Positions 1 to 64,000 of a DNA stretch of 64,000 nucleotides are shown one piece after another. Numbering within the stretch: position 1 is the stretch's first letter; the number at the start of each line of letters is the position of its first letter. A program made the position numbers and the translations under genes. The notes under the pieces were generated by a model. The model made no database searches, had not been told where the DNA came from, and worked only from the letters and a program-made list of their open reading frames with translations. Origin of the DNA: an uncultured Litoreibacter sp. (lineage in GTDB: Bacteria; Pseudomonadota; Alphaproteobacteria; Rhodobacterales; Rhodobacteraceae); the NCBI GenBank assembly GCA_947493265.1, contig CANLQL010000001.1:248001-312000 (forward strand), given 5' to 3'.

Positions 1-175
1 CCCGAACGGGATGCGCTATGATGATATAAAGGGACTTTCAATTGAGATGATTGAAAAGCTCAATAAAATAGGGCCGAACTCGATTGGTCAGGCGTCGCGA
101 ATTGAGGGTATGACGCCGACAGCCATCACGTTGATCCTTGGTCGTCTTCGTGTTGACCAAAAGAAATCTGCCTAG
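1..175 (+). CDS. mnmG: tRNA uridine-5-carboxymethylaminomethyl synthesis enzyme MnmG, C-terminal end
   Basis: This is the last 57 codons of a gene that begins upstream of the window, read in the frame starting at base 2 and ending with TAG at 173-175. The C-terminal segment with the motif IGPNSIGQASRIEGMTPTAI is the typical helical tail of MnmG (GidA), the FAD-dependent partner of MnmE that modifies the wobble uridine of several tRNAs. The following gene is rsmG (gidB) and then parAB, which is the classic origin-proximal order and supports the call. Only the tail is visible, so nothing can be said about the catalytic domains. Confidence 0.9.
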   Translation, partial: PNGMRYDDIKGLSIEMIEKLNKIGPNSIGQASRIEGMTPTAITLILGRLRVDQKKSA

Positions 176-179
176 TCAC

Positions 180-797
180 TTGTCTGGGATCTCATCGACC
201 GATTTAGATGTTTCACGTGAAACAATGGCGGCCTTGGAGGAGTATGTTCGACTTCTTGAAAAGTGGAACAAGTCCATAAACCTTGTTGCCAAATCCACAC
301 TTGAAGCGGTTTGGGAACGTCATATTGCGGATTCTGCGCAGCTTTTTTCAGAGCTACCAAGCACAACTAAATCACTAGCTGATTTGGGGACAGGCGGTGG
401 TTTGCCGGGCATGGTCTTGGCAATCATTGCAAATGAGGCAATGCCGGATATGAGCGTAACTTTGGTTGAATCGGATGCGCGGAAATGTGCATTTCTGACT
501 ACGGCCGCGACAAAGTTGGGCTTAGGTGTAAGCGTCAAAAACGAACGCATTGAGCAACTTGACCCGCTAGGCGCTGATGTCATCACCGCACGGGCACTCA
601 CGTCGCTCGACCGGCTGCTTGAATTTGCACAACGCCACAGCAAGGAAGCTGGCCAGTGCCTTTTTTTAAAAGGTCAGGACCATCGAAAAGAGATTGAGGA
701 CGCGCGAAAAATGTGGTGTTTCGATATGGATATCATTCCAAGCATCACGAATCCGGACGCTGCAGTGCTTCGGGTCGAAAATATTAGGCCGAGATAA
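180..797 (+). CDS. rsmG: 16S rRNA (guanine-527-N7)-methyltransferase RsmG
   Basis: RsmG (GidB) transfers a methyl group from S-adenosylmethionine to N7 of G527 of 16S rRNA. The SAM-binding glycine-rich loop LADLGTGGGLPG is visible, preceded by the family-typical LLEKWNKSINLV and followed by an acidic strand end (TLVESDARK). The start is uncertain: the frame is open from TTG at 138, with further candidates GTG 150, TTG 153, TTG 180 and ATG 225, and none has a clear ribosome binding site. I chose TTG 180, just after the mnmG stop, because it gives about 205 residues, the usual family length. The codons just before ATG 225 form a perfect parS site. The gene is followed after 3 bases by parA. Confidence 0.9.
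   Translation: MSGISSTDLDVSRETMAALEEYVRLLEKWNKSINLVAKSTLEAVWERHIADSAQLFSELPSTTKSLADLGTGGGLPGMVLAIIANEAMPDMSVTLVESDARKCAFLTTAATKLGLGVSVKNERIEQLDPLGADVITARALTSLDRLLEFAQRHSKEAGQCLFLKGQDHRKEIEDARKMWCFDMDIIPSITNPDAAVLRVENIRPR
209..224. promoter_or_regulatory. parS: parS centromere site, perfect 16-bp palindrome
   Basis: The sequence TGTTTCACGTGAAACA is a perfect 16-base palindrome and equals the widely conserved chromosomal parS consensus bound by ParB. It lies inside the rsmG reading frame, where it encodes VSRET, about 580 bases upstream of parA and 1.4 kb upstream of parB. ParB loads here as a CTP-dependent clamp and spreads, and ParA then moves the origin region. The position strongly suggests that this end of the window is close to the replication origin. 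Confidence 0.92.
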
Positions 798-800
798 GAA

Positions 801-1589
801 ATGACCAGCCAAAAGCCACGTATTATCTCGATCGCAAACCAAAAAGGTGGAGTTGGGAAAACGACGACGACAATTAACCTTGGCGCATCCCTGGCTGCAA
901 AAGGTAAGCGGGTTCTGATTATCGATTTGGATCCGCAGGGAAACGCATCCACAGGGCTTGGTATTGATCCAAAGGCGCGTCGCAAAACAACTTACGATCT
1001 TCTTTTGAATGAGACGCTTCTCACAGAAACCTCTATTGAAACCGCTGTTCCAAATCTGCTTATCACACCAGCAACGACGGATTTGAGCTCTGCGGATCTC
1101 GAGATGGTGACGGCAACCAGACGGGTATTTCTGCTCGGGGATGTTATAAAAAGCGCAAACACAGACGATCTGGAATTGGATTTCATTCTTATCGACTGCC
1201 CGCCGTCGCTGAATTTGTTGACGCTGAACGCGATGGTTGCTTCAGATTCCGTGCTTGTGCCGCTTCAGGCTGAGTTCTTTGCTTTGGAAGGTCTATCACA
1301 ACTTCTTCTGTCCATCCGGGAAATACGGGAAACTGCGAACCCAAAGCTAAGAATGGAAGGTATTGTGTTAACGATGTACGATAAGCGCAATAACTTGTGT
1401 CACCAAGTTGAAACCGATGCACGGGAGAACCTCAAAGGGCTCGTCTTTAAGACGATGATTCCTCGGAATGTTCGTTTGAGTGAAGCACCGTCTTTCGGGC
1501 TTCCGGTGACAAATTACGATCCAACATCACGGGGTGCCATGGCATATAAGGCCTTGGCTCAGGAAATGTTGGAACGATTAACCGCATAG
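801..1589 (+). CDS. parA: chromosome partitioning ATPase ParA (Soj)
   Basis: ParA is the Walker-type ATPase that forms a nucleoid-bound gradient and pulls ParB-parS complexes apart during chromosome segregation. The deviant Walker A motif KGGVGKTT is at residues 15-22 with its signature first lysine, the A' segment LIIDLDPQGNAS follows, and Walker B is FILIDCPPSL. At 262 residues it has the usual length of the chromosomal ParA class, without the N-terminal DNA-binding extension of plasmid type Ia proteins. The gene sits 3 bases after rsmG and 9 bases before parB, so the three are probably one transcript. Confidence 0.96.
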   Translation: MTSQKPRIISIANQKGGVGKTTTTINLGASLAAKGKRVLIIDLDPQGNASTGLGIDPKARRKTTYDLLLNETLLTETSIETAVPNLLITPATTDLSSADLEMVTATRRVFLLGDVIKSANTDDLELDFILIDCPPSLNLLTLNAMVASDSVLVPLQAEFFALEGLSQLLLSIREIRETANPKLRMEGIVLTMYDKRNNLCHQVETDARENLKGLVFKTMIPRNVRLSEAPSFGLPVTNYDPTSRGAMAYKALAQEMLERLTA

Positions 1590-1598
1590 GGCAAGCAA

Positions 1599-2504
1599 AT
1601 GGCTGAAAGAAAAGAGAAAAGAGGTTTGGGTCGCGGGCTGTCCGCATTGATGGCCGATGTTGATCTAGGCTCAGAGCCGCAGGGTGCTGATGCGGGTGGG
1701 CCGCGCCAGGGTCAACTGACTGTGCCGGTTGAGAACATCCACCCAAACCCCGATCAGCCACGTCGCGATTTTGACCGAGGGGCCTTAGAAGATCTTGCTA
1801 AGTCGATCGCTGAAAAGGGCGTGATTCAACCATTGATCGTCCGAGAGGAACTTGGAAAACCTGAACATTATCAAATAGTTGCAGGTGAACGACGCTGGAG
1901 AGCGGCGCAAATCGCGCAACTTCACGAACTGCCAGTTGTTATTCGTGAGTTCAGCGATACTGAAGTTCTTGAGGTCGCAATTATTGAGAATATTCAACGC
2001 GCGGACCTTAACCCGATCGAAGAAGCGCTTGGATTTCAACAACTGCAAGACCGATTTGGGCATACGCAAGAACAACTCGCGCAGGCATTGGGAAAAAGCC
2101 GTAGTCACATTGCCAATATGTTGAGACTGCTCAATTTGCCAGATGCTGTTATGTCGTGGGTACGGGATGGGTCGCTGAGCATTGGCCATGCGCGCGCGCT
2201 TATTACAGCAGAAAACCCCGTTGATCTTGCGCGGCAGGTTATCGCGAAACAGCTTTCCGTCCGGGAGACAGAGAAGCTTGCGAAGAAAACGCAGTCAGAA
2301 GCGGGTCAGGCGCCCAAAACTGCAAAGCAAAGGCCAGCCGACAAGGATGCAGACACACGTGCCTTGGAGGGTGATTTGTCTGCGAACCTCAAAATGAAGG
2401 TGTCGATTGATCATGACAGCGGCAAGGAAAGCGGTAAAGTCAGTATTTCCTATAAGGATTTCAATGAACTAGATGAACTTTGCCGCAAGCTGATCTCACA
2501 ATAG
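1599..2504 (+). CDS. parB: chromosome partitioning protein ParB (Spo0J)
   Basis: ParB binds parS and, as a CTP-switched sliding clamp, builds the partition complex acted on by ParA. The N-terminus has the basic RGLGRGLSALM stretch that contacts ParA. The CTP-binding box GERRWRA is at residues 96-102 and the second conserved box ENIQRADLNPIEEA at 130-143. A helix-turn-helix (residues about 157-177, QEQLAQALGKSRSHIANMLR) reads parS, and the C-terminal part after residue 220 is a charged linker and dimerisation domain. Length is 301 residues, normal for the family. It is the last gene of the parAB unit and converges on hemW, 6 bases away. Confidence 0.96.
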   Translation: MAERKEKRGLGRGLSALMADVDLGSEPQGADAGGPRQGQLTVPVENIHPNPDQPRRDFDRGALEDLAKSIAEKGVIQPLIVREELGKPEHYQIVAGERRWRAAQIAQLHELPVVIREFSDTEVLEVAIIENIQRADLNPIEEALGFQQLQDRFGHTQEQLAQALGKSRSHIANMLRLLNLPDAVMSWVRDGSLSIGHARALITAENPVDLARQVIAKQLSVRETEKLAKKTQSEAGQAPKTAKQRPADKDADTRALEGDLSANLKMKVSIDHDSGKESGKVSISYKDFNELDELCRKLISQ

Positions 2505-2510
2505 ACAGCG

Positions 2511-3665
2511 TTAACAAATCAGCTCTTCGAGGATCTTGTTCAACAGAATCCGTCGTGACGGCGGGACAACCAAGCGGCGCTCCGTCATCTCAACAAAACC
2601 GTCGGCCAACAGGTTTTCCAACGCTCTCTCAGAAATCAAATTCGGGGCAAGGTCATTGATGCGATCAAGGTCGCAACCTTCTGCCAGACGCAAAGACATC
2701 AGTAGGTACTCAGTTGCTTGATCATTTTTTGTGATCACATCTTCGACAGACGTTCCGGTACCAGTTTTTCTGACAGCATCAAGCCAAGCAGACGGGGACA
2801 AAACGGTTTCAGTCGCATAGCGGGTCTCAGCGATTGAATACCTGCCATGAGCGCCAGGTCCAATGCCCAGGTAGTCGCCACCTCGCCAGTAAATTAGGTT
2901 GTGTTTCGATTCTTGATCCTGCCTTGCGTGGTTCGAAACCTCATATGCAGGCAGGCCAGCGACGGCAGTTTCTTCCTGTGTGAACAGAAACATATCCGCT
3001 GCCCGATCTTCGTCCGGCAATCCCCGCAACAACCCTTTCGCGAAGCGATCACCGAATGCTGTGTTTTCCTCAATTGTGAGTTGATAGAGCGAAAGATGTG
3101 ATGGCTCAAAGCTTAGCGCTTTTTGAAGTTCTTCTGACCAATCACTGAGCGTCTGATCTTGGCGCGCATAAATCAGGTCGAAATTGGTTCGATCGAAGGT
3201 TGATCGCGCGATTTCCAGCGCATTTAACGCGTCTTCAACAGAATGAAGACGGCCCAATACTTTCAAATCATGGTTATTTAGAGACTGAATACCAAGGGAC
3301 ACCCTGTTCACTCCGGCTTGCTTGTATCCGCTGAACCGTGAGGCTTCTACCGATGTCGGATTGGCTTCCAGAGTGATTTCGATATCATTCGCCAGCGGCC
3401 AGGTTTCATGTACCTTATCCAAAATCCGCTCAACCAAGCTAGGATCCATCAGGCTTGGAGTGCCGCCACCAAAGAAAACTGAATTTAAGATGCGCTGGTT
3501 GCTGAAACGGCCGACACGATCAATTTCTGACAGATACGCATTTGCCCAGTCCTCTTGGTCGATCTTTGCCACGACATGGCTGTTGAAATCACAGTAGGGA
3601 CATTTGGCCTGGCAAAAGGGCCAGTGAATATAGAGGCCGAATCCAGCGCTGGGATCACTGCTCAA
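2511..3665 (-). CDS. hemW: radical SAM heme chaperone HemW
   Basis: HemW is a radical SAM protein related to HemN that acts as a heme chaperone rather than as coproporphyrinogen dehydrogenase. The cluster-binding cysteines are C18, C22 and C25 in WPFCQAKCPYCDF. The residue two after the third cysteine is phenylalanine, as in HemW, where HemN has a fourth cysteine. The glycine-rich SAM segment FFGGGTPSLM follows. The start appears to be TTG at 3663-3665, which overlaps the end of rdgB by 11 bases; no in-frame ATG precedes the conserved region. It is the last gene of an rph-rdgB-hemW minus-strand unit, an order common in Rhodobacteraceae. Confidence 0.9.
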   Translation of the reverse strand: MSSDPSAGFGLYIHWPFCQAKCPYCDFNSHVVAKIDQEDWANAYLSEIDRVGRFSNQRILNSVFFGGGTPSLMDPSLVERILDKVHETWPLANDIEITLEANPTSVEASRFSGYKQAGVNRVSLGIQSLNNHDLKVLGRLHSVEDALNALEIARSTFDRTNFDLIYARQDQTLSDWSEELQKALSFEPSHLSLYQLTIEENTAFGDRFAKGLLRGLPDEDRAADMFLFTQEETAVAGLPAYEVSNHARQDQESKHNLIYWRGGDYLGIGPGAHGRYSIAETRYATETVLSPSAWLDAVRKTGTGTSVEDVITKNDQATEYLLMSLRLAEGCDLDRINDLAPNLISERALENLLADGFVEMTERRLVVPPSRRILLNKILEELIC

Positions 3666-4263
3666 AGAGTGTCACCAATTTTCGGAACGCATCAGCGCGA
3701 TGGCTGATCTTGTTCTTTTGCCATCGGTCCATTTCACCAAACGTTTCGTTGAACCCGTCAGGCTGGAAGATAGGGTCGTAGCCATGTCCCTGATCGCCAC
3801 GCATCGGCCAAACAACTTGGCCTTCCATGACGCCGGGGAAAACCTCATCATGGCCATCGGGCCAGGCTAGCACCAATGTACAACAAAAACGCGCTGTCCA
3901 AGGCTGTTCTGCTCCCGATTCAGAAAGCTCTCTCTTCGCCCGCGCCATCGCCAGTTTGAAGTCTCGACCAGACTCTGTTTCAGCCCAATCCGCGGTATAA
4001 ACCCCTGGTGCGCCACCCAGGGCATCAATTTCGATACCACTGTCATCAGCCAGGGCGGGCAAGCCTGTCGCTTTTGCTGCGGCATGCGCCTTTATTCTCG
4101 CGTTTCCGACAAAAGTCGTCTCAGTTTCTTCGGGTTCCGGAAGGTTATGGGACGCAGCCGAAGACACCGTAATCCCAAACGGTTTCAGCAAATGCTCAAT
4201 CTCTTCAAGCTTCCCTTGATTGTGGGTCGCGATAAGAAGTTGCTGTCCGTCAAACTTCCGCAT
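3655..4263 (-). CDS. rdgB: RdgB/HAM1 non-canonical purine NTP pyrophosphatase
   Basis: The enzyme hydrolyses dITP, ITP and XTP to monophosphates and so keeps deaminated purines out of nucleic acids. The N-terminal LLIATHNQGKLEEI motif binds the nucleotide triphosphate, and LADDSGIEIDALGGAPGVYTADWA contains the conserved catalytic acidic residues. The C-terminal GDQGHGYDPIFQPDG and SHRADAF motifs are also family signatures. At 202 residues it is full length. It lies 3 bases after rph and overlaps hemW, so translation is probably coupled. Confidence 0.94.
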   Translation of the reverse strand: MRKFDGQQLLIATHNQGKLEEIEHLLKPFGITVSSAASHNLPEPEETETTFVGNARIKAHAAAKATGLPALADDSGIEIDALGGAPGVYTADWAETESGRDFKLAMARAKRELSESGAEQPWTARFCCTLVLAWPDGHDEVFPGVMEGQVVWPMRGDQGHGYDPIFQPDGFNETFGEMDRWQKNKISHRADAFRKLVTLFEQ

Positions 4264-4266
4264 TGT

Positions 4267-4980
4267 CTATTCCGATACAGCCGCTTTTTGGGCAGCGACG
4301 AGTTCAGCGATACCTTTTTCCGCCAAATCCATCATCTGATCTAACTCCGCACGGCTGAAGGTCGCACCTTCTGCCGAACCTTGTACTTCGACCATTCCGT
4401 TTGATCCCGTCATCACAAAATTCGCGTCGGTGCCCGCATCGCTGTCTTCCAGATAATCGAGATCCAGAACCGGCTGACCCGCATATATTCCACAGCTCAC
4501 GGCAGCTACATGTTCTGTAAGCGGATCTGATTTTATGTCACCTGCTTTGATCAAAGCTTGCACTGCAAGTTTCAATGCGACCCAGCCACCAGTGATAGAG
4601 GCGCATCGTGTCCCGCCATCGGCCTGGATCACGTCGCAGTCGACGACGATCTGCCGTTCACCCAAAGCAACACGGTCGATACCCGCACGCAAGGAACGCC
4701 CAATCAATCGCTGGATTTCTTGCGTCCGTCCAGATTGACCGTTCTTCGCCTCCCGCCGCATGCGAGTGTTTGTTGCGCGCGGCAGCATCCCATATTCAGC
4801 TGTCACCCAACCAAGACCAGAATTTCGCAAGAATGGCGGCACGCGTTCATCGATCGAGGCAGTGCACAAAACATGCGTATTTCCGCATTTTATCAAGCAG
4901 GACCCTTCCGCATGCATTGTTACGCCTGTTTCAATTGAAATTGGGCGCATCATGTTTAAATCACGGCCAGATGGGCGCAT
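4267..4980 (-). CDS. rph: ribonuclease PH
   Basis: RNase PH is a phosphate-dependent 3'-5' exoribonuclease that trims tRNA 3' ends. I placed the start at the ATG ending at 4980 ([20 protein letters not shown]), giving 237 residues, the usual size. The longer open frame upstream has no family similarity and runs into the divergent hrcA control region. Family motifs visible include [14 protein letters not shown], the [16 protein letters not shown] segment that shapes the hexameric ring, and [18 protein letters not shown]. It heads the rph-rdgB-hemW unit and is divergent from hrcA across 95 bases. Confidence 0.95.
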
Positions 4981-5075
4981 CAGGTGTCCTTTCGAAAAGT
5001 TTGCGATCAGATACCCTTGCGGAGCGACGGGTTGCAAGCGAGATTGCGGGCTGTGACGACACAAGCAGAAGAAGC

Positions 5076-6140
5076 ATGACGCACGGACAAGAAATACTTG
5101 GGGAAATGACAGATCGCAGCCGCGAAGTTTTTCAGCGGGTGGTGGAAGCGTATCTGAGCACTGGTGATCCGGTTGGCTCAAGAACGCTGGTGCGGGCGCT
5201 GAGCGAAAATGTAAGCGCAGCAACGGTGCGCAACGTTATGCAGGATCTCGAATTTCTAGGCTTATTGGATAGCCCCCATGTTTCAGCTGGGCGAATTCCT
5301 ACGCAAAGTGGTCTGCGGATGTTTGTTGACGGCATTCTGGAAGTTGGTGAGCTTCAACCTGAAGATCAGCGCAAAATTGACGCGTCCTTGCAATCCAATG
5401 AACGTGATGTCGCGACGATGCTTGATCATGTTAGCTCCGCGCTTTCGGGCCTAACACAGGGCGCAAGCCTTGTTCTGTCGCCAAAGCATGAAGCCCCGAT
5501 CAAGCATATTGAATTTGTTAGTCTTGCCGCGGATCGTGCGATTGCCGTTCTGGTCTTTGCCGATGGTCATGTAGAAAACCGGATATTCCGACCGCCACTT
5601 GGCCAGACCGCGTCTTCCATGCGTGAGGCTGCAAATTTTCTAAATTCATTGGCGGCCGGGCGCAGTATATCCGAGTTGAAAAAAGGATTTCAGGCAGAAA
5701 TTTCCAGCAGGCGACAAGAGATTGATGAGGTTGCCCGCGAAATGGTCGAAGCTGGGGTTGCGGTTTGGGAGAATGAAGGCTCCACGACGGAACGCCTGAT
5801 CGTGCGGGGCCGTGCGAATCTGCTTGAAGAAGCAGAAGACGTCGACACGTTGGAGCGTATCCGGACGCTGTTTGACGACCTTGAACGCAAGCGCGATATC
5901 GCTGAATTCCTCGAATTGACCGAAGAAGGCGAGGGTGTGCGCATTTTTATTGGCTCAGAGAACAAACTCTTTTCACTTTCGGGTTCCTCTTTGGTCGTCT
6001 CTCCCTATATGAACGCTGATCGAAAGGTTGTCGGTGCAATCGGTGTGATTGGGCCAACACGACTGAATTATGGACGAATTGTTCCGATAGTGGATTACAC
6101 AGCGCAACTAATCAGCAAGCTGATATCTGATGGCGGTTAA
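5076..6140 (+). CDS. hrcA: heat-inducible transcription repressor HrcA
   Basis: HrcA represses chaperonin genes by binding CIRCE inverted repeats, and its folding is monitored by GroEL. The N-terminal winged helix ([17 protein letters not shown], then GDPVGSRTL and [13 protein letters not shown]) is characteristic, and the GAF-like domain follows. The start at ATG 5076 gives 354 residues. ATG 5106, with GGGGAA just upstream, is a reasonable alternative. The frame is open much further upstream, but that part overlaps rph antisense and looks non-coding. No CIRCE element is visible in front of hrcA, grpE or dnaK, so its targets, probably groESL, lie outside this window. Confidence 0.93.
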
Positions 6141-6149
6141 AGGATGACC

Positions 6150-6704
6150 ATGAACGCGAAGAACGACGAAGAATTTCTGGATGACCCTTTGGAGGCCTAT
6201 GCCGAAGAAGAAGTGGACATTATGGAGCTCGCTGAAGATGAGGCGACCGAAGCTTTGGTGCTTGAGCGCGACCAATTGAAAGACAGGTTGCTGCGCGCAT
6301 TGGCTGATGCAGAAAATATGCGTAAGCGCGCTGATCGTGATCGCCGCGAAGCGGAAATGTATGGCGGATCAAAACTTGCTCGCGATATGCTGCCCGTCTT
6401 CGACAACCTGAAACGTGCTGTCGATGCCGCTGATGAAACACAACGCGAAGCCGCGAAAGCCGTTTTCGACGGTGTTGAACTGACGCTCCGCGAATTGATC
6501 AGCGTTTTCAGCAAGCATGGAATCGAGCCTATTCAGCCTGAAATCGGGGACAAGTTCGACCCGCAGATGCATCAGGCGATGTTTGAAGCACCGCTGCCTG
6601 ACACAAAAGCCGGTGAAATCATTCAGGTAATGACAGTTGGGTTCATGCTCCAGGACAGATTGCTGCGAGCGGCACAGGTCGGCGTTTCCTCAACTCCGGG
6701 CTAG
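6150..6704 (+). CDS. grpE: nucleotide exchange factor GrpE
   Basis: GrpE releases ADP from DnaK and acts as a thermosensor through its long helices. Recognition rests on the helical region RDQLKDRLLRALADAENMRKRADRD and the C-terminal beta domain with GVELTLRELISVFSKHGIEPI and QVMTVGFMLQDRLLRAAQVGVS. Two nearby ATG codons exist, at 6144 and 6150. The AAAGGA at 6139-6144 is correctly spaced only for the second, so I used 6150 (184 residues). It follows hrcA within 10 bases, forming an hrcA-grpE unit, and its end overlaps the end of convergent mutS by 15 bases. Confidence 0.94.
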   Translation: MNAKNDEEFLDDPLEAYAEEEVDIMELAEDEATEALVLERDQLKDRLLRALADAENMRKRADRDRREAEMYGGSKLARDMLPVFDNLKRAVDAADETQREAAKAVFDGVELTLRELISVFSKHGIEPIQPEIGDKFDPQMHQAMFEAPLPDTKAGEIIQVMTVGFMLQDRLLRAAQVGVSSTPG

Positions 6705-9344
6705 CATGTCCTTTAAGTCATAAAGCAGCTGCAAAGCTTCTCTGGGCGTTAGCGCGTCTGGAGAAATTTCAGTCAACGCCTCTTCGACTTCAGACGTCTT
6801 TGGTGCCAGTGCTGGTGCTGAAGGCTGTGCTGAAAACAGCGGCAGGTCATCGATCAACGTAGACTGCTTCCCGCCGCTTTCCCTTTTGCCTTTTTCGAGG
6901 GCATCCAGAACAACCCGCGCGCGGGTCACGACAGATGCGGGAAGTCCGGCGAGTTTGGCAACTTGAACGCCATAGGATCGGTCGGCGGCCCCTGAATGGA
7001 CCTCGTGCAGGAAGATCACATCACCTTCCCATTCACGAACAGCGACAGTGGCGTTCTCCACGCCCTGCAATTTGCCCGCGAGTGCTGTGAGTTCGTGATA
7101 ATGCGTGGCGAAAAGGGCGCGACACCGGTTCACCTCATGCAAATGCTCCAGCGTTGCCCAAGCAATTGAAAGGCCGTCATAAGTTGAGGTGCCGCGCCCA
7201 ATTTCGTCAAGAATGACAAAGGCACGATCATCTGCCTGATTCAGGATAGCAGCGGTTTCAACCATTTCGACCATGAAAGTCGACCTGCCGCGGGCAAGAT
7301 CGTCAGATGCGCCGACGCGGCTGAAGACCTGTGACACCAGCCCCAAACGCGCTGATTTGGCGGGAACAAACGATCCCATCTGCGCAAGTATTGTGATGAT
7401 TGCGTTTTGCCGAAGGAACGTTGATTTACCAGACATATTGGGGCCGGTCAGCAGCGATATCTTTGCGTCCTTGGCTTCCGCAGTTAGATCGCAGGAGTTG
7501 GCAATAAACTGATCACCACCACCTGATTTAAGAGCCTGTTCCACCACAGGATGCCGCCCGTCGACAATTTCAAAATCTCGCGAAGTGTCAACTTGGGGTC
7601 TGGAATAGTCCTGACTTACAGCAAGGTCGGCAAGACCTGCGCTCAGGTCCAGTTCCGCGAGTGTTTGCGAAACTTCCCCCAGCTCAGTGGCGCTTTCCAA
7701 CAGCAGTTTCCGCAGATGCTCGAATGCAATCTTCTCCAGCTCAATTGCCCTGCTTCCAGCATTGAGAATTTTTGTCTCTAACCCGGAAAGTTCTACGGTT
7801 GTGAAACGAACGGCATTTGCTGTGGTTTGACGGTGTATGAAAGTCTTCGACAAGGGTTCAGAAAGCATCTTTTCTGCGTGGGTCGCGGGCGTTTCGATGA
7901 AATAACCAAGCACATTGTTATGCTTGATCTTCAAGGCCGACACCTTGGACAACTCAGTGTAGTCTTTTTGAAGCCCAGCGACCACCTGACGACCGTCATC
8001 ACGTAGCGTTCGCGCCTCGTTCAACTCATCGGAATATCCATCGCTGATAAAACCCCCGTCGCGGGCCAGCAGGGGCGGTTCTTCGATCAGCAGCTTTTCA
8101 AGTGTTGCCAAAACGTCGGCCAAGGAGGCCAGATTTGAGGGTGCATCGGCAAAAAGCTCTGGGACATCCTCTTGTTTCAACGCTTTCGCCAGTGTGATGG
8201 CTGCCCGAAGCCCGCCACGTATCGCAGACAAGTCGCGTGGACCGCCGCGCTCCATCGCAAGACGGGACAGCGCGCGCTCAATGTCGGGGGCCTTTCGAAG
8301 AGTATCCCGCGCCGATCCTCTGATATCGCTGCGCTTCAACAACCAATCCAGCGCATCCAACCTGCGATTGATAACCGCAATGTCCGTAGATGGGCTTGCC
8401 AGACGACGGTCGAGCAGACGACCGCCGGAGGGTGTTAGTGTCCGGTCAATCGCATCGATCAAAGATCCTTTGCGTCCGCCACTCAGGCTTTGTGTCAGCT
8501 CAAGGTTTTTCCTTGTTGCTGCATCGATGTGCAGAGCTTTCCCAGTAGTTTCACGAACTGGCGGACGTATAAGCGGCAGTTTCCCTTTTTGGGTAATTTC
8601 AAGGTAATCAATGATGCCACCCAAAGCGGAGATCTCGGCCCGTGTAAATTGCCCGAATGCTTCGAGCGAATCGACACTAAATAGGCTCAATATGCGTTTT
8701 TCAGAAGATGTTGAATCGAAGCTGGCCCGTGAGAGGGGTGCGGCGACAGCACCACTTTCTTCCACAAGCTCCTGAATTTTCTCTGCTAGGTCTTCCGCGA
8801 GAATAACCTCGCTAGGGGCGAGCCGCGCAAGGTCTGGGGACAGCCGGACAATGGGGCATTGGCAAACACGGAATTCGCCTGTCGAAATATCAACCCAGGC
8901 AAGGGCGGACTCACCACGGATTTCGGAAAAAGCCGCAAGGAAGTTGTTCCTGCGTGCGTTGAGCAAAGTGTCTTCTGTCAGTGTCCCTGGCGTGACGAGC
9001 CGTACGACATCACGTTTAACGACGGATTTTGACCCGCGCTTCTTCGCCTCTGCGGGGTTTTCAAGCTGTTCGCAAACCGCGACGCGAAATCCTTTTCGAA
9101 TAAGTGTCAGCAGATAGTTTTCTGCGGCGTGGACGGGAACACCGCACATGGGAATGTCGTTGCCAAGATGTTTACCGCGCTTTGTCAGCGCGATATCCAG
9201 CGCTTCTGCGGCGGCGACGGCATCGTCAAAGAACATCTCGTAGAAATCGCCCATGCGATAGAACAGCAAGGCGTCCGGGTGCCGCTCCTTGATCTCGAGA
9301 AATTGCGCCATCATGGGCGTGACAGATGGATTTTGTGCGTTCAA
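6690..9344 (-). CDS. mutS: DNA mismatch repair protein MutS
   Basis: MutS recognises base mismatches and small loops and starts repair with MutL. The mismatch-binding domain begins with DALLFYRMGDFYEMFFDDA, which holds the Phe-x-Glu wedge that inserts into DNA. The C-terminal ATPase carries the P-loop GPNMSGKST near residue 634, Walker B FVILDEIGRGTSTYDGLS and the FATHYHEL segment. Length is 884 residues, typical of MutS1. The start seems to be TTG at 9342-9344; the next in-frame ATGs (MMAQFL) are ten residues further in, just before the conserved core. It is divergent from the ribokinase-like gene. Confidence 0.96.
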   Translation of the reverse strand: MNAQNPSVTPMMAQFLEIKERHPDALLFYRMGDFYEMFFDDAVAAAEALDIALTKRGKHLGNDIPMCGVPVHAAENYLLTLIRKGFRVAVCEQLENPAEAKKRGSKSVVKRDVVRLVTPGTLTEDTLLNARRNNFLAAFSEIRGESALAWVDISTGEFRVCQCPIVRLSPDLARLAPSEVILAEDLAEKIQELVEESGAVAAPLSRASFDSTSSEKRILSLFSVDSLEAFGQFTRAEISALGGIIDYLEITQKGKLPLIRPPVRETTGKALHIDAATRKNLELTQSLSGGRKGSLIDAIDRTLTPSGGRLLDRRLASPSTDIAVINRRLDALDWLLKRSDIRGSARDTLRKAPDIERALSRLAMERGGPRDLSAIRGGLRAAITLAKALKQEDVPELFADAPSNLASLADVLATLEKLLIEEPPLLARDGGFISDGYSDELNEARTLRDDGRQVVAGLQKDYTELSKVSALKIKHNNVLGYFIETPATHAEKMLSEPLSKTFIHRQTTANAVRFTTVELSGLETKILNAGSRAIELEKIAFEHLRKLLLESATELGEVSQTLAELDLSAGLADLAVSQDYSRPQVDTSRDFEIVDGRHPVVEQALKSGGGDQFIANSCDLTAEAKDAKISLLTGPNMSGKSTFLRQNAIITILAQMGSFVPAKSARLGLVSQVFSRVGASDDLARGRSTFMVEMVETAAILNQADDRAFVILDEIGRGTSTYDGLSIAWATLEHLHEVNRCRALFATHYHELTALAGKLQGVENATVAVREWEGDVIFLHEVHSGAADRSYGVQVAKLAGLPASVVTRARVVLDALEKGKRESGGKQSTLIDDLPLFSAQPSAPALAPKTSEVEEALTEISPDALTPREALQLLYDLKDMLARS

Positions 9345-9467
9345 TGCATCCCCCGAAGCTCGCCCGACAAGCTTACAAATAGTGTGGATCGGACGAAAGG
9401 TCTAAACGGTTGCCTCCCACCTCAGAACAGCCATACGCTGGAGATCCGTATAGACAGGATGGTGGGA

Positions 9468-10343
9468 ATGGCGATTTATAATTTGGGATCGATCAACGCG
9501 GACTACTTTTACCGCGTACCGCATTTGCCAGCTCCGGGTGAAACCCTATTGGCAAATAGCCATAATGTTGGATTGGGCGGAAAAGGCGCAAACCAATCAG
9601 TCGCTGCTGCTTTGGCGGGTCGCGAAGTGCACCATATCGGTGCGGTTGGATCTGATAGTGGTTGGATTTTACAACGGCTCAAGGGGAGCGGCGTACTTTG
9701 TGATCACATCTCAATCTCTGACGATGCGACAGGACATGCTGTTATCTATGTCGATGACGAGGGGGAGAATTCAATTGTTCTCTTTCCGGGGGCAAATAGG
9801 ACTCTAAAAAAGGAAATAGTAGAGAAGTCCGTTGTGGGTTCGGGAGAAACTGACCTGCTGCTCCTGCAAAATGAAACGTCTCTGACAGCGTATTGTGCGG
9901 AGATTGCTGCGGCCAAGGGCGTCAAGGTCATTTACTCAGCGGCCCCTTTCGATCCCGATGCATTGAACAGCGTTCAGCCATTTCTGGACGTTCTGCTTCT
10001 GAACGAGATTGAAGCCGAACAATACCACGCAGCGTTTGGGAAAGCTGTTCAAGATAGCGGTGTTCCGCATGTTGTGATCACAAAGGGATCATCCGGGATC
10101 GAATATTGGAACGATGGAAATGTAACTGAAGTTGCGGCCATTCCAGCCAAACCCGTTGATACAACAGGGGCGGGAGATTGCTTTGCCGGTTATTTTGCAG
10201 CTGGGATTGATGAAGGTATGGACTTTGTGACTGCGATCCAGTTGGGAGCTGCCGCCGCTTCAATCAAAGTTGGCAGATCCGGAACGTCAGATGCGTTTCC
10301 AAAAAGGGCGGAGGTCGATGCCTTGTTAAAGGCGCATCGCTAG
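9468..10343 (+). CDS. rbsK: ribokinase-like PfkB family sugar kinase
   Basis: The protein belongs to the PfkB carbohydrate kinase family, most like ribokinase, which phosphorylates D-ribose at O5. The N-terminal motif [18 protein letters not shown] binds sugar, and the C-terminal signature [14 protein letters not shown] holds the catalytic Asp and anion hole. I chose ATG 9468, preceded by a GGTGGGA ribosome binding site, giving 291 residues; ATG 9459 is possible. No ribose transporter or RbsD is nearby, so the true substrate is not established by context. The stop shares CTAG with that of convergent dnaJ, a 4-base overlap. Confidence 0.85.
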
Positions 10344-11485
10344 CTCTTCATTTCGTCCCAGAACGATTTCACCTTGGAGAAAAACTTCGACAGCTGAGGG
10401 TTGTTTTCAGCGCTAAGTTCTTCGAACTCCCGCAGAAGTTCTTTCTGCTTGGCCGTCAGGTTCACAGGGGTCTCAACGGCAAGCTCGATGAACATATCCC
10501 CGGTGTTACCGCCGCGCAGGGATGGCATCCCTTTGTTGCGCAAGCGCATCTGACGACCGGATTGGCTGCCAGATGGAACTTTTACACGGCTACGACCGCC
10601 ATCTATTGTCGGAACTTCGACATCGCCGCCGATTGCGGCTGTCGTCATCGACACTGGAACGCGGCAAAACAGGTCTACGCCGTCGCGTTGAAACAGGTCG
10701 TGTTCTTCAACCTCAACGAAAATATACAAATCGCCCGGGGTTCCCCCGCGCAGTCCAGATTCGCCCTCGCCCGCAAGGCGAATACGTGTGCCAGTTTCGA
10801 CACCGGCAGGGATATTGACGCTTAGCGATCTGTCTTTTTGTGTTCGTCCAGCGCCGTTGCAGGTTTTGCAAGGATTGCTAATTACTTGGCCAATACCGGA
10901 ACAGGTTGGGCATGTACGCTCAACCGTGAAGAACCCTTGTTGCGCACGTACCTTGCCCATTCCCGAACACGTCGGGCAGGTCATCGGTTCCGATCCGCTT
11001 TCTGCGCCAGAACCATCACAGCTGTCACAAGACACGGATGTTGGGACGGTTATCGCTTTCTGAGCACCGGAAAATGCCTCTTCCAGGTCAATTCTCAGGT
11101 TGTAGCGTAGGTCAGATCCACGGGAGGACCGTTGCCGTCCACCACGCTGCCCGCCGCCCCCCATGAAGTCGCCGAACAGGTCCTCAAAAACATCGGAAAA
11201 TGCGCTGGCGAAGTCACCCTGACCGCCAGCCCCGGGGCGTGGACCACCGCCCATTCCACCTTCAAAAGCGGCGTGGCCGTAGCGGTCATAGGCGGCTTTC
11301 TTGTCGCCGTCTTTCAGAACTTCATAGGCTTCGTTGGCGTCTTTGAATTGGGCTTCGGCATCAGGATTATCGGAATTACGGTCGGGATGAAGCTCTTTCG
11401 CTTTGCTGCGATATGCTTTTTTGATCTCTTCGGGGGATGCCCCGCGAGAGATACCCAAAACCTCGTAATAATCGCGTTTTGCCAT
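10340..11485 (-). CDS. dnaJ: chaperone protein DnaJ
   Basis: DnaJ delivers substrates to DnaK and stimulates its ATPase. The J domain with the HPD triad (ELHPDRNS) is at the N-terminus, followed by a Gly/Phe-rich linker (residues about 75-120). Next comes a zinc-binding region with four CxxCxGxG-type repeats ([32 protein letters not shown]) and then the C-terminal substrate-binding domains. Length is 381 residues, normal for a class A DnaJ. It lies downstream of dnaK, separated by 81 bases that contain a strong hairpin. Confidence 0.97.
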
Positions 11486-11514
11486 GATTTAGAGCCTTTC
11501 CCTTAAACCAAGAA

Positions 11515-11545
11515 GACCGGCCAGACAGAAAGTCTACGGCCGGTC
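11515..11545 (-). terminator. dnaK-dnaJ intergenic hairpin (partial terminator or processing element)
   Basis: A strong inverted repeat sits between the dnaK stop and the dnaJ start. The outer arms are GACCGGCC and GGCCGGTC (8 of 8 pairs), continued by AGAC/GTCT with a two-base bulge and a short loop. On the minus strand it is followed by TTCTTGGTTT, a weak T-rich stretch. I infer a partial terminator or RNA-processing hairpin that would lower dnaJ relative to dnaK expression. Confidence 0.7.
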
Positions 11546-11566
11546 ATCAAGTTTGGGCTGCGCAAA

Positions 11567-13489
11567 TTATGCGCGCTTGTCGCCGTCCAGATCTTCGAAG
11601 TCTGCATCGACGATGTCTTCGTCAACGCTGCGTGGATTTTCATCCTCACCGTCTTCTGGCGCAGCCGCTGCAGCTTCATCTTGCTGAGACTTGTAGATCG
11701 CCTCGCCAAGTTTCATGGCTGCTTCGGTCAGGTTCTGGATGCCACCTTTGATCTTGCCGGCATCTTCTGTTTCCAGAGTTTCCTCCAGAGCTTTCATTGC
11801 CAGTTCGATGACTTCCACTGTAGATCCGTCAACTTTGTCGCCGTGATCTTCAAGTGACTTCTTTGTACCGTGCAGCAGGCTTTCGGCCTGGTTCTTGGCT
11901 TCAACAAGTTCTTTACGCTCGGCGTCTGCTTCCGCGTTCGCTTCCGCATCCTTGACCATTTGCTCGATGTCATCATCGGACAGACCGCCAGAGGCTTGGA
12001 TCGTGATCGCTTGTTCTTTGCCTGTACCTTTATCTTTCGCACCGACGGTCACGATGCCGTTTGCGTCGATATCAAAGGTAACCTCGATCTGCGGCAAGCC
12101 ACGTGGTGCTGGTGGGATTTCTTCAAGATTGAACTGACCGAGCATCTTGTTGTCGGCTGCCATTTCCCGTTCACCCTGGAACACACGCAGTGTCACAGCG
12201 TTCTGGTTGTCTTCCGCCGTCGAGAAGATCTGCGACTTCTTCGTCGGGATCGTCGTGTTGCGGTCGATCAAGCGGGTGAACACACCACCAAGGGTTTCGA
12301 TCCCCAAGGACAGGGGTGTTACGTCCAGAAGAACAACGTCTTTGACGTCGCCTTGCAGGACACCGGCTTGGACTGCGGCACCCATGGCAACGACTTCGTC
12401 CGGGTTCACACCTTTATTGGCTTCTTTTCCGAAGAACTTAGAAACCTCTTCGATGACCTTTGGCATCCGCGTCATACCACCGACGAGGACAACCTCATCA
12501 ATGTCAGATGTGGACAGGCCCGCATCTTTCAGCGCGTCTTTACACGGCTTGATGGAGTTCTTGATCAGGTCAGAGACCAGTGATTCCAACTTTGCACGTG
12601 TCAGTTTCATAACCATGTGCAATGGCTGACCACCGTTTGGATCCATGGAGATAAACGGCTGGTTAATTTCTGTCTGAGAGGACGACGAAAGCTCAATCTT
12701 CGCTTTTTCAGCAGCTTCTTTCAGACGCTGCAGCGCCATCTTGTCTTTGGTCAGATCAACACCGTTTTCCTTTTTGAACTCCTCAGCGAGGTAGTTCACG
12801 ATGCGCATGTCGAAATCTTCACCACCAAGGAACGTGTCCCCGTTGGTGGATTTTACTTCGAACAGACCGTCATCAATTTCAAGAATTGTGATGTCGAATG
12901 TACCGCCGCCAAGGTCGTAGACTGCGATGGTTTTTGTTTCTTTCTTGTCGAGGCCGTAAGCCAACGCAGCCGCTGTCGGCTCGTTGATGATCCGCAGCAC
13001 TTCGAGACCAGCGATCTTGCCGGCATCTTTTGTAGCCTGGCGCTGGGCGTCGTTGAAATACGCAGGAACCGTAATGACCGCTTGTGTCACGTCTTCACCA
13101 AGATAGCTCTCGGCGGTTTCTTTCATCTTTTGCAGGATGAAAGCAGAGATTTGGCTAGGGGAGTATTTCTCACCGCCAGCTTCGACCCATGCGTCACCGT
13201 TGCCACCGGCAACGATGTCGAATGGCATGTTCTTTTTCTCTTTGTTGATGTCTGCGTCGTCATAGCGACGACCGATCAGACGTTTTACAGCAAAGATTGT
13301 GTTGGACGGGTTGGTAACGGCTTGGCGTTTTGCAGCCTGGCCAACCAGACGCTCACTGTCTGTAAAACCAACAATAGAGGGTGTTGTGCGCGCACCTTCA
13401 GCGTTTTCGATAACGCGTGGTTGAGAGCCATCCATGATGGCAACGCAGGAGTTCGTAGTTCCGAGGTCAATACCAATGACTTTAGCCAT
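11567..13489 (-). CDS. dnaK: molecular chaperone DnaK (Hsp70)
   Basis: DnaK is the ATP-dependent Hsp70 that binds exposed hydrophobic segments. The ATPase domain starts with [18 protein letters not shown] and contains [17 protein letters not shown] and the phosphate-binding loop [16 protein letters not shown]. The substrate domain has [18 protein letters not shown], and the helical lid ends in an acidic tail. The start at the ATG ending at 13489 gives 640 residues. The frame is open 48 codons further upstream, but that part lies over the heat-shock-type promoter. It forms a dnaK-dnaJ unit; grpE is separate, next to hrcA. Confidence 0.97.
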
Positions 13490-13597
13490 TTGCTTCGTCC
13501 TTTCTTTGCGGCGATAATTTGGAGAACAGGCCCATTTCGGCTCCCGCCCTCCGATCCCAAGATGACCGAGGGGATAAGACCCCATCAGAGTTCGGAG

Positions 13598-13629
13598 GGT
13601 ATATAAGGAGCGTCGGGAGGGCCTGCAAG
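13598..13629 (-). promoter_or_regulatory. candidate sigma-32 (RpoH) promoter of dnaK
   Basis: On the minus strand, CTTGC is followed 17 bases later by CTTATATA, close to the alphaproteobacterial RpoH pattern of a CTTG -35 element and a C(T/C)TAT-type -10 element. It lies about 110 bases upstream of the dnaK start codon and reads towards dnaK. Heat-shock sigma control of dnaKJ is the established mode in this group. The match is by eye only. Confidence 0.5.
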
Positions 13630-13710
13630 GCAAGGGAGTGCCAGAAAGTCGCGTTTTTGTGATAATTCTGCCATTGGACGGCGATCGAGGATAAAAATGG
13701 GACTTTCGGT

Positions 13711-14316
13711 TTGACCCCGGATTTGGAGATCAACGGATTCAAGATTTACGAACGTTTCCTGTCCTTGGAGGCGCAGGAAGCAATGGTTGGCGATTTACGC
13801 GATGTTGCAAAGCGTGCGCCGTTTCGCCAACCGGTCGTACCGAGCGGTAAAAAGATGTCCGTTCGGATGACAGCCGCAGGTGAATTTGGCTGGCTTACTG
13901 ACGGGTCAGGCTACCGCTATTCAGATCTTCAGCCGGATGGATCAGGTTGGCCAGAGATCCCCGATACATTCTTGCAGGTTTGGGACGCGCTTTCGGGGGT
14001 GTCCCGGCGGCCAGATAGCTGCCTGGTCAATTACTACGGGGAAGGCGCAAAGATGGGGATGCATCAAGATCGTGATGAGACCGATATGGGCTGGCCCGTG
14101 GTTTCCCTATCACTGGGTGATGAGGCGATGTTTCGAATGGGTGGGACAAACCGATCCGACAAGACCAAAAGTGTCTGGCTACGGTCAGGAGATGTTGTCG
14201 TGATGGGCGGTGAGGCGCGACTTGCATATCATGGTGTCGACCGGATCAAGTTCGGAACCTCACCGTTGCTGCCAAAAGGCGGCCGGCTGAACGTCACACT
14301 GCGCGTCTCGCAATAG
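13711..14316 (+). CDS. alkB: AlkB-type alpha-ketoglutarate-dependent DNA/RNA demethylase
   Basis: AlkB oxidatively removes 1-methyladenine and 3-methylcytosine lesions using Fe(II) and 2-oxoglutarate. The iron ligands are visible as HQD in [12 protein letters not shown] and the distal His in [11 protein letters not shown]. The substrate-binding [15 protein letters not shown] strand precedes them, and the arginines that bind 2-oxoglutarate are in GGRLNVTLR at the C-terminus. The only plausible start is TTG at 13711, since no in-frame ATG or GTG follows the upstream stop at 13663. No clear ribosome binding site is seen. The gene stands alone, divergent from dnaK and convergent with the permease gene. 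Confidence 0.9.
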
Positions 14317-14318
14317 GA

Positions 14319-15140
14319 TTACTTGCCAGCGACCCAGCTGATGGACGCGTGCTTGCGGCCATGGAATTCACCCATCAGCCCGACCATGATCAAAACGACC
14401 GTTACGGTGATCGGGTATTGGTAGTTTGTGAACATCGGGTTGTAGTTGATGAAGGTGAAGCCGCGCGCCTGATCAATTGCGTGAAACAACGGGTTCCAAT
14501 CGAACATGACCAGAATGGAGCTAGGAAGCGTGTTAGCCACAAACATCTTTCCCGAGGCAATCATATTCGCCCGCGAATAAATTGTTGTCAGGGCCCCTGA
14601 TACAAGAGGATAAAACGGCCGAATGGCCATGAACACCAACCCGACACCAACGCCCGAAATCCATGCCAGGAGGAACATAGCGATTGCCCCGATAGGTTTG
14701 TCAATTTCGACAGGGTGCCAAGCGACATGGACCACAAAGAGGATCATCGCAGCTGAAAGTGTTTGCAGATAAAGCGATGACAGTGCTGAAGACGTAATCG
14801 CAATCGCCGTGTTCATTGGGGCGTGCATCATCATTGCAGATGTTGGCCCCTCAGCTTTTGAAACGGCCCCGACCGCTTTTGTATGGGTCAAGAACAGGAA
14901 GATGCCGGACAGAAGGTAAAGTATAAAATCACCTCGGATCGCCGAACCGCGAAGGCCAAGAACCGCATAAAATAGCCAGAACGCAGCAACAAAGACGACC
15001 GTCTGCATCATGTTGGCGAACAGGCCAACGATTGGATTTCGATGGGTCTTGCGGACATGCCGGGTCGTGCTGATGTAGATCAGATCAATCAGCGCAAGCG
15101 CCGATCTGAAATTTGTGGTTCTTTGCTGTGTTGAGAACAT
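14319..15140 (-). CDS. ABC-2 type polysaccharide export permease (KpsM/Wzm-like)
   Basis: The 273-residue protein has about six hydrophobic segments (residues roughly 45-70, 72-95, 115-140, 148-172, 178-205 and 245-265) and resembles the permease subunit of capsule or O-antigen ABC exporters. The N-terminal amphipathic region with TRHVRKTHRNPIVGLFANMMQT fits the family. It is unusual that no ATP-binding partner (KpsT/Wzt), KpsE or KpsD gene lies next to it; neighbours are alkB and cysQ. The partner may be encoded elsewhere. Nearby kdsB and kdsD make the Kdo nucleotide donor used in KpsM-type capsules. Confidence 0.75.
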   Translation of the reverse strand: MFSTQQRTTNFRSALALIDLIYISTTRHVRKTHRNPIVGLFANMMQTVVFVAAFWLFYAVLGLRGSAIRGDFILYLLSGIFLFLTHTKAVGAVSKAEGPTSAMMMHAPMNTAIAITSSALSSLYLQTLSAAMILFVVHVAWHPVEIDKPIGAIAMFLLAWISGVGVGLVFMAIRPFYPLVSGALTTIYSRANMIASGKMFVANTLPSSILVMFDWNPLFHAIDQARGFTFINYNPMFTNYQYPITVTVVLIMVGLMGEFHGRKHASISWVAGK

Positions 15141-15274
15141 CTGGGTGAAACCTGTCTCTGACCGCCGCTGCGCCGAGGTGCCGATCTTTGGGGCCGGAAA
15201 ACTTGCTCAACGCGATTGGAGGCACCATAAGGTGCGAATTACGAACAATCAATAAACGCGACAGGAGAGCGGTG

Positions 15275-16075
15275 TTGGATAGGCGAAAAATGGAAGATGT
15301 GTTCCGAGCGCTGGCCCTGGAAGCGGGCGATATCATCATGGACATCTACAATTCCGACGACTTTGAGGTGAAATCAAAGTCAGATGACAGCCCGGTCACT
15401 GCAGCTGATGAAGCTGCAGATGCACATATCCGCAAAGGGTTGGCAGAGGCCTTCCCAGACATCATGGTCGTGACGGAGGAACATGCTGGAAGCCATACGA
15501 AAACGGCATCCTCCTTCATCATCGTTGACCCGTTGGACGGCACTAAAGAATTCATCAAGCGCCGGGGCGAGTTCACCGTGAATATCGCCTATGTCGAAGA
15601 CGGCGTGCCTCAGCGCGGGGTCGTTTATGCGCCAGCGGTTGGCCGGCTGTTTTACACCAATGCGGATGGCGCTTCGGTTGAGGAAGCTGCACCGTTTTCC
15701 ACAACTGCGAAGGGCGCTGTGTCAGTGATGTCAGTTTCCAAGCCCGACAATGATGCGCTGATCGTCGTTGCCTCAAAGTCCCACCGGGATGAAGCCACGG
15801 ATAGGTACATCAATCGCTACAACGTCAAGGACATGACCAGCGCCGGTTCATCGCTGAAGTTCTGTCTTGTTGCTGCAGGAGAAGCGGATATTTACCCGCG
15901 CCTCGGTCGCACGATGGAATGGGATACGGCTGCCGGTGACGCCGTCTTGCGCGGTGCAGGCGGTCGCATGGTTCGGTTTGATACTCACGAGACTTTCAAA
16001 TATGGCAAATTGGGCTATGAAAACCCGTTCTTTATCGCCCATGCGCCCGGCGTAGACTTGAAGGATCCCGAATGA
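15275..16075 (+). CDS. cysQ: 3'(2'),5'-bisphosphate nucleotidase CysQ
   Basis: CysQ hydrolyses 3'-phosphoadenosine 5'-phosphate (PAP), the by-product of sulfotransferases and PAPS reductase, to AMP. Inositol-monophosphatase-fold motifs are clear: VTEEHAG (metal-binding Glu), IVDPLDGTKEFIKRRGEF (catalytic DPLDGT), and the C-terminal TMEWDTAAGDAVLRGAGG. The start is uncertain: TTG 15275 has AGGAGAG seven bases upstream, while ATG 15290 lacks a good site. The longer form (266 residues) matches the usual N-terminus better. It overlaps kdsB by four bases. A sulfotransferase-like gene 7 kb away gives a plausible source of PAP. Confidence 0.9.
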   Translation: MDRRKMEDVFRALALEAGDIIMDIYNSDDFEVKSKSDDSPVTAADEAADAHIRKGLAEAFPDIMVVTEEHAGSHTKTASSFIIVDPLDGTKEFIKRRGEFTVNIAYVEDGVPQRGVVYAPAVGRLFYTNADGASVEEAAPFSTTAKGAVSVMSVSKPDNDALIVVASKSHRDEATDRYINRYNVKDMTSAGSSLKFCLVAAGEADIYPRLGRTMEWDTAAGDAVLRGAGGRMVRFDTHETFKYGKLGYENPFFIAHAPGVDLKDPE

Positions 16076-16872
16076 GCGTTGCAATAGTAATCCCCGCACG
16101 GTTTGCGTCGAAACGCTATCCTGGCAAACCGCTTGTCCCTTTGAAAGGCGCGTCCGGGACATCTCAATCTTTGATTGAACGATCATGGCGGGCCGCGTGC
16201 GAGGTTTCGGGAGTGGACGCGGTCTATGTCGCGACAGATGACGCGCGCATCAAAGACGCATCCGAGGCTTTTGGGGCAGAGGTTCTCATGACCTCGGAAA
16301 ACTGCCGAAATGGAACTGAACGATGCGCCGAAGCGGCTGATGTCCTGGGCAATGCGCATGAGATTGTCGTAAACCTGCAAGGCGATGCACCGCTGACGCC
16401 AGCCTGGTTTATCGAAGATCTGGTCGCGGGTTTGCGGGCAGATGATGCGGCTGGTATCGCAACTCCGGTTTTGCGCTGTGACGGTGCAATGCTCAATGAC
16501 TTCCTGACAGACCGCAAAGCAGACCGGGTTGGGGGAACCACGGCGGTTTTTGGTGCTCAGAACCAAGCGCTCTATTTTTCGAAAGAAGTCGTTCCGTTTA
16601 CATCAAAAACCTACGATGCGGCAGAACCAACACCGGTTTTTCACCATGTTGGCGTCTATGCGTATCGCGCGGCTTCGCTGCAGGCATACCCAACTTGGGA
16701 GATCGGACCGCTGGAAAAGCTTGAGGGACTGGAACAGTTGCGCTTTTTGGAAAATGGTCACCGAATTCTCTGTGTCGAAGTTCAAGCGAAGGGCCGCCAA
16801 TTCTGGGAGCTAAACAACCCGGAAGACGTTCCGAAACTGGAAGAAATGATGGCGCAGATGGGTATGGAATGA
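16072..16872 (+). CDS. kdsB: 3-deoxy-manno-octulosonate cytidylyltransferase KdsB
   Basis: KdsB activates Kdo with CTP to CMP-Kdo, the donor for the LPS inner core and for some capsules. The nucleotide-binding IPARFASKRYPGKPL is at the N-terminus, followed by VYVATDDARI, the NGTERCAEA segment, and VNLQGDAPLTP where the metal-binding aspartate lies. The C-terminal HHVGVYAYRAASL and LEKLEGLEQLRFLENG are family hallmarks. Length is 266 residues. It sits in an overlapping cysQ-kdsB-glycosyltransferase unit, each pair joined by ATGA. kdsD, which makes the Kdo precursor, is at 27768. Confidence 0.93.
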   Translation: MSVAIVIPARFASKRYPGKPLVPLKGASGTSQSLIERSWRAACEVSGVDAVYVATDDARIKDASEAFGAEVLMTSENCRNGTERCAEAADVLGNAHEIVVNLQGDAPLTPAWFIEDLVAGLRADDAAGIATPVLRCDGAMLNDFLTDRKADRVGGTTAVFGAQNQALYFSKEVVPFTSKTYDAAEPTPVFHHVGVYAYRAASLQAYPTWEIGPLEKLEGLEQLRFLENGHRILCVEVQAKGRQFWELNNPEDVPKLEEMMAQMGME

Positions 16873-18101
16873 CCCAAACGGCGGTCAGCGTCATTGTGGT
16901 GAGCCGCAATCGGCCTGACGCGTTGCGGCTTTGTCTTCTTGCTCTAAAGTTTCAATTCTACGAAGCGTTCGAAATTGTTGTCGTTGCCGACCGCGCTGGG
17001 CTGGACGCCATTGCGGACCTTTCGTTTGTCGAACCAGAAAAGTGCATCCATTGTGATGCTGCCAATATATCCATTGCGCGAAACCTGGGCATTGAACAGG
17101 CGGGCGGCGAGCTGATTGCGTTCATAGACGACGACGCGATCGCGGAGCCGACCTGGCTGGAGTTCCTTGTCGCCCCCTTCGAGAATCCGCGTGTCGGTGC
17201 GACCGGGGGTTTTGTGCGCGGGCGAAACGGGATCAACTTCCAGTGGACCGCAGAGGCGTTGCAGCCCGATGGAACGCCAATTGATCTGGATATTTCAAAA
17301 ACAACGATTTTTCACCCCGCAAAGGCAGGGGCGATAAAAACGCAAGGCACCAATTGCGCGTTTCGCCGGTCGGCCCTGTTGGACCTCGACGGGTTCGATC
17401 CTGCCTTTACGTTTTTTCTTGATGAAACCGACCTGAATTGGCGTCTTTGGAAAGCAGGAATTGCGACTGTAATTGTTCCAGAAGCTCAGGTTCAGCATCG
17501 CTATTTGGGCAATGACAACAGGACTCAATCCCGTGCAATAAAATCCCTTGGTCAGATCGGAACCAGCGTCGGGTATTTTCGCAAAAAACACGGATTGCCG
17601 GACAGTTTTCTAAACTATCACCGAGATCAGCAGCGGCGGCGGTGCATTGCACAGATGCGCGATGGCCTGCTGGAACCCAGGGATGTTTCTCTGCACTTGG
17701 CAGAATTCGATAGTGCGGTGACCGCTGTGCAAACCTTGGAGCATCCCGCGCAAGTTTCCTCCAAGGATGCACCGAAGTTTTTGCCGATCAACCGTGCTTG
17801 CGCCCCTAAAAACTCCGTCCATCTTTTGTGTCGCAGGTCACATCAAAGCGCAACATTCGCGGAAGCGGCGCGGCTTGCAGATACCGGGACCCCTGTCACA
17901 GTGTTTTCTTTTTCAGCGACAGCGCTCTTTCACCATTGTTGGTTTCACGAGGGCGGGTTTTGGGTGCAAAGCGGTGGCCAATTCGGAAAGTCCGACAGGG
18001 CAAGTACCGTTTTTCGTACCTACCGCTTGCGTGAAAGACATGAGAAAGAATTAAGCAGGCTAGAGAGATTCCGCCGATTTTTGCCGTTTCATGACCAATA
18101 G
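16869..18101 (+). CDS. family 2 glycosyltransferase with unrecognised C-terminal region
   Basis: Residues 1-250 form a GT2 (GT-A fold) domain. VSVIVVSRNRPDALRLCL opens it, LIAFIDDDAIAEPTWLEF carries the Asp-x-Asp metal site, and FFLDETDLNWRLWKAG is the probable catalytic base region. The acceptor and sugar cannot be read from sequence. After about residue 290 a second part (NSVHLLCRRSHQSATFAEAA onward) looks like a Rossmann-type beginning of another glycosyltransferase-like domain, but I do not recognise it and it ends early at residue 410. The gene starts by ATGA overlap with kdsB, suggesting a role in glycan assembly with Kdo-type or related sugars. Confidence 0.8.
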   Translation: MTQTAVSVIVVSRNRPDALRLCLLALKFQFYEAFEIVVVADRAGLDAIADLSFVEPEKCIHCDAANISIARNLGIEQAGGELIAFIDDDAIAEPTWLEFLVAPFENPRVGATGGFVRGRNGINFQWTAEALQPDGTPIDLDISKTTIFHPAKAGAIKTQGTNCAFRRSALLDLDGFDPAFTFFLDETDLNWRLWKAGIATVIVPEAQVQHRYLGNDNRTQSRAIKSLGQIGTSVGYFRKKHGLPDSFLNYHRDQQRRRCIAQMRDGLLEPRDVSLHLAEFDSAVTAVQTLEHPAQVSSKDAPKFLPINRACAPKNSVHLLCRRSHQSATFAEAARLADTGTPVTVFSFSATALFHHCWFHEGGFWVQSGGQFGKSDRASTVFRTYRLRERHEKELSRLERFRRFLPFHDQ

Positions 18102-18224
18102 GCTGAAACTTTCCCCTTTGTGCCACTAAACTGCCGTGTTTGCAGAGTAACCCTAGGGCACGCAAGTTTGACAGATAGGTCCGCGAACCACTACGACGGG
18201 CTACGGAAACAGAGGACACAGTTA

Positions 18225-19118
18225 ATGTCGAGAAAAGTAACGAAAGCAGTATTCCCTGTGGCTGGGCTTGGAACACGTTTTCTACCTGCAACGAAATCAA
18301 TTCCTAAAGAAATCATGACCTTAGTGGACCGTCCACTAATTCAATACGCCATCGATGAAGCCCGTGCGGCCGGCATCAAAGAATTTATTTTTGTGACATC
18401 TCGCGGGAAAGGTGCGCTGGAAGATTACTTCGACCATGCGCCCTCGCTTGAAGAATCACTTGAGAAGAAGGGCAAACACGAGCTTCTGGAAACCCTTCGC
18501 GATACAAATATGGAAAGTGGCGCGATCGCTTATATCCGTCAGCACAAAGCATTGGGCCTTGGTCACGCCGTTTGGTGTGCCCGCCGTCTTATCGGCGACG
18601 AATCTTTTGCGGTTATTTTGCCGGATGACGTTATCGCAGCGGAAAAGCCGTGCCTCCAGCAGATGGTTGAAGCCCATCGTGAAACCGGTGGCTGTATGGT
18701 GGCCGCAATGGAAGTCTCACAAGAAAAGACCTCCTCCTATGGGGTTTTGGACATCAAGGAAGATATGGGCCACCTCGTGTCAGTGAACGGCATGGTAGAA
18801 AAGCCAAAGGCCGAAGACGCGCCATCAAATTTGGCTGTGATCGGCCGGTACATTCTGACACCGCGTATTTTGAAAAACCTTAACAAGATCAAAGAAGGTG
18901 CGGGTGGCGAAATTCAACTGACCGACGCGATTGCCCGCGAGATTGACGAGAAGGGTGATGTCTTTGGCTACCGCTTCCGCGGTCAGCGGTTCGATTGCGG
19001 TTCCAAAGCAGGGTATTTGCAGGCGACAGTCGCGTTTGGCCTGGCCCGTGACGAGCTCAAGGATGAGTTCTCCGGCTATTTGGATGAACTTTCGGGTATT
19101 CGCAAAGCCGCGCAGTAA
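18225..19118 (+). CDS. galU: UTP-glucose-1-phosphate uridylyltransferase GalU
   Basis: GalU makes UDP-glucose, a precursor for many surface glycans and the substrate of the UDP-glucose dehydrogenase encoded at 33980. The N-terminal nucleotide-binding motif AGLGTRFLPATKSIPKEIM is diagnostic. FAVILPDDVI, MVEKPKAEDAPSNLAVIGRYIL and GQRFDCGSKAGYLQA are the other conserved blocks. The start at ATG 18225 gives 297 residues; the open frame upstream lacks similarity. It stands as a single gene in the glycan block, followed by a hairpin. Confidence 0.95.
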   Translation: MSRKVTKAVFPVAGLGTRFLPATKSIPKEIMTLVDRPLIQYAIDEARAAGIKEFIFVTSRGKGALEDYFDHAPSLEESLEKKGKHELLETLRDTNMESGAIAYIRQHKALGLGHAVWCARRLIGDESFAVILPDDVIAAEKPCLQQMVEAHRETGGCMVAAMEVSQEKTSSYGVLDIKEDMGHLVSVNGMVEKPKAEDAPSNLAVIGRYILTPRILKNLNKIKEGAGGEIQLTDAIAREIDEKGDVFGYRFRGQRFDCGSKAGYLQATVAFGLARDELKDEFSGYLDELSGIRKAAQ

Positions 19119-19128
19119 ACGCGCTTCA

Positions 19129-19155
19129 TTGGGGTCCCGTTTTGTGGTGCCCCAA
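19129..19155 (+). terminator. hairpin after galU
   Basis: TTGGGG and CCCCAA form a six-pair inverted repeat with a 15-base spacer, ten bases after the galU stop. A further two C-G pairs are possible inside. No run of T follows, so it may be a weak or factor-assisted terminator. Confidence 0.45.
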
Positions 19156-19260
19156 ATGCGTCGCTTCGTTGATAAAATATTCTGCCAAGATTTGCTACCT
19201 TCCGAAAGTATACTAGCCTGACACCTGGTAAGGTCGATTGCTGGCGTGGTTCTGGAGGCC

Positions 19261-20484
19261 ATGAACCTGATGGATGGTACTGATCAGAATATATCAATAC
19301 CGTCGGTGCGATCATGTGCCGTCCTGTTGGACCTGACACGTCTGATTTCGCGGGTCGGGCGCGGCCCGGACACAGGAATTGATCGTGTCGAACGCGCCTA
19401 TCTGGATTGGGCGTTAGAAAGCCCGGCACCGTTAAATTGTGTTGTTCGGACGTCTGCAGGAATTTCCATCCTTGATCGGGACGCGACAGAACAGTTGCGT
19501 GCGCGGCTGGACGGTCAAACAGATTGGGGAACGCGCGATGCACGCGCACTGGTCGGCGTTAAAACCCCAAAACCGCGATCACGTGCCGAAAGCGATGTTC
19601 GCCGGCTTTCCAAGTTTATGATCCGGAATGACGATCTGTCTGGGGCGCAACTTCCCGACAACAGCGTCTATTTGAACGTCGGGCATTCAAACCTGCGTTC
19701 CGATTGGCTTGGCAAAGTCAAAGCATCGGGGTTGAAAATAGCCAGCTTCGTTCATGATATTATTCCATTAGAGCATCCTGAGTTTCAGAAGCCCGGCGCT
19801 GCAACGTTGTTTGAGGCGAAGATGAAAGCTGTTCTTGCCAACTCCGATATCGTTATTACAAACTCCGTTGACACCAAAATGCGATTGCCCGCGACTTGCC
19901 CGATGGTTGTGGCCCCCCTCGGGGTCGCGTTGGAAAGTCAGGGTATTGAAGCAAAGCGCCATAGCAGACCCTATTTCGTAGTTCTGGGAACGATTGAGCC
20001 GCGGAAAAACCATGCGCTCCTTCTGGATATCTGGGAACAACACCGCCCCGACGCTGACTTGTACATTGTCGGTCAACGTGGCTGGAACAACGACGATGTA
20101 TTCCGGCGGCTGGATGCTTACAAATCTGGCGGCAGAATTATTGAGATTTCGGATATGTCTGATCCGGACCTTGCTTCACTTTTGAAAGGCGCAAAAGCCC
20201 TCCTGTTTCCAAGCTTTGCGGAAGGTTTCGGGTTGCCTGGTCTTGAAGCGGCCTCTCTGGGTGTGCCGGTTATCTGTGGCGATCTTGCCATCCACCGGGA
20301 GACCTTGGGAAGCTACCCCGTTTACGCAGATATTGCTGATCTGTACGAATGGAAAAACGCGATCGAACAGGCGATTGCCGAGGACAACAAAGGGACTGCG
20401 CGGCCGATGCCAAAAATCCCAACCTGGGCAGATCATTTTGCGATTTTGGACCGTGCGCTAGGTCAATTGGTTGAGCACGCATAA
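19261..20484 (+). CDS. GT4 family (GT-B fold) glycosyltransferase
   Basis: The C-terminal half is a glycosyltransferase group 1 domain. VLGTIEPRKNHALLLDIWEQ binds the nucleotide sugar, and FPSFAEGFGLPGLEAASLGVPVI carries the retaining-GT4 E-x7-E pattern. The N-terminal part (CAVLLDLTRLISRVGRGPDTGIDRVERAYLDW) matches the start of glycosyltransferases common in alphaproteobacterial EPS loci. The start is ambiguous among GTG 19246, ATG 19261 and ATG 19270; a GGAGG lies directly before 19261. It leads a four-gene plus-strand run (to 24586) that appears dedicated to one glycan. Donor and acceptor are unknown. Confidence 0.82.
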   Translation: MNLMDGTDQNISIPSVRSCAVLLDLTRLISRVGRGPDTGIDRVERAYLDWALESPAPLNCVVRTSAGISILDRDATEQLRARLDGQTDWGTRDARALVGVKTPKPRSRAESDVRRLSKFMIRNDDLSGAQLPDNSVYLNVGHSNLRSDWLGKVKASGLKIASFVHDIIPLEHPEFQKPGAATLFEAKMKAVLANSDIVITNSVDTKMRLPATCPMVVAPLGVALESQGIEAKRHSRPYFVVLGTIEPRKNHALLLDIWEQHRPDADLYIVGQRGWNNDDVFRRLDAYKSGGRIIEISDMSDPDLASLLKGAKALLFPSFAEGFGLPGLEAASLGVPVICGDLAIHRETLGSYPVYADIADLYEWKNAIEQAIAEDNKGTARPMPKIPTWADHFAILDRALGQLVEHA

Positions 20485-20504
20485 AAGGCACCCGTCGAAC
20501 CAAG

Positions 20505-21515
20505 ATGAAATATCTCCAATCATATGCGCTGAGATGGCAGAGAAAACGTTGGTTATTTCGGGCGTTCCGGAAGCGGCGAGAATTGCGGATCGCATCGAAC
20601 AAGACGGGGCAAATCTCATCCGGAGACGTGTTGCTGTTTTCAACGATCCGGAACGAGATCGTTCGGCTTCCGTATTTCCTGAAATATTATCGCGACATGG
20701 GTGTCGATCACTTCTTCTTTGTCGATAACGGCTCCAATGATGGATCAGCCGAGTATCTTGCCAAACAAGCGGATGTCACCGTCTTCTACACAGAGCATGG
20801 ATACAAACGTGCCCGGTTCGGTGTGGATTGGCTAAACTGGCTGAAACGAAAATACGCACATGGCCATTGGTGTCTTGTCGTCGATGTTGATGAATTTTTG
20901 GTCTACCCATTCCATGACAGCCGCCCGATCAAGGCGTTAACCGATTGGCTGGATGCGTCATCGATCCGTTCCTTCGGTACGATGATCCTGGATATGTACC
21001 CGGAAGGGGCCGTCAACACAGCGACCTATGAGGCGGGCGAAGACCCGTTCGAAATCTCGCCGTGGTTTGACTCAGGGAATTATACGATCAAGCAGAACCC
21101 TGTTTTTGGGAATCTGTGGATACAAGGCGGTCCCAGGGCCCGGACATTTTTCCAAAGCAGCCCTGAACGTGCGCCTGCGCTGAACAAGATCCCGTTGGTG
21201 AAATGGCATAGGTCTTATGCTTACGTCAGCTCCACGCATATGCTTTTGCCGCGCGGGCTCAACCTGGTCTACGACCAATGGGGTGGAGAAAAGGCGTCTG
21301 GCCTTCTGCTTCATGCCAAGTTTCTGGATATTTTTGTCGAAAAATCCGTGGAAGAGCTGAAGCGGAACCAGCATTTTGCGAACAGCCATGAGTACAAGAC
21401 CTACCTTACCGGGATGGAGGACAGTCCCGATATTTGGTGTGAGGCGTCCGAGAAGTTGGTGAATTGGCGGCAGTTGGAAATTTTGGGTCTGATGTCGAAA
21501 GGCAATTGGGCGTGA
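20505..21515 (+). CDS. glycosyltransferase family 2-like protein (Glyco_tranf_2_4 type)
   Basis: The protein resembles the GT2-related group with the entry motif FSTIRNEIVRLPYFLKYYR followed by FFFVDNGSNDGSAEYL and an acidic metal site in LVVDVDEFLVYPF. The first 30 residues are basic and variable. The C-terminal part includes NKIPLVKWHRSYAYVSSTHM, typical of this group in Rhodobacteraceae. It begins 20 bases after the GT4 gene, and its TGA overlaps the GTG of the next gene by four bases, so it is probably co-translated with the GT14-like gene. The substrate is unknown. Confidence 0.78.
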   Translation: MKYLQSYALRWQRKRWLFRAFRKRRELRIASNKTGQISSGDVLLFSTIRNEIVRLPYFLKYYRDMGVDHFFFVDNGSNDGSAEYLAKQADVTVFYTEHGYKRARFGVDWLNWLKRKYAHGHWCLVVDVDEFLVYPFHDSRPIKALTDWLDASSIRSFGTMILDMYPEGAVNTATYEAGEDPFEISPWFDSGNYTIKQNPVFGNLWIQGGPRARTFFQSSPERAPALNKIPLVKWHRSYAYVSSTHMLLPRGLNLVYDQWGGEKASGLLLHAKFLDIFVEKSVEELKRNQHFANSHEYKTYLTGMEDSPDIWCEASEKLVNWRQLEILGLMSKGNWA

Positions 21516-23206
21516 AGGTCGGTATCATCATGTTGGCGCACACGGCGTTAGGCCGCGCTGCGCAGGTTGCCCAATACTGGGCGCAATCAGGCTGTCCGAT
21601 GGTGATCCATGTCGACAGCCGGACAGATCATGACGACTTCGTTTGGCTGAAAAACAAGCTGCGTGAATTTCCAGATGTCAGTTTTCTCAAGCGCGAAAAG
21701 TGTGAATGGGGCGGATGGTCCATTGTATCGGTGACGCAAGACGCGGCCACAAGGTTGCTGGAACAGGACGCTGATATCACGCATGTGTTCTTGGCCAGCG
21801 GTGCTTGTCTGCCGCTTCGGCCGGTGTCTGAACTCAAGAGCTTCCTTGCCGAGCATCCGAAAACCGACTTCATCGAATCCGTGACCACAGATGATGTGGA
21901 TTGGACGGTCGGTGGCCTGGATCAGGAACGTTTCACCTTAAGGTTTCCTTTGTCTTGGAAGCGCCATCGTAGGCTTTTTGACGGCTATGTCAGGCTGCAA
22001 CGACGGGTGAAATTTCAACGTACGATCCCTGAGGACATTGTCCCGCATATGGGGTCGCAATGGTGGTGCCTGACCCGTCAAACGATAAGCGCGATTTTGC
22101 AGTCAGACCGCCGTCCGGTTCATGACACGTATTTTCGCCGCGTCTGGATTCCGGATGAAAGCTATTTTCAAACGCTTGCGCGGCTCTATTCGCTGAAGAT
22201 CGAAAGCCGTTCTCTGACGCTGTTCAAGTTTGATTTTCAGGGAAAGCCACATGTCTTCTACGACGACCATCTGCCGCTTTTGAAACGGTCAGACTGCTTT
22301 GTCGCGCGAAAGATCTGGCCGAACGCGGAAAAGCTGTATCGTGAATTTCTGCAGCACGGGGACAAGCCGGTAAAAATGGCAGAGCCCAATCCGCTAAGGA
22401 TTGACCGGCTGTTCAGCAGATCAACGGAGCGCCGGACGCGCGGCCGACCCGGACTGTACATGCAAAGCAGGTATCCGGTTGATGGCTGGGAAAATGGGAA
22501 AAGCGCCGGAGCTTACTCTGTTTTCATCGGCCTTGATGATGTTGTGGAGAAGTTTGAAACTTGGTTGGAATCGCGCACTGGCAATCCCACACATGGAAGG
22601 TTGTTTGACCCGGAAAAAGTGAAGTTCCAAAACGCGGAGCCGTTTTTCCGTGGATGCATTTCAGACAGCGCGGAGCTGCGAAATTACGATCCGAGCAGCT
22701 TTCTTAGAAACCTTCTTTGGAATGGACGCGGTGACCATATCGCCTTTCAATTCAGCGCTGCCGACGAACAGGAAATCGTGCCGTTCCTTGCCTCTGACAG
22801 CAATGCAAATATTTCCATCGTGACTGGCGCGTGGATGATCCCGCTGTTCCATTCAAACTTGGATTTTTCCGAAATCCGGCAACGCGCAGCGCTCTTGCAA
22901 CGTGCGGAGGCTAAGTTTCTTGAAACCTTCCGCGCTGGGCGTGCCAAAGCTCGTGTTAAGGTTTGGAACCTGGCGGAGTTTGTCGAAGAACCGATGCAGA
23001 ACCTTCAGTTTATTCTCGACCGGCTGAACAGTGCAGGTGGCCATCGAATTAAGGAGGTTCCGCAGCTTGCAGATCTCAGCAATTTTGGAAAGTTCCTGCA
23101 GAACCTGAAAAATCAGGGGATGAGCCCGGCTAACATGGGCGATTTTTCGGTCGGCGAAGCAGAACCCCGTCCGTCGGTTCCGCAGCGCCCTTACGTGGTG
23201 AAGTAG
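21512..23206 (+). CDS. Core-2/I-branching (GT14-like) glycosyltransferase
   Basis: The N-terminal half resembles the Core-2/I-branching beta-1,6-N-acetylglucosaminyltransferase family. Visible signs are IIMLAHTALGRAAQVAQYW, VIHVDSRTDHDDFVWL, VFLASGACLPLRPVSEL and MGSQWWCLTRQTI, then DESYFQTL for the catalytic acid region. The C-terminal half, after residue about 300, is a conserved companion region of Rhodobacteraceae homologues with no known function. The start is GTG 21512, overlapping the previous stop in a GTGA arrangement; the upstream extension in this frame lies inside the previous gene. The product has 564 residues. The next gene follows with no gap. Confidence 0.8.
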   Translation: MKVGIIMLAHTALGRAAQVAQYWAQSGCPMVIHVDSRTDHDDFVWLKNKLREFPDVSFLKREKCEWGGWSIVSVTQDAATRLLEQDADITHVFLASGACLPLRPVSELKSFLAEHPKTDFIESVTTDDVDWTVGGLDQERFTLRFPLSWKRHRRLFDGYVRLQRRVKFQRTIPEDIVPHMGSQWWCLTRQTISAILQSDRRPVHDTYFRRVWIPDESYFQTLARLYSLKIESRSLTLFKFDFQGKPHVFYDDHLPLLKRSDCFVARKIWPNAEKLYREFLQHGDKPVKMAEPNPLRIDRLFSRSTERRTRGRPGLYMQSRYPVDGWENGKSAGAYSVFIGLDDVVEKFETWLESRTGNPTHGRLFDPEKVKFQNAEPFFRGCISDSAELRNYDPSSFLRNLLWNGRGDHIAFQFSAADEQEIVPFLASDSNANISIVTGAWMIPLFHSNLDFSEIRQRAALLQRAEAKFLETFRAGRAKARVKVWNLAEFVEEPMQNLQFILDRLNSAGGHRIKEVPQLADLSNFGKFLQNLKNQGMSPANMGDFSVGEAEPRPSVPQRPYVVK

Positions 23207-24586
23207 ATGCGCAGAGCCTTTGACTACTTTATCATCTTGGCCGGGATGCGCACAGGATCGAATTTTCTTGAAACAAGTCTTAACCAGCTTGGCGATGTTG
23301 AGGTTCTTGGCGAAGCTTTCAACCCGGTTTTCGTAGGTCATCAAAAGCAGCAAGAACTTCTTGGGTTTGATTTGAAAACCAGAGAGCGCGCGCCACTAGA
23401 TCTGATTGAGAAGCTGTCCCGAATGGATGGCAAGATCGCGGGGTTTCGATTTTTTCACGACCACGATCCCCGCGTTTTGAAACATTGTCTGGCCGACAAG
23501 CGCTGTGCCAAAATTGTCCTGAACCGTGATCCTTTGGACAGTTTCGTTTCACTGCAGATTGCGCGGACAACGGGGCAATGGAAGCTGACCGATGGCAAGG
23601 GGCGAAAGTCTGCAAGGATACATTTCGACCCAAAGCCGTATGCAGAATTCTGTGCCTCGCGTGATGCGTTTCAACAATTGATACGCACGAAATTGCAAAA
23701 ATCGGGACAGGCCGGATTTGATATTTCTTACCCAGAGCTGGCCGACGTGGATGTTCTGAACGGGCTTGCGGCCTATCTGGGATCGGATGAAACGATGAAG
23801 GCCCCATCCCGTACACTCAAGCAACAAAATCCGGGGGATATGCGTGAGAAAGTTGTCAATTTTGACGAGATGACCGCGCTTCTGAAACAGCCAGCCGGAC
23901 TTGGGGTTGGGCAGATTGATCCGGAACCATCGCGCGGGCCGTCTGTGCCGGCTTTTGTTGTCAGTGATCCGCTCAAGCTGATATTTGCACCGCTGCGATC
24001 TGGTCCAACTGCCGAGGTTGCTGCCAGTTTGACCGCTGTCGGAGAGACGCGAACCGGTTTGACCCAAACGGACCTGCGAGCGTGGAAGCGAGACACTGAA
24101 GGCCATCGAAGCTTTACGGTGCTCCGTCATCCGTTGCCGCGCGCCTTCGCGGTATATCAAGAGTATTTCGTCACGGATCATCCAGACTACCGGGACCTCA
24201 AAGTCAGACTGTCCAACCACCAGAAGGTTACGGTCCCTTCTGATGGGGATCAAAGCACAGAGGCCCTTCGTGATGGGTTTGAAAGCTTCCTGCGGTTTCT
24301 AAAAGCGAACCTGTCAGGCGATACCAGTATTCCGATTGACCCGATTTGGGCAAGCCAAACGGTACTTCTTGATGGAATTGCCAATGTTTTGCATCCGGAT
24401 TTCGTTTTGCGGGAAGACCAACTTGCGGATGGTTTGCGGAACCTTGGGGTGAAAGAACTGGTACAATCAAAGACGGACACCAATTTTGCGGCTCTGGGCG
24501 ATATCTATTCCGAACGGGTGGAAAAGCTTTGTCGGTCCGCCTACCGCAAAGACTACATCAATTTCGGGTTTTCTAGCTGGACTTAA
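23207..24586 (+). CDS. sulfotransferase-like protein with two sulfotransferase halves
   Basis: Residues 1-230 look like one sulfotransferase: the 5'-phosphosulfate loop is in AGMRTGSNFLETSL (12-25) and the 3'-phosphate-binding segment is IVLNRDPLDSFVSL (103-116). A second set appears near residues 258-320, with IFAPLRSGPT and FTVLRHPLPRAFAVYQEY, resembling the Sulfotransfer_2 type. The protein may therefore be a fusion of two sulfotransferase-like domains, one possibly non-catalytic. The start ATG directly follows the stop of the GT14-like gene, so the pair is co-expressed. I infer that it sulfates the glycan built by the preceding three genes. The end overlaps convergent ptsN by four bases. 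Confidence 0.75.
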   Translation: MRRAFDYFIILAGMRTGSNFLETSLNQLGDVEVLGEAFNPVFVGHQKQQELLGFDLKTRERAPLDLIEKLSRMDGKIAGFRFFHDHDPRVLKHCLADKRCAKIVLNRDPLDSFVSLQIARTTGQWKLTDGKGRKSARIHFDPKPYAEFCASRDAFQQLIRTKLQKSGQAGFDISYPELADVDVLNGLAAYLGSDETMKAPSRTLKQQNPGDMREKVVNFDEMTALLKQPAGLGVGQIDPEPSRGPSVPAFVVSDPLKLIFAPLRSGPTAEVAASLTAVGETRTGLTQTDLRAWKRDTEGHRSFTVLRHPLPRAFAVYQEYFVTDHPDYRDLKVRLSNHQKVTVPSDGDQSTEALRDGFESFLRFLKANLSGDTSIPIDPIWASQTVLLDGIANVLHPDFVLREDQLADGLRNLGVKELVQSKTDTNFAALGDIYSERVEKLCRSAYRKDYINFGFSSWT

Positions 24587-25047
24587 GCCGCCTTGGAGGC
24601 TGGGCCTTCTGTCAGGATCGCAAACAGCACGGCTGGGTCGTCATTTGCGCGAAGTTTGGCACAGATGTTTTCTTCCCGCATCGTACGCGACACCAGCGCC
24701 AGCGCCTTTAGATGCTCGACCCCGGCGGATTGCGGTGCGAACAATGCAAAAAACAAGTCAACCGGCTGTCGGTCCGCTGAATCGAAATCAACGGGTTTTT
24801 CGACGCGCAGGAAGACCGACTTTACATCTGTCAGATCAGCCAGTCTTGCATGGGGCAATGCCACGCCCTTGCCGACGCCTGTCGGACCTAGGCTTTCACG
24901 TTCCTGAAGGGCGTTGAACGTATCTGCGGCGGTCATGCCATAGGCGGATTCTGCAAGATCGCCGATCTCCTGAAAGAGCCGCTTCTTGCTGGAAATACTG
25001 GAGACGTTCCGAACAGCGTTCGGTTTCAGAATTCCGTTGATGTGCAT
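24583..25047 (-). CDS. ptsN: nitrogen-regulatory PTS IIA protein PtsN
   Basis: PtsN (EIIA-Ntr) is the terminal phosphoacceptor of the nitrogen PTS and regulates potassium, carbon and surface functions by protein contacts. The phosphorylated histidine is H66 in GVGKGVALPHARL. The preceding TADTFNALQERESLGPT and the following VFLRVEKPVDFDSADRQPVDLFFAL are family blocks. Length is 154 residues. It follows hpf by 30 bases and ends the lpt-hpf-ptsN series. Confidence 0.93.
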   Translation of the reverse strand: MHINGILKPNAVRNVSSISSKKRLFQEIGDLAESAYGMTAADTFNALQERESLGPTGVGKGVALPHARLADLTDVKSVFLRVEKPVDFDSADRQPVDLFFALFAPQSAGVEHLKALALVSRTMREENICAKLRANDDPAVLFAILTEGPASKAA

Positions 25048-25077
25048 TGCGTTCCTTACCCTTGCCCGAAGGCAAAT

Positions 25078-25653
25078 TTAGCTTTGACCTGAAGGATCGA
25101 TCCAACCGATATTGCCGTCGTCGCGCTTATATACCACGTTCAGACCCTGACTTCCTTCGTTTCGGAACACCAAAACAGGTGAACCTGCGATTTCCATCTG
25201 CATAACCGCCTCACCTACAGACAGGGAGGGGATCTTGGTTTCCATTTCTGCAACGATGATTGGTTGCAGGCTCTCAGGCTCAGTCTCTCCCGACTCGTCA
25301 CCTCCCGCGAGGATATAAGAGGAAGCCGCCATAAGTTCAACTGGTTGTGAACGTACTTGGTGGTGGTCCTTCAAACGGCGTTTATAGCGCCGCAATTGCT
25401 TCTCCATTTTCTCAGCACATTGATCAAATGCAGCGTAAATTTCAGTGGCAGCGGCCTTTGCTTGCGTCGTTAGGCCGGTGGAAAGGTGAACGGTCGATTC
25501 GCAAACGAACTGGTGGGCATCCTTGGAAAACACCACTGTCGCGTCGGTCGGGCGTTCCGCATATTTGCCCACAATCTCATTGAGGTCGTTTTTGACATGG
25601 GTTTGGAGGGCTTCCCCGATATCGATTTGTTTGCCACTGATTTGATAGCGCAT
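25078..25653 (-). CDS. hpf: long-form ribosome hibernation promoting factor HPF
   Basis: Long-form HPF dimerises 70S ribosomes into inactive 100S particles under stress. The N-terminal domain (MRYQISGKQIDIGEALQTHV to about residue 105, with EKQLRRYKRRLKDHH) binds the decoding site. The C-terminal domain (residues about 135-191, with MQMEIAGSPVLVFRNEGSQGLNVVYKRDDGNIGWIDP) is the dimerisation part present only in long forms. The start at the ATG ending at 25653 has a strong GAGGTGCT site; the ten codons before it are not conserved. rpoN, often located between lptB and hpf, is absent. Confidence 0.93.
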   Translation of the reverse strand: MRYQISGKQIDIGEALQTHVKNDLNEIVGKYAERPTDATVVFSKDAHQFVCESTVHLSTGLTTQAKAAATEIYAAFDQCAEKMEKQLRRYKRRLKDHHQVRSQPVELMAASSYILAGGDESGETEPESLQPIIVAEMETKIPSLSVGEAVMQMEIAGSPVLVFRNEGSQGLNVVYKRDDGNIGWIDPSGQS

Positions 25654-25753
25654 AGCACCTCCATGAAAATTTTCGAGACCCAACTTGCGCCAGGTGACTC
25701 AGGGATATTTTGGTTGAGGATGAGTTCCCGGTTTCTGCACCGGTGATGTTTGC

Positions 25754-25777
25754 GGCATTTGCCAAACGGCATTTGCC
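25754..25777. repeat. direct repeat upstream of hpf
   Basis: GGCATTTGCC occurs at 25754-25763 and again at 25768-25777, a 14-base period, about 100 bases upstream of the hpf start in the 238-base gap between lptB and hpf. Each copy is also partly palindromic (GGCA/TGCC). It may be a regulator-binding tandem site. Otherwise the gap shows no gene. Confidence 0.4.
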
Positions 25778-25891
25778 CAATCCATGAAATTTTCAAACTC
25801 ATCGCTGTTATTTGGCGACGGAACAGGGCCACCTGTCAACTGAGTCTTTCCTGACTCGACCTAAAAACACCGTCGATCCCGGGGGATTGGC

Positions 25892-26650
25892 TCAGGTGAC
25901 TTTGAAGTTCTGGCCAAGGTAGACACGGCGCACATTTTCATCATTGACGACTTCGTCTGTGGTGCCGCTCATCAAAACGTGTCCATCGTGAAGAATGTAA
26001 GCACGATCAACAATTTCCAATGTTTCCCGTACGTTATGATCGGTGATCAGCACACCGATATTACGCTTCTTCAAATCGGCGACAAGGCCGCGAATCTCCC
26101 CAACAGCGATCGGATCGACCCCGGCAAACGGTTCATCAAGCAGTAAATATTTCGGATCTGCAGCCAAGCAGCGGGCAATTTCAGCGCGTCTACGCTCACC
26201 ACCGGAAAGTGCCAACGCAGGTGTGCGGCGTAGGTGGCTGATCGAAAATTCGTTCAGCAATTCTTCTAGCCGTTCCCGTCGTTTCGTACGGTCGCGAGTC
26301 GAAATTTCCAAAACCGCGAGGATATTGTCCTCAACACTAAGGCCCCGGAAAATCGACATCTCCTGTGGCAGATATCCGATCCCAAGTTTTGCGCGTCGAT
26401 ACATCGGCAAGAGGGTCGCGTCGCGGCCATCGATGCTGACGGTTCCTGCTTCCGGCGTCACAAGACCAGCAATTGAATAAAAGCAGGTGGTTTTGCCAGA
26501 GCCGTTTGGGCCCAACAGCGCGACAACTTCGCCTCGTGCCAACTCAAGGCTTACATCGCGGATAACGGGACGTCTGCGATAGCTTTTGCGCAGTCCCAGG
26601 ACTTTAAGCCCGGATGACCCTTCGGTGACATGTAGTTCAGGTGAACTCAT
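25892..26650 (-). CDS. lptB: LPS export ABC transporter ATP-binding protein LptB
   Basis: LptB powers extraction of lipopolysaccharide from the inner membrane by LptFG. Motifs: Walker A LLGPNGSGKTTCFYSI, Q-loop GYLPQEMSIFRGLSVEDNILAVLE, signature ALSGGERRRAEIARCL, and Walker B YLLLDEPFAGVDPIAV with the LptB-typical VLITDHNVRETL. Length is 252 residues. It overlaps lptA by four bases, so the two are translationally coupled. Confidence 0.95.
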   Translation of the reverse strand: MSSPELHVTEGSSGLKVLGLRKSYRRRPVIRDVSLELARGEVVALLGPNGSGKTTCFYSIAGLVTPEAGTVSIDGRDATLLPMYRRAKLGIGYLPQEMSIFRGLSVEDNILAVLEISTRDRTKRRERLEELLNEFSISHLRRTPALALSGGERRRAEIARCLAADPKYLLLDEPFAGVDPIAVGEIRGLVADLKKRNIGVLITDHNVRETLEIVDRAYILHDGHVLMSGTTDEVVNDENVRRVYLGQNFKVT

Positions 26651-27150
26651 TGGTCAGCGCCTGTTTGAAAGACAGTTCTGACCCGCCCGACGATCCGCCC
26701 TTTTCCGGTGTTGAGATCGACGATCAACTTTTCCCCTGACAGGGCGTTGTTGCCCTGGGTCAGCAAAACGTTGCCCGTCATCACCACCTCGCCAGACCCG
26801 ATCACGTAAATCGCTTCCTGCGCCTCAGCAGCTTCTGCACCATTGACCAATGTCACATCGCCTGTTGCCAAAAGTCGGTCAATCTGGCCGGTCGCCGCGC
26901 CGTTTTCAACGAGATATTCAACTCTGATCTGATTAGCACTCAGGCGAAGATCACCTTGTCCAGCGACCACGTTGCCCGCAAAAATTGCCGATCCGTTGGT
27001 CTGGTCGACACTTAACTCATCCGCGGTAACCTCAACAGGTGATGAAGCGTCAACAGGCGCTGCGCCAAAACTGACCGTGCCGCTTTGCGCGAACACAGAG
27101 GTCGAAATGGCAAAAATTGCCGACGTTGCAATGAAGAAAATTCTGATCAA
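26647..27150 (-). CDS. lptA: lipopolysaccharide transport periplasmic protein LptA
   Basis: LptA forms the periplasmic bridge that carries LPS from LptC to LptD. A signal peptide is clear (MIRIFFIATSAIFAISTSVFA, cleavage near residue 21). It is followed by an OstA-type beta-jellyroll with VEVTADELSVDQTNGSAIFAGNVVAGQGDLRLSA, then repeated short strands ending in INSEKL-like ALSGEKLIVDLNTGKGRIVG. It lies between lptC (15-base gap) and lptB (four-base overlap). Confidence 0.93.
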   Translation of the reverse strand: MIRIFFIATSAIFAISTSVFAQSGTVSFGAAPVDASSPVEVTADELSVDQTNGSAIFAGNVVAGQGDLRLSANQIRVEYLVENGAATGQIDRLLATGDVTLVNGAEAAEAQEAIYVIGSGEVVMTGNVLLTQGNNALSGEKLIVDLNTGKGRIVGRVRTVFQTGADQ

Positions 27151-27165
27151 CGGAGTACCATTCTT

Positions 27166-27765
27166 CTAATTTTGACCCTCATATACCAGCTTGACGCCTT
27201 TTTTGAAAACAAGAACCTGAGCACCGTCAACGATGCTCAGCAGCATAGAGCCGGCGGTCAGGTTTGCACCGGGGAATTTGGCAGCGATTGGACCCGGCGC
27301 TTCAAGCCGCATCTCTGAAGCGCTGGTGATCAGCATCTCTGTTTGCAGTGTAAAGCCGCTGTTGGTTTTGATCTGCACTTGTCCGCTTAAATCCAGTTGC
27401 TCTTCAACGCCGGCATAGCGGGCGCTTTGCGACGAAATCTCGTAGGTCGTTCCGTCAGGGGCCGCGAGGGTCGCCATCACCTGATCAGCAGACAGGTTGC
27501 GCGGGTTTTCAGGATCCGGCTTGGCTGACTTTGCATTCAGGGAAACGGCTGTTCCATCTGTAGTCACACCAGAGAACTTGGGATTGGCCAAGCGCTGTTC
27601 ACTGGCGATTTTCTTGACGTCAATTTCGGCAAATGGAATCGCGTCATCTGGGTTGTAACTTCTTGAAAATAAAAAGAGAGTCGACAAAAACCCAAGTGCG
27701 AGAAGTGGGAAAACAACCTTCGCAAACTGAACAAACCTGGAATACCTGTTGTCCGCGATGGCCAT
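27166..27765 (-). CDS. lptC: LPS export system protein LptC
   Basis: LptC is an inner-membrane bitopic protein that receives LPS from LptB2FG and hands it to LptA. One transmembrane helix is at residues about 15-32 (VVFPLLALGFLSTLFLF), followed by a periplasmic LptA-like beta domain (YEISSQSARYAGVEEQLDLSGQVQIKTNSGFTLQTEML). Identification leans on both the domain and the conserved kdsD-lptC-lptA-lptB order. It starts 2 bases after kdsD ends. Confidence 0.9.
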   Translation of the reverse strand: MAIADNRYSRFVQFAKVVFPLLALGFLSTLFLFSRSYNPDDAIPFAEIDVKKIASEQRLANPKFSGVTTDGTAVSLNAKSAKPDPENPRNLSADQVMATLAAPDGTTYEISSQSARYAGVEEQLDLSGQVQIKTNSGFTLQTEMLITSASEMRLEAPGPIAAKFPGANLTAGSMLLSIVDGAQVLVFKKGVKLVYEGQN

Positions 27766-27767
27766 CT

Positions 27768-28730
27768 TTATGCGATACCTGCGCGCAGGCAGTCATGGAT
27801 GTGCAGGATGCCAACAGGTGTGCCGCCATCCCCTGCGTCCGTGACAAAAAGGCAGGTGATCTTGCGTTCGTTCATCACGGCAACTGCAGCCTCGGCCAGT
27901 TCGTCTTTGGCAATTGTTTTTGGGTTCTTCGACATCACGTCTTCCGCCGACTTGTTCAGCAGGTCAGACATGTTCCGACGCAAATCGCCGTCGGTGATGA
28001 TGCCACACAAAGCTCCGGACTGGTCAGTCACACCAGCAACGCCAAACCCTTTTTGACTGATCGTCAGCAGCGCGTCAGACATTGGTGTTTCCCGCGAAAG
28101 CAGGGGCAGTTCCGAACCAGAATGCATCAGGTCCTCAACTTTGGAAAGACGCGCGCCAAGTTTTCCACCGGGGTGGAATTCGCGGAAATTCTCAGGCGTG
28201 AACTGTCGATGTTCCATCAATGCGATGGCCAGTGCATCGCCCAAGGCAAGTGTCATCGTGGTTGATGTCGTTGGAACAACGCCCGTGTCGCAGGCCTCTT
28301 CCACTGAGGGTAGAAGCAGCGCGACATCGGCTTGCTTCAATAATGTGCTTCCCGCCCGACCAGCAACTCCGATCATTGGGATGCCAAACCGCCGTGTATG
28401 GGCGATCACATCGGACAGCTCAGGCGTTTCACCTGAATTTGACAGGATAAGTGTCACGTCGCCTTTCGCCATCATCCCCAGATCACCATGGCTGGCTTCC
28501 GCAGGGTGCACGAAGTGCGCAGGCGCACCCGTCGATGCCAACGTCGCGGCGATTTTGCGGGCGATATGGCCGGATTTACCCATGCCACAGACGATAATCC
28601 GTCCTTTAGCGTTCAGCATCAGCTCAACAGCCTGGGTAAAGCTCTCATCCAAACTGTCGCTGAGTGCCGATAACGCCGTCGCCTCCCGAGAGATGACGCG
28701 CTTTCCGACAGAGATGTGTGTTTTGCTCAT
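27768..28730 (-). CDS. kdsD: D-arabinose-5-phosphate isomerase KdsD (KpsF/GutQ family)
   Basis: KdsD interconverts ribulose 5-phosphate and arabinose 5-phosphate, the first step towards Kdo. A SIS domain is at residues about 30-180 (GRIIVCGMGKSGHIARKIAATLASTG and FVHPAEASHGDLGM with the catalytic His region, then LSNSGETPEL). Two CBS domains follow (from ETPMSDALLTISQKGFGVAGV and from AEDVMSKNPKTIAKDELAEAA). Length is 320 residues. It is followed by lptCAB, and kdsB is in the neighbouring glycan block, so the Kdo supply genes are close together. Confidence 0.94.
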   Translation of the reverse strand: MSKTHISVGKRVISREATALSALSDSLDESFTQAVELMLNAKGRIIVCGMGKSGHIARKIAATLASTGAPAHFVHPAEASHGDLGMMAKGDVTLILSNSGETPELSDVIAHTRRFGIPMIGVAGRAGSTLLKQADVALLLPSVEEACDTGVVPTTSTTMTLALGDALAIALMEHRQFTPENFREFHPGGKLGARLSKVEDLMHSGSELPLLSRETPMSDALLTISQKGFGVAGVTDQSGALCGIITDGDLRRNMSDLLNKSAEDVMSKNPKTIAKDELAEAAVAVMNERKITCLFVTDAGDGGTPVGILHIHDCLRAGIA

Positions 28731-28739
28731 CTGCGTTAC

Positions 28740-29351
28740 TTAATGTGCGAAGATGTCAATTTCAGGCCACCCGGCAAGATCCAGCCGAGCGCGGGTCGGC
28801 AGGAACGAAAAGCACTGATTGGCAAGGTCCATCCGACCCTCGCGTTCGAGGTTTTCGTTTAGTTTCTCGCGAAGTTGATGCAGGTACAAAACGTCGGATG
28901 CGGCGTAGTCCAACTGCGCCTTTGTCAGCGTTTCAGCGCCCCAGTCACTAGATTGCTGCTGCTTCGAGATATCAATGTTCAGCAATTCCTGAAGCAGGTT
29001 TTTCAACCCGTGACGGTCCGTGTAAGTCCTGATCAGTTTGGAGGCGATCTTGGTGCAATAGACCGGTGCTGTCTCGACACCGAAGGCGTGCATCATTGCG
29101 GCGATGTCAAATCTGCCAAAGTGAAACAGCTTTAACACATTGGGATCGCTCAGCATTTTGCAAAGGTTTGGCGCTTCCGTCTGGCCGGGATGTACTTGGA
29201 TCAGATGCGCGTCGCCATCGCCTGACGACATTTGAATTACACAAAGCCGGTCCCGCATAGGGTTCAGACCCATGGTTTCGCAATCAATTGCGACAACTGG
29301 ACCAAGATCCAGACCGTCAGGAAGGTCTTTTTGATATAGATGATTTGCCAA
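28740..29351 (-). CDS. rnd: ribonuclease D-like 3'-5' exonuclease
   Basis: This is a DEDDy-type exonuclease of the RNase D family, which trims 3' ends of tRNA and other small RNAs. The acidic residues are visible in AIDCETMGL (D and E), HFGRFDIAAM (D), and in YAASDVLYLHQL (Y and D). It has only the exonuclease domain (203 residues) and lacks the HRDC domains of E. coli RNase D, as is common in alphaproteobacteria. It is first in the rnd-kdsD-lptCAB run and divergent from rfbC. Confidence 0.9.
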   Translation of the reverse strand: MANHLYQKDLPDGLDLGPVVAIDCETMGLNPMRDRLCVIQMSSGDGDAHLIQVHPGQTEAPNLCKMLSDPNVLKLFHFGRFDIAAMMHAFGVETAPVYCTKIASKLIRTYTDRHGLKNLLQELLNIDISKQQQSSDWGAETLTKAQLDYAASDVLYLHQLREKLNENLEREGRMDLANQCFSFLPTRARLDLAGWPEIDIFAH

Positions 29352-29528
29352 GGATGACCCCTAATTTGCGTTATCTGGCTGAAATACGGGGTTTGACCGC
29401 ACAGTTCAATCTTCGATGCCAAGCAATAGTCACACATGCGTAAAAATCTGTTTGTATGCAATGAACTAAGGGGTGACCTGAACCGCAACCTTTGCTACCT
29501 GAACGCAAACGTATTCGAAAAGAGACCC

Positions 29529-30086
29529 ATGGATATACAAACCACTGCCCTGCCGGGCGTTCTTGTTGTTACCCCGAAGCGCTTTGGGGATGCGCGCGGG
29601 TTTTTCAGCGAAAGCTGGAACAGGAACACGATGCTGGACAACGGCATCGATTTTAACTTCGTGCAGGACAATCATTCGCTGTCGGAGAAAACGGGAACCT
29701 TGCGGGGCTTGCACTTCCAAGCGCCACCACATGCGCAGGCAAAACTGGTACGGTGCGGTCGCGGGTCGTTTTTTGATGTCGCGGTCGATGTTCGGGCAGG
29801 TTCTCCGACCTATGGTCAATGGGTCGGATACGAGCTGAGTTTTGAAAATGGGCGTCAGTTGCTGGTTCCAGAAGGATTTTTGCACGGATTTATGACGTTA
29901 GAGCCGATGACTGAGATCGTGTATAAATGCACTGATTTCTACAACTCTGACGCTGATGGCAGCGTTCTTTGGAACAGCTGCGGGATTGAATGGCCATTGA
30001 ATGTGGAACCTGTCCTCAGTCAGAAAGACGAAGAGGCCACGCCGCTCGAGGCCTTTGAAACACCATTTTCATGGGAAGGTTCATAA
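29529..30086 (+). CDS. rfbC: dTDP-4-dehydrorhamnose 3,5-epimerase RfbC
   Basis: RfbC epimerises dTDP-4-keto-6-deoxyglucose at C3 and C5, the third step in dTDP-L-rhamnose synthesis. The cupin fold shows [12 protein letters not shown], the catalytic-His segment [22 protein letters not shown], and [27 protein letters not shown] and Y in [10 protein letters not shown] complete the active site. The start is ATG 29529 (185 residues); the longer frame has no family match. It is the first of four overlapping genes, rfbC-B-D-A. Confidence 0.95.
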
Positions 30087-31123
30087 TGAAGATCTTGGTA
30101 ACAGGTGGGGCTGGTTTCATCGGCTCTGCCGTCGTTCGGCTTGCTGTGTCTCGGGGTCATGAGGTCGTCAATGTCGACGCCCTGACCTATGCTGCCTGCG
30201 AAGACAATATCGCATCTGTTTCGGACAGCCCGCTCTATCACTTCGAGCAGGTTGATATCCGTGACCGTGCGGCTTTGGATCAGGTTTTTGCAAACCACAA
30301 GCCGGATGCGGTGATGCATCTGGCGGCGGAAAGTCACGTGGACCGGTCAATCGACGGTCCTGCTGATTTTGTCGAAACCAATATCACCGGAACGTTCAAT
30401 TTGCTTGAGGCTGCGCGCAGCTATTGGGTGGCAACTGATAAGCCGGAAGGATTCCGTTTCCACCATATTTCTACCGATGAGGTTTACGGCACGCTCGGCA
30501 GTGATGGGATGTTCACGGAGACGACTCCATATGCGCCGAACAGTCCCTATTCCGCCTCAAAAGCCGCATCCGACCACTTGGTACGCGCCTGGGGGGAAAC
30601 CTACGGCCTGCCATTTGTTTTGACGAATTGCTCCAACAATTACGGCCCCTACCACTTCCCGGAAAAACTGATCCCTGTTGTGATTTTGAACGCGTTGGCC
30701 GGAAAGCCAATTCCGGTTTACGGGGAAGGTTTGAACATCCGTGACTGGTTGTTCGTGGAAGATCATGCGGATGCGCTTCTCTGTGTTCTGGAGAAGGGCG
30801 AAAACGGTCGGACTTACAATATTGGTGGTGAGAACGAAGCCACGAACATCGATCTTGTGCGCAAGATTTGTGCTTTGCTCGATAAGCATCGGCCTGACAA
30901 TGCGCCGCATGAGAACCTGATCACCTATGTTAAAGACCGCCCAGGCCATGATCTGCGGTATGCGATCGACCCTGATCGTATTCGGACCGAGCTTGGCTGG
31001 CGTCCATCCGTGACACTGGACGAAGGTCTGGAACGTACGGTCGATTGGTATCTCGCGAATGAGGCTTGGTGGAAACCGCTTCAGGAGCGTCAGGGCGTTG
31101 GCACCCGTTTGGGTAACGGCTAA
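30086..31123 (+). CDS. rfbB: dTDP-glucose 4,6-dehydratase RfbB
   Basis: RfbB forms dTDP-4-keto-6-deoxyglucose, the second step of the rhamnose pathway. It is an extended short-chain dehydrogenase with the NAD loop [13 protein letters not shown]. The active-site triad lies in [12 protein letters not shown] (T-D-E) and [12 protein letters not shown] (Y-x3-K). The substrate loop [17 protein letters not shown] is diagnostic. The start ATG overlaps the rfbC stop by one base (TAATG), giving 345 residues, and the stop overlaps rfbD in the same way. Confidence 0.96.
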
Positions 31124-31971
31124 TGCTTCTGGTTTTCGGCAAGACCGGCCAAGTGGCGCGGGAACTGGCCGATCTTCGACCGGATGCCGTATTTCTCAGT
31201 CGCGAAGACGCCAATTTGGCTGACCCCGATGCGTGCGCACGTGCGATTGAAGACCACAAACCAACCCGGATTATCAACGCCGCCGCATGGACCAATGTTG
31301 ATGGTGCCGAGGATCAAGTGGATGCCGCCCAAATCGTTAATGCAAACGCGCCGACGGCTATGGCGCAGGCAGCAGCCCGATTGAACGTGCCTTTCGTCCA
31401 GATTTCGACAGACTATGTGTTTGATGGCTCGGGTACGACACCTTGGAAACCTAACGACGAGACTGGTCCAATAAGTGTCTACGGTGCCACGAAACTTGCC
31501 GGTGAAAACGGTGTGCGCGCTGCAGGAGGACCCCACGCGATCCTGCGAACGGCATGGGTCTTTTCAGTACATGGCGGAAATTTTGTGAAGTCGATGCTGA
31601 CGCTCAGCGAGACGCGGGACAGTTTGGGTATCGTTGCCGATCAAATCGGGGGCCCGACACCTGCTGTCGCGATTGCCCGTGCGTGTCTTGAGATTGTCGA
31701 TAAGCTCGCCGAAGACCCAAGCACCACCGGCACATATCATTTCTCGGGCGCGCCTGATGTTTCCTGGGCTGATTTCGCACGTGAGATTTTTGCGCAAACC
31801 GGGCGAGAGGTTGCCGTCACCGATCTGACCACCGCCGAGTTCCCGCGCCCTGCACCCCGACCGTCCAATTCTCGTCTCGATTGTGCCACAACGGAGGCGG
31901 TTTTCGGTATTACTCGTCCAGACTGGAAGGCAGAACTGTCGTTGATTTTAGAGAGGTTAGGCGCAAAATGA
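31123..31971 (+). CDS. rfbD: dTDP-4-dehydrorhamnose reductase RfbD
   Basis: RfbD reduces dTDP-4-keto-L-rhamnose to dTDP-L-rhamnose, the last step of the pathway. The nucleotide loop is [15 protein letters not shown], the active site Y-x3-K is in [14 protein letters not shown], and [10 protein letters not shown] supplies the conserved threonine and aspartate. Length is 282 residues, normal for the family. The gene starts within the stop of rfbB and overlaps rfbA by four bases. Confidence 0.95.
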
Positions 31972-32834
31972 AGCGTAAAGGGATTATTCTGGCTGGTGGC
32001 TCCGGGACGCGTTTGTACCCGATCACTATGGGCGTCTCGAAACAGATTCTGCCGATCTACGACAAGCCGATGATTTACTATCCGCTTTCGGTTCTGATGT
32101 TTGCAAATATCCAGGACATTGCGGTGATCACGACACCTGATGACCAAGCGCAGTTCCAGCGCCTTCTTGGAGATGGCAGCCAATGGGGCGTGAACCTGAC
32201 CTGGATCACGCAGCCTTCGCCGGATGGCTTGGCGCAAGCATATTTGCTGGCAGAGGACTTCCTTGATGGTGCCCCGTCAGCGATGGTTTTAGGCGACAAT
32301 ATTTTCTTTGGCCATGGCCTGCCGGAAATTCTGGCAAGTGCAGATGCGAAGACCGAAGGTGGGACCGTTTTTGGATACCGTGTGGCCGATCCGGAGCGCT
32401 ACGGCGTTGTCGAATTTGAAGGCGAGAAAGTCCGCTCAATCGTTGAAAAACCGGAAGAACCAGCGTCCAACTACGCGGTGACAGGTCTTTACTTCCTTGA
32501 TGGCGATGCCCCGAAACGTGCAGCCCAAGTTAAGCCTTCTGATCGGGGAGAGTTGGAAATCACGACCCTGCTTGAGATGTATCTTGAGGACGGATTGTTG
32601 ACGGTTGAAAAGATGGGCCGGGGTTATGCTTGGCTTGATACCGGAACCCACGCGTCCCTACTTGATGCGGGTAACTTCGTTCGCACGTTGCAAGACCGGC
32701 AAGGCCTGCAAACCGGAAGCCCGGATGAGATTGCATTTAGCCTTGGCTGGATCAACGAGGAACAGCTGCTTGAGCGAGCCCGGACATTCGGCAAAAACAA
32801 GTACGGTCAATATCTAGAAGCGCTCGTGACCTAG
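31968..32834 (+). CDS. rfbA: glucose-1-phosphate thymidylyltransferase RfbA
   Basis: RfbA makes dTDP-glucose from glucose 1-phosphate and dTTP and is the committed, feedback-controlled first step of the rhamnose pathway. The signature [22 protein letters not shown] and the sugar-binding [13 protein letters not shown] are present, as are [11 protein letters not shown] and [18 protein letters not shown]. The start ATG 31968 (288 residues) overlaps rfbD by ATGA. It is the last gene of the rfbCBDA unit; its end is 3 bases from the end of the convergent pssE-like gene. Confidence 0.96.
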
Positions 32835-32837
32835 GCC

Positions 32838-33314
32838 CTACGCAGCAGATTCAATATATTTCTGAAGATACCCGATAAGCTGTGCGCTTTTTGGGCTGCT
32901 ACCTTGGTTTGGGGGAACCAGATCATTGCGCAGCAGATAGGACGCTATTTCCCTTTCAGTGCGGGCGACGTAAATACCTTGTCGTCCTTCAAGCTCCCGC
33001 GCGGTTGCATTCTGGTGGTCGTTTCGATGCTCCCCCAATTCAAAACGTCGTGGCATGATGACCAGTGGTTTTTGGTGCTTGATTGCTGAAAGCACGGTAC
33101 CGATGCCGGCATGGGCAACAACGAGACGCGCGCGCGCGAAAAACGCTTCGTAGCGATCTGGGTCAAGATGGTCGAAGCTGTCGATATCAGGGCGATAAGT
33201 TTTGTCAGGCCCAACCTGCGCAATAATCCGTTCGTCGAGTTTGTTGGCCATAGCAGCAACTGCATCGACCAAAGCAGGAAATGGCAATTGAGTCCCCGTG
33301 GTGACAAAAATCAT
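32838..33314 (-). CDS. PssE/Alg13-like glycosyltransferase subunit
   Basis: The 158-residue protein matches the C-terminal (nucleotide-sugar-binding) half of GT28-type glycosyltransferases. MIFVTTGTQLPFPALVDAVA opens it, and the sugar-nucleotide site is in ARLVVAHAGIGTVLSAIKHQKPLVIMPRRFELGEHRNDHQ. In rhizobial EPS loci the equivalent PssE works with PssD as a split glucuronosyltransferase, like eukaryotic Alg13/Alg14. The start overlaps the end of the PssD-like gene by four bases. The frame is open upstream, antisense to nothing but inside the PssD-like gene, and that extension is not real. ugd nearby can supply UDP-glucuronate. Confidence 0.82.
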   Translation of the reverse strand: MIFVTTGTQLPFPALVDAVAAMANKLDERIIAQVGPDKTYRPDIDSFDHLDPDRYEAFFARARLVVAHAGIGTVLSAIKHQKPLVIMPRRFELGEHRNDHQNATARELEGRQGIYVARTEREIASYLLRNDLVPPNQGSSPKSAQLIGYLQKYIESAA

Positions 33315-33769
33315 AGGACTGACCCCGCATAGGCTGCCCCTGATTTGCGTGCCGGCATTTCCCATTGGGATAAACACAATTTGGCAAACCGCTTTGCCAG
33401 ACGACCTGACGACGACAGCTCTTCTGCGTTTGCAACGGAATCGATCCAGATCGTCTCTGCGCCTAGAAACTTGCCAAGCGCCAGTCCGATAACGCCTGGT
33501 AATGCGCCAGTGGAAACGATCACGTTGGGTCTGTGCCATAAAATGAGTCCGGCGAGGATGAAGGTACAAAGCGCCGCCCGAAAAGGTGTGCTTCGATTGC
33601 AATCGGGAATAAGCGATGCTGATGTCAGGCCAAACTGTTCCGGCAAGCCCCTGAGTGTTGTCGCGTAGTGGACTTTTCCCGTTGCAAAGGCCGGGCGCAG
33701 CGCCATTAGCTGATGCCAATGCCCGCCTGCGGATGCGATAGCCAGAATCTTCTTGGTCACGAGAGTCAT
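33311..33769 (-). CDS. PssD/Alg14-like glycosyltransferase subunit
   Basis: The protein (152 residues) resembles the Alg14/PssD family, which anchors the catalytic Alg13/PssE partner and contributes the acceptor-binding half. The N-terminus ILAIASAGGHWHQLMALRPAF is the family signature. A hydrophobic stretch (AALCTFILAGLILW) precedes NVIVSTGALPGVIGLALGKFLGAETIWIDSVANAE. The two genes are separate and overlapping here, whereas in some bacteria they are fused. A 17-base perfect palindrome lies 11 bases upstream of its start. The role, probably transfer of glucuronic acid to a lipid-linked glycan, is inferred from PssDE and from nearby ugd. Confidence 0.82.
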   Translation of the reverse strand: MTLVTKKILAIASAGGHWHQLMALRPAFATGKVHYATTLRGLPEQFGLTSASLIPDCNRSTPFRAALCTFILAGLILWHRPNVIVSTGALPGVIGLALGKFLGAETIWIDSVANAEELSSSGRLAKRFAKLCLSQWEMPARKSGAAYAGSVL

Positions 33770-33780
33770 CCTTATCCAAC

Positions 33781-33797
33781 AGAACGCACTGCGTTCT
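33781..33797. promoter_or_regulatory. 17-bp perfect palindrome upstream of the pssD-like gene
   Basis: AGAACGCA-C-TGCGTTCT is a perfect palindrome around a central base, 11 bases upstream of the PssD-like start codon and about 180 bases before ugd. Its form suggests a dimeric repressor or activator site that could control the divergent genes. I do not recognise the cognate regulator. Confidence 0.5.
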
Positions 33798-33839
33798 TCG
33801 ATGTCTCCCCCTCACTTGGTTAGTGAACTCTGACTGTCG

Positions 33840-33854
33840 TTAAAATCCAGTTAA
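33840..33854. promoter_or_regulatory. candidate CtrA box (TTAA-N7-TTAA)
   Basis: TTAA at 33840-33843 and TTAA at 33851-33854 are separated by exactly seven bases, the classical CtrA recognition spacing of alphaproteobacteria. The site is about 125 bases upstream of ugd and 70 bases upstream of the PssD-like gene on the other strand. Such short A/T-rich motifs can arise by chance. Confidence 0.4.
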
Positions 33855-33979
33855 ACAAGCCGATCTATCTGGGATTGTCATTGCGCAGGGAACGGTCAGC
33901 GGACGAAAGCCTTTGAAATTGTTGACTTTGAAGATTGTACCCGGCATTCGATTGTCAGAGTTTTGAAAGGGTTATTCGT

Positions 33980-35284
33980 ATGAAAATCGCTGTAATTGGG
34001 ACGGGTTATGTCGGGCTGGTCTCAGGGGTGTGTTTCTCGGATTTTGGGCACGAGGTCGTTTGTGTCGATAAGGACCCTGCCAAGATCGACATGTTGGAAG
34101 CCGGAAAAGTTCCGATCTACGAGCCTGGTCTTGATGATCTGATGGCCAAGAATGTGCGCGCTGGGCGTTTGACGTTCACGCTTGATCTGGCCGCGGCAAT
34201 CGATGGCGCGGATGCTGTTTTTATCGCTGTTGGAACGCCGACCCGGCGTGGGGACGGGCATGCCGATCTGACCTATGTGATGGCTGCGGCGGAAGAGATC
34301 GCGAAAACAGCCAAAGACTACGTTGTGATCGTTACCAAATCGACGGTGCCTGTCGGGACTAACCGTAAAGTGTCCGAGGTCGTTTCAAAGGCCAATCCGA
34401 AGCTTGATTTTGACGTCGCGTCTAACCCAGAATTTTTGCGCGAAGGGGCCGCGATTGATGATTTCATGCGCCCTGATCGCGTTGTTGTGGGGGTCGAAAA
34501 CGAACGTGCAAGCGCGGTGATGTCCGACATTTACCGCCCCCTTTTCCTGAGGGATTTTCCGGTGATCACGACGGACTTGGAAAGTGCCGAAATGATCAAA
34601 TACGCGGCCAATGCGTTTCTTGCGACAAAGATCACCTTCATCAACGAAATCGCTGCGCTGTGTGAAAAGACTGGCGCGGATGTGAAGCAGGTCAGCAAGG
34701 GCATGGGATTTGATGGTCGTATTGGCAACAAGTTCCTCCATGCGGGGCCAGGTTATGGTGGGTCCTGTTTTCCAAAAGATACCAGTGCCTTAGCGCGGAT
34801 CGGGCAGGAGCACGCAACGCCGATGCTGATCACCGAGACCGTAATCAAGGTGAATGAGGATGTGAAACGCAGAATGATCGAGAAGCTGCGCGACCTGTGC
34901 GATGGATCGTTCAATGGTAAGAAGATTGCGGTTCTTGGTGTGACGTTCAAACCGAACACAGATGACATGCGAGACGCCCCGTCGCTGACGATTGTTCCCG
35001 CCCTTGTCGGAGGCGGCGCGCAGGTTAGTGTCACCGACCCCCAAGGCCACCACGAAGGCGAAGCCTTGTTGCCCGGTGTAAGTTGGGTGGAAGACGCATA
35101 CAGCGCAACCGAGGGCGCTGATCTCGTGGTTCTTTTGACGGAATGGAACGAGTTCCGGGCGCTGGATCTTGAACGTTTGGCATCCTCAATGACGCATCCA
35201 CGGATGGCGGATCTACGAAACATCTATTCGCAAGAAGATGCGTCGAAAGCCGGGTTTGAGGCTTACGTTTCGGTCGGACGCTAA
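33980..35284 (+). CDS. ugd: UDP-glucose 6-dehydrogenase
   Basis: The enzyme oxidises UDP-glucose twice to UDP-glucuronate, a common EPS building block. The NAD loop is AVIGTGYVGLVSGVCFSDFG. The middle region has STVPVGTNRKV and NPEFLREGAAIDDFMRPDRVV. The catalytic cysteine lies in GPGYGGSCFPKDTSAL, and the C-terminal domain has GVTFKPNTDDMRDAPS. I chose ATG 33980 (434 residues), after GAAAGGGT; the upstream extension is not conserved. With galU it supplies UDP-glucuronate to the PssDE-like pair next door. Its end overlaps the convergent rhomboid gene by four bases. Confidence 0.95.
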   Translation: MKIAVIGTGYVGLVSGVCFSDFGHEVVCVDKDPAKIDMLEAGKVPIYEPGLDDLMAKNVRAGRLTFTLDLAAAIDGADAVFIAVGTPTRRGDGHADLTYVMAAAEEIAKTAKDYVVIVTKSTVPVGTNRKVSEVVSKANPKLDFDVASNPEFLREGAAIDDFMRPDRVVVGVENERASAVMSDIYRPLFLRDFPVITTDLESAEMIKYAANAFLATKITFINEIAALCEKTGADVKQVSKGMGFDGRIGNKFLHAGPGYGGSCFPKDTSALARIGQEHATPMLITETVIKVNEDVKRRMIEKLRDLCDGSFNGKKIAVLGVTFKPNTDDMRDAPSLTIVPALVGGGAQVSVTDPQGHHEGEALLPGVSWVEDAYSATEGADLVVLLTEWNEFRALDLERLASSMTHPRMADLRNIYSQEDASKAGFEAYVSVGR

Positions 35285-35952
35285 GCACGTCCTCTGGGAT
35301 CAATCAGCAAGGCCGCGATCCAACCTGCAATGAATCCGCCCAAATGGGTTTCCCAAGCCAGTTGCTTGTCCATTGCCCACCACAAGACGATGTTCAACAA
35401 GAGCAGAAAGAAGACGGATCGCGCGACGGGCCACAGCCGTTCTTGCAGGGTGAATCTGTCGACATAATTCCATGCAAGAAGCGCGCCGACCAACCCAAAT
35501 AGCGCGCCTGATGCGCCCACCATGGGGCGGAGGTTTGATGCAATCAGCCCGTATCCAATCGCACCGCCAAGGAGGCTTGCCGCATAGAGAAGCGCGAATC
35601 CCCTTGTTCCGACCCTGTCCATGACAGCGCGGCCCAAGGACCAAAGCGTGATCATGTTCACGGTGATATGGAGGAAGCCGCCATGAAGGAACCCGTAGGT
35701 CACAAACATCAGATAGGGCTGCAGGGCATAGTTCGGCCCCCAATTGTCCAAGAGGCCCGGCCAGAAGCCACCATATTCATAGGCAAGCTGACGCAGGCGC
35801 GGGATTGTAAAGAAACCGAAATCCCCAGCCAATAAAAGGCCTTCAATTAGGACGCAAACCAGCACGATTGCTGCAATCAGCCAATCGCGCCGTAGCACGA
35901 ATAGCCGCGTGTCGGAATTGCCGTGAGCAGTTTCGGGAGGCTCTTGGGTCAT
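35281..35952 (-). CDS. rhomboid family intramembrane serine protease
   Basis: The 223-residue membrane protein has about six helices and the rhomboid catalytic pair. The serine is S148 in VGASGALFGLVGAL and the histidine is H203 in ETHLGGFIAGW. The conserved H-x4-H-x3-N motif of helix 2 (GFLHGGFLHITVNM) is also present. Rhomboids cut single-span membrane proteins within the bilayer; the substrate here is unknown. Placement between ugd and the EPS outer-membrane gene may be incidental or may indicate processing of a surface protein. Confidence 0.88.
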   Translation of the reverse strand: MTQEPPETAHGNSDTRLFVLRRDWLIAAIVLVCVLIEGLLLAGDFGFFTIPRLRQLAYEYGGFWPGLLDNWGPNYALQPYLMFVTYGFLHGGFLHITVNMITLWSLGRAVMDRVGTRGFALLYAASLLGGAIGYGLIASNLRPMVGASGALFGLVGALLAWNYVDRFTLQERLWPVARSVFFLLLLNIVLWWAMDKQLAWETHLGGFIAGWIAALLIDPRGRA

Positions 35953-36013
35953 GGCACAGAATTTCGCAGCATTGCTTCGAAAAACAAGCGACTAGGAAGG
36001 GTGACGTGCCGCG

Positions 36014-37369
36014 CTATGGACGGAACGAGAACGACCGTTCCAATGAGATGCGGAAAGTATTGGAATCCCGGTCCGCAACGCCGTCTTCGGAAATACGCGT
36101 ATATGTATAGCCAGAGACGAAGTCCCATTCACTGCCGATGTCATGACGATAGTTCAGTCCGATATCGACACGTTCGGAGAAATCTGCGGCCCCCAGAACA
36201 TCGCTTTCCGTATACATCAAGCTCGCGTCCCAGGAAGACACGGAGTTGATCGCGCGCATGTAGCTGGCCTCGACGCGGGTATCGATCCGATCACGGCTTG
36301 CGCTATCAACGTCTGCTCGCTGACTCAGGCTGATGTCAAAGGATCCCAGCGGCGTTTCAGAGAAATAGCTGACGTTGAACAATGGGTTGATACCATCAGT
36401 TTCCGTATCCGTCAGACCGGCACCGAAGGATAGCGTCGCATTGCGCAGCTCCAGGCTGCGGGTAAATTCAATCGCTGAGACACGGCCGCTTTCTTCCAGC
36501 GTGGTGCTGATACCACCTGCAAGCGTGCCGTTTATGCGGTCCATCTCAAACCCAAGGTTCGCGCCAAACCCGTCTTCTGACGTTGTCCCGCCGGTTGTCG
36601 TTGTTTCAATCTCGGTGCGGTTCAGTCCCGCTGTGACGGTTAAGTCAGGGCGAATGTCGTAGTTCGCAGTAAAGGCCAGCCGACGGGTTTCCCGGTCGGT
36701 CAACAGAAGGCTTTCATCCGAGAAGTCGATGACGCTTGCTTCGACCCCAAGGGTCAACTGAGAATTCACGCGGAACCCGAAGTTCAATGCGACAGTGGTT
36801 TCTTCTTCTGCAACCAGACCCGGATCAATCGTATCTCGATAGTCGGTTTCGCGATGGTTCAGGTTGAAGCCATAGCTGAATGGCGCGTTAAGACCGCCTT
36901 GATAACCAATCGACGTAAACAGATTTTCCCGTGTCCCAAGGCCGAACTCAAGCTCACCGTCGGTTGTGTCAGGATCAGGAACATCGCTGACATCGGATTC
37001 TGTATATTGCGCCAGAAGGGCAAGCTCAGAGCTTTGCGACGTTTGTGTAAAGCCAAGCCGGACGTCTGCATCGACAAAGTCGGTGCTGTCGCCGCGACGG
37101 TCGCCTGCTTCAATCGCCCCGCCAACAGTAAATTCCAATGCTGAACTGCGGGTCGTGCTGGTCAGACCAAAGGAAAGATCGGTCCGCGAAATCGTTTCGC
37201 TATCCCCGTTCACGATCAGATCAGGGTTATCTGAGTAAATAAGCGACTCTCGGAACGTCGCGAAGGCCTGAAGGCCTCCGGCGTCCTGAGCCGATGAAAT
37301 CGACGCCACAAGAATACAGCCTAGGGAAACGGGTCCGGCGAGGGTGCGGGTGTGGCGTCTTTTAATCAT
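36014..37369 (-). CDS. outer membrane beta-barrel protein of EPS locus
   Basis: A signal peptide is visible at residues 1-27 (ending SISSAQ). The rest is a long series of alternating polar and hydrophobic strands with acidic turns, and the C-terminus ends NTFRISLERSFSFRP, as expected for an outer-membrane barrel of about 16-20 strands. It resembles barrel proteins of PEP-CTERM/exosortase-type and other EPS loci, thought to be the outer export pore or an accessory to the Wza-like protein. It follows the Wza-like gene by four bases on the same strand, so both are one unit. Confidence 0.72.
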   Translation of the reverse strand: MIKRRHTRTLAGPVSLGCILVASISSAQDAGGLQAFATFRESLIYSDNPDLIVNGDSETISRTDLSFGLTSTTRSSALEFTVGGAIEAGDRRGDSTDFVDADVRLGFTQTSQSSELALLAQYTESDVSDVPDPDTTDGELEFGLGTRENLFTSIGYQGGLNAPFSYGFNLNHRETDYRDTIDPGLVAEEETTVALNFGFRVNSQLTLGVEASVIDFSDESLLLTDRETRRLAFTANYDIRPDLTVTAGLNRTEIETTTTGGTTSEDGFGANLGFEMDRINGTLAGGISTTLEESGRVSAIEFTRSLELRNATLSFGAGLTDTETDGINPLFNVSYFSETPLGSFDISLSQRADVDSASRDRIDTRVEASYMRAINSVSSWDASLMYTESDVLGAADFSERVDIGLNYRHDIGSEWDFVSGYTYTRISEDGVADRDSNTFRISLERSFSFRP

Positions 37370-37373
37370 ACAT

Positions 37374-37985
37374 TCACTCGAATAATCTGCGTTCTGGAAC
37401 CAGGATCACGTCACCGTCCCGCAGAACGATGTCTTTGGACAAGCTAGCACCATTCGCAAGGCTGCGGTAGTTGATCGTCGTGACAGACTGCGCCCCGGTT
37501 TTCCGGTTTGTGCGGCGAAGCTGAACACGCTTCTTGGCAGCAAATGTCGAGAAGCCGCCGTTTTGGGACATGGCTTGCAAGAATGTTGTGCCGCGTTTCA
37601 TTGCGATAAGGCCGGGTGTGTTAACTTCACCGACGAAATACACATCGATTGTATTGTGCGTATGGCCAACGCCACCACCTGCTGTGGCAGTGTCACGCAA
37701 GGTCGCAACGGATGCAAAGACGTTAGGTGTGTTCGCAAAGTTCGGTGCAATACCTTCTGCGATCGAGGCCTGAATTTGGCTCAGCGTGCGGCCACCGGCA
37801 GAAACACTGCCTGCAAATGGGAAGCTGAAGCGTCCGTCAGGAAGAACCAGAACTTCACGGTTCAGGTTTGGATCTTCGAGGACTTCAATACGGATGACGT
37901 CCCCAGCAGAAACGCGATAGTCCGCCTGAGCAAAAGCTCCGGTGGTAATGAGCAACGCAAAAAACGCAACGATTAGAGATTTCAT
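37374..37985 (-). CDS. polysaccharide biosynthesis/export protein (Wza-like)
   Basis: A signal peptide (MKSLIVAFFALLITTGAFA, cleavage near residue 19) precedes the polysaccharide export domain DYRVSAGDVIRIEVLEDPNLNREVLVLPDG (residues about 22-50). An SLBB-type domain follows with IDVYFVGEVNTPGLIAMKRGTTFLQAMSQNGGF (about 112-145). At 203 residues it is short compared with Wza and has no lipobox, as in EPS loci where a separate barrel protein (here the next gene) forms the pore. I infer a periplasmic or outer-membrane export component of the Wzx/Wzy pathway. Confidence 0.88.
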   Translation of the reverse strand: MKSLIVAFFALLITTGAFAQADYRVSAGDVIRIEVLEDPNLNREVLVLPDGRFSFPFAGSVSAGGRTLSQIQASIAEGIAPNFANTPNVFASVATLRDTATAGGGVGHTHNTIDVYFVGEVNTPGLIAMKRGTTFLQAMSQNGGFSTFAAKKRVQLRRTNRKTGAQSVTTINYRSLANGASLSKDIVLRDGDVILVPERRLFE

Positions 37986-38089
37986 GGTCTCGACCTTTCA
38001 AAAGCGGGCCCACCCGTTAGTAAACGATTGCCTTGAAACCGTCCAAAAAGGAAGCTTTTCAATTTCATCGTTCAATTCACTCCATGGAT

Positions 38090-38111
38090 GTGACGGCGAA
38101 GTCACGGTGAC
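38090..38111. promoter_or_regulatory. triple half-site repeat upstream of the Wza-like gene
   Basis: GTGAC (38090-38094), GTCAC (38101-38105) and GTGAC (38107-38111) form two overlapping inverted repeats; GTCAC-G-GTGAC is a perfect 11-base palindrome. They lie between the end of the TPR gene and the Wza-like gene, about 110 bases upstream of the latter. This may be an operator or a weak hairpin. Confidence 0.35.
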
Positions 38112-38127
38112 TAGGTGGTGCCAAAAA

Positions 38128-40563
38128 TCATTCAGAACTGGTTTCTTCCAGTTTCTTTAGTTCCTGACGGGCCTGCTCGATCTGGGGCCATTGGTTTAGC
38201 GGTTCGGCAATTTCAATACTGCGTTTGAGTTGCTCTACAGCCTTTTTATTTTGATTCAAGGAGATGTAAACCTTTCCGAGGTGATATTGCACCGTCGGAT
38301 CATTCTGTAACCTGCTTGCCGCAGGTTCGAGATATCGCAGCGCTTCCTCGAAATCTCCACGACGGTAGAGAATCCATCCATATGTGTCCTGAAACGCGGG
38401 TACTTGGGTGTCCGCAAGACGACGGGCAACGGAATATGCGCGATCGACACTGGCATCATCGTCCCGATGGGTGACCAACAAGCTGGCCAGATTGTTTGCA
38501 ACCACGACCGATTCCGAATTTTGGCTGTACAGCTTTTCATAGATCGCGATTGCGCCATCAATGTCGTTTTCCTGTTCCAGTCCTGTTGCCTTTGCCCACA
38601 GCAAATTGGGAGACTCGGGCAGGACTTCCAGCGCTTCATCCACAATCGCTGAGGCGCGCTCTGGCTCCCCTTGGATCGAAACGGTTCTGATCAACTCGAT
38701 CCAGATGCGCTCCTGAAGAGGGTCGTCTTCCAAAAGCCCGCGGAACCCGGCTTCTGCGGCTTCAAAATTTCCGTTGGCGGTTTCTGTTACATAAAGCGTG
38801 TAGCGAAGGAGCTGATTGTCCGGCGCTTCTTCGTGATAGGCACGCGCAGATTCCAACGCACCTGCAAGATCCCCCGACGACAAACGTGCGCGAACCAGCG
38901 AGACCTTTGCGCCGAGATCGGTATCGTTGCCAGCCAGTCCTTCAAGGAACTGAATTGCGTTTGCGGTCCCTTCGCGACGACCCAGAAGCCGGATCTTCAG
39001 CTCATCCGCTGCGCGAACCGTTGCGGGATTGCCTGCATTCCGCAGTGACTGCTCGACCTGTTCGGCACGGGCGTAGTCCTCAATCTCGACATATAGGCGG
39101 CCAAGTTCGATCAGTAGTTCAGGTTGGTTGGGCGAGGTTCGCAGCCCTTTTGTCAGGACATCTTCGGCCGGTAGGAACCGACCTTCCTCAATCAGGAACT
39201 TGGCGTATTGCAAGGATTCCACTGGTGCAAAAGTCGATGTCTCTGCTGCCAAGCCCATGAAATCACGTGCTAATTCCCTGTTTCCTGCGCGAATATGCGC
39301 CCGCGCCATAAGTGACATTGCTTGGATGTCTTGTGGGTTGCCATCGAGGGCGGCGCGCAGGGAATTGATCGCCGCATCAACTTCGTCCGCATCTATTTGC
39401 CAAGTTGCCTGCATCTTTAGGGCGACACCGTTGAAAGCGTCATCGGCGATAACTTCTTCAACCAAGCGGCGGGCGCCAACTTCGTTACCGGCGACGACAA
39501 GCATCTTTGCCAATGCCAACTTGATCCGGTTAGTTTCACGTGAAGGCTCCGCGGTTTCCAAGACAGATTGCAGCTCTGAAACAGCTTCGTCCTGCTTGCC
39601 GAGGTCAAACAGAATCCCCGCTTTTACGGCCCGGATGATGGAATTTTCAGGGCTTTTAACAAGCGCCTGATCCAGTTCTGCTATGGCAGCTTCTGGCCCT
39701 CTGCGCTGGGTGATGAACTGGACCAACGCGATAAACGGCTCCAGGTCTTCCGCCGTCGGGTCTGAGATGCTGCGCAGGAACGCTTCTGCATCATCAGCGC
39801 GGTCACGGGACATGTAGAAGCTGATCAGGTTTTTCTTTACATCGTCATTGTCCCCAAACAGGGAGATCATCTGCTTGAGAACCTTTTCCAGCTGGTCGTC
39901 TTCGCCAAGTTCTGCCGCAATGCTGGCCTTGAGTGCATAAAGGCGCTGGTTTGTTGGTTCGAGCGCGATCGCTTCATCAATCTGCTTCAAGGCCGCTTCA
40001 AAGTCGCGGTCCCGCAAGTAGGTGTCGATCAGAATCCGCTGCAGCATGACACTGTCGGGATTGTCCTTGATCAGATCTTTTGACTCGTTGCCGATCTCAT
40101 CAAGCTTTTCAACTTCTTCATCCTCCGTCGCGACCCTGTATTCGCGCGCCAGAGAGATTAGCTGAACACGTGGATTGTCGGGCGCAAGTTCTACAGCGGC
40201 AATCGAGTGGCGTTCGAATTCTTCAAACGAGTTATTCTGAAAGGCTAGTTCGGACAGAACAACGCGGCCGTCGACGTCATCTGGATACTGCTCAACAAGG
40301 CGCAGATACTGAACGTAGGCCTCGCGGGTTTCTCCCAATTCAAGAACCGATTTTGCGTATAGGCTGCGGGCATCGCGGTGATTTTCGTCAATCGCAAGAA
40401 CATTGCGGAACTCCACGATTGCACGGGAAACTTCCCCCTGTTCAAGCAATTCGAGCCCACTTTCATAGAAAGCCCCGGCCCGTTCTTCGTCAGATTCGCA
40501 AGCCGCTAAGGCCAGAGTAAGCAAAGTTACTGCAATAAAACGAGATTTCTTGGATAAGAACAC
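38128..40563 (-). CDS. TPR-repeat lipoprotein of EPS export (PrsT-like)
   Basis: The N-terminal signal ends in a lipobox (LALAAC, Cys22), so the mature 790-residue protein is probably lipid-anchored. The rest is built of tetratricopeptide repeats, roughly twenty, for example AGAFYESGLELLEQGEVSRAIVEFRNVLAIDENHRDARSLYA near the N-terminus and the final repeats after residue 690. It is similar in layout to the PEP-CTERM/XrtA-associated TPR protein and to PelB- or AlgK-like scaffolds that join export parts across the periplasm. It lies between the Wza-like and ExoY-like genes on the same strand. Confidence 0.78.
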   Translation of the reverse strand: MFLSKKSRFIAVTLLTLALAACESDEERAGAFYESGLELLEQGEVSRAIVEFRNVLAIDENHRDARSLYAKSVLELGETREAYVQYLRLVEQYPDDVDGRVVLSELAFQNNSFEEFERHSIAAVELAPDNPRVQLISLAREYRVATEDEEVEKLDEIGNESKDLIKDNPDSVMLQRILIDTYLRDRDFEAALKQIDEAIALEPTNQRLYALKASIAAELGEDDQLEKVLKQMISLFGDNDDVKKNLISFYMSRDRADDAEAFLRSISDPTAEDLEPFIALVQFITQRRGPEAAIAELDQALVKSPENSIIRAVKAGILFDLGKQDEAVSELQSVLETAEPSRETNRIKLALAKMLVVAGNEVGARRLVEEVIADDAFNGVALKMQATWQIDADEVDAAINSLRAALDGNPQDIQAMSLMARAHIRAGNRELARDFMGLAAETSTFAPVESLQYAKFLIEEGRFLPAEDVLTKGLRTSPNQPELLIELGRLYVEIEDYARAEQVEQSLRNAGNPATVRAADELKIRLLGRREGTANAIQFLEGLAGNDTDLGAKVSLVRARLSSGDLAGALESARAYHEEAPDNQLLRYTLYVTETANGNFEAAEAGFRGLLEDDPLQERIWIELIRTVSIQGEPERASAIVDEALEVLPESPNLLWAKATGLEQENDIDGAIAIYEKLYSQNSESVVVANNLASLLVTHRDDDASVDRAYSVARRLADTQVPAFQDTYGWILYRRGDFEEALRYLEPAASRLQNDPTVQYHLGKVYISLNQNKKAVEQLKRSIEIAEPLNQWPQIEQARQELKKLEETSSE

Positions 40564-40613
40564 AGGGATGCCTCTTGTCGTTTCCAGATACAGATGCGCG
40601 TCGGCATGGTCTA

Positions 40614-40639
40614 TAGGCCATCCGGTTGGGGATGGCCTA
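40614..40639 (-). terminator. hairpin between the exoY-like and TPR genes
   Basis: TAGGCCATC (40614-40622) and GATGGCCTA (40631-40639) pair perfectly over nine bases with an eight-base loop. The element lies in the 115-base gap downstream of the exoY-like gene and upstream of the TPR gene, both on the minus strand. No T run follows, so a partial terminator or processing site is the most that can be said. Confidence 0.55.
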
Positions 40640-40678
40640 GGGAAAAATTCAACTAAGCTTGGCGCTGCTTCAGCGGTC

Positions 40679-41362
40679 TCAGTATCCTGTACCGCGAAGA
40701 ACGACCTGAAATGTTTTCACGATGACAGACACATCTGTCGTCAAAGAAACTTCCCGGTCATACAGATCGTCATAAGTCGCACGCTCGTGAAAATCACATT
40801 CGTTGCGATCAGACACTTGCCACAGACCGGTGATACCCGGACGTACGCGGAAGTACCCAAGACCAGGATACAGGCTGCGCTGATTGACCATCATTGGACG
40901 CGGTCCAACAAGGGACATCTCCCCGCACAGAACGTTCAGAAGCTGTGGCAGCTCGTCCATAGACGTTTTGCGAAGCAAACGACCAACACGTGTAATGCGT
41001 GGATCATTTTTCAACTTCTGAGTTGCGTCCCACTCAGCCTTCGCTTCTGGGTTTTCATCCAGATGCGCTTTGAGCAGTTGATCAGCGTTCGGAACCATTG
41101 TGCGCAGCTTCCACATCCGGAAGATGCGACCATTCCGACCGATCCGCTTTTGCGAATAGAAAGGAGTATGACCATCCGTCGCGACAAGCGCGGCCAGAAC
41201 AGCAATGAATGGAAGCGCAATCGCACCAGCCAAAACCACCAAGGCAACATCCAAGCATGGCTTCACGACATCTTTATAGAGGTGTAGGTTGGGGATCGAG
41301 GTAGGCTTCGCAATCCGATCTGGATTTCCAGCACCATCGAAATTTGTCAAATTCATACTCAT
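40679..41362 (-). CDS. undecaprenyl-phosphate sugar phosphotransferase (ExoY/WbaP C-terminal type)
   Basis: This enzyme transfers a hexose-1-phosphate to undecaprenyl phosphate and so starts the EPS repeating unit. One membrane segment lies at residues about 36-60 ([22 protein letters not shown]). The catalytic domain shows [44 protein letters not shown] and [16 protein letters not shown]. At 227 residues it is the short ExoY form without the extra N-terminal helices of WcaJ. It heads the minus-strand export unit and is divergent from the ATPase-Wzz-kinase unit across 511 bases. Which sugar it uses cannot be told. Confidence 0.9.
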
Positions 41363-41470
41363 AAACAGTTTTCGGCTTAACGATTGCCGACCTTATTAAG
41401 TTACCACCAGGTACAAGCAGCAGGCCCCAGCTCTGTCGCTATAATTACGGCAACATATTGCCACATTTAA

Positions 41471-41507
41471 GTAACCCTTTGTTAACAAAAATTACACTCA
41501 GGGTTAC
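41471..41507. repeat. inverted repeat in the EPS control region (GTAACCCT arms)
   Basis: GTAACCCT at 41471-41478 and AGGGTTAC at 41500-41507 are perfect inverted copies with a 21-base A/T-rich spacer. The arm centres are 29 bases apart, close to three helical turns, as for a looped pair of half-sites or a dimer-of-dimers operator. It is about 110 bases upstream of the exoY-like start. Confidence 0.5.
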
Positions 41508-41620
41508 GAAAGCCACTTGCAATTCCTTAACATACTGTTTTTTAACGATTTATGACGCTGCAATAATTTGATGAAAATTTTCAAGACCGTTTCGTGTTTG
41601 CCACAATTTTTCCAACTGTT

Positions 41621-41642
41621 GATTAATTGTCACCAATTGATC
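41621..41642. repeat. inverted repeat in the EPS control region (GATTAATTG arms)
   Basis: GATTAATTG (41621-41629) and CAATTGATC (41634-41642) match as an inverted repeat in eight of nine positions with a four-base centre. The compact 22-base form resembles a helix-turn-helix regulator operator. It lies about midway between the two divergent genes. Confidence 0.4.
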
Positions 41643-41663
41643 GTGTAATGTAAGATCTGAGTG

Positions 41664-41688
41664 CCGTTTGTCGCTTCAACGCAAACGG
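41664..41688. repeat. hairpin in the EPS control region (CCGTTTG arms)
   Basis: CCGTTTG (41664-41670) and CAAACGG (41682-41688) pair perfectly; a bulged T and an inner CG/CG pair can extend the stem around a six-base loop. It is about 185 bases upstream of the ExeA-like gene and could act in the leader RNA or as a DNA site. Confidence 0.4.
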
Positions 41689-41873
41689 TGATGGGAAAGA
41701 ATAGTTAGAAATTGATTCGAAATCTCAGAAGCACGATTCAGGAGGTTGATAGGCCAAATTTTTCAGACAATCGCCCTATGAATGACACGATTGTATCGTT
41801 ATTGCGAAGCCCATAAGGGTTTCACGCGGAAACAGATTCCTATCTCCTGCACATCAGAGGAAAGAGGCGCAAC

Positions 41874-42758
41874 TTGAGCAGCGAACTGTACACCAGTTTT
41901 TACGGTCTTAGGGAAAGACCGTTTACGCTGTTGCCTGACCCGGACTTCATGTTCTGGTCAAAGGCGCACAAGCGGGCGTTTTCTGTTTTGGAATACGGGA
42001 TCATGTCCCGTTCACCGTTGACGGTTATCACCGGAGAAATTGGCGCAGGTAAAACGACACTTGTGCAAGCGCTTCTGAAATCGATCAGTAGTGATACCAT
42101 CGTTGGTTTGATCTCCAACGCGCAAGGGGGCCGCGGCGATCTGTTGCGCTGGGTTCTGAACGCTCTGGACGTGGCCCATGATCCGAAAGGCGATTACGTC
42201 GCCTTGCATCAGGTTCTGCAAGACTTCGCGATCAATCAGTATGCTGGCGGTCGAAACGTTGTGCTGATTATTGACGAGGCGCAAAACCTAACGATCGAGT
42301 TGCTTGAAGAGCTCAGGATGCTGACCAACATCAACTCGAACAAGGATGAGCTGTTGCAGCTAATCCTCGTTGGCCAGCCAGAGCTGCGCACGATGATCGA
42401 AGATCCTGCGCTTCGGCAGTTCGCGCAACGTGTCGCAGCCGCTTACCATATTCCGTCAATGGACATGAACACCACAGCCGCTTATATCCAACACCGGATG
42501 AGACATGCGGGTGGCACGGGTGCAGAGTTTTCGTCCGAAGCAATAGAAGCGATTTACAGAGTATCTGAAGGCGTGCCCAGAATGGTAAACAAGTTGTGCG
42601 ATCTTGCCCTCGTCTATGGGGCAGGTGCTGGTGAAAAAACTGTCACCGCGTCGATCATTCAAGAATTGATGAGCGATGGGATCTTCTTGAAACCCCAGTC
42701 CTCGGCGCCTTTGTTCTTAACTAATAGAGTCGATAGCTCGGGACTGAGTAACTCATGA
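41874..42758 (+). CDS. ExeA-like AAA ATPase of EPS/XrtA-type locus
   Basis: The 294-residue ATPase begins with YTSFYGLRERPFTLLPDPDF, typical of ExeA/GspA-like and exosortase-locus (XrtA-associated) ATPases. Walker A is GEIGAGKTT at residues 54-62 and Walker B is VVLIIDEAQ at 129-137; sensor-like VGQPELR and the arginine-rich FAQRVAAAYHI follow. No C-terminal peptidoglycan-binding domain is present. The start is TTG 41874 with AGAGG upstream. It overlaps the Wzz-like gene by four bases. In similar loci it is thought to energise or regulate polymer export, but its exact role is not known. Confidence 0.82.
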   Translation: MSSELYTSFYGLRERPFTLLPDPDFMFWSKAHKRAFSVLEYGIMSRSPLTVITGEIGAGKTTLVQALLKSISSDTIVGLISNAQGGRGDLLRWVLNALDVAHDPKGDYVALHQVLQDFAINQYAGGRNVVLIIDEAQNLTIELLEELRMLTNINSNKDELLQLILVGQPELRTMIEDPALRQFAQRVAAAYHIPSMDMNTTAAYIQHRMRHAGGTGAEFSSEAIEAIYRVSEGVPRMVNKLCDLALVYGAGAGEKTVTASIIQELMSDGIFLKPQSSAPLFLTNRVDSSGLSNS

Positions 42759-44287
42759 ATATTGATTTGAAGTTTTACTGGAAGCTCTTCTTGAAGCGGC
42801 TTCCAGCCATGACAGCCTTGTTCCTAATTTGCGCCGGCGTGGCGCTTGCTTTGGCGTATAAACTGCCGACAGTCTATTCGACGCAAGCCACGTTGCTGGT
42901 TGAGCCACCGCAGATTCAAGGTGTGAGCAGCACTGTTGAAACTGGCGCAGGCGTTCAGTTGGAAGTTATCCAGCAGCGGCTGATGACTCGGGCCAACCTG
43001 ATCGACATTTCCAATTCGCGCGACGTCTTCGAGACGGAAAACGAGCTTACGCCGGATCAGGTCGTTGCGCTGATGAATGCCAACACATTTATCAACCGAA
43101 GCAGCGGCCAAGACCGCGCAACCCTGATGACGATCGGGTTCAAGTCGTCAAACGCGCAAACTGCCGCGAATGTTGTGAACGACTACGTTACGATCGTTCT
43201 GAAGGAAAATGTCCGGCTGCGCACCCGGATCGCGGAAGGCAACCTGACATTTTTCGAACAGGAAGTTGAACGGATCGGGAAAGACATCGACGCACAAAGT
43301 GACAAAATCCTGAAGTTCAAGGCCGAGAATGAAGGCGCACTGCCCGATAGTCTGGAATATCGCCGCAACCGTGTGGATTTGCTGCAGGAACGGATCGCAC
43401 GGTTAGAACGTGAGTTGTCAAATCTGAATGAGCAGAAAGAACGCATCATTCAGGTCTATGAGACAACCGGCCGCTTGCAGACTGCCCCGGTGACCCAATT
43501 GTCCCCAGCCGAAACCCGCCTCGCGACCTTGGAAGCAGAGCTTGCGAACGCGCGCGCGATTTTCTCGGAAAACAGCCCGAAGATTGAATTGCTCAAATCA
43601 CAGGTCGCTCAGCAAGAAGCTGTCGTGCTCCGTGAAGCGGGTTCAACCACACCTGCGGAAGAAGGCGTGTCCAGCCAGGATGCACTGTTGCAGATCAGTG
43701 TTGCACAGATCGATTCCCAGACGGAATCCACAAAGATTGAGCTGGCAAATTCTGTGACGGAATTGGACGCATTACAGGAATCGATCATTCGGACGTCGCC
43801 GAACCAGATCGCATTGGCTGGTCTCGAACGGGACTACACCAACCTTCAAGGCCAGTATAACGCAGCGATCAGCCGCCTGAATGGTGCCCGCATCGAAGAA
43901 CGGATTGAGGTCAGTTCTCGTGGACAGCGCATCACCGTTATCGAGAATGCAAACGTCCCGACTGTACCTTCCAGCCCGAACCGCAAACTGATCGTCGCGG
44001 CCGGTATCGGTGCAGGCCTTGGTGCGATGGCAGGCCTGTTCATTCTTTTGGAGTTGTTGAACAAAACCATTCGCCGTCCGGCGGAGCTTGTCAGCGCGCT
44101 TGGTGTGATGCCAATCGCGGCCATTCCCTACATGGAATCTGCAGGACGGAAATGGATGCGACGCGGTCTTCTGGTAACAAGCTTCCTGACCGTTCTGATC
44201 GGTGTCCCGCTTGGGTTATGGATGATCGACCAGTACTACTACCCATTGGATGAAATCGCCCAGAACGTCATAGACCGTTTTTTCTGA
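42755..44287 (+). CDS. polysaccharide chain-length determinant (Wzz/GumC/ExoP N-terminal type)
   Basis: The protein sets polymer length with the BY-kinase encoded next. The first membrane helix is at residues about 17-36 (LPAMTALFLICAGVALALAY), followed by the Wzz domain (TVYSTQATLLVEPPQIQGV). Long coiled-coil segments follow (residues about 150-360), then a proline-rich TVPSSPNRKLIVAAGIGAGLGAMAGLFILLELL membrane helix. After a 40-residue loop there is another hydrophobic segment (GLLVTSFLTVLIGVPLGLWM). The extra C-terminal helix is a feature of XrtA/PEP-CTERM-locus chain-length proteins. It overlaps the ATPase gene by ATGA. Confidence 0.88.
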   Translation: MNIDLKFYWKLFLKRLPAMTALFLICAGVALALAYKLPTVYSTQATLLVEPPQIQGVSSTVETGAGVQLEVIQQRLMTRANLIDISNSRDVFETENELTPDQVVALMNANTFINRSSGQDRATLMTIGFKSSNAQTAANVVNDYVTIVLKENVRLRTRIAEGNLTFFEQEVERIGKDIDAQSDKILKFKAENEGALPDSLEYRRNRVDLLQERIARLERELSNLNEQKERIIQVYETTGRLQTAPVTQLSPAETRLATLEAELANARAIFSENSPKIELLKSQVAQQEAVVLREAGSTTPAEEGVSSQDALLQISVAQIDSQTESTKIELANSVTELDALQESIIRTSPNQIALAGLERDYTNLQGQYNAAISRLNGARIEERIEVSSRGQRITVIENANVPTVPSSPNRKLIVAAGIGAGLGAMAGLFILLELLNKTIRRPAELVSALGVMPIAAIPYMESAGRKWMRRGLLVTSFLTVLIGVPLGLWMIDQYYYPLDEIAQNVIDRFF

Positions 44288-44322
44288 TCCCTCAGAAACA
44301 CCTGAACTAGTAGGATAGCACG

Positions 44323-45147
44323 ATGGAAAAACTGCAAAACGCTCTGCAAAACGCGCGCAAGAAACGCGCTGTGACATCTGCCGTAGTCCCGTCAGAAGAC
44401 CGCAAAGCCGTGCCTGCGAAAGAAAAAGAAGCAAGCAGCAGCTGGGATCAGATCACGCCGTTCACGCCGGATATGAAAGCGCTCAAGGATCACCGTGTTG
44501 TTTCGACCGAAGCAAGCAATCTTGCGATGCCCTATGATATTCTGCGCACGAAGCTGATGTTGGAAATGAAGAAAAACGGCTGGACCCGCTTGGCGATCAC
44601 CTCGCCCTCTCCGGCCTGCGGGAAGACGACCATTGCACTGAACTTGGCGTTCGGGTTGAGCCGTCAGATCGAAAAGCAGACATTGTTGTTCGATCTCGAC
44701 CTTCGTCGTCCCGGGATCAGCAAATATCTGAACCACAAACCGGACCACGATATTCGGGAGCTGTACGAAGGCAAGGTCGCGTTCAAAGACTATGCCGTGC
44801 GCGTGAATGAAAACCTGGCAATTGCCGGAATGCGCAACACGATCCCTGACCCGGCAAGCTTGCTGAACAGTGATCTGACCGCGGAAGTATTGGACGAAAT
44901 CCAGGGGACCTTTACCCCGGATGTGATGATCTTTGATCTTCCACCATTTCTTGCAAATGATGACACGCGGTCATTCCTCCGCAATGTCGATTGCGCGTTG
45001 CTGGTTGCAAAGGCAAACGAAACGCGGGTCGATCAGATTGATACTTGCGAACGTGAGGTTGCGCTGCACACCAATGTTGTGGGCATCGTTTTGAATCAGA
45101 GCCAAGTCACCAACGATACTCTTGGGTATGGATACGACGCGAACTAA
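44323..45147 (+). CDS. bacterial tyrosine kinase (CpsD/ExoP C-terminal type)
   Basis: BY-kinases control EPS polymerisation by cycles of autophosphorylation. The P-loop is ITSPSPACGKTTIALNLA (Lys101), Walker A' is LLFDLDLRRPG (residues 121-131) with its D-x-D-x-R pattern, and Walker B is VMIFDLPPF. The P-loop has Pro-Ala-Cys where Gly-Glu-Gly is usual, a noticeable deviation. The C-terminus has only two tyrosines (Y269, Y271 in LGYGYDAN) instead of a long tyrosine cluster. The start has AGGATAG eight bases upstream. It closes the ATPase-Wzz-kinase unit, and a strong hairpin spans its stop codon. Confidence 0.85.
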   Translation: MEKLQNALQNARKKRAVTSAVVPSEDRKAVPAKEKEASSSWDQITPFTPDMKALKDHRVVSTEASNLAMPYDILRTKLMLEMKKNGWTRLAITSPSPACGKTTIALNLAFGLSRQIEKQTLLFDLDLRRPGISKYLNHKPDHDIRELYEGKVAFKDYAVRVNENLAIAGMRNTIPDPASLLNSDLTAEVLDEIQGTFTPDVMIFDLPPFLANDDTRSFLRNVDCALLVAKANETRVDQIDTCEREVALHTNVVGIVLNQSQVTNDTLGYGYDAN

Positions 45148-45160
45148 CTCGCGCCGTATC
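45131..45160. terminator. candidate bidirectional terminator between convergent genes
   Basis: GATACGACGCGA (45131-45142) and TCGCGCCGTATC (45149-45160) form a 12-base stem with one mismatch and a six-base loop. The repeat spans the stop codon of the kinase gene and lies nine bases from the end of the convergent spike-base gene. No T tract follows on either strand, but the position between converging genes suits a shared terminator. Confidence 0.6.
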
Positions 45161-45168
45161 AGATCAGC

Positions 45169-45432
45169 TTAACGCAGGCCAACCACGTCTGTTGCAGTGG
45201 TGCCGGTTGCCAGAACCTGAACCACCCGAATTGGGTAGATGATGCCAGGCTGGATGTTGCGAAGCGTCACGACATCACCTGAAAGCATGGTTACCCGGAT
45301 GTCGCCCCCCTGACCCACATAGAGACCGCGCGTCGCGTAGGCCAAGTTCGTTGCGTCGTCAGGTGTGACCACTTCAGATGCGGTGGCCGGAGTTGTCAGA
45401 CCAGTACCAAACTGGCCAAATTCGTCTTCCAT
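45169..45432 (-). CDS. GTA/phage head-spike base protein, RCAP_rcc01079-like
   Basis: The 87-residue protein has the pattern of the Rhodobacter capsulatus gene-transfer-agent spike base family. A short N-terminus is followed by VTPDDATNLAYATRGLYVGQ, GGDIRVTMLSGDVVTL, and a final beta region with PIRVVQVLATGTTATDVVGL. Rcc01079 with Rcc01080 forms head spikes that bind host capsule polysaccharide. Homologues also occur alone in many Rhodobacteraceae genomes. A strong AAGGAGG site lies before its ATG. No other phage or GTA gene is nearby, so this is a stand-alone copy inside an EPS locus. The family call is from memory of its conserved pattern; the function here is unknown. Confidence 0.7.
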   Translation of the reverse strand: MEDEFGQFGTGLTTPATASEVVTPDDATNLAYATRGLYVGQGGDIRVTMLSGDVVTLRNIQPGIIYPIRVVQVLATGTTATDVVGLR

Positions 45433-45491
45433 GGCGATTGCCTCCTTGGGGAAAATACGATGCTCTTATGGGCGCAGAGGTCTTAAGACTT

Positions 45492-45521
45492 TCGTTAACC
45501 ATCGTGCGGTATCGTTAACCA
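45492..45521. promoter_or_regulatory. direct repeat TCGTTAACCA between spike-base and GT4 genes
   Basis: TCGTTAACCA occurs at 45492-45501 and 45512-45521, spaced 20 bases start to start, about two helical turns. The core TTAACCA(T) resembles the alphaproteobacterial CtrA half-site. A further TTAA lies at 45483-45486. The sites are 60-90 bases upstream of the spike-base start and 17-46 bases upstream of the GT4 gene, so they could control either or both. Confidence 0.45.
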
Positions 45522-45537
45522 CGAATGGTTTCGAAGG

Positions 45538-46749
45538 ATGGCGAGAGTGACCTGTATTCTGCGCACGACGACACCGCGCCCGCATGTGCTTCACATCGCT
45601 TCGTCTTATCCTGACCCTATTGGCTCCGACACATCTGCAAGTTCCCTACTTTTGGAGTGTTCAGAGGGCTTCGAGCATACTGTTTTCTCCTTCAAAAGAA
45701 GGGGTTGGTACAGTGCCCCCACCCATATCCCGTTTTCTGATCAAGCGGGCCACGGCCACGAAGCAATCGCCTATGGCGCTCCTGGAAAGGGGGTTTTGTT
45801 CAAGCATAGCTTGGACAAGCTGGTCGATCTTATCTTCGCGCGAATATCGCAACGTGGACTGCAGCCTGTTATTCTCCACGGGCACAAATTAACCATGGAT
45901 GGGTATATTGCCTGGCGTTTGTCCCAGCGGCTAAAAATTCCCTATTGCCTGAGTTTGCAATCCAACACGGATTTGAAAATCCTGTCTGCGCGACCTGATA
46001 TGCGGGGGGTCTTCAAACAGATATGGCATTCTGCAAAGCTGTGTTTCGCCTTCGCACCGGTGGCGGAACACGCGATTTCCAGCCTTCTTGGAAATCGTCC
46101 TGAGCGTTGCATATACCTGCCGTGTCCGACGATGGCAGACGCGATTGTTCGCCCGGGAATCACCCCGCCTGATGGTCCAAAGACAATTGTCACGGCCTTC
46201 CATCTTCAGCACGCCAAAAACAAGAATGTTCTCCGATTGATGAAGGCCGTCAGAAAAGCGCGCCGTCAGGTCCCGAATATTCAACTGAAGATCGTTGGCG
46301 GCGGGGACGCTGCAAGTTTTCAAAAGGTCTCTGATGCTGCGCATTCGATTTGCCCGGGCCAAATCAAGATGGTCGGTGCGCTTCCGCAGGCCGGTATGCA
46401 AGCTTGTTTCAATCAGGCGACAGGCTTTGCGCTGCTTTCCCTGCGGGAGAGCTTTGGCATGGTCTATTCGGAAGCTCTTCTTGCTGGTCTGCCGATCCTG
46501 TATTCCAAAGGACGCGCGATTGATGGGTACTTTGAGGAAGGGGATTTTTCCCTGACGGCTGATCCACTCGATAGCGATTATATTGCCCGAAAACTTGTCA
46601 CACTTTGCCAGGAAGAAGCGTCGATGAAGTCTCGGCTAAAGGATGCACAAGACGCGGGCGTGCTGGATATTCTTCAGCGCGATCATATCGCGGCGACCTA
46701 TTCTGATGCTCTTAGAAATTGCCTCAACCCACAGGTTATTTCGGTTTGA
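45538..46749 (+). CDS. GT4 family glycosyltransferase
   Basis: A GT-B glycosyltransferase. The N-terminus is VLHIASSYPDPIGSDTSASS, and the donor-binding half has TIVTAFHLQHAKNKNVLRLMKAV, LKIVGGGDAASFQ and the E-x7-E segment LLSLRESFGMVYSEALLAGLPIL. Start choice: ATG 45538 overlaps the only AAGGA, which is well spaced for GTG 45547, so the latter may be the real start. Its TGA overlaps the TTG of the flippase gene, so the two are coupled. The sugar specificity is unknown. Confidence 0.83.
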   Translation: MARVTCILRTTTPRPHVLHIASSYPDPIGSDTSASSLLLECSEGFEHTVFSFKRRGWYSAPTHIPFSDQAGHGHEAIAYGAPGKGVLFKHSLDKLVDLIFARISQRGLQPVILHGHKLTMDGYIAWRLSQRLKIPYCLSLQSNTDLKILSARPDMRGVFKQIWHSAKLCFAFAPVAEHAISSLLGNRPERCIYLPCPTMADAIVRPGITPPDGPKTIVTAFHLQHAKNKNVLRLMKAVRKARRQVPNIQLKIVGGGDAASFQKVSDAAHSICPGQIKMVGALPQAGMQACFNQATGFALLSLRESFGMVYSEALLAGLPILYSKGRAIDGYFEEGDFSLTADPLDSDYIARKLVTLCQEEASMKSRLKDAQDAGVLDILQRDHIAATYSDALRNCLNPQVISV

Positions 46750-48245
46750 GTGTAGCCGACCCACGCGACGCAAGATTTGAGCTTGCGGATCGCGAAACCT
46801 CCCTTGCGCGTCAAGCGGGGCGGTCCGCGTCGACCATACTTCTGTTTTCCGTCTTGCGCGTCGTCTTGGCATTGGGATCAACCGCCTTCTTGGCTAGATT
46901 TGTGTCGCCTGCGGATCACGGCTTATTTGCAATGGTTTTGCCAGTTCTATTGGTCGCGTCAGGTCTTTCGGAATTTGGATTGGCACAGGCCGTCATACAG
47001 CAGAAAACAGTGACGCATCGGCTTGTATCGACGTTATTTTGGACCAATTTTGCGCTTGGACTAGCCCTTATGTTCGGGGTTGCATTTATCGCGCCCTACG
47101 CCGCGGATTTCTACGGAAAGCCTGATGTTGCCGAGCTGTTTTTATGGCTTTGCCCCTACGTTCTTCTGGTCGTTTTGAACACTCAGTTGGTGGCAATCCT
47201 CAGACGGCAATTCCGCATTCGCCAAATCGAAATTGTAAGCTTTGTCGCGACAGTGGTCGCCGCGATAGTCGCAGTGGCGATTGCGATTGCCGGGTACGGT
47301 GTCACAGCGCTGGTCGTTCAGCTTCTTCTGCAACCGGCACTCACGTTCACCGGACTTGCTTTGCTCGTGCGGTGGGTGCCGTCTCCCCCGTGGAAAGCTG
47401 ACTTTCGGGATGCACGAAGCGCGCTGAATTTCGGCGGGTTTCTCGCCGCCGAGCGTCTGCTTGGGGAGCTTGGTCGCAACATGCAGCTGGTTTTGATTGG
47501 CCGGTTATTTTCAGACATTCAGCTGGCATTTTTTCACAGAAGCTCGGTGATAGCGCAGATGCCGCAGCGCAGGCTTGGTGCCCCATTGCTTGGTGCGTTT
47601 TTGCCCGCACTCAGCCGGTTGCAACAGGATGGTCCGGCCTTTGAAGCTCTGTTTTTGCGGGTTCTTTCACGGTCCAATCTGATCTTGATCCCTATCGGTG
47701 CGGTTCTGATCGTTGTCCCTGATGTCGTTACTGGCATTCTTCTTGGACCGTCTTGGGATGAAGCTGTTCCGATCTTGCGGGTTCTGGGTGCTTTGCCAAT
47801 TTTTGCCATGAGCTTGACCTGCCTGGCCCAATCACTCGTCGCCTGTGGCCGGTCGCGGGAGTTGTTTTTCTTCCGCTGCATCAGCTTTTCCTTGTTGCTT
47901 TGCACGCTGTTTTTGTCCTCACCTTATGGGTTGCAGATCATGGTCAGCGCGTATCTTGTGATGCTGGTTTTGGGGCAGGGTAGTCTGTTGGCTTGGGTCA
48001 GTATCCGATACACGCCCCTGTCTTTCGCAGCGCTGGGCGGACGGTTTGCCAAAGATCTCGGATTTGCCGGGGTACTTGTCTTGCCTGCGCTGGTCGGGCG
48101 CATGGCATTCACGCGCAACCCGATGGTCGAAGCTTTGATCTTCTTCGTTTGGGTTCTTCTTGTTCTGGGACTGCGGATCGGGGCGTCACGTGCTCTGCGC
48201 CATGACATCAGACAGGTTTTCAGGCCCGCCAAAGCCGCACTTTAG
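46746..48245 (+). CDS. Wzx/RfbX-type oligosaccharide flippase
   Basis: The protein has about 12-14 hydrophobic segments and the look of the MOP/PST flippase family (WzxC-like), which turns lipid-linked repeating units across the inner membrane. The N-terminal segment STILLFSVLRVVLALGSTAFLARFVSPADHGLFAMVLPVLLVASGLSEFGLAQAVIQQ (its first half is one helix) is typical. I chose TTG 46746, which overlaps the previous TGA, giving 499 residues; TTG 46719 is also open. Its last 26 bases overlap the convergent GT2 gene. Confidence 0.87.
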   Translation: MSVADPRDARFELADRETSLARQAGRSASTILLFSVLRVVLALGSTAFLARFVSPADHGLFAMVLPVLLVASGLSEFGLAQAVIQQKTVTHRLVSTLFWTNFALGLALMFGVAFIAPYAADFYGKPDVAELFLWLCPYVLLVVLNTQLVAILRRQFRIRQIEIVSFVATVVAAIVAVAIAIAGYGVTALVVQLLLQPALTFTGLALLVRWVPSPPWKADFRDARSALNFGGFLAAERLLGELGRNMQLVLIGRLFSDIQLAFFHRSSVIAQMPQRRLGAPLLGAFLPALSRLQQDGPAFEALFLRVLSRSNLILIPIGAVLIVVPDVVTGILLGPSWDEAVPILRVLGALPIFAMSLTCLAQSLVACGRSRELFFFRCISFSLLLCTLFLSSPYGLQIMVSAYLVMLVLGQGSLLAWVSIRYTPLSFAALGGRFAKDLGFAGVLVLPALVGRMAFTRNPMVEALIFFVWVLLVLGLRIGASRALRHDIRQVFRPAKAAL

Positions 48246-49137
48246 TTTCTAGCCCGATCGCACGTGCTGCCATTGCGTGAAACTGAGTCCCCGGGTGATC
48301 TGAGAACTTTTCAGCTGAAAGAACGGCAAGAACTTCTCGGCCCAGCCGCAAAAGATTTGCACGAAATGCCGCTCGGGCGATGTGGTATAGTTCTGTACAA
48401 AGCGCGGGTTTATGACAGGAAAACCGTGTCCCTTTGCATCGATCAAGAACAGACGTGACCGCGTCAAATCTGCTTCGCAAAGCGCGTTCCGACTGACTGC
48501 GGGATATTGAATTGGCGTTGACCTGAGCGTGAATCGCAGCACCGTGTTCGCTTTTCCAAATAACGGGTTCAAACGTCATTGCGCGCAGGACGATCTCCAG
48601 ATCCTGTGCGCGGGCAAGCCCTTCGTTCCAAAGACCAATTTTTTCTAGAAAGCTGCACCGCCAGAGGATGGCTGACGGATTTACGTAATTTCCTGCCATC
48701 CATCCACCGAAGAAGGTGTCGGGATCAATCTGACCCTTGTAAAGCGGCCTACGAACAATCTCATTCCCTTCGGTTTCAATATGCATATTGGCCAGAATCA
48801 GGTCTGCATTTCGCTGGTCTGCAATGGCAATTGCGGGGTCAAGAACGGGGCCTTCATGATAGTCATCGGCGTCTAGAAACAGGACGTATTCCGCCCCCAT
48901 CTCGACAGCCTTGCGAAACCCTTTGTTTCGTGCATGACACGCGCCGCGATTTGGCCCGGAGAGCAGAATTACCGCTTCTCCGAAGTCTTCAATGGCGGCG
49001 ATAGAATTGTCGCTGGAGCCGTCATCTACCACAATAATTTTCAGATCAGAGACGCTTTGGTCCAATACCGATCTGATAGCGCGGCCAATCCAGGCAGCCG
49101 CGTTGAAACAAGGGATCACAACTGCGCTTTTTGTCAT
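48220..49137 (-). CDS. family 2 glycosyltransferase
   Basis: A GT-A fold enzyme. SAVVIPCFNAAAWIGRAIRSVL is at the N-terminus, IIVVDDGSSDNSIAAIEDF binds UDP, and EYVLFLDADDYHEG has the D-x-D metal site. LARAQDLEIVLRAMTF supplies the probable base region. Length is 305 residues. It is the last gene of a nitroreductase-pyruvyltransferase-GT2 unit on the minus strand, starting by ATGA overlap with the pyruvyltransferase gene. Specificity is unknown. Confidence 0.83.
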   Translation of the reverse strand: MTKSAVVIPCFNAAAWIGRAIRSVLDQSVSDLKIIVVDDGSSDNSIAAIEDFGEAVILLSGPNRGACHARNKGFRKAVEMGAEYVLFLDADDYHEGPVLDPAIAIADQRNADLILANMHIETEGNEIVRRPLYKGQIDPDTFFGGWMAGNYVNPSAILWRCSFLEKIGLWNEGLARAQDLEIVLRAMTFEPVIWKSEHGAAIHAQVNANSISRSQSERALRSRFDAVTSVLDRCKGTRFSCHKPALCTELYHIARAAFRANLLRLGREVLAVLSAEKFSDHPGTQFHAMAARAIGLETKVRLWRA

Positions 49138-50330
49138 ACGCGCAGCCCGACATGGGCAGTCATGGTTTTTGCGACATCGTCCCAGAGCATTGAAGATTTG
49201 CCCCGTACCTTTCCCGCATTGTGGCGCAAAAGGGCTGTCACGCGCGCCAACTGGGCAGCGGTCTCAAACCGCTCTAGTGCAGAGGAAATCTGTGCCGGGT
49301 CTTCCATAGTGACGGAAAACCCACCCAGACCATATTCCGCCATGAGGTGTTGATACTTGTGGCTCCATCCGCAAGCAAAACTGGGAACTCCAGAAGATAG
49401 CGCACTGACCAGCCCGTGATAGCGCGACGAAATAACGGCCTTGCTGTTTGCCAGAACCGCCTTTGTCTGCATTGGATCTTCGAGCGCAATAATCTCAACT
49501 GCGCTGCCAAGCGATCGGGCGATTGACATGTCTGCGCTGCCTTCATGGATCAGGATCGCGGCCTTGCCAGCGATGCGTTCCAGGCACGCAAGACTGTCGA
49601 CCAGAAATTCTTGATAGGCTGCCCTCGCGGTTTGATCCTTCCCGGCAACAATCTTGGCATTTGGAACCAGGATACCCAGATTGCGCCAGTGTTCCGGGCA
49701 ATGCGTGAGGTCGGCTTTCAGCAAGTTTGTGAAGTCGGGTGAAAGATGCGCATCTGTAATTCCTGCAGTTTGCAGATGGTTCAGGCTTTCTTTGTCTCGC
49801 GCATAGACGCGGGCAAATTGTGACAGTGTTTGTTCGACTGTGCTCTGGAAATCTTCGGAGGAAAACGGTCCCCAAGCTTGTGGCAAAGCGATCAGGCAAG
49901 TCTGATTGCGATCCCAAAGTGGCATTCGTCGCCGAAGAAAGTGGTCAAATTTCTGCTGCCCCCAATAGTCGCCATAGGCAAAGCCGGACGCGTCGAGAAC
50001 GATGTCAATTTCGTTGCTGTCCAATAGCCCCAGCCGCAGCCTTTGAGACTTCAGTTTGCGGGCAATAAACCCCTTGGCGCGTTTCGGCCCCCATCCTGAT
50101 TGCCAGTCGGCAGGTGTCACACCCCAAACGCCGAGCCTGACGCGGTCTTCAAAGGGCATCGATACGTCGACGCCAACTCTGATGTCAGCGAACCTTGCGC
50201 GAAGCTCTTGCAAGATCGTCAGCAACATCAGTTGTGCGCCCTGATTGTCAGGATCGATCCCAATGACCTCTACATTCAATGGCCGTTGTGTTGGGGCTGG
50301 AAATTTAAAGTCAGGGGCGTAAAGGGTCAT
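49134..50330 (-). CDS. polysaccharide pyruvyl transferase family protein
   Basis: The protein matches the CsaB/WcaK/ExoV family, which adds pyruvate ketals to EPS sugars. The N-terminal VEVIGIDPDNQGAQLMLLTILQEL includes the N-x-G-A-x-x-M pattern. DIVLDASGFAYGDYWG and LIALPQAWGPFSSEDFQ follow, and the C-terminal half has VISSRYHGLVSALSSGVPSFACGWSHKY, the conserved R-x-H-x3 segment of the family. Length is 398 residues. It lies between the nitroreductase gene (3 bases) and a GT2 gene (4-base overlap). Pyruvylation would add negative charge to the polymer. Confidence 0.85.
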   Translation of the reverse strand: MTLYAPDFKFPAPTQRPLNVEVIGIDPDNQGAQLMLLTILQELRARFADIRVGVDVSMPFEDRVRLGVWGVTPADWQSGWGPKRAKGFIARKLKSQRLRLGLLDSNEIDIVLDASGFAYGDYWGQQKFDHFLRRRMPLWDRNQTCLIALPQAWGPFSSEDFQSTVEQTLSQFARVYARDKESLNHLQTAGITDAHLSPDFTNLLKADLTHCPEHWRNLGILVPNAKIVAGKDQTARAAYQEFLVDSLACLERIAGKAAILIHEGSADMSIARSLGSAVEIIALEDPMQTKAVLANSKAVISSRYHGLVSALSSGVPSFACGWSHKYQHLMAEYGLGGFSVTMEDPAQISSALERFETAAQLARVTALLRHNAGKVRGKSSMLWDDVAKTMTAHVGLRV

Positions 50331-50333
50331 GTC

Positions 50334-51446
50334 TTACGGGCTCTCTTCGAAAATGCGCATGTCATGGATCGGGCGTTTTGCGGAAAATGGCACAGGGACA
50401 TCCGGGTTCGGCCAGCCATAGCTGATCATCATTAAGACGCGTTCGTCCGGCTTGAGATGCAGCATCTTGGCGGCAGCACGTTCGCGCTTTGGCTCATCGG
50501 CCCAATTGATCACACAGGACGCGATGCCTTGCGCCTCAAGTCCGTAGACGAAGGACATCGCTGCAAGAGACGCATCGATATAGACGGCGTGGCGGTCGCG
50601 CGCATAGGGGTAAGCCCGAAGGTGACCGATCACGACGACGACAGCATTGATATTGTCAATAAATGACGTTGTGCCCATCGGCAGCGCAGCGACTTTTCGA
50701 GCTGTATTTGGCGTGTCAAAAATCCGAAACGTGAAGGCTTGACGATTGCATGCGCTTGGCGAAAATCGCGCAACATCGATGGCTTTGTCGACTTGGGTGC
50801 GCGGGACGGGTTTTGGCAGATAAGACCTGACCGACCGGCGTCGTAGACTTAGGTCTTTCAACGCGCTGATTTCGATAGGGTCAGCGTCAACATCCCGAAC
50901 ATAGGGCCTATTCTCAGTAGGAACATTTTGTTCAGCCGGACAAATCGCCCGGAACTCCTCATAGGTGCGGGAGATGCGGGGATCGGAGTGGGAAACAGTT
51001 CGAAAATAGGTTTCCAATACGTCCCGCGCCCAAGTGTATTCTGTGGTCATTGGAACAGTTTGCGAAAGCGCCCGAAACTCCTCCAATGTTTCTTCGATAT
51101 AATCCAGCGCAAACACTTTGCGGGGGTTTTCTGACACCAACCCCTTTTCGATCCGATGTATATTGCGACGAAGCAGATAGAGGCTTCTGGTGTCCTGCCG
51201 TCGTTCTTTCAGAAACGCCAGCCGTCCTGCGGCCACCGCTTTGTGTTCCCGGTCGAAGCTGTTTGAAAAGACTCGATAAAGAAGAAATCGTCCTACCGCA
51301 TTGGGTAGGATCAGGCGATCAATAAACCACGCTTTTGCGTTTGCCTTTGTGTGATCAAGCGAGATGCGCAGACTATGATACCGACGCGCAACAACCGGTT
51401 TGTAAGGATCTGGGATGATCCGTTTTCCGAGCGAAACAACAGTCAA
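50334..51446 (-). CDS. nitroreductase-family protein with long N-terminal extension
   Basis: Residues about 195-370 are a nitroreductase-type FMN domain, with LSLRRRSVRSYLPKPVPRTQVDKAID, FSPSACNRQAFTFRIFD and AAMSFVYGLEAQGIASCVINW. The first 190 residues are an unusual helical, basic extension (including LLRRNIHRIEKGLVSENPRKVFALDYIEETL) not found in ordinary nitroreductases. Such long forms are often found in EPS clusters next to pyruvyltransferase genes, as here, and may reduce a sugar or cofactor intermediate; their reaction is not established. The gene starts a minus-strand unit. Confidence 0.78.
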   Translation of the reverse strand: MTVVSLGKRIIPDPYKPVVARRYHSLRISLDHTKANAKAWFIDRLILPNAVGRFLLYRVFSNSFDREHKAVAAGRLAFLKERRQDTRSLYLLRRNIHRIEKGLVSENPRKVFALDYIEETLEEFRALSQTVPMTTEYTWARDVLETYFRTVSHSDPRISRTYEEFRAICPAEQNVPTENRPYVRDVDADPIEISALKDLSLRRRSVRSYLPKPVPRTQVDKAIDVARFSPSACNRQAFTFRIFDTPNTARKVAALPMGTTSFIDNINAVVVVIGHLRAYPYARDRHAVYIDASLAAMSFVYGLEAQGIASCVINWADEPKRERAAAKMLHLKPDERVLMMISYGWPNPDVPVPFSAKRPIHDMRIFEESP

Positions 51447-51460
51447 ACGAACCTCTTACA

Positions 51461-51478
51461 GATGCAGATTGCTGCATC
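51461..51478. promoter_or_regulatory. inverted repeat between nitroreductase and acyltransferase genes
   Basis: GATGCAG (51461-51467) and CTGCATC (51472-51478) are perfect seven-base inverted copies around a four-base centre, 14 bases upstream of the nitroreductase start and 83 bases upstream of the acyltransferase. The compact form suits a dimeric regulator operator for the divergent pair. Confidence 0.45.
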
Positions 51479-51560
51479 GAAACTAGAGATGTCTTGGTAA
51501 ATAAACTCTTACGAAAAAATCAAAAATTTGTAGCGATTGTTTGGGATTAAGGAATTCTTC

Positions 51561-52151
51561 ATGCCCTTGGCTGATCTATCAGATGTGATCCAAGCGGTGC
51601 GAATGAGGTTCCTGAAAATGAAAAGTCTCAATAAGCTCAAGCATGTGCGAAAGCTTGCGGTGGGTATGAAGAAATTCTGGCTAAGACGGGTTTGGGACAT
51701 GGATATCGACCCAACAGCAGAGCTGTCCTTGCGCGCAAAATTGGATATGACATTTCCGAAAGGTATCCATATCGGAGCACGCAGTTATGTGGCCTTCGAT
51801 GTGCGGATCATGACCCATGATATGACCCGCAACCTTCGCCTGCACACACGGATCGGCGAGAATTGTTTTGTCGGCGGCGGCTCAATTATCTTGCCTGGCG
51901 TCGAGGTCGGAAACCATTCGATCGTGGGCGCAGGGTCTATCGTGACGAAGTCAGTGCCGCCCGGATCCGTTGTTGCGGGCAACCCTGCAAAGATCATCAG
52001 CAGTCATCCTTACCTTTTAAGCTACGGGCGGTTCCCAAGCGCTGGTATCGATCCGTCCCTAGCGCCGCGCCAGCCGCAGAACCGGGGATGCGGCCAAGCC
52101 GCCACCGCACATAATGGATTGCCCCCAGAACCGCGCGTTTCCAGGCCTTAG
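51561..52151 (+). CDS. hexapeptide-repeat acyltransferase
   Basis: The protein belongs to the left-handed beta-helix (LbH) acyltransferase group, which acetylates EPS or LPS sugars. Hexapeptide repeats are seen from about residue 58 (AELSLRAKLDMTFPKGIHIGARSYVAF) to 150, with the family ending GGGSIILPGVEVGNHSIVGAGSIVTKSVPPGSVVAGNPAKII and a histidine (MTHDMTR) near the active site. ATG 51561 has AAGGA eight bases upstream; TTG 51537 is less likely. The last 40 residues are not typical of the family, and their DNA overlaps the convergent GT2 gene by 93 bases. Confidence 0.82.
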   Translation: MPLADLSDVIQAVRMRFLKMKSLNKLKHVRKLAVGMKKFWLRRVWDMDIDPTAELSLRAKLDMTFPKGIHIGARSYVAFDVRIMTHDMTRNLRLHTRIGENCFVGGGSIILPGVEVGNHSIVGAGSIVTKSVPPGSVVAGNPAKIISSHPYLLSYGRFPSAGIDPSLAPRQPQNRGCGQAATAHNGLPPEPRVSRP

Positions 52152-52955
52152 CCTGACGGCCCGCGCGGCATATGATGCGGCTTGCTGATATTTCCCCATC
52201 TTACGGCAAGCCCCTGCAATCCGGTTTAGATGAACTGCCTTTATCTGGGGGAATTGCGCGAGCACAGCGTCGTGTTTTTCTAAGATCCTGATCTGTGCGT
52301 CTAGCTGTTTGGCCCGGTCATGGGTCATTGAGTTCTCAGACATATGCTGATCAACAAGGACCTGATCGACCAAATCGATAGGGCCTAATTGTGCCAGCCG
52401 TATCATCATGTCCCAATCGTCCAGTGATCGAAATTTTGGGTCCATGCCGCCGATTTCGGCAAACTTTTCAGTCCGGATCATCACCGTTTGTGTCGAGATA
52501 AAACTATCGCGCAGGATCGCGTTTGAAAGGTTTCCCGAAAGATCAATCGACTGGTTCGGAACTTGTCCGATTTTGCACCCATCCTGAAACACAACCATCC
52601 GGCAGAAATTCGCAACTGCGGATGATTGGGTACTAGCGGCAAGTTGCAGGGCCAGCTTTTCGGGATGCCAATAGTCGTCACTGTCCTGAAATGCGATCCA
52701 AGGCGCCTTGGCGAAACCTGCGCCGTGGTTGCGTGCGTTGGCCGCGCCGGATTGTTCCGGCAGCGAAATGACAGTCAATCGGGCATCGTTGATCTGGTTC
52801 AAAACTTGAAGTGTCGCGTCTTGTGATCCGTCATCCACCGCAATGACTTCGATTTCTTGCAGGGTTTGGTCCAATACGCTGCGCACCGCGCGTGTCACCG
52901 TATGCGCCCTATTGTGACACGGGATGACAACTGACACTTTCGGGGATTGGGTCAT
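52059..52955 (-). CDS. family 2 glycosyltransferase
   Basis: A GT-A glycosyltransferase of 298 residues. VSVVIPCHNRAHTVTRAVRSVL, VIAVDDGSQDATLQVL and IAFQDSDDYWHPEKLALQ form the nucleotide and metal sites; FRSLDDWDMMIRLAQ is the probable base region. The C-terminal 60 residues are helical and basic (CRKMGKYQQAASYAARAVRLRPG), with a TPR-like look. It overlaps the Wzy-like gene by four bases upstream and the convergent acyltransferase gene by 93 bases. Specificity is unknown. Confidence 0.85.
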   Translation of the reverse strand: MTQSPKVSVVIPCHNRAHTVTRAVRSVLDQTLQEIEVIAVDDGSQDATLQVLNQINDARLTVISLPEQSGAANARNHGAGFAKAPWIAFQDSDDYWHPEKLALQLAASTQSSAVANFCRMVVFQDGCKIGQVPNQSIDLSGNLSNAILRDSFISTQTVMIRTEKFAEIGGMDPKFRSLDDWDMMIRLAQLGPIDLVDQVLVDQHMSENSMTHDRAKQLDAQIRILEKHDAVLAQFPQIKAVHLNRIAGACRKMGKYQQAASYAARAVRLRPGNARFWGQSIMCGGGLAASPVLRLARR

Positions 52956-54277
52956 TCGTCGAACCTGGAGAAAGGCAACTTTTCGGGCGGTCGTTGAGTT
53001 TCTTTTTCAGGCTTTTCGGGTGTGTAGAACCACGCGCCTGCGCCCAGAAAGAACATCACAAATACCCCGATGGATCCCCAGACATGCACCGTACAAAGTG
53101 TGAAGCATATCGCCAGTAGGGTGATCAGGTAGGCTTGCCTCAAACTCGCATCCTCAGGGGCTGTTATCGTGGCCCTCAAGCAGGCAATCACATGGACGGA
53201 AAAGCAAGCGACCAACAAGCCCCCACCGACGAACCCGTAACGCATCGTGTTCAAGAGCCAGAAGTTGTCGACCGAGTCCGTTAGCCAAGAGGGGCGCGTC
53301 CAGTCATTGAACCCGATGCCGAAGACCGGATGCGCGAAAGCTGCAGCGATCCCGGCATCAAATATTGCGATGCGGGTCCAGCCAGAAAGTGGGTTGAACG
53401 TCAGTCTTTCGATCAGGATCGTCACGGGTGTCCTGTCTGACAACAGATCAACGGTCACATATAGAAAGATCAACCCGCAGGTGAGGAATACCCATTTGCC
53501 GCCGGTCACCCGCGCCCAAGCCACCAAGATAACTTGGATCATACAAGCTAGGAGTGGTGCTGAGCTGAGCGATAGGAATGTCATGAAAAACGGGAGCGAA
53601 AGGGCGCACGCGGCAAGTAGCGGTCGCGATTTGTAGATCGTCGCAAGGCTGGCAATCACGGAAGCTGCGTATAGTCCAAATAGGATCGGGTGCTCAAAGA
53701 CGGCATAGACGCGCTCCAGCCCAAGTCGTCCATATGCGCTTCCTTCGCGGATATTTGACGTCATGATCTTATTGATGATCTCAGGGATAATCAGTGTGCC
53801 GGTCAATGTCTCAGCGATCGCAAAAGGCGCAAGAATGACCAGACTGCCTGTCATAAGTTTGATGACATAGCTGTAGTCTTGGGCCGAGCGGATCAGCACC
53901 CGACCGGCAAAATACGCTCCGAACGCTTCAATAACTGTGATCCCGGCAAAAGGTATCTGCGATGATCCATGAACAACGGTCAGGGCTATGGTGACCCACG
54001 CCCCGTAGCCAAGGACCAACACGTCTGCGGCGGTCACCCGTCCCGCGCGGCCCAGCAAAGTGTGGAGGCCGAAGGGCACACAAACGGCCAAGAGAAATAG
54101 GCGAAGCGGGCTTAATCGTAGGCCGAATGCCTCCTGATAGGCGGGGATAAGCATTGTGACAAACAGTGCCGTCAGAACAACCCGCCGGTAGTTGATTTGG
54201 CCCAACCGACTGACGCGGGTCGAAACCACACGCGGCGGGATCAAATCAAGCGTAAGGAATTCTCGGGTCAGATTCAT
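52952..54277 (-). CDS. O-antigen ligase/polymerase-like membrane protein (Wzy-like)
   Basis: The 441-residue protein has about ten to twelve hydrophobic segments and, in the middle, a large periplasmic loop region with PVFGIGFNDWTRPSWLTDSVDNFWLL, resembling the loop of O-antigen ligase/polymerase (Wzy/WaaL) proteins. With a Wzx flippase, Wzz, BY-kinase and Wza-like protein nearby, a polymerase role for the repeating unit is the natural inference, since no other candidate is seen in the window. It lies between the giant SGNH gene (95-base gap) and the GT2 gene. Confidence 0.78.
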   Translation of the reverse strand: MNLTREFLTLDLIPPRVVSTRVSRLGQINYRRVVLTALFVTMLIPAYQEAFGLRLSPLRLFLLAVCVPFGLHTLLGRAGRVTAADVLVLGYGAWVTIALTVVHGSSQIPFAGITVIEAFGAYFAGRVLIRSAQDYSYVIKLMTGSLVILAPFAIAETLTGTLIIPEIINKIMTSNIREGSAYGRLGLERVYAVFEHPILFGLYAASVIASLATIYKSRPLLAACALSLPFFMTFLSLSSAPLLACMIQVILVAWARVTGGKWVFLTCGLIFLYVTVDLLSDRTPVTILIERLTFNPLSGWTRIAIFDAGIAAAFAHPVFGIGFNDWTRPSWLTDSVDNFWLLNTMRYGFVGGGLLVACFSVHVIACLRATITAPEDASLRQAYLITLLAICFTLCTVHVWGSIGVFVMFFLGAGAWFYTPEKPEKETQRPPEKLPFSRFDE

Positions 54278-54372
54278 AGTACGGCCTCACGGAAATAGGC
54301 CCCCGTTCGCACAGGGACCCATCCATAAGATTTCGTCCAGATTGGTTAGTATTGTCTTAAAATCCGTCCCAA

Positions 54373-57300
54373 TTATGGGCTGGACGACTTGTAAGGGTGG
54401 TCGTTTGGAAGGTTGTCTTGTGTCCCTGTCAGGTGGGCCAAGTATCCTTCAATTCGCTGATGATCGGCGGCAGACGGGATCGCGCTAAGCAGGACGACAG
54501 CGCTGAGAGTCCCGTTGCCAAAGAACGTGGCGGTCGTGGTTTCCATCATGCCGACATAGTCCACGGAGATACCCTGCCCAAGGTGAACTGCCCAGATCGC
54601 CTCGGCATTGCGTTTGGCCTCCGCATTGATCGTTGCGTAGGACAGGGCAATGTTCGTCCCGGTTTGAGCTGCAGGTTCCATCGGGCGTCCATCCATCGAT
54701 GCATTCCCTGTTGTCCCCGTTGATCCCGTTCCGTCGACCGATACCGTGTAATCTGCCTTGTCGCCGCCCCGCACGAAAACATGCTGCGCCGTCGAGCCGG
54801 ACGTGAAGTCTTGCCCAATAACAGGTGTCACAAATGCCGAATTGCTCGACCCGCCGCTCATGTCCCGCGCGACGAAATAGGCGGCGCGGATCGTTGGAAG
54901 TGGCGAGGCATAGCTTAGGCCACCACTGGCAAAAGTCAGCGCTGCTGCGCCTTGTGCGCCGGCGGTCTCATATAGGACAGTGCCTGTGGGCGCGTTCAAA
55001 CTCAGCGTTCGGTTGTTGACGGATTTGTCTAGCCAGGTGGCCACGTCACTGCCGGAAGATAGCGTTAGTTCAGAGCCATCCGTGATCTCATGCCACGCGC
55101 TGAGCTCAGCAAGATTTGCGGGGGTCCAGGTTCCCGGAAGGGTCACTGTATCCGTGGCAGTGACGGCTGCCCGTGGTGGCATCGTCCAGGCCCCACCGAC
55201 AATCAGACCATGAACCGGGAGACCAAGCCCAAGAACATCGTCACCCCACACTTCGTAAAGCTCCCCGTCGGCGATTGTCAGTTCGGTCGCTACATCGGTG
55301 AACCCATAAGGGTCACCCACTTTGCCCACCTGTACGCCAGAGGGCCAGATGCCCGTATCTGGTGTAATGCGAACCTTGTTGCCGATGATGGCTGCAGAAA
55401 ATCCATCATAGCTCCAGTTAGTCCCGCCATCGGTTGAAACCTGCCACCCGCTCAGGTTTGTGGGTGTAGGGGAATAGAGCGTTCCGCCATTTGGAAGCGT
55501 GAAATCAACGTCAACATACCCACCACTTTCTGCGCGCGACGCGGTTCCGGCCAGTGCTGGGTTTTGGGACGTATCAAGACCCAGATCGCGTGCAAGCGTG
55601 ACCGCCATCCGAACACCCATCACAGCGTTTCCGGATGCCGTACCCTCGGGATGTGCGCTGTCTTTCAACGGGTAGTCTGTAATTGTTGGCCCAACGGTGA
55701 AACCCCGTGAGTTCGCATCCAGAACAACGTTTTCACGCCAGTCACCAATGCTGTAGCCGTGCCGTGTCGGGGGGTTGACCATGAAGCGGTATCCTGGGTC
55801 CAAAACATCGGCAAGGCTGTGATCGACGGTATAGCCATGAGTGCTGACACCGGTGATGATGTCGAAATACTGACCTGCAGCATCGCCAAGCCCACCACCC
55901 CCGCGGTTGCTGGTGTCCCAATGGGAAATAACGGCGGTATAGTCGCCCCCGTATCGATCGGTTTTGGATTGCAGGTCGCTCCAGTTGCGCATCGTGTCTG
56001 CATCATCGACCAGCTGTAGAACGCCCGTGCCTTCGATCGCCTCGCGCACCAGCATCAGCGGCGTATCAGGGTCGAAAACGCGGAATTGGTCAACGAAGGC
56101 CGACAGCCCATCGCGATCATCCGTGGCCCCTAACAGAGAGATCGTTTCCCCACCCGGATCCTGGTTCTGCCAGAAGCTGACCGTGTCGTAGTTTGCGACG
56201 TTCATCGTGTAGACTGCCGGATCGGCATTCGCATTTGTGAAAATGGACATCTGCGATTGTCCAAGAAGCATGACCTTGTAGCCAACCGCCCATTTGACGG
56301 TATTTGGCGTGATCTCGCTTTCGCCGACATACCGAAGCTCAGTGTTCAACCAGCCATCGGATTTTGGAACTGTTAGTGAGCCGCTAAAGGTCCCAGCGGA
56401 AACCGTGCCAATTGACGTCCAACCAACAACCTCACTGCTGTCGCTTGCCCGGATGAGGCGGGCTTCAACAGTGTAGCTGTCCTCACCAGTGCCGCGGATA
56501 TCAACCGTTCGGCTTGCCGCGCCTCCGACCAATCCAATAACCAGCCCGTCGATCAACGTACCGGGATTCACGGTGCCTGGTGCTGTTATGCTTGTGATCA
56601 AAGGCGCATCAATATCAAGCACCTGCGGAATTGCACTGATCGTGCTCCAGTGATTGGAGAAAAACACGGAATCGGTGAAGTGTTGCGCCCCGTCAAGATC
56701 AGTAAAGCCGCCAAAAAGTGACGGGTAGTCATTGTTCGTGGAAGGCTCCGAAACAGAAACAGCGCGCAGGAGATAGCCTTCGCTGTCTTCTAGTTGGTTC
56801 GGTTGCAGACCCAATGCTTTGATAAACATTATCTGACCTGCCCAGCGCTGAAGGTCGCGGTAGGCAACATCCGCTGAGGGGGAGAAGTACGACCGCCGCC
56901 CGGTTGATCCGTCTTGTGCATACCCGGCCCGCAGTGCCCAATCATATTGCCCGGCATCGATCCATCCAGCCGGGGGCGCAAAGGTGATCACATCACCGGC
57001 AGAAAATGGCGGGGTTGGTTGGGCATCAATCGGCAGCGCGATGTCTTCATTTGCCGTTGCAGGGAAGCTCGTGGTTTCAACAATCTCGGCAGTTGCGCCA
57101 TCGCTTTCCCGCGTTGCGATCATGCCGCGGTGAATGGTGACTTGCTGCCAATCGCCATGAACGCCACCCGCGCCACCATAGGTCGTCGGAACCAGCAGGG
57201 CGATACCGCCCGGTTGCGGTGGCAATGTCCTGCGTCGCGAGAATCCCGGTTTCTCAAGATCATCATGGGGCGCAAAATCATCTGCCAGCATGTCTTGTGT

Positions 57301-58776
57301 CACCCGGAACGCCTGGCGGAAATTACCACCCGTGTCTGCAAGGATGGTGGAAATGTCTGCGCGTCTGCCCGTGGCTTCCAGCGCAAAGACAATCGGGGCG
57401 ATATGGAATTGGTGATGCCCGCCATCAACAGACAGCGCAACGCCGGACCCTTTTATTGGGTCACCCCACTCGATCCCGTGCTGGATCATCTTCCACGCGA
57501 TCTGACGGCGCTGGGCTGGCGTGTAGACGTCGCTGATCAAAGCCATTGAGGCCATGTTGATCATGTTTGCGATATCGCGCCCGTATCCGGAACCGCTGAT
57601 CCCGCTGAACCCATCTGGCATCAGGTTTTCATATCCCCAACTTGAATTCGTCGCTGTGTTTTGCGGGTAGGCGGCGGTAAACTTCCCAAGGGAATTCATT
57701 AAAGTTGCGAAAGGCGGGAAGCTTAGTCCTGTGGCGTCATAGCTTGGAAGGCTTGCCAGCAAGCCGTCCATATCGACGCTGAAATAGCCCGGCACCCCGC
57801 GCCCAGTCCAACCCGTCGTTGCATCAAGGATCGTTCCAGCTGGGAGGATCTGGTCAACGATGTGCAAAGCCGCATAGTCGGAGATGTATCCGTCATCACC
57901 CTGTTTTGGCGCTGAAGAAACAGCAACCATAACAATATCGCCTGCTGTCACACTGACACTGTCGCCTTGATTGAGCAGGGGATCATATGTCTCCGAAATG
58001 CGGGCATCGAAGCCTTGTGATTGTTGGTAGCTGCCATCGCGAATTGGGTTTAGCTGGACCCCACTGATTGCCAGCCCACCGTCTGTCGTCGAACCGCGTT
58101 CGATTGTCAGTGTTTCAGTTCCGGTGGCCAGAACCATGTAGGCTTTCCCCGCAGCATCTAGACCAAAAACCCGCTCTTCAGGGGCGGTGAAGCTGACGCC
58201 ATTCATCGTGATGCTGCTGGACGTATCCGCAATCACCGTAGCACCGGTTGAATAGGTCTGTGGCCCGTTTGCGCCGCCATCTGCCTGCACCCGCCAAACC
58301 AACGACCCAGCCTGATCTGACGTGTAGCTGAAGCCACCGGGCTCAGCGACCATCTGCGCTGTGACGTCGATACCATCAAGCATCAGGGTTGGGGTCAGCG
58401 TGCTTCCTGCAGCGGTTCCTTCAGTCAGTTGGAAGACCGTTCCAACCGGCCCCTCCGCCGGAACCAGACTTGGCAAGACCGAGAACGGGCTTTCGTTTGA
58501 CGCAGGTGTGTCACCTGACAGGGAGGTCGAAAGTGAAATTTCCATAAGCGGGGCCTTATCTGAGCTCTGTGAAATACCGGAGAGATCAGCCAATGGGCCT
58601 GTCGTCCCCCGCATTTCCCGTGTCCAACGGATGCTGGGCGCAGGTTGCGCCTCGAGCGTGGGCCAGTCTTGCCGTTCTGTACTTACAAAACCTGATGGCA
58701 CCGCGCGCAGGGCCAAAACGACCACCGCCAACACCAAAGCCCAAGTGAGACTTCTCAGAAATTTCTCATGAAACAC
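54373..58776 (-). CDS. giant secreted/anchored protein with SGNH hydrolase and LamG-like domains
   Basis: A 1467-residue protein with an N-terminal membrane segment (residues about 9-28) and no clear cleavage site. Residues about 330-500 and 600-715 are rich in helical blocks (DIANMINMASMALISDVYTPAQRRQIAW; GGHHQFHIAPIVFALEATGRR) and may form an alpha/alpha toroid as in polysaccharide lyases. Beta-sandwich-like stretches lie between the domains. Residues about 832-1065 look like an SGNH esterase: block I is LLGQSQMSIF with Ser841 and the D-x-x-H motif is DSAH at 1039-1042. The C-terminus (about 1220-1467) is LamG-like and ends with HQRIEGYLAHLTG and LPNDHPYKSSSP. It starts the giant-wzy-GT2 unit. 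I infer a polymer-modifying enzyme, possibly lyase plus deacetylase. Confidence 0.7.
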   Translation of the reverse strand: MFHEKFLRSLTWALVLAVVVLALRAVPSGFVSTERQDWPTLEAQPAPSIRWTREMRGTTGPLADLSGISQSSDKAPLMEISLSTSLSGDTPASNESPFSVLPSLVPAEGPVGTVFQLTEGTAAGSTLTPTLMLDGIDVTAQMVAEPGGFSYTSDQAGSLVWRVQADGGANGPQTYSTGATVIADTSSSITMNGVSFTAPEERVFGLDAAGKAYMVLATGTETLTIERGSTTDGGLAISGVQLNPIRDGSYQQSQGFDARISETYDPLLNQGDSVSVTAGDIVMVAVSSAPKQGDDGYISDYAALHIVDQILPAGTILDATTGWTGRGVPGYFSVDMDGLLASLPSYDATGLSFPPFATLMNSLGKFTAAYPQNTATNSSWGYENLMPDGFSGISGSGYGRDIANMINMASMALISDVYTPAQRRQIAWKMIQHGIEWGDPIKGSGVALSVDGGHHQFHIAPIVFALEATGRRADISTILADTGGNFRQAFRVTQDMLADDFAPHDDLEKPGFSRRRTLPPQPGGIALLVPTTYGGAGGVHGDWQQVTIHRGMIATRESDGATAEIVETTSFPATANEDIALPIDAQPTPPFSAGDVITFAPPAGWIDAGQYDWALRAGYAQDGSTGRRSYFSPSADVAYRDLQRWAGQIMFIKALGLQPNQLEDSEGYLLRAVSVSEPSTNNDYPSLFGGFTDLDGAQHFTDSVFFSNHWSTISAIPQVLDIDAPLITSITAPGTVNPGTLIDGLVIGLVGGAASRTVDIRGTGEDSYTVEARLIRASDSSEVVGWTSIGTVSAGTFSGSLTVPKSDGWLNTELRYVGESEITPNTVKWAVGYKVMLLGQSQMSIFTNANADPAVYTMNVANYDTVSFWQNQDPGGETISLLGATDDRDGLSAFVDQFRVFDPDTPLMLVREAIEGTGVLQLVDDADTMRNWSDLQSKTDRYGGDYTAVISHWDTSNRGGGGLGDAAGQYFDIITGVSTHGYTVDHSLADVLDPGYRFMVNPPTRHGYSIGDWRENVVLDANSRGFTVGPTITDYPLKDSAHPEGTASGNAVMGVRMAVTLARDLGLDTSQNPALAGTASRAESGGYVDVDFTLPNGGTLYSPTPTNLSGWQVSTDGGTNWSYDGFSAAIIGNKVRITPDTGIWPSGVQVGKVGDPYGFTDVATELTIADGELYEVWGDDVLGLGLPVHGLIVGGAWTMPPRAAVTATDTVTLPGTWTPANLAELSAWHEITDGSELTLSSGSDVATWLDKSVNNRTLSLNAPTGTVLYETAGAQGAAALTFASGGLSYASPLPTIRAAYFVARDMSGGSSNSAFVTPVIGQDFTSGSTAQHVFVRGGDKADYTVSVDGTGSTGTTGNASMDGRPMEPAAQTGTNIALSYATINAEAKRNAEAIWAVHLGQGISVDYVGMMETTTATFFGNGTLSAVVLLSAIPSAADHQRIEGYLAHLTGTQDNLPNDHPYKSSSP

Positions 58777-58827
58777 GCAGGAAAACTCGATTTTGAACGC
58801 TGCTTAGGAACCATTGAGATGCCGAAA

Positions 58828-58882
58828 CAAGGTTAACAATTCGGAAATCTTCCGAGGCTACCGTTCGCCGGAATTAACCTTG
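58828..58882. promoter_or_regulatory. nested inverted repeats between the giant gene and the GT2 gene
   Basis: CAAGGTTAA (58828-58836) and TTAACCTTG (58874-58882) are perfect nine-base inverted copies. Inside them, TCGGAA (58841-58846) and TTCCGA (58850-58855) form a short perfect hairpin with a three-base loop. The right arm ends ten bases before the GT2 start, near its ribosome binding region. TTAACC again recalls a CtrA half-site. It could be a DNA operator for the divergent genes or a leader-RNA fold. Confidence 0.5.
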
Positions 58883-58891
58883 AGTGGACAG

Positions 58892-59851
58892 ATGAAAAAT
58901 GAAAATCCTAGATCAGCGCTTGAACTTTCGATCATTGTCATCAGCTACAATACGCGCGATCTGACGCTGGATTGCCTACGGTCCGTCTTTGATCAAACAA
59001 AGTCTGAATGTGAGGTTTTGGTGGTCGACAACGCGTCAGAGGATGGGTCTGCCGACGCGATTGCACGGGAATTCCCACAAGTTCGGCTGTTTCGTGAATC
59101 GATCAATCATGGGTTTGGACCCGCACACCATATCGCAATGGCCGATGCCCGCGCGCCGTTTGTCTTGTTTCTAAACCCAGATACAGTTGTTCTTGATCAC
59201 GCGATAGACAAGCTTTTCGGATTTGCTCGCCAGATTCCGCGGGCAGGTATCTGGGGCGGACGAACGTTATTTTCGGACGGTCGCGTTAACCCCACATCAT
59301 GTTGGCAAGCGATGAGCGCGTGGTCCCTCATATGTCAGGTCACAGGGCTCAATCGGTTGTTTTCAAGCAACGCATTCTTCAATCCCGAAGGGGTCGGTGG
59401 CCGCCTGCAGAAGAAGCCTGTTGCGGTTGATATCGTGACTGGATGCTTTCTGCTGACAAAGGCCGATACTTGGTTCCAGTTGGGTGGCTTCAATCGCCTC
59501 TTTAGGATGTACGGCGAGGAGGCGGATTTCTGTCTTCGGGCGAAAAAGCAGCTCGGTCTTCAGCCGATGGTCACGCCAGACGCAACGATCATCCACCACG
59601 GCAGCGCGAGCGAACCGTCTGCCACAGAAAAAATGGTTCGATTGCTCAAGGCGAAAACACAGCTGATCCAGTGTCATTTCCTGTCCCGTGATCGCGCGAT
59701 TGCGTTGCGGTTGCTTCAATGGTGGCCCTTGTCACGATGGATAACGCTTGCGCTGGCTTCCCGAATAACCAGTTCAGAGCGACTAAAAGAGAGATCCCAT
59801 CATTGGCGGCAAATTTGGGTTCGCCGGGACGAGTGGTCTTCAGGCTTCTGA
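58892..59851 (+). CDS. family 2 glycosyltransferase, WbbL rhamnosyltransferase-like
   Basis: The protein resembles the WbbL-type GT2 group. LSIIVISYNTRDLTLDCLRSVFDQ, VLVVDNASEDGSADAIA and FVLFLNPDTVVLDHAI are the donor and metal sites; VTGCFLLTKADTWFQLGGFNRLFRMYGEEADFCLRAKK is the typical catalytic stretch of this group (in two parts). WbbL enzymes use dTDP-rhamnose, which the rfbCBDA unit in this locus would supply, but use of rhamnose here is inference. ATG 58892 gives 319 residues; the open frame starts earlier at 58814, but that part carries the inverted repeats. Confidence 0.82.
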   Translation: MKNENPRSALELSIIVISYNTRDLTLDCLRSVFDQTKSECEVLVVDNASEDGSADAIAREFPQVRLFRESINHGFGPAHHIAMADARAPFVLFLNPDTVVLDHAIDKLFGFARQIPRAGIWGGRTLFSDGRVNPTSCWQAMSAWSLICQVTGLNRLFSSNAFFNPEGVGGRLQKKPVAVDIVTGCFLLTKADTWFQLGGFNRLFRMYGEEADFCLRAKKQLGLQPMVTPDATIIHHGSASEPSATEKMVRLLKAKTQLIQCHFLSRDRAIALRLLQWWPLSRWITLALASRITSSERLKERSHHWRQIWVRRDEWSSGF

Positions 59852-59928
59852 CGCCACCAGTCCCTAGGTCGCTGGAAGGCAATGGTTGCCAAAGGGTTTA
59901 TGAATGCATTATTTTGGGTGAATTCAGA

Positions 59929-59946
59929 ATCCATCCTAAGATAGAT
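59929..59946. promoter_or_regulatory. candidate GntR operator before the gntR-type gene
   Basis: ATCCATC (59929-59935) and GATAGAT (59940-59946) are inverted copies in six of seven positions around CTAA, directly before the start codon at 59949. A site here would suit autorepression. No ribosome binding site stands out. Confidence 0.35.
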
Positions 59947-59948
59947 GC

Positions 59949-60602
59949 ATGACGTCAGAGCTAAGCGAAAAAAAGACCCGCGTTGATGACGCCTATCTGC
60001 GGCTCAAGCAGGCCATTCGGTCGAGCGCGCTTAGCCCCAACGAACAGCTAACAGAGCCTGAAATCGCAAGCCGATTGGGCATGAGCCGTACACCCGTGCG
60101 CGAAGCGCTTATCCGGCTTTCTTCTGACGGTCTTGTGCGGCTTATTCCGCGTCGGGGGGCGTTGATCCTTCCCGTAAGCAAGCAGGATATGGAAGAGATT
60201 TACGATATCCTGATGGCGTTGGAGCCCGCGGCCGCAGCAAAGCTTGCAGCTCGAAATCCGAGTGAGGCCGAACTGGCACCGCTTAGGCAGGCCGTGGAAG
60301 CGATGGAAGCGGCGATTGATGCAGGTGAATTGACCCAATGGGCGGAAGCCGATGATCAATTCCATGATGCGTTCTTAAAGCTGCAAGGAAATGGCCGGAT
60401 TGTTGAAATGGTATCGACCCTGAATGATCAGGCCCATCGTGCACGTATGATGACGCTGAACGCTCGGCCTATCCCGGTGCAATCCACGAAGGAGCATCGC
60501 GAGATTCTCGACAATCTCAGCAGTGGAAACGCGCAAGGCGCGCGAGACGCTTTTGAACGTCACCGTCGCCGCGCCGCGCAGGAATTGCTTGCCCTTATGT
60601 AG
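59949..60602 (+). CDS. GntR family transcriptional regulator (FadR/FCD subfamily)
   Basis: The N-terminal winged helix-turn-helix (residues about 12-75, with LTEPEIASRLGMSRTPVREALIRLSSDGLVRLIPRRG) and an all-helical FCD ligand domain (DDQFHDAFL, EHREILDNL, RDAFERHRRRA) place it in the FadR group, whose members sense small carboxylic acids or sugar acids. Length is 217 residues. The next gene, 33 bases downstream on the same strand, is a sugar isomerase-like enzyme, the probable target. The start codon lacks a clear ribosome binding site and is preceded by an inverted repeat. Confidence 0.87.
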   Translation: MTSELSEKKTRVDDAYLRLKQAIRSSALSPNEQLTEPEIASRLGMSRTPVREALIRLSSDGLVRLIPRRGALILPVSKQDMEEIYDILMALEPAAAAKLAARNPSEAELAPLRQAVEAMEAAIDAGELTQWAEADDQFHDAFLKLQGNGRIVEMVSTLNDQAHRARMMTLNARPIPVQSTKEHREILDNLSSGNAQGARDAFERHRRRAAQELLALM

Positions 60603-60635
60603 GGGAGGAACTTTCACAATCTGAGGAGGGCAAAG

Positions 60636-61508
60636 ATGAAGCTTGGTGTGATCTGCGACGGTATCTGCCGGGACCTGTCCCATGCCATCGACGTCATGGA
60701 CGAATTCGACCTCCAATATGCGGAACTTCAATTCGTCGGTGACACAGAAGTTGGGGACCACTCTGCCCAACGGATTGTTGAGATGGACAAACTTCTTCGA
60801 GACCGGGGCAAGCCTGTATCCTGTCTGTCGCGCCATATTTTCGCGGGGATGACTTCTGCGAACCGACCGGGCGATGAGCTGCATGTCAAACATATGGATG
60901 CGCTCAAACGCGTTATGGAAATGGCACATGTCGTAGGCTCCCCACTTGTTCGGATCATGACGCAGAAGAAAGAACAGATCCTTTGGGGTCGGAACGGGGC
61001 TGAGATTTGGAATGTCGCTCATGGGGCTTGGGACAGTATGGCCCCAATGATCGCCCCTGCCGTGGACCTGGCCCGCAAAGAAGGCCTGACCCTGGTTGTG
61101 GAGACTGGCAATGGAACCATGGTCAATTCCAACTACACCGCCCGAAAACTAATCGATGAGCTGGACGCGAAGGACGTTCTCAAAGTGCTTTGGGACCCGG
61201 CAAATAATTGTTGGTGCCATGAGCTGGCCTATCCCGATGGCTATGCAGAACTGGACGGCGGATATCTCGGACATATCCACATCAAAGATGTCATTGTGGA
61301 CACACCACGCGCCACGCTGGAGGTCTGCGAGATGGGGAAGGGCCAGCTTGGCCCGTTGTTCCAGCCCATCGCGGATGCGCTACGAGCAGATCAGTACGAC
61401 GGCGTTATTTCACTCGAAAGCGTGTACCATCCCGGGAATGGTGACTTTGAAGCCGGATTTCGCCGCAACGTTGAACTGTTCAAGGCCATTTTTGGCCCTC
61501 AGGAGTAG
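60636..61508 (+). CDS. sugar phosphate isomerase/epimerase-like TIM barrel protein
   Basis: The protein has the xylose isomerase-like TIM-barrel fold. The strand-end metal ligands are plausible in LTLVVETGNGT (Glu), VLWDPANNCW (Asp), GHIHIKDVIV (His) and GVISLESVYHPGNG (Glu). Members isomerise or epimerise keto sugars or act on inositol-type compounds, so the substrate cannot be named. GAGGAGG-like CTGAGGAGG lies upstream of the ATG, a strong ribosome binding site. No transporter or further catabolic gene is adjacent. With the GntR gene it forms a two-gene module between the EPS locus and the ribosomal cluster. Confidence 0.8.
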   Translation: MKLGVICDGICRDLSHAIDVMDEFDLQYAELQFVGDTEVGDHSAQRIVEMDKLLRDRGKPVSCLSRHIFAGMTSANRPGDELHVKHMDALKRVMEMAHVVGSPLVRIMTQKKEQILWGRNGAEIWNVAHGAWDSMAPMIAPAVDLARKEGLTLVVETGNGTMVNSNYTARKLIDELDAKDVLKVLWDPANNCWCHELAYPDGYAELDGGYLGHIHIKDVIVDTPRATLEVCEMGKGQLGPLFQPIADALRADQYDGVISLESVYHPGNGDFEAGFRRNVELFKAIFGPQE

Positions 61509-61517
61509 GCCCGGAGC

Positions 61518-62138
61518 TTATTGCCAGCTGTAGTTGAAACTGACCGATATACGGTCCTCTTCACTCATATTCATCGGGACTTCGTGGCGCAGCCAACTTT
61601 CCCAAAGCAGCACATCACCAACCTCCGGGGCGACATAAAAGAAGCTTTTCATATCATCGCGGGCATCTGGCTTTCGCGCCGGAGCGGCCATCATCATCGG
61701 CAGACGTGGATCTTCAAACTTGATCGCGCTGGTACCATCGGGCATCGCCACATAGGTCGTTCCGGAAATCACGGAATGCGGGTGCAGGTGACCTGTGTGG
61801 ATACCACCTTCAGGCAGGATGTTGATCCAGAGATCCTCCAGTTTCAGCTTCTTGCCATCCAGATTGAACTGAAGATCCTTGGCAAAGGCCTTCACGTGTT
61901 TATCGAGCACTTTCTTGAGATCGCGAAACACAGGCGACCGCCAAGTCAGGTCTGTCAGAGAGGCGTAGGACGTATAACCCGGAAATCCTTCAGCCTCACA
62001 CCAATCCTGCCCCGCCTCATCGTCTTCAGCAATCGCAAGACAGGACGCTTCCAGCTCAGACGGATCGATGGGCTTCCCGTGTTCAGAAAGCTGGGCTTGA
62101 TAGAGACGGGTTACGAAGAGGGAGGATATCTTGGACAT
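61518..62138 (-). CDS. 2OG-Fe(II) oxygenase family protein
   Basis: The 206-residue protein resembles the TIGR02466-type putative 2-oxoglutarate/Fe(II) oxygenases. The iron and 2OG sites probably lie in ILPEGGIHTGHLHPHSVISGTTYV, in GDVLLWESWLRHEVPM, and in RISVSFNYSW at the C-terminus. The start at the ATG ending at 62138 (MSKISSLFVTRLYQ) fits the family; the 24 codons before it do not. Substrates of this family are unknown. It converges on the sugar isomerase-like gene (9-base gap) and is divergent from the next small gene. Confidence 0.78.
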   Translation of the reverse strand: MSKISSLFVTRLYQAQLSEHGKPIDPSELEASCLAIAEDDEAGQDWCEAEGFPGYTSYASLTDLTWRSPVFRDLKKVLDKHVKAFAKDLQFNLDGKKLKLEDLWINILPEGGIHTGHLHPHSVISGTTYVAMPDGTSAIKFEDPRLPMMMAAPARKPDARDDMKSFFYVAPEVGDVLLWESWLRHEVPMNMSEEDRISVSFNYSWQ

Positions 62139-62283
62139 TGTTGGGTCACACCGTTTGTTTGTGAAGACACAGTAAAGGTCTTGAATCAGCAGCATAAGCG
62201 CGAATTTCAAGCGGTTGCCAGATTTAGGTCAGAATATCGGTTTATCTAACACGAGTTCAGGAATTAGAAATTGGAATTCGATC

Positions 62284-62601
62284 ATGAAGATTCAAAAACA
62301 GCCGGACTCGTTCGATACACTTTCAGATGCAGCGAAGGTTCCCAGTCTGGAAAACCAAATCAAAATGATGGATCAGCTAGATGGCGTTTTCAGTGGGTTG
62401 CACGAGCGGTTCCCGACCAATGTGAAATTCAAGCAATACTCAAAGGTTATTCGAACGTCCCGCACGATCCTCTACGATTTGTCGTCTAATCATGACAAAC
62501 TTTCGCGGGAAGAGTTTGATGCCGGGATGACGAAGATCAAAGACTTGTTCACCAGCGCTGGCGCGAAGAAACAAGATTTAGTCGAATGGGGCCTCCTTTA
62601 A
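62284..62601 (+). CDS. hypothetical protein, 105 residues
   Basis: I do not recognise this protein. It is charged and appears mostly helical (ENQIKMMDQLDGVFSGLHERF; FKQYSKVIRTSRTILYDLSS; REEFDAGMTKIKDLFTSA), with no signal peptide, membrane segment or cysteine. The start at ATG 62284 follows a poor ribosome binding site; the frame extends upstream to 62215, which has no better start. It lies between the 2OG oxygenase gene (divergent) and rpmC. Codon use looks like that of its neighbours, and the open frame is clean, so I believe it is real. Confidence 0.6.
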   Translation: MKIQKQPDSFDTLSDAAKVPSLENQIKMMDQLDGVFSGLHERFPTNVKFKQYSKVIRTSRTILYDLSSNHDKLSREEFDAGMTKIKDLFTSAGAKKQDLVEWGLL

Positions 62602-62700
62602 TTCCAGATCTAGCTTTGTTCATGTCGTCTCCGAAGGCTCTGCCGCACCAGCCAAGAAAAACGCCAGCTTTCCCATAAACTAAGGGTTGCAATGCTACCC

Positions 62701-62772
62701 GCTCGGGTCTAAACGAGCCGTTCATCATGAACTCCACTGGAATCAGGGTGACCGTTCGCGGGCTCTCCAGTG
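62701..62772 (+). ncRNA. candidate structured leader before rpmC
   Basis: The 192-base gap before rpmC holds three consecutive inverted repeats: GCTCG/CGAGC (62701-62718), the odd palindrome GTTCAT-C-ATGAAC (62720-62732), and CACTGGA/TCCAGTG (62735-62741 with 62766-62772). The last stem ends nine bases before AAAGGA, the rpmC ribosome binding site. Since rpmC now heads the second half of the ribosomal cluster, a leader RNA for autogenous control is a reasonable guess. No known leader family is recognised. Confidence 0.4.
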
Positions 62773-62793
62773 TATGAAATAAAGGAAATGGCT

Positions 62794-63003
62794 ATGAACG
62801 CCGGTGAACTTCGCGATAAGACCGCGGATCAGCTCAACGAGGAGCTGGCAAACCTGAAGAAAGAGGCATTCAACCTCCGCTTTCAGCAGGCCACAGGTCA
62901 ACTTGAAAACACAGCACGTATGCGCAGCGTCAAACGCGATGCAGCCCGTGTGAAAACTATTCTGAACGAAAAGGCCCGTGCGGCTGCTGGGGAGGCGAAC
63001 TAA
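62794..63003 (+). CDS. rpmC: 50S ribosomal protein L29
   Basis: L29 is a small coiled protein near the exit of the peptide tunnel. The pattern [56 protein letters not shown] (read in parts) is the typical alphaproteobacterial L29. I used ATG 62794, seven bases after AAAGGA; ATG 62788 would be too close to it. Length is 69 residues. The normal upstream neighbour rplP is absent here; instead a 2OG oxygenase and a small unknown gene precede it. It overlaps rpsQ by one base. Confidence 0.96.
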
Positions 63004-63233
63004 TGCCAAAAAGAATTCTCTCAGGAACCGTCACAAGCAACCAGAACGAGCAGACAGTTACTGTCTCCGTAGAGCGTCGCTTCCGCCATCCCGTTCTGAA
63101 GAAGACCATTCGTAAGTCCAAGAAATACCGGGCGCACGATGAGAAGAACACATTCAATGTCGGCGATGCAGTTCGCATTCAAGAATGTGCACCAAAGTCG
63201 AAAACCAAACGCTGGGAAGTGATCGCCGAATAG
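63003..63233 (+). CDS. rpsQ: 30S ribosomal protein S17
   Basis: S17 binds helices of the 5' domain of 16S rRNA as an assembly protein. The sequence [21 protein letters not shown] and [22 protein letters not shown] with [15 protein letters not shown] are conserved family parts. Length is 76 residues. Its ATG shares a base with the rpmC stop (TAATG). A 69-base gap with two hairpins follows, then rplN. Confidence 0.97.
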
Positions 63234-63243
63234 ATCGCTTTCC

Positions 63244-63284
63244 GGTTTCATCGAAACCCTGGGGCTTTCAAATGAAGGTCCCCA
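63244..63284 (+). ncRNA. tandem hairpins between rpsQ and rplN
   Basis: GGTTTC-ATC-GAAACC (63244-63258) is a perfect six-pair hairpin. It is followed at once by a second one with arms TGGGG (63260-63264) and CCCCA (63280-63284), extended by the inner pair CTTTC/GAAGG around AAAT. They fill the rpsQ-rplN gap and end about 18 bases before the rplN start, after which GGGAGA is the ribosome binding site. A regulatory leader or RNA-processing site is likely; the family is not recognised. Confidence 0.5.
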
Positions 63285-63302
63285 AAGGTCGGGAGACATC
63301 AC

Positions 63303-63671
63303 ATGATCCAGATGCAGACCAATCTTGATGTTGCTGACAACAGCGGCGCACGCCGTGTTCAGTGCATTAAGGTTCTGGGTGGCTCCAAGCGTAAATACGC
63401 ATCCGTCGGCGACATTATTGTCGTGTCGGTCAAGGAAGCCATTCCACGCGGTCGCGTAAAGAAAGGTGACGTGCGTAAAGCCGTCGTCGTACGCACTGCC
63501 AAAGAAGTACGCCGTGAAGATGGCACAGCGATCCGCTTTGATCGCAATGCCGCTGTCATTCTCAACAACAACAACGAGCCGATCGGTACACGTATCTTTG
63601 GCCCAGTTGTTCGCGAGCTGCGCAGCAAGAACTTCATGAAGATCATCTCACTTGCCCCGGAGGTTCTGTGA
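63303..63671 (+). CDS. rplN: 50S ribosomal protein L14
   Basis: L14 sits at the subunit interface. The N-terminus [20 protein letters not shown] and the segments [24 protein letters not shown] and [10 protein letters not shown] are hallmark L14 sequences. Length is 122 residues, standard for bacteria. It is followed after one base by rplX, in the normal spc order (S17-L14-L24-L5). Confidence 0.97.
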
Positions 63672-63672
63672 T

Positions 63673-63978
63673 ATGGCTGCTAAGTTGAAAAAAGACGACA
63701 AAGTTGTCGTGTTGACCGGCAAGGACAAAGGCAAAGAGGGCACAATTCTTTCTGTCGATCCAAAAGCCGGTAAAGCCGTTGTGGACGGGATCAACATCGC
63801 GATCCGTCACGTTAAGCAAAGCCAGAACGACCAAGGTGGTCGTCAGCCAAAAGCGATGCCTATTCAGTTGTCGAACCTTGCGTTGCTCGACAGCAATGGC
63901 AAAGCAACACGCGTTGGCTTCAAAATGGATGGCGACAAGAAAGTGCGCTACGCCAAAACAACAGGGGATGTGATCTGA
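63673..63978 (+). CDS. rplX: 50S ribosomal protein L24
   Basis: L24 is an early assembly protein of the large subunit with a KOW motif, seen in [34 protein letters not shown] (read in parts). ATG 63673 gives 101 residues; the frame opens earlier but those codons lie in the end of rplN. Its TGA overlaps the ATG of rplE. Confidence 0.96.
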
Positions 63979-64000
63979 TGCTTGATGAAGCAAATTATAC
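63978..64000 (+). CDS. rplE: 50S ribosomal protein L5, N-terminal fragment cut by the window edge
   Basis: Only the first seven codons (MLDEANY) and two further bases are in the window. The ATG overlaps the rplX stop by one base, and the order L14-L24-L5 together with the familiar start of L5 supports the call. Confidence 0.85.

Follow-up and report, generated by a model that had tools for sequence, protein, structure and literature searches.

A putative SGNH-type protein of an exopolysaccharide locus with relatives in phage tail clusters

Introduction

Beside the polymerase and glycosyltransferase genes of an exopolysaccharide (EPS) locus of the Wzx/Wzy type lies a gene for a large multidomain protein, here P0001, and the question is what such a protein may do to the polymer of its own locus. 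How viscous a bacterial polymer is, how it gels and how well it resists enzymes all change with acetylation. The preliminary description of this DNA, made from the sequence alone, had depicted a membrane-anchored fusion of a lyase-like toroid, an SGNH esterase and a LamG-like domain that would trim or deacetylate the polymer during export. We analysed the gene, the family to which its central part belongs and the surroundings of family members in other genomes.

Materials and methods

Coordinates are positions within the window, i.e. the whole stretch of 64,000 nt that was analysed, and residue numbers refer to the 1467-aa protein P0001. The regions with family matches were L014-L022, L054-L062 and L120-L125 (24 in total), with the window, L052 and the duplicates L063 and L064 excluded; genomes G297, G231, G010 and G341 contributed two regions each. 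L014 and L015 were trimmed to ~10 kb around the gene, which left L014 without a core gene, its wider region being an EPS locus. L120 comprised 5.7 kb only, and the match in L125 was confined to ~100 residues of the beta domain.

Results

Gene and locus

The interval 54373-58776 was found to hold an ORF of 1467 codons without interruption, as had been claimed, with a GTG start and located on the minus strand; the plus strand is full of stops when read as coding. The start codon is uncertain, with no clear ribosome-binding site by eye, and the interval 58500-59100 did not yield a sigma-70-type promoter. A relative of 1434 aa with 43% identity over the full length and no stops occupies the equivalent place in another genome, G196, and P0001 is therefore regarded as a conserved gene. 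The position beside a Wzy-like polymerase and a GT2 proved correct, the P0001 gene being upstream of both on the same strand and followed, after a gap of 95 bp, by the Wzy-like gene and then by the GT2 gene, which overlaps the latter by 4 bp. In G196, too, the relative lies directly upstream of a Wzy relative; it lacks the LamG-like module. The genes of the locus are as follows.

58814..59851, plus strand: divergent GT2 (53% identical relative in the G196 locus)
54373..58776, minus strand: P0001, predicted exported multidomain protein with SGNH-type region (ORF and full-length G196 relative)
52952..54277, minus strand: Wzy-like polymerase (PF04932 below cut-off, 28.1 of 31.7 bits; G196 relative 54% identical)
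52059..52955, minus strand: GT2 glycosyltransferase (profile match)
51537..52151, plus strand: hexapeptide-repeat acetyltransferase, AcT (co-occurrence with the SGNH-type family)
50334..51446, minus strand: nitroreductase-family protein (profile match)
49134..50330, minus strand: polysaccharide pyruvyl transferase (profile match)
46719..48245, plus strand: Wzx-type flippase, Polysacc_synt_3 (profile match)
41874..45147, plus strand: ATPase, chain-length determinant and tyrosine kinase, similar to the XrtA/PEP-CTERM set (below NCBIfam cut-offs)
37374..41362, minus strand: Wza-type export protein, PrsT-like TPR protein (below cut-off) and initiating sugar transferase

The SGNH-type region

Within P0001 the following parts were distinguished, all on the minus strand.

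58684..58776, minus strand: residues 1-31, basic start and hydrophobic stretch, signal peptide or anchor (hydropathy)
57877..58524, minus strand: residues 85-300, N-terminal region common with G196 (alignment)
56617..57789, minus strand: residues 330-720, helix-rich module with beta insert at ~545-600 (alignments, low-confidence model)
56281..56544, minus strand: residues 745-832, small beta domain before the SGNH region (model and family conservation)
55552..56289, minus strand: residues 830-1075, putative SGNH-type catalytic region (sequence alignment)
56254..56256, minus strand: codon of Ser841 in GQSQM (invariant, 19/19)
55651..55662, minus strand: codons of DSAH, 1039-1042, Block V-like (DxxH in 13/19)
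55162..55539, minus strand: residues 1080-1205 after the SGNH part, NGGxLYSP...GLGxPV (conserved in closer relatives)
54376..55131, minus strand: residues 1216-1467, LamG-like module (motif-level basis; absent from the G196 relative)

Residues 735-1215 define a family without a database label, present mainly in Rhodobacteraceae and represented by 19 aligned sequences, with domain composition varying around the family core. GQSQM with Ser841, DSAH at 1039-1042 and GGHHQFHIAP at 452-461 are all located where the preliminary description had placed them. The columns of Gln840, Ser841, Gly916 and Arg930 are invariant in all 19 members, even in those that share as little as 16% identity with the window protein; GQS, the motif of the Block I Ser nucleophile, is complete in 17/19, and Gly916 takes the place of the Block II Gly. 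The DxxH of Block V, retained in the window protein, is absent from 6/19 members, and a His somewhere within the 17-residue Block V stretch is found in 19/19. Motif order is that of SGNH Blocks I, II and V, with a Ser-to-His spacing of 201-273 residues across the 19 members. No conserved Block III Asn was seen among them (HW at 952-953 in the window protein, mostly NW or SW in others), and QGE, from the (H)QGE that forms Block III of SASA enzymes, occurred between Ser and His in 0/19. SASA enzymes are likewise devoid of the Block III Asn, and the (H)QGE motif was defined there (PMC9487903, excerpt of section 8).

P0001 gave no sequence match in Pfam, NCBIfam or PDB, the PDB searches returning chance-level matches only. 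None of the 19 aligned members reached any Pfam cut-off in the scanned segment, and NCBIfam gave no match for the five members scanned. The SASA model (PF03629) matched one of the 19 at E 0.017, below its cut-off, and nothing in the window's own genome at E <= 1; hhalign to NanS aligned the GQS stretch alone, with a probability of 0.2% (control NanM, 0.1%). Both structure models were of low confidence, with pLDDT 42 for the SGNH part and 37 for the helical part; residues 745-832 were the only well predicted part (mostly pLDDT 70-88), and the SGNH region stayed below 40 nearly throughout. Single-sequence scans of genome contigs and viral contigs with P0001 detected no relative, profile A3 yielded 2 matches in genome contigs and profile A7 none in viral contigs, and the window genome has no second member of the SGNH-type family. 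The domain combination of P0001 met no description in the literature searched, the coverage of which was mostly outside subscription journals.

N-terminus and flanking modules

Residues 13-31 form the single hydrophobic stretch of P0001 (mean Kyte-Doolittle 2.27, against 1.45 for the best elsewhere), and by eye the N-termini of three of the five relatives inspected (L015, L016 and L017) are signal-peptide-like. What had been called a membrane anchor is present as a hydrophobic stretch, compatible with an anchor and with a cleaved signal alike. Residues 188-308 appear as strands in the low-confidence structure model.

The helical module occurs fused, in the window and G196, or alone, in G297, on contigs with SGNH-family genes. 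It had no sequence match in Pfam, NCBIfam or PDB, the module alone had none in plasmids or phages, and Foldseek with its poor model (pLDDT 37) returned 0 matches at E <= 0.001; with such a model the "toroid" was not confirmed. As for the histidines taken as lyase-like, comparison of three sequences showed 2/3 His of GGHHQFH kept in G196 and 0/3 in the stand-alone homologue (GGLWSFM), and to judge by sequence the polysaccharide-lyase idea for this module appears weakened. In G083 the helical profile gave a hit at E 5.9e-5; the ORF concerned shows a match of 46 positions, with E 0.0016 for Z 100,000, and no BLAST match to P0001. The G083 region also holds relatives of the ATPase and chain-length genes of the window locus.

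Residues 1216-1467 matched no Pfam family at E <= 1, and one relative of this module reached Laminin_G_3 (PF13385) at E 0.076, below cut-off, so that LamG stays a motif-level assignment. Matches of P0001 in named phages were confined to the C-terminal part of the protein (query 1156-1467). Taken together, conservation and context speak for the exported SGNH-type EPS-locus protein that had been proposed, and the lyase activity and LamG fold drew no support from the tests.

Distribution among EPS loci and phage tail clusters

EPS core genes were present in 15 of the 24 regions with family matches (14/18 plus 1/6), vs 0/20 control stretches, the coordinates of which were hand-picked in five family-positive genomes and which were scored for EPS core genes alone. 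In L015 and L018 the acetyltransferase was the sole gene on which the count was based (57% and 37%, respectively). The other nine regions comprised three among phage genes and six with neither. Relatives of the locus acetyltransferase (E <= 1e-25) were detected in 8/8 family-positive vs 6/190 other genomes (198 genomes, Fisher p 6e-11), an association confounded by EPS-locus membership. At >= 50% identity the counts were 5/8 vs 5/190 (p 5e-6), these five family-positive genomes carrying the acetyltransferase in the same locus as the family gene; the weaker acetyltransferase matches in G063, G094 and G101 (39-46% identity) lie at a distance of 25 kb, on a different contig or at >1 Mb.

In G231 and G010, family members have phage tail genes as neighbours. 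These relatives of the SGNH part had gone unnoticed in the preliminary description. In G231 the EPS-locus copy and the phage-tail copy share 79% identity over 709 aa, the next best member compared being at 47%; in G010 and G341 no particular closeness was seen between the phage-side copy and its counterpart in the same genome. The phage-tail members of G231 and G010 had no match in the phage collection. The tail protein preceding the one in G231 matches 657 phage records, and because some of these are annotated as gene-transfer-agent-like, we use the term phage tail cluster rather than intact prophage.

Discussion

The reading that we favour, at slightly better than even chance, is that P0001 is an exported O-acetylesterase acting on the polymer of its own locus. 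The reading draws on the invariant motif residues and the order of the motifs, the linkage to EPS loci, the neighbour order with Wzy kept in G196, the co-occurrence with the acetyltransferase, the lack of an MBOAT match in the window genome and the phage-tail relatives. Once exported, P0001 would work on the exopolysaccharide of the same Wzx/Wzy-type locus, either in the periplasm or extracellularly, and Ser841 of the central region would attack an acetyl (or other acyl) ester on a sugar. His1042, with Asp1039, would activate Ser841, and the oxyanion would be held by Gln840 and the Gly916 backbone, an arrangement known from SASA and CE20 enzymes. Acetyl groups would be added by the locus's hexapeptide acetyltransferase and in part removed by P0001, and in this way the final degree of acetylation would be set. 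The beta domains at the flanks may, like the LamG-like tail and the helical module, bind or position the polymer, the helical module possibly being an enzyme as well. Phage-tail members would employ the same chemistry to pass the polymer of the host; the 79% identity of the two G231 copies is what a shared target, one and the same host polymer, would lead one to expect, and it was the phage-tail finding that moved our confidence in the esterase from evenly balanced to just above. The low-confidence fold model, the non-significance of the SASA and NanS comparisons, the loss of DxxH in 6/19 members and the absence of QGE from all 19, with no conserved Block III Asn in its stead, count against it. 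So do the 9/24 regions devoid of EPS core genes, the confounding of the acetyltransferase association, the lack of a second family member in the window genome and the unremarkable similarity of the two copies in G010 and in G341.

That same loss of DxxH, together with a variable domain composition around the core and an enzymatic role that is predicted only, would suit a matrix, scaffold or adhesion protein, with EPS-binding modules and a partly degenerate SGNH-type region, that organises or anchors the polymer and does not modify it; we consider this unlikely, as the motif residues Gln, Ser, Gly and Arg do not vary among 19 sequences, some with no more than 16% identity to the window protein, which is unusual for a purely structural domain, and the window protein retains both GQS and DxxH. 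Somewhat less probable still is an esterase-lyase fusion, with deacetylation by the SGNH part and subsequent cleavage, by the helical part, of the polymer so exposed, which would serve to trim or release the chains. The fused and stand-alone occurrence of the helical module on SGNH-family contigs points in this direction, and RbmB is a lyase encoded in the biofilm gene cluster of a Wzy-like system (PMC11637428, in excerpt); nevertheless, the module is without Pfam, NCBIfam or PDB match, GGHHQFH is replaced by GGLWSFM in the stand-alone homologue, and the structure models are of too low confidence to be used.

The lowest probability is given to an SGNH-type O-acetyltransferase, like AlgX, AlgJ or PatB, acetylating the polymer in the periplasm. 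The EPS location, the accompanying acetylation gene and the precedent of AlgJ and AlgX as SGNH-like proteins of an EPS system (excerpts of PMC4148444 and PMC9487903) would agree with it. Against this, the window genome has no match to the MBOAT model, which was matched in 3/14 control genomes, its two AT3 genes are on other contigs, the locus encodes a hexapeptide-type acetyltransferase, and phage-tail relatives fit removal of acetyl groups better than addition.

Beyond the esterase itself, we tentatively suggest, as a possibility with the odds against it, that Rhodobacteraceae hosts and their phages trade one polymer-modifying esterase family, its genes moving between EPS loci and tail clusters. 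Bacteria would finish their own exopolysaccharide with the esterase, phages would carry it on their tails to pass the polymer, and P0001 would represent the EPS-locus version, enlarged by an acquired helical module, possibly a second polymer-acting enzyme. The pair of 79% identical copies in G231, one in each setting, would fit such a trade. An exported esterase-like family with exchangeable modules, recurrent in EPS loci and present in phage tail clusters as well, would link polymer finishing to phage passage through the polymer.

Among known systems, AlgX and AlgJ are transferases working with an MBOAT protein, and PgaB and PelA have another deacetylase fold and belong to synthase-dependent systems. 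The former two resemble P0001 as SGNH-like, periplasmic parts of an EPS system devoted to alginate acetylation (excerpts of PMC9487903 and PMC4432689), and differ from it in view of the missing MBOAT match. In PgaB and PelA, a deacetylase and another domain are united in one EPS-system protein, as proposed for P0001 (PMC4432689, in excerpt), which in contrast is SGNH-type and placed in a Wzx/Wzy-type locus. SASA or CE6-type esterases (PF03629; NanS, 3PT5) are alike in GQS, with Gln beside Ser, and in the Block V His, whereas the P0001 family is without the QGE Block III (19/19) and without significant profile match. CE20 esterases, compared by description from excerpts of PMC12313940, share GQS with an oxyanion-hole Gln and an SGNH domain flanked by beta-sandwich domains, of which P0001 has the N-terminal flank alone predicted with confidence; they differ in DxH, an inserted ancillary domain and a Ser-His distance of ~400 residues, as compared with DxxH and 201 in P0001. 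Finally, SGNH tail fibres of Klebsiella prophages carry a capsule-directed SGNH domain, with two shown to be esterases, and are phage receptor-binding proteins encoded outside the polymer's own locus (compared by description, excerpts of PMC13123978); some members of the P0001 family are likewise found in phage tail clusters.

Domain architecture of the protein

The protein P0001 (1467 residues) belongs to a Wzx/Wzy-type EPS locus whose ATPase, chain-length and kinase genes resemble the XrtA/PEP-CTERM set. The following features of the window are referred to below:

54373-58776, minus strand: open reading frame of P0001, 1467 codons from GTG
50334-51446: nitroreductase-family gene within the EPS locus
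29436-32834: rfbCBDA-like genes beside the EPS locus, named by eye, for dTDP-rhamnose synthesis by resemblance

The start of P0001 is uncertain, because no clear ribosome-binding site was seen by eye upstream of the GTG. Its sole strong hydrophobic stretch comprises residues 13-31. No Pfam family was matched at E <= 0.1, no NCBIfam family at E <= 1 and no PDB sequence at E <= 10, and the search against PHROG returned one PHROG of unknown function (E 0.046). AlphaFold modelling of residues 735-1215 (3 alignment rows) gave a mean pLDDT of 41.6, with the beta domain at 745-832 well predicted and the SGNH core poorly, and that of residues 188-735 (2 rows) gave 37.0; Foldseek with the latter low-confidence model found no match at E <= 0.001.

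Among the sequences examined, the N-terminal region, helical module (330-720) and SGNH region were found in one chain only in the window and in genome G196, whose protein is 43% identical to P0001 and unlike it in the C-terminal part. Other members of the SGNH family (relatives of residues 735-1215) join the SGNH region to differing N-terminal parts, some resembling jelly rolls by eye; those in regions L014, L015 and L017 were not recognised by Pfam, and in L062 a beta-helix was matched weakly (E 0.0092, under the cut-off) N-terminal to the SGNH region. A stand-alone helical module was found in G297, in a reading frame called at 651 codons that probably starts later; the GGHHQFH of P0001 is replaced there by GGLWSFM. 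It should be added that one G297 contig (C28; L018, L019, L052) carries three SGNH-family genes and the stand-alone module, as if the parts of P0001 were dealt out separately.

The preliminary description had composed P0001 of a toroid-like region resembling that of lyases, an SGNH esterase and a LamG-like domain. As an observation this is partly confirmed, and its interpretation partly supported: conservation, context and phage relatives strengthened the SGNH part, the lyase part was somewhat weakened, and the LamG-like module stays at motif level.

Conservation of the putative active site

In the 19-row alignment of the SGNH family, Gln840, Ser841, Gly916 and Arg930 are invariant. GQS occurs in 17 rows and EQS in two, and the columns of His986 and Trp953 hold His in 18/19 and Trp in 17/19 rows. 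At sequence level, the family's residues match SGNH Blocks I, II and V. Of the Block III features, both the Asn of the general family and the (H)QGE, given for SASA in an excerpt of PMC9487903, are missing from the alignment. The DxxH motif was present in 13/19 rows; absence of its Asp in some members is compatible with activity, since EcNanS also lacks the Block V Asp, according to a figure legend in the same source (PMC9487903).

Distribution and gene neighbourhood

As a single-sequence query, P0001 matched 11/394 genomes of the same family, some of the matches covering no more than a short stretch at the N-terminus or the C-terminal module. Profile A1 (residues 735-1215) matched 18/394 of these and two of 385 genomes drawn from the class, namely its own genome and one partial match; all these counts are lower bounds, few candidates having been scored per genome. 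The wider profile A9 matched 8/198 genomes. Neither profile matched the one further genome of the genus. Named relatives come from a Rhodobacteraceae MAG (L063, a contig of G196) and Pseudoroseicyclus aestuarii (L064, a contig of G311), and also from plasmids of Alloyangia pacifica and Haematobacter massiliensis. On these plasmids (L014, L015) the family genes accompany EPS genes, with xrtD and xrtE in A. pacifica and two copies in H. massiliensis. In the EPS region L121 (G280, contig C22), a stop codon divides the family member into two reading frames.

Nine EPS core genes were looked for; one or more of them occurred in 15/24 regions with SGNH-family matches (14/18 and 1/6 further ones) and in 0/20 control stretches, hand-picked from five of the same genomes. 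In G196 a Wzy relative (54%) directly follows the SGNH protein, with GT2, acetyltransferase and Wzx relatives nearby; G311 has a similar gene set in changed order. The nine regions without core genes by this test were as follows:

L062, L123, L124: phage-linked
L014: wider region is an EPS locus, xrtD and xrtE included
L120: 5.7-kb contig
L125: partial match
L019, L061, L122: other regions

The single exosortase match of the window genome is on another contig. That contig, C5, carries it (L096, 7141-7905) together with one of two AT3 acyltransferases (L097, 25681-26670), away from the EPS locus, although the locus has XrtA-type accessory genes.

Relatives in phage tail clusters

The surroundings of L062 (G231) are a tail cluster, with genes for tape measure, distal tail, tail and J-like tail fibre before it and an endolysin after it. 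In G010, a tail-fibre gene and a J-like tail protein come before L124; in G341, a match to the terminase large subunit (E 7e-13) lies about 5 kb from L123. The second G231 copy, L021, on the same contig (C1), is of the EPS-locus form, with Wzx and Wzy relatives. L062 and L021 share 79% of residues over 709 aa and 83% of nucleotides over 1835 nt; the second-best match of L062 in a 25-sequence set reaches 47%. Given this difference, copies appear to have passed between EPS locus and phage tail cluster, directly or indirectly and in one direction or the other. The additional N-terminal part with the beta-helix match is on the phage side. Copies within G010 and within G341 were not specially close, and no second family member was found in the window genome.

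Acetyltransferase co-occurrence and predicted function

The hexapeptide acetyltransferase of the window had matches in 14/198 genomes at E <= 1e-25, including 8/8 with the SGNH family. An enzyme at least 50% identical lies in the same locus in five of these eight (G000, the window genome; G010, G103, G107, G196); of the others, G063 has a 40% identical match ~25 kb off, and the matches of G094 and G101 lie on another contig and more than 1 Mb off, respectively. The acetyltransferase regions of all six family-negative genomes among the 14, one being a 3.8-kb contig, held no SGNH-family member at E <= 10; four had a Wzy relative, one had other EPS core genes and one neither. Beta-helix families were matched by large reading frames in those of G060, G019 and G192, in one case with a score under the Pfam cut-off. 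The gene set of G192 is almost that of the window and includes a 1203-aa protein carrying beta-helix, PKD and LamG. From these few loci we infer a single locus slot for exchangeable polymer-tailoring proteins. In the G192 region (L094), which has no SGNH-family match, the 1203-aa protein occupies 5241-8849, and a 48% identical relative of the window's nitroreductase-family gene adjoins a pyruvyl transferase.

P0001 is best read as a predicted exported O-acetylesterase acting on the polymer of its own locus. The phage link and the six further regions raised our confidence in this reading from even to slightly better than even. A transferase reading was lowered, because the window genome has no MBOAT match and its AT3 genes are only on contigs other than that of the EPS locus. 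The phage-tail relatives fit an enzyme directed at the host's own polymer, and Klebsiella prophages offer a precedent of SGNH tail fibres with esterase activity (excerpt of PMC13123978).

Polymer-acting enzymes of EPS systems, RbmB (excerpt of PMC11637428) and PgaB and PelA (excerpt of PMC4432689), may by analogy serve as precedents for the role of P0001. The nearest described arrangement found is CE20, for which an excerpt of PMC12313940 gives GQSNM, a Gln in the oxyanion hole and beta-sandwich domains on both sides.
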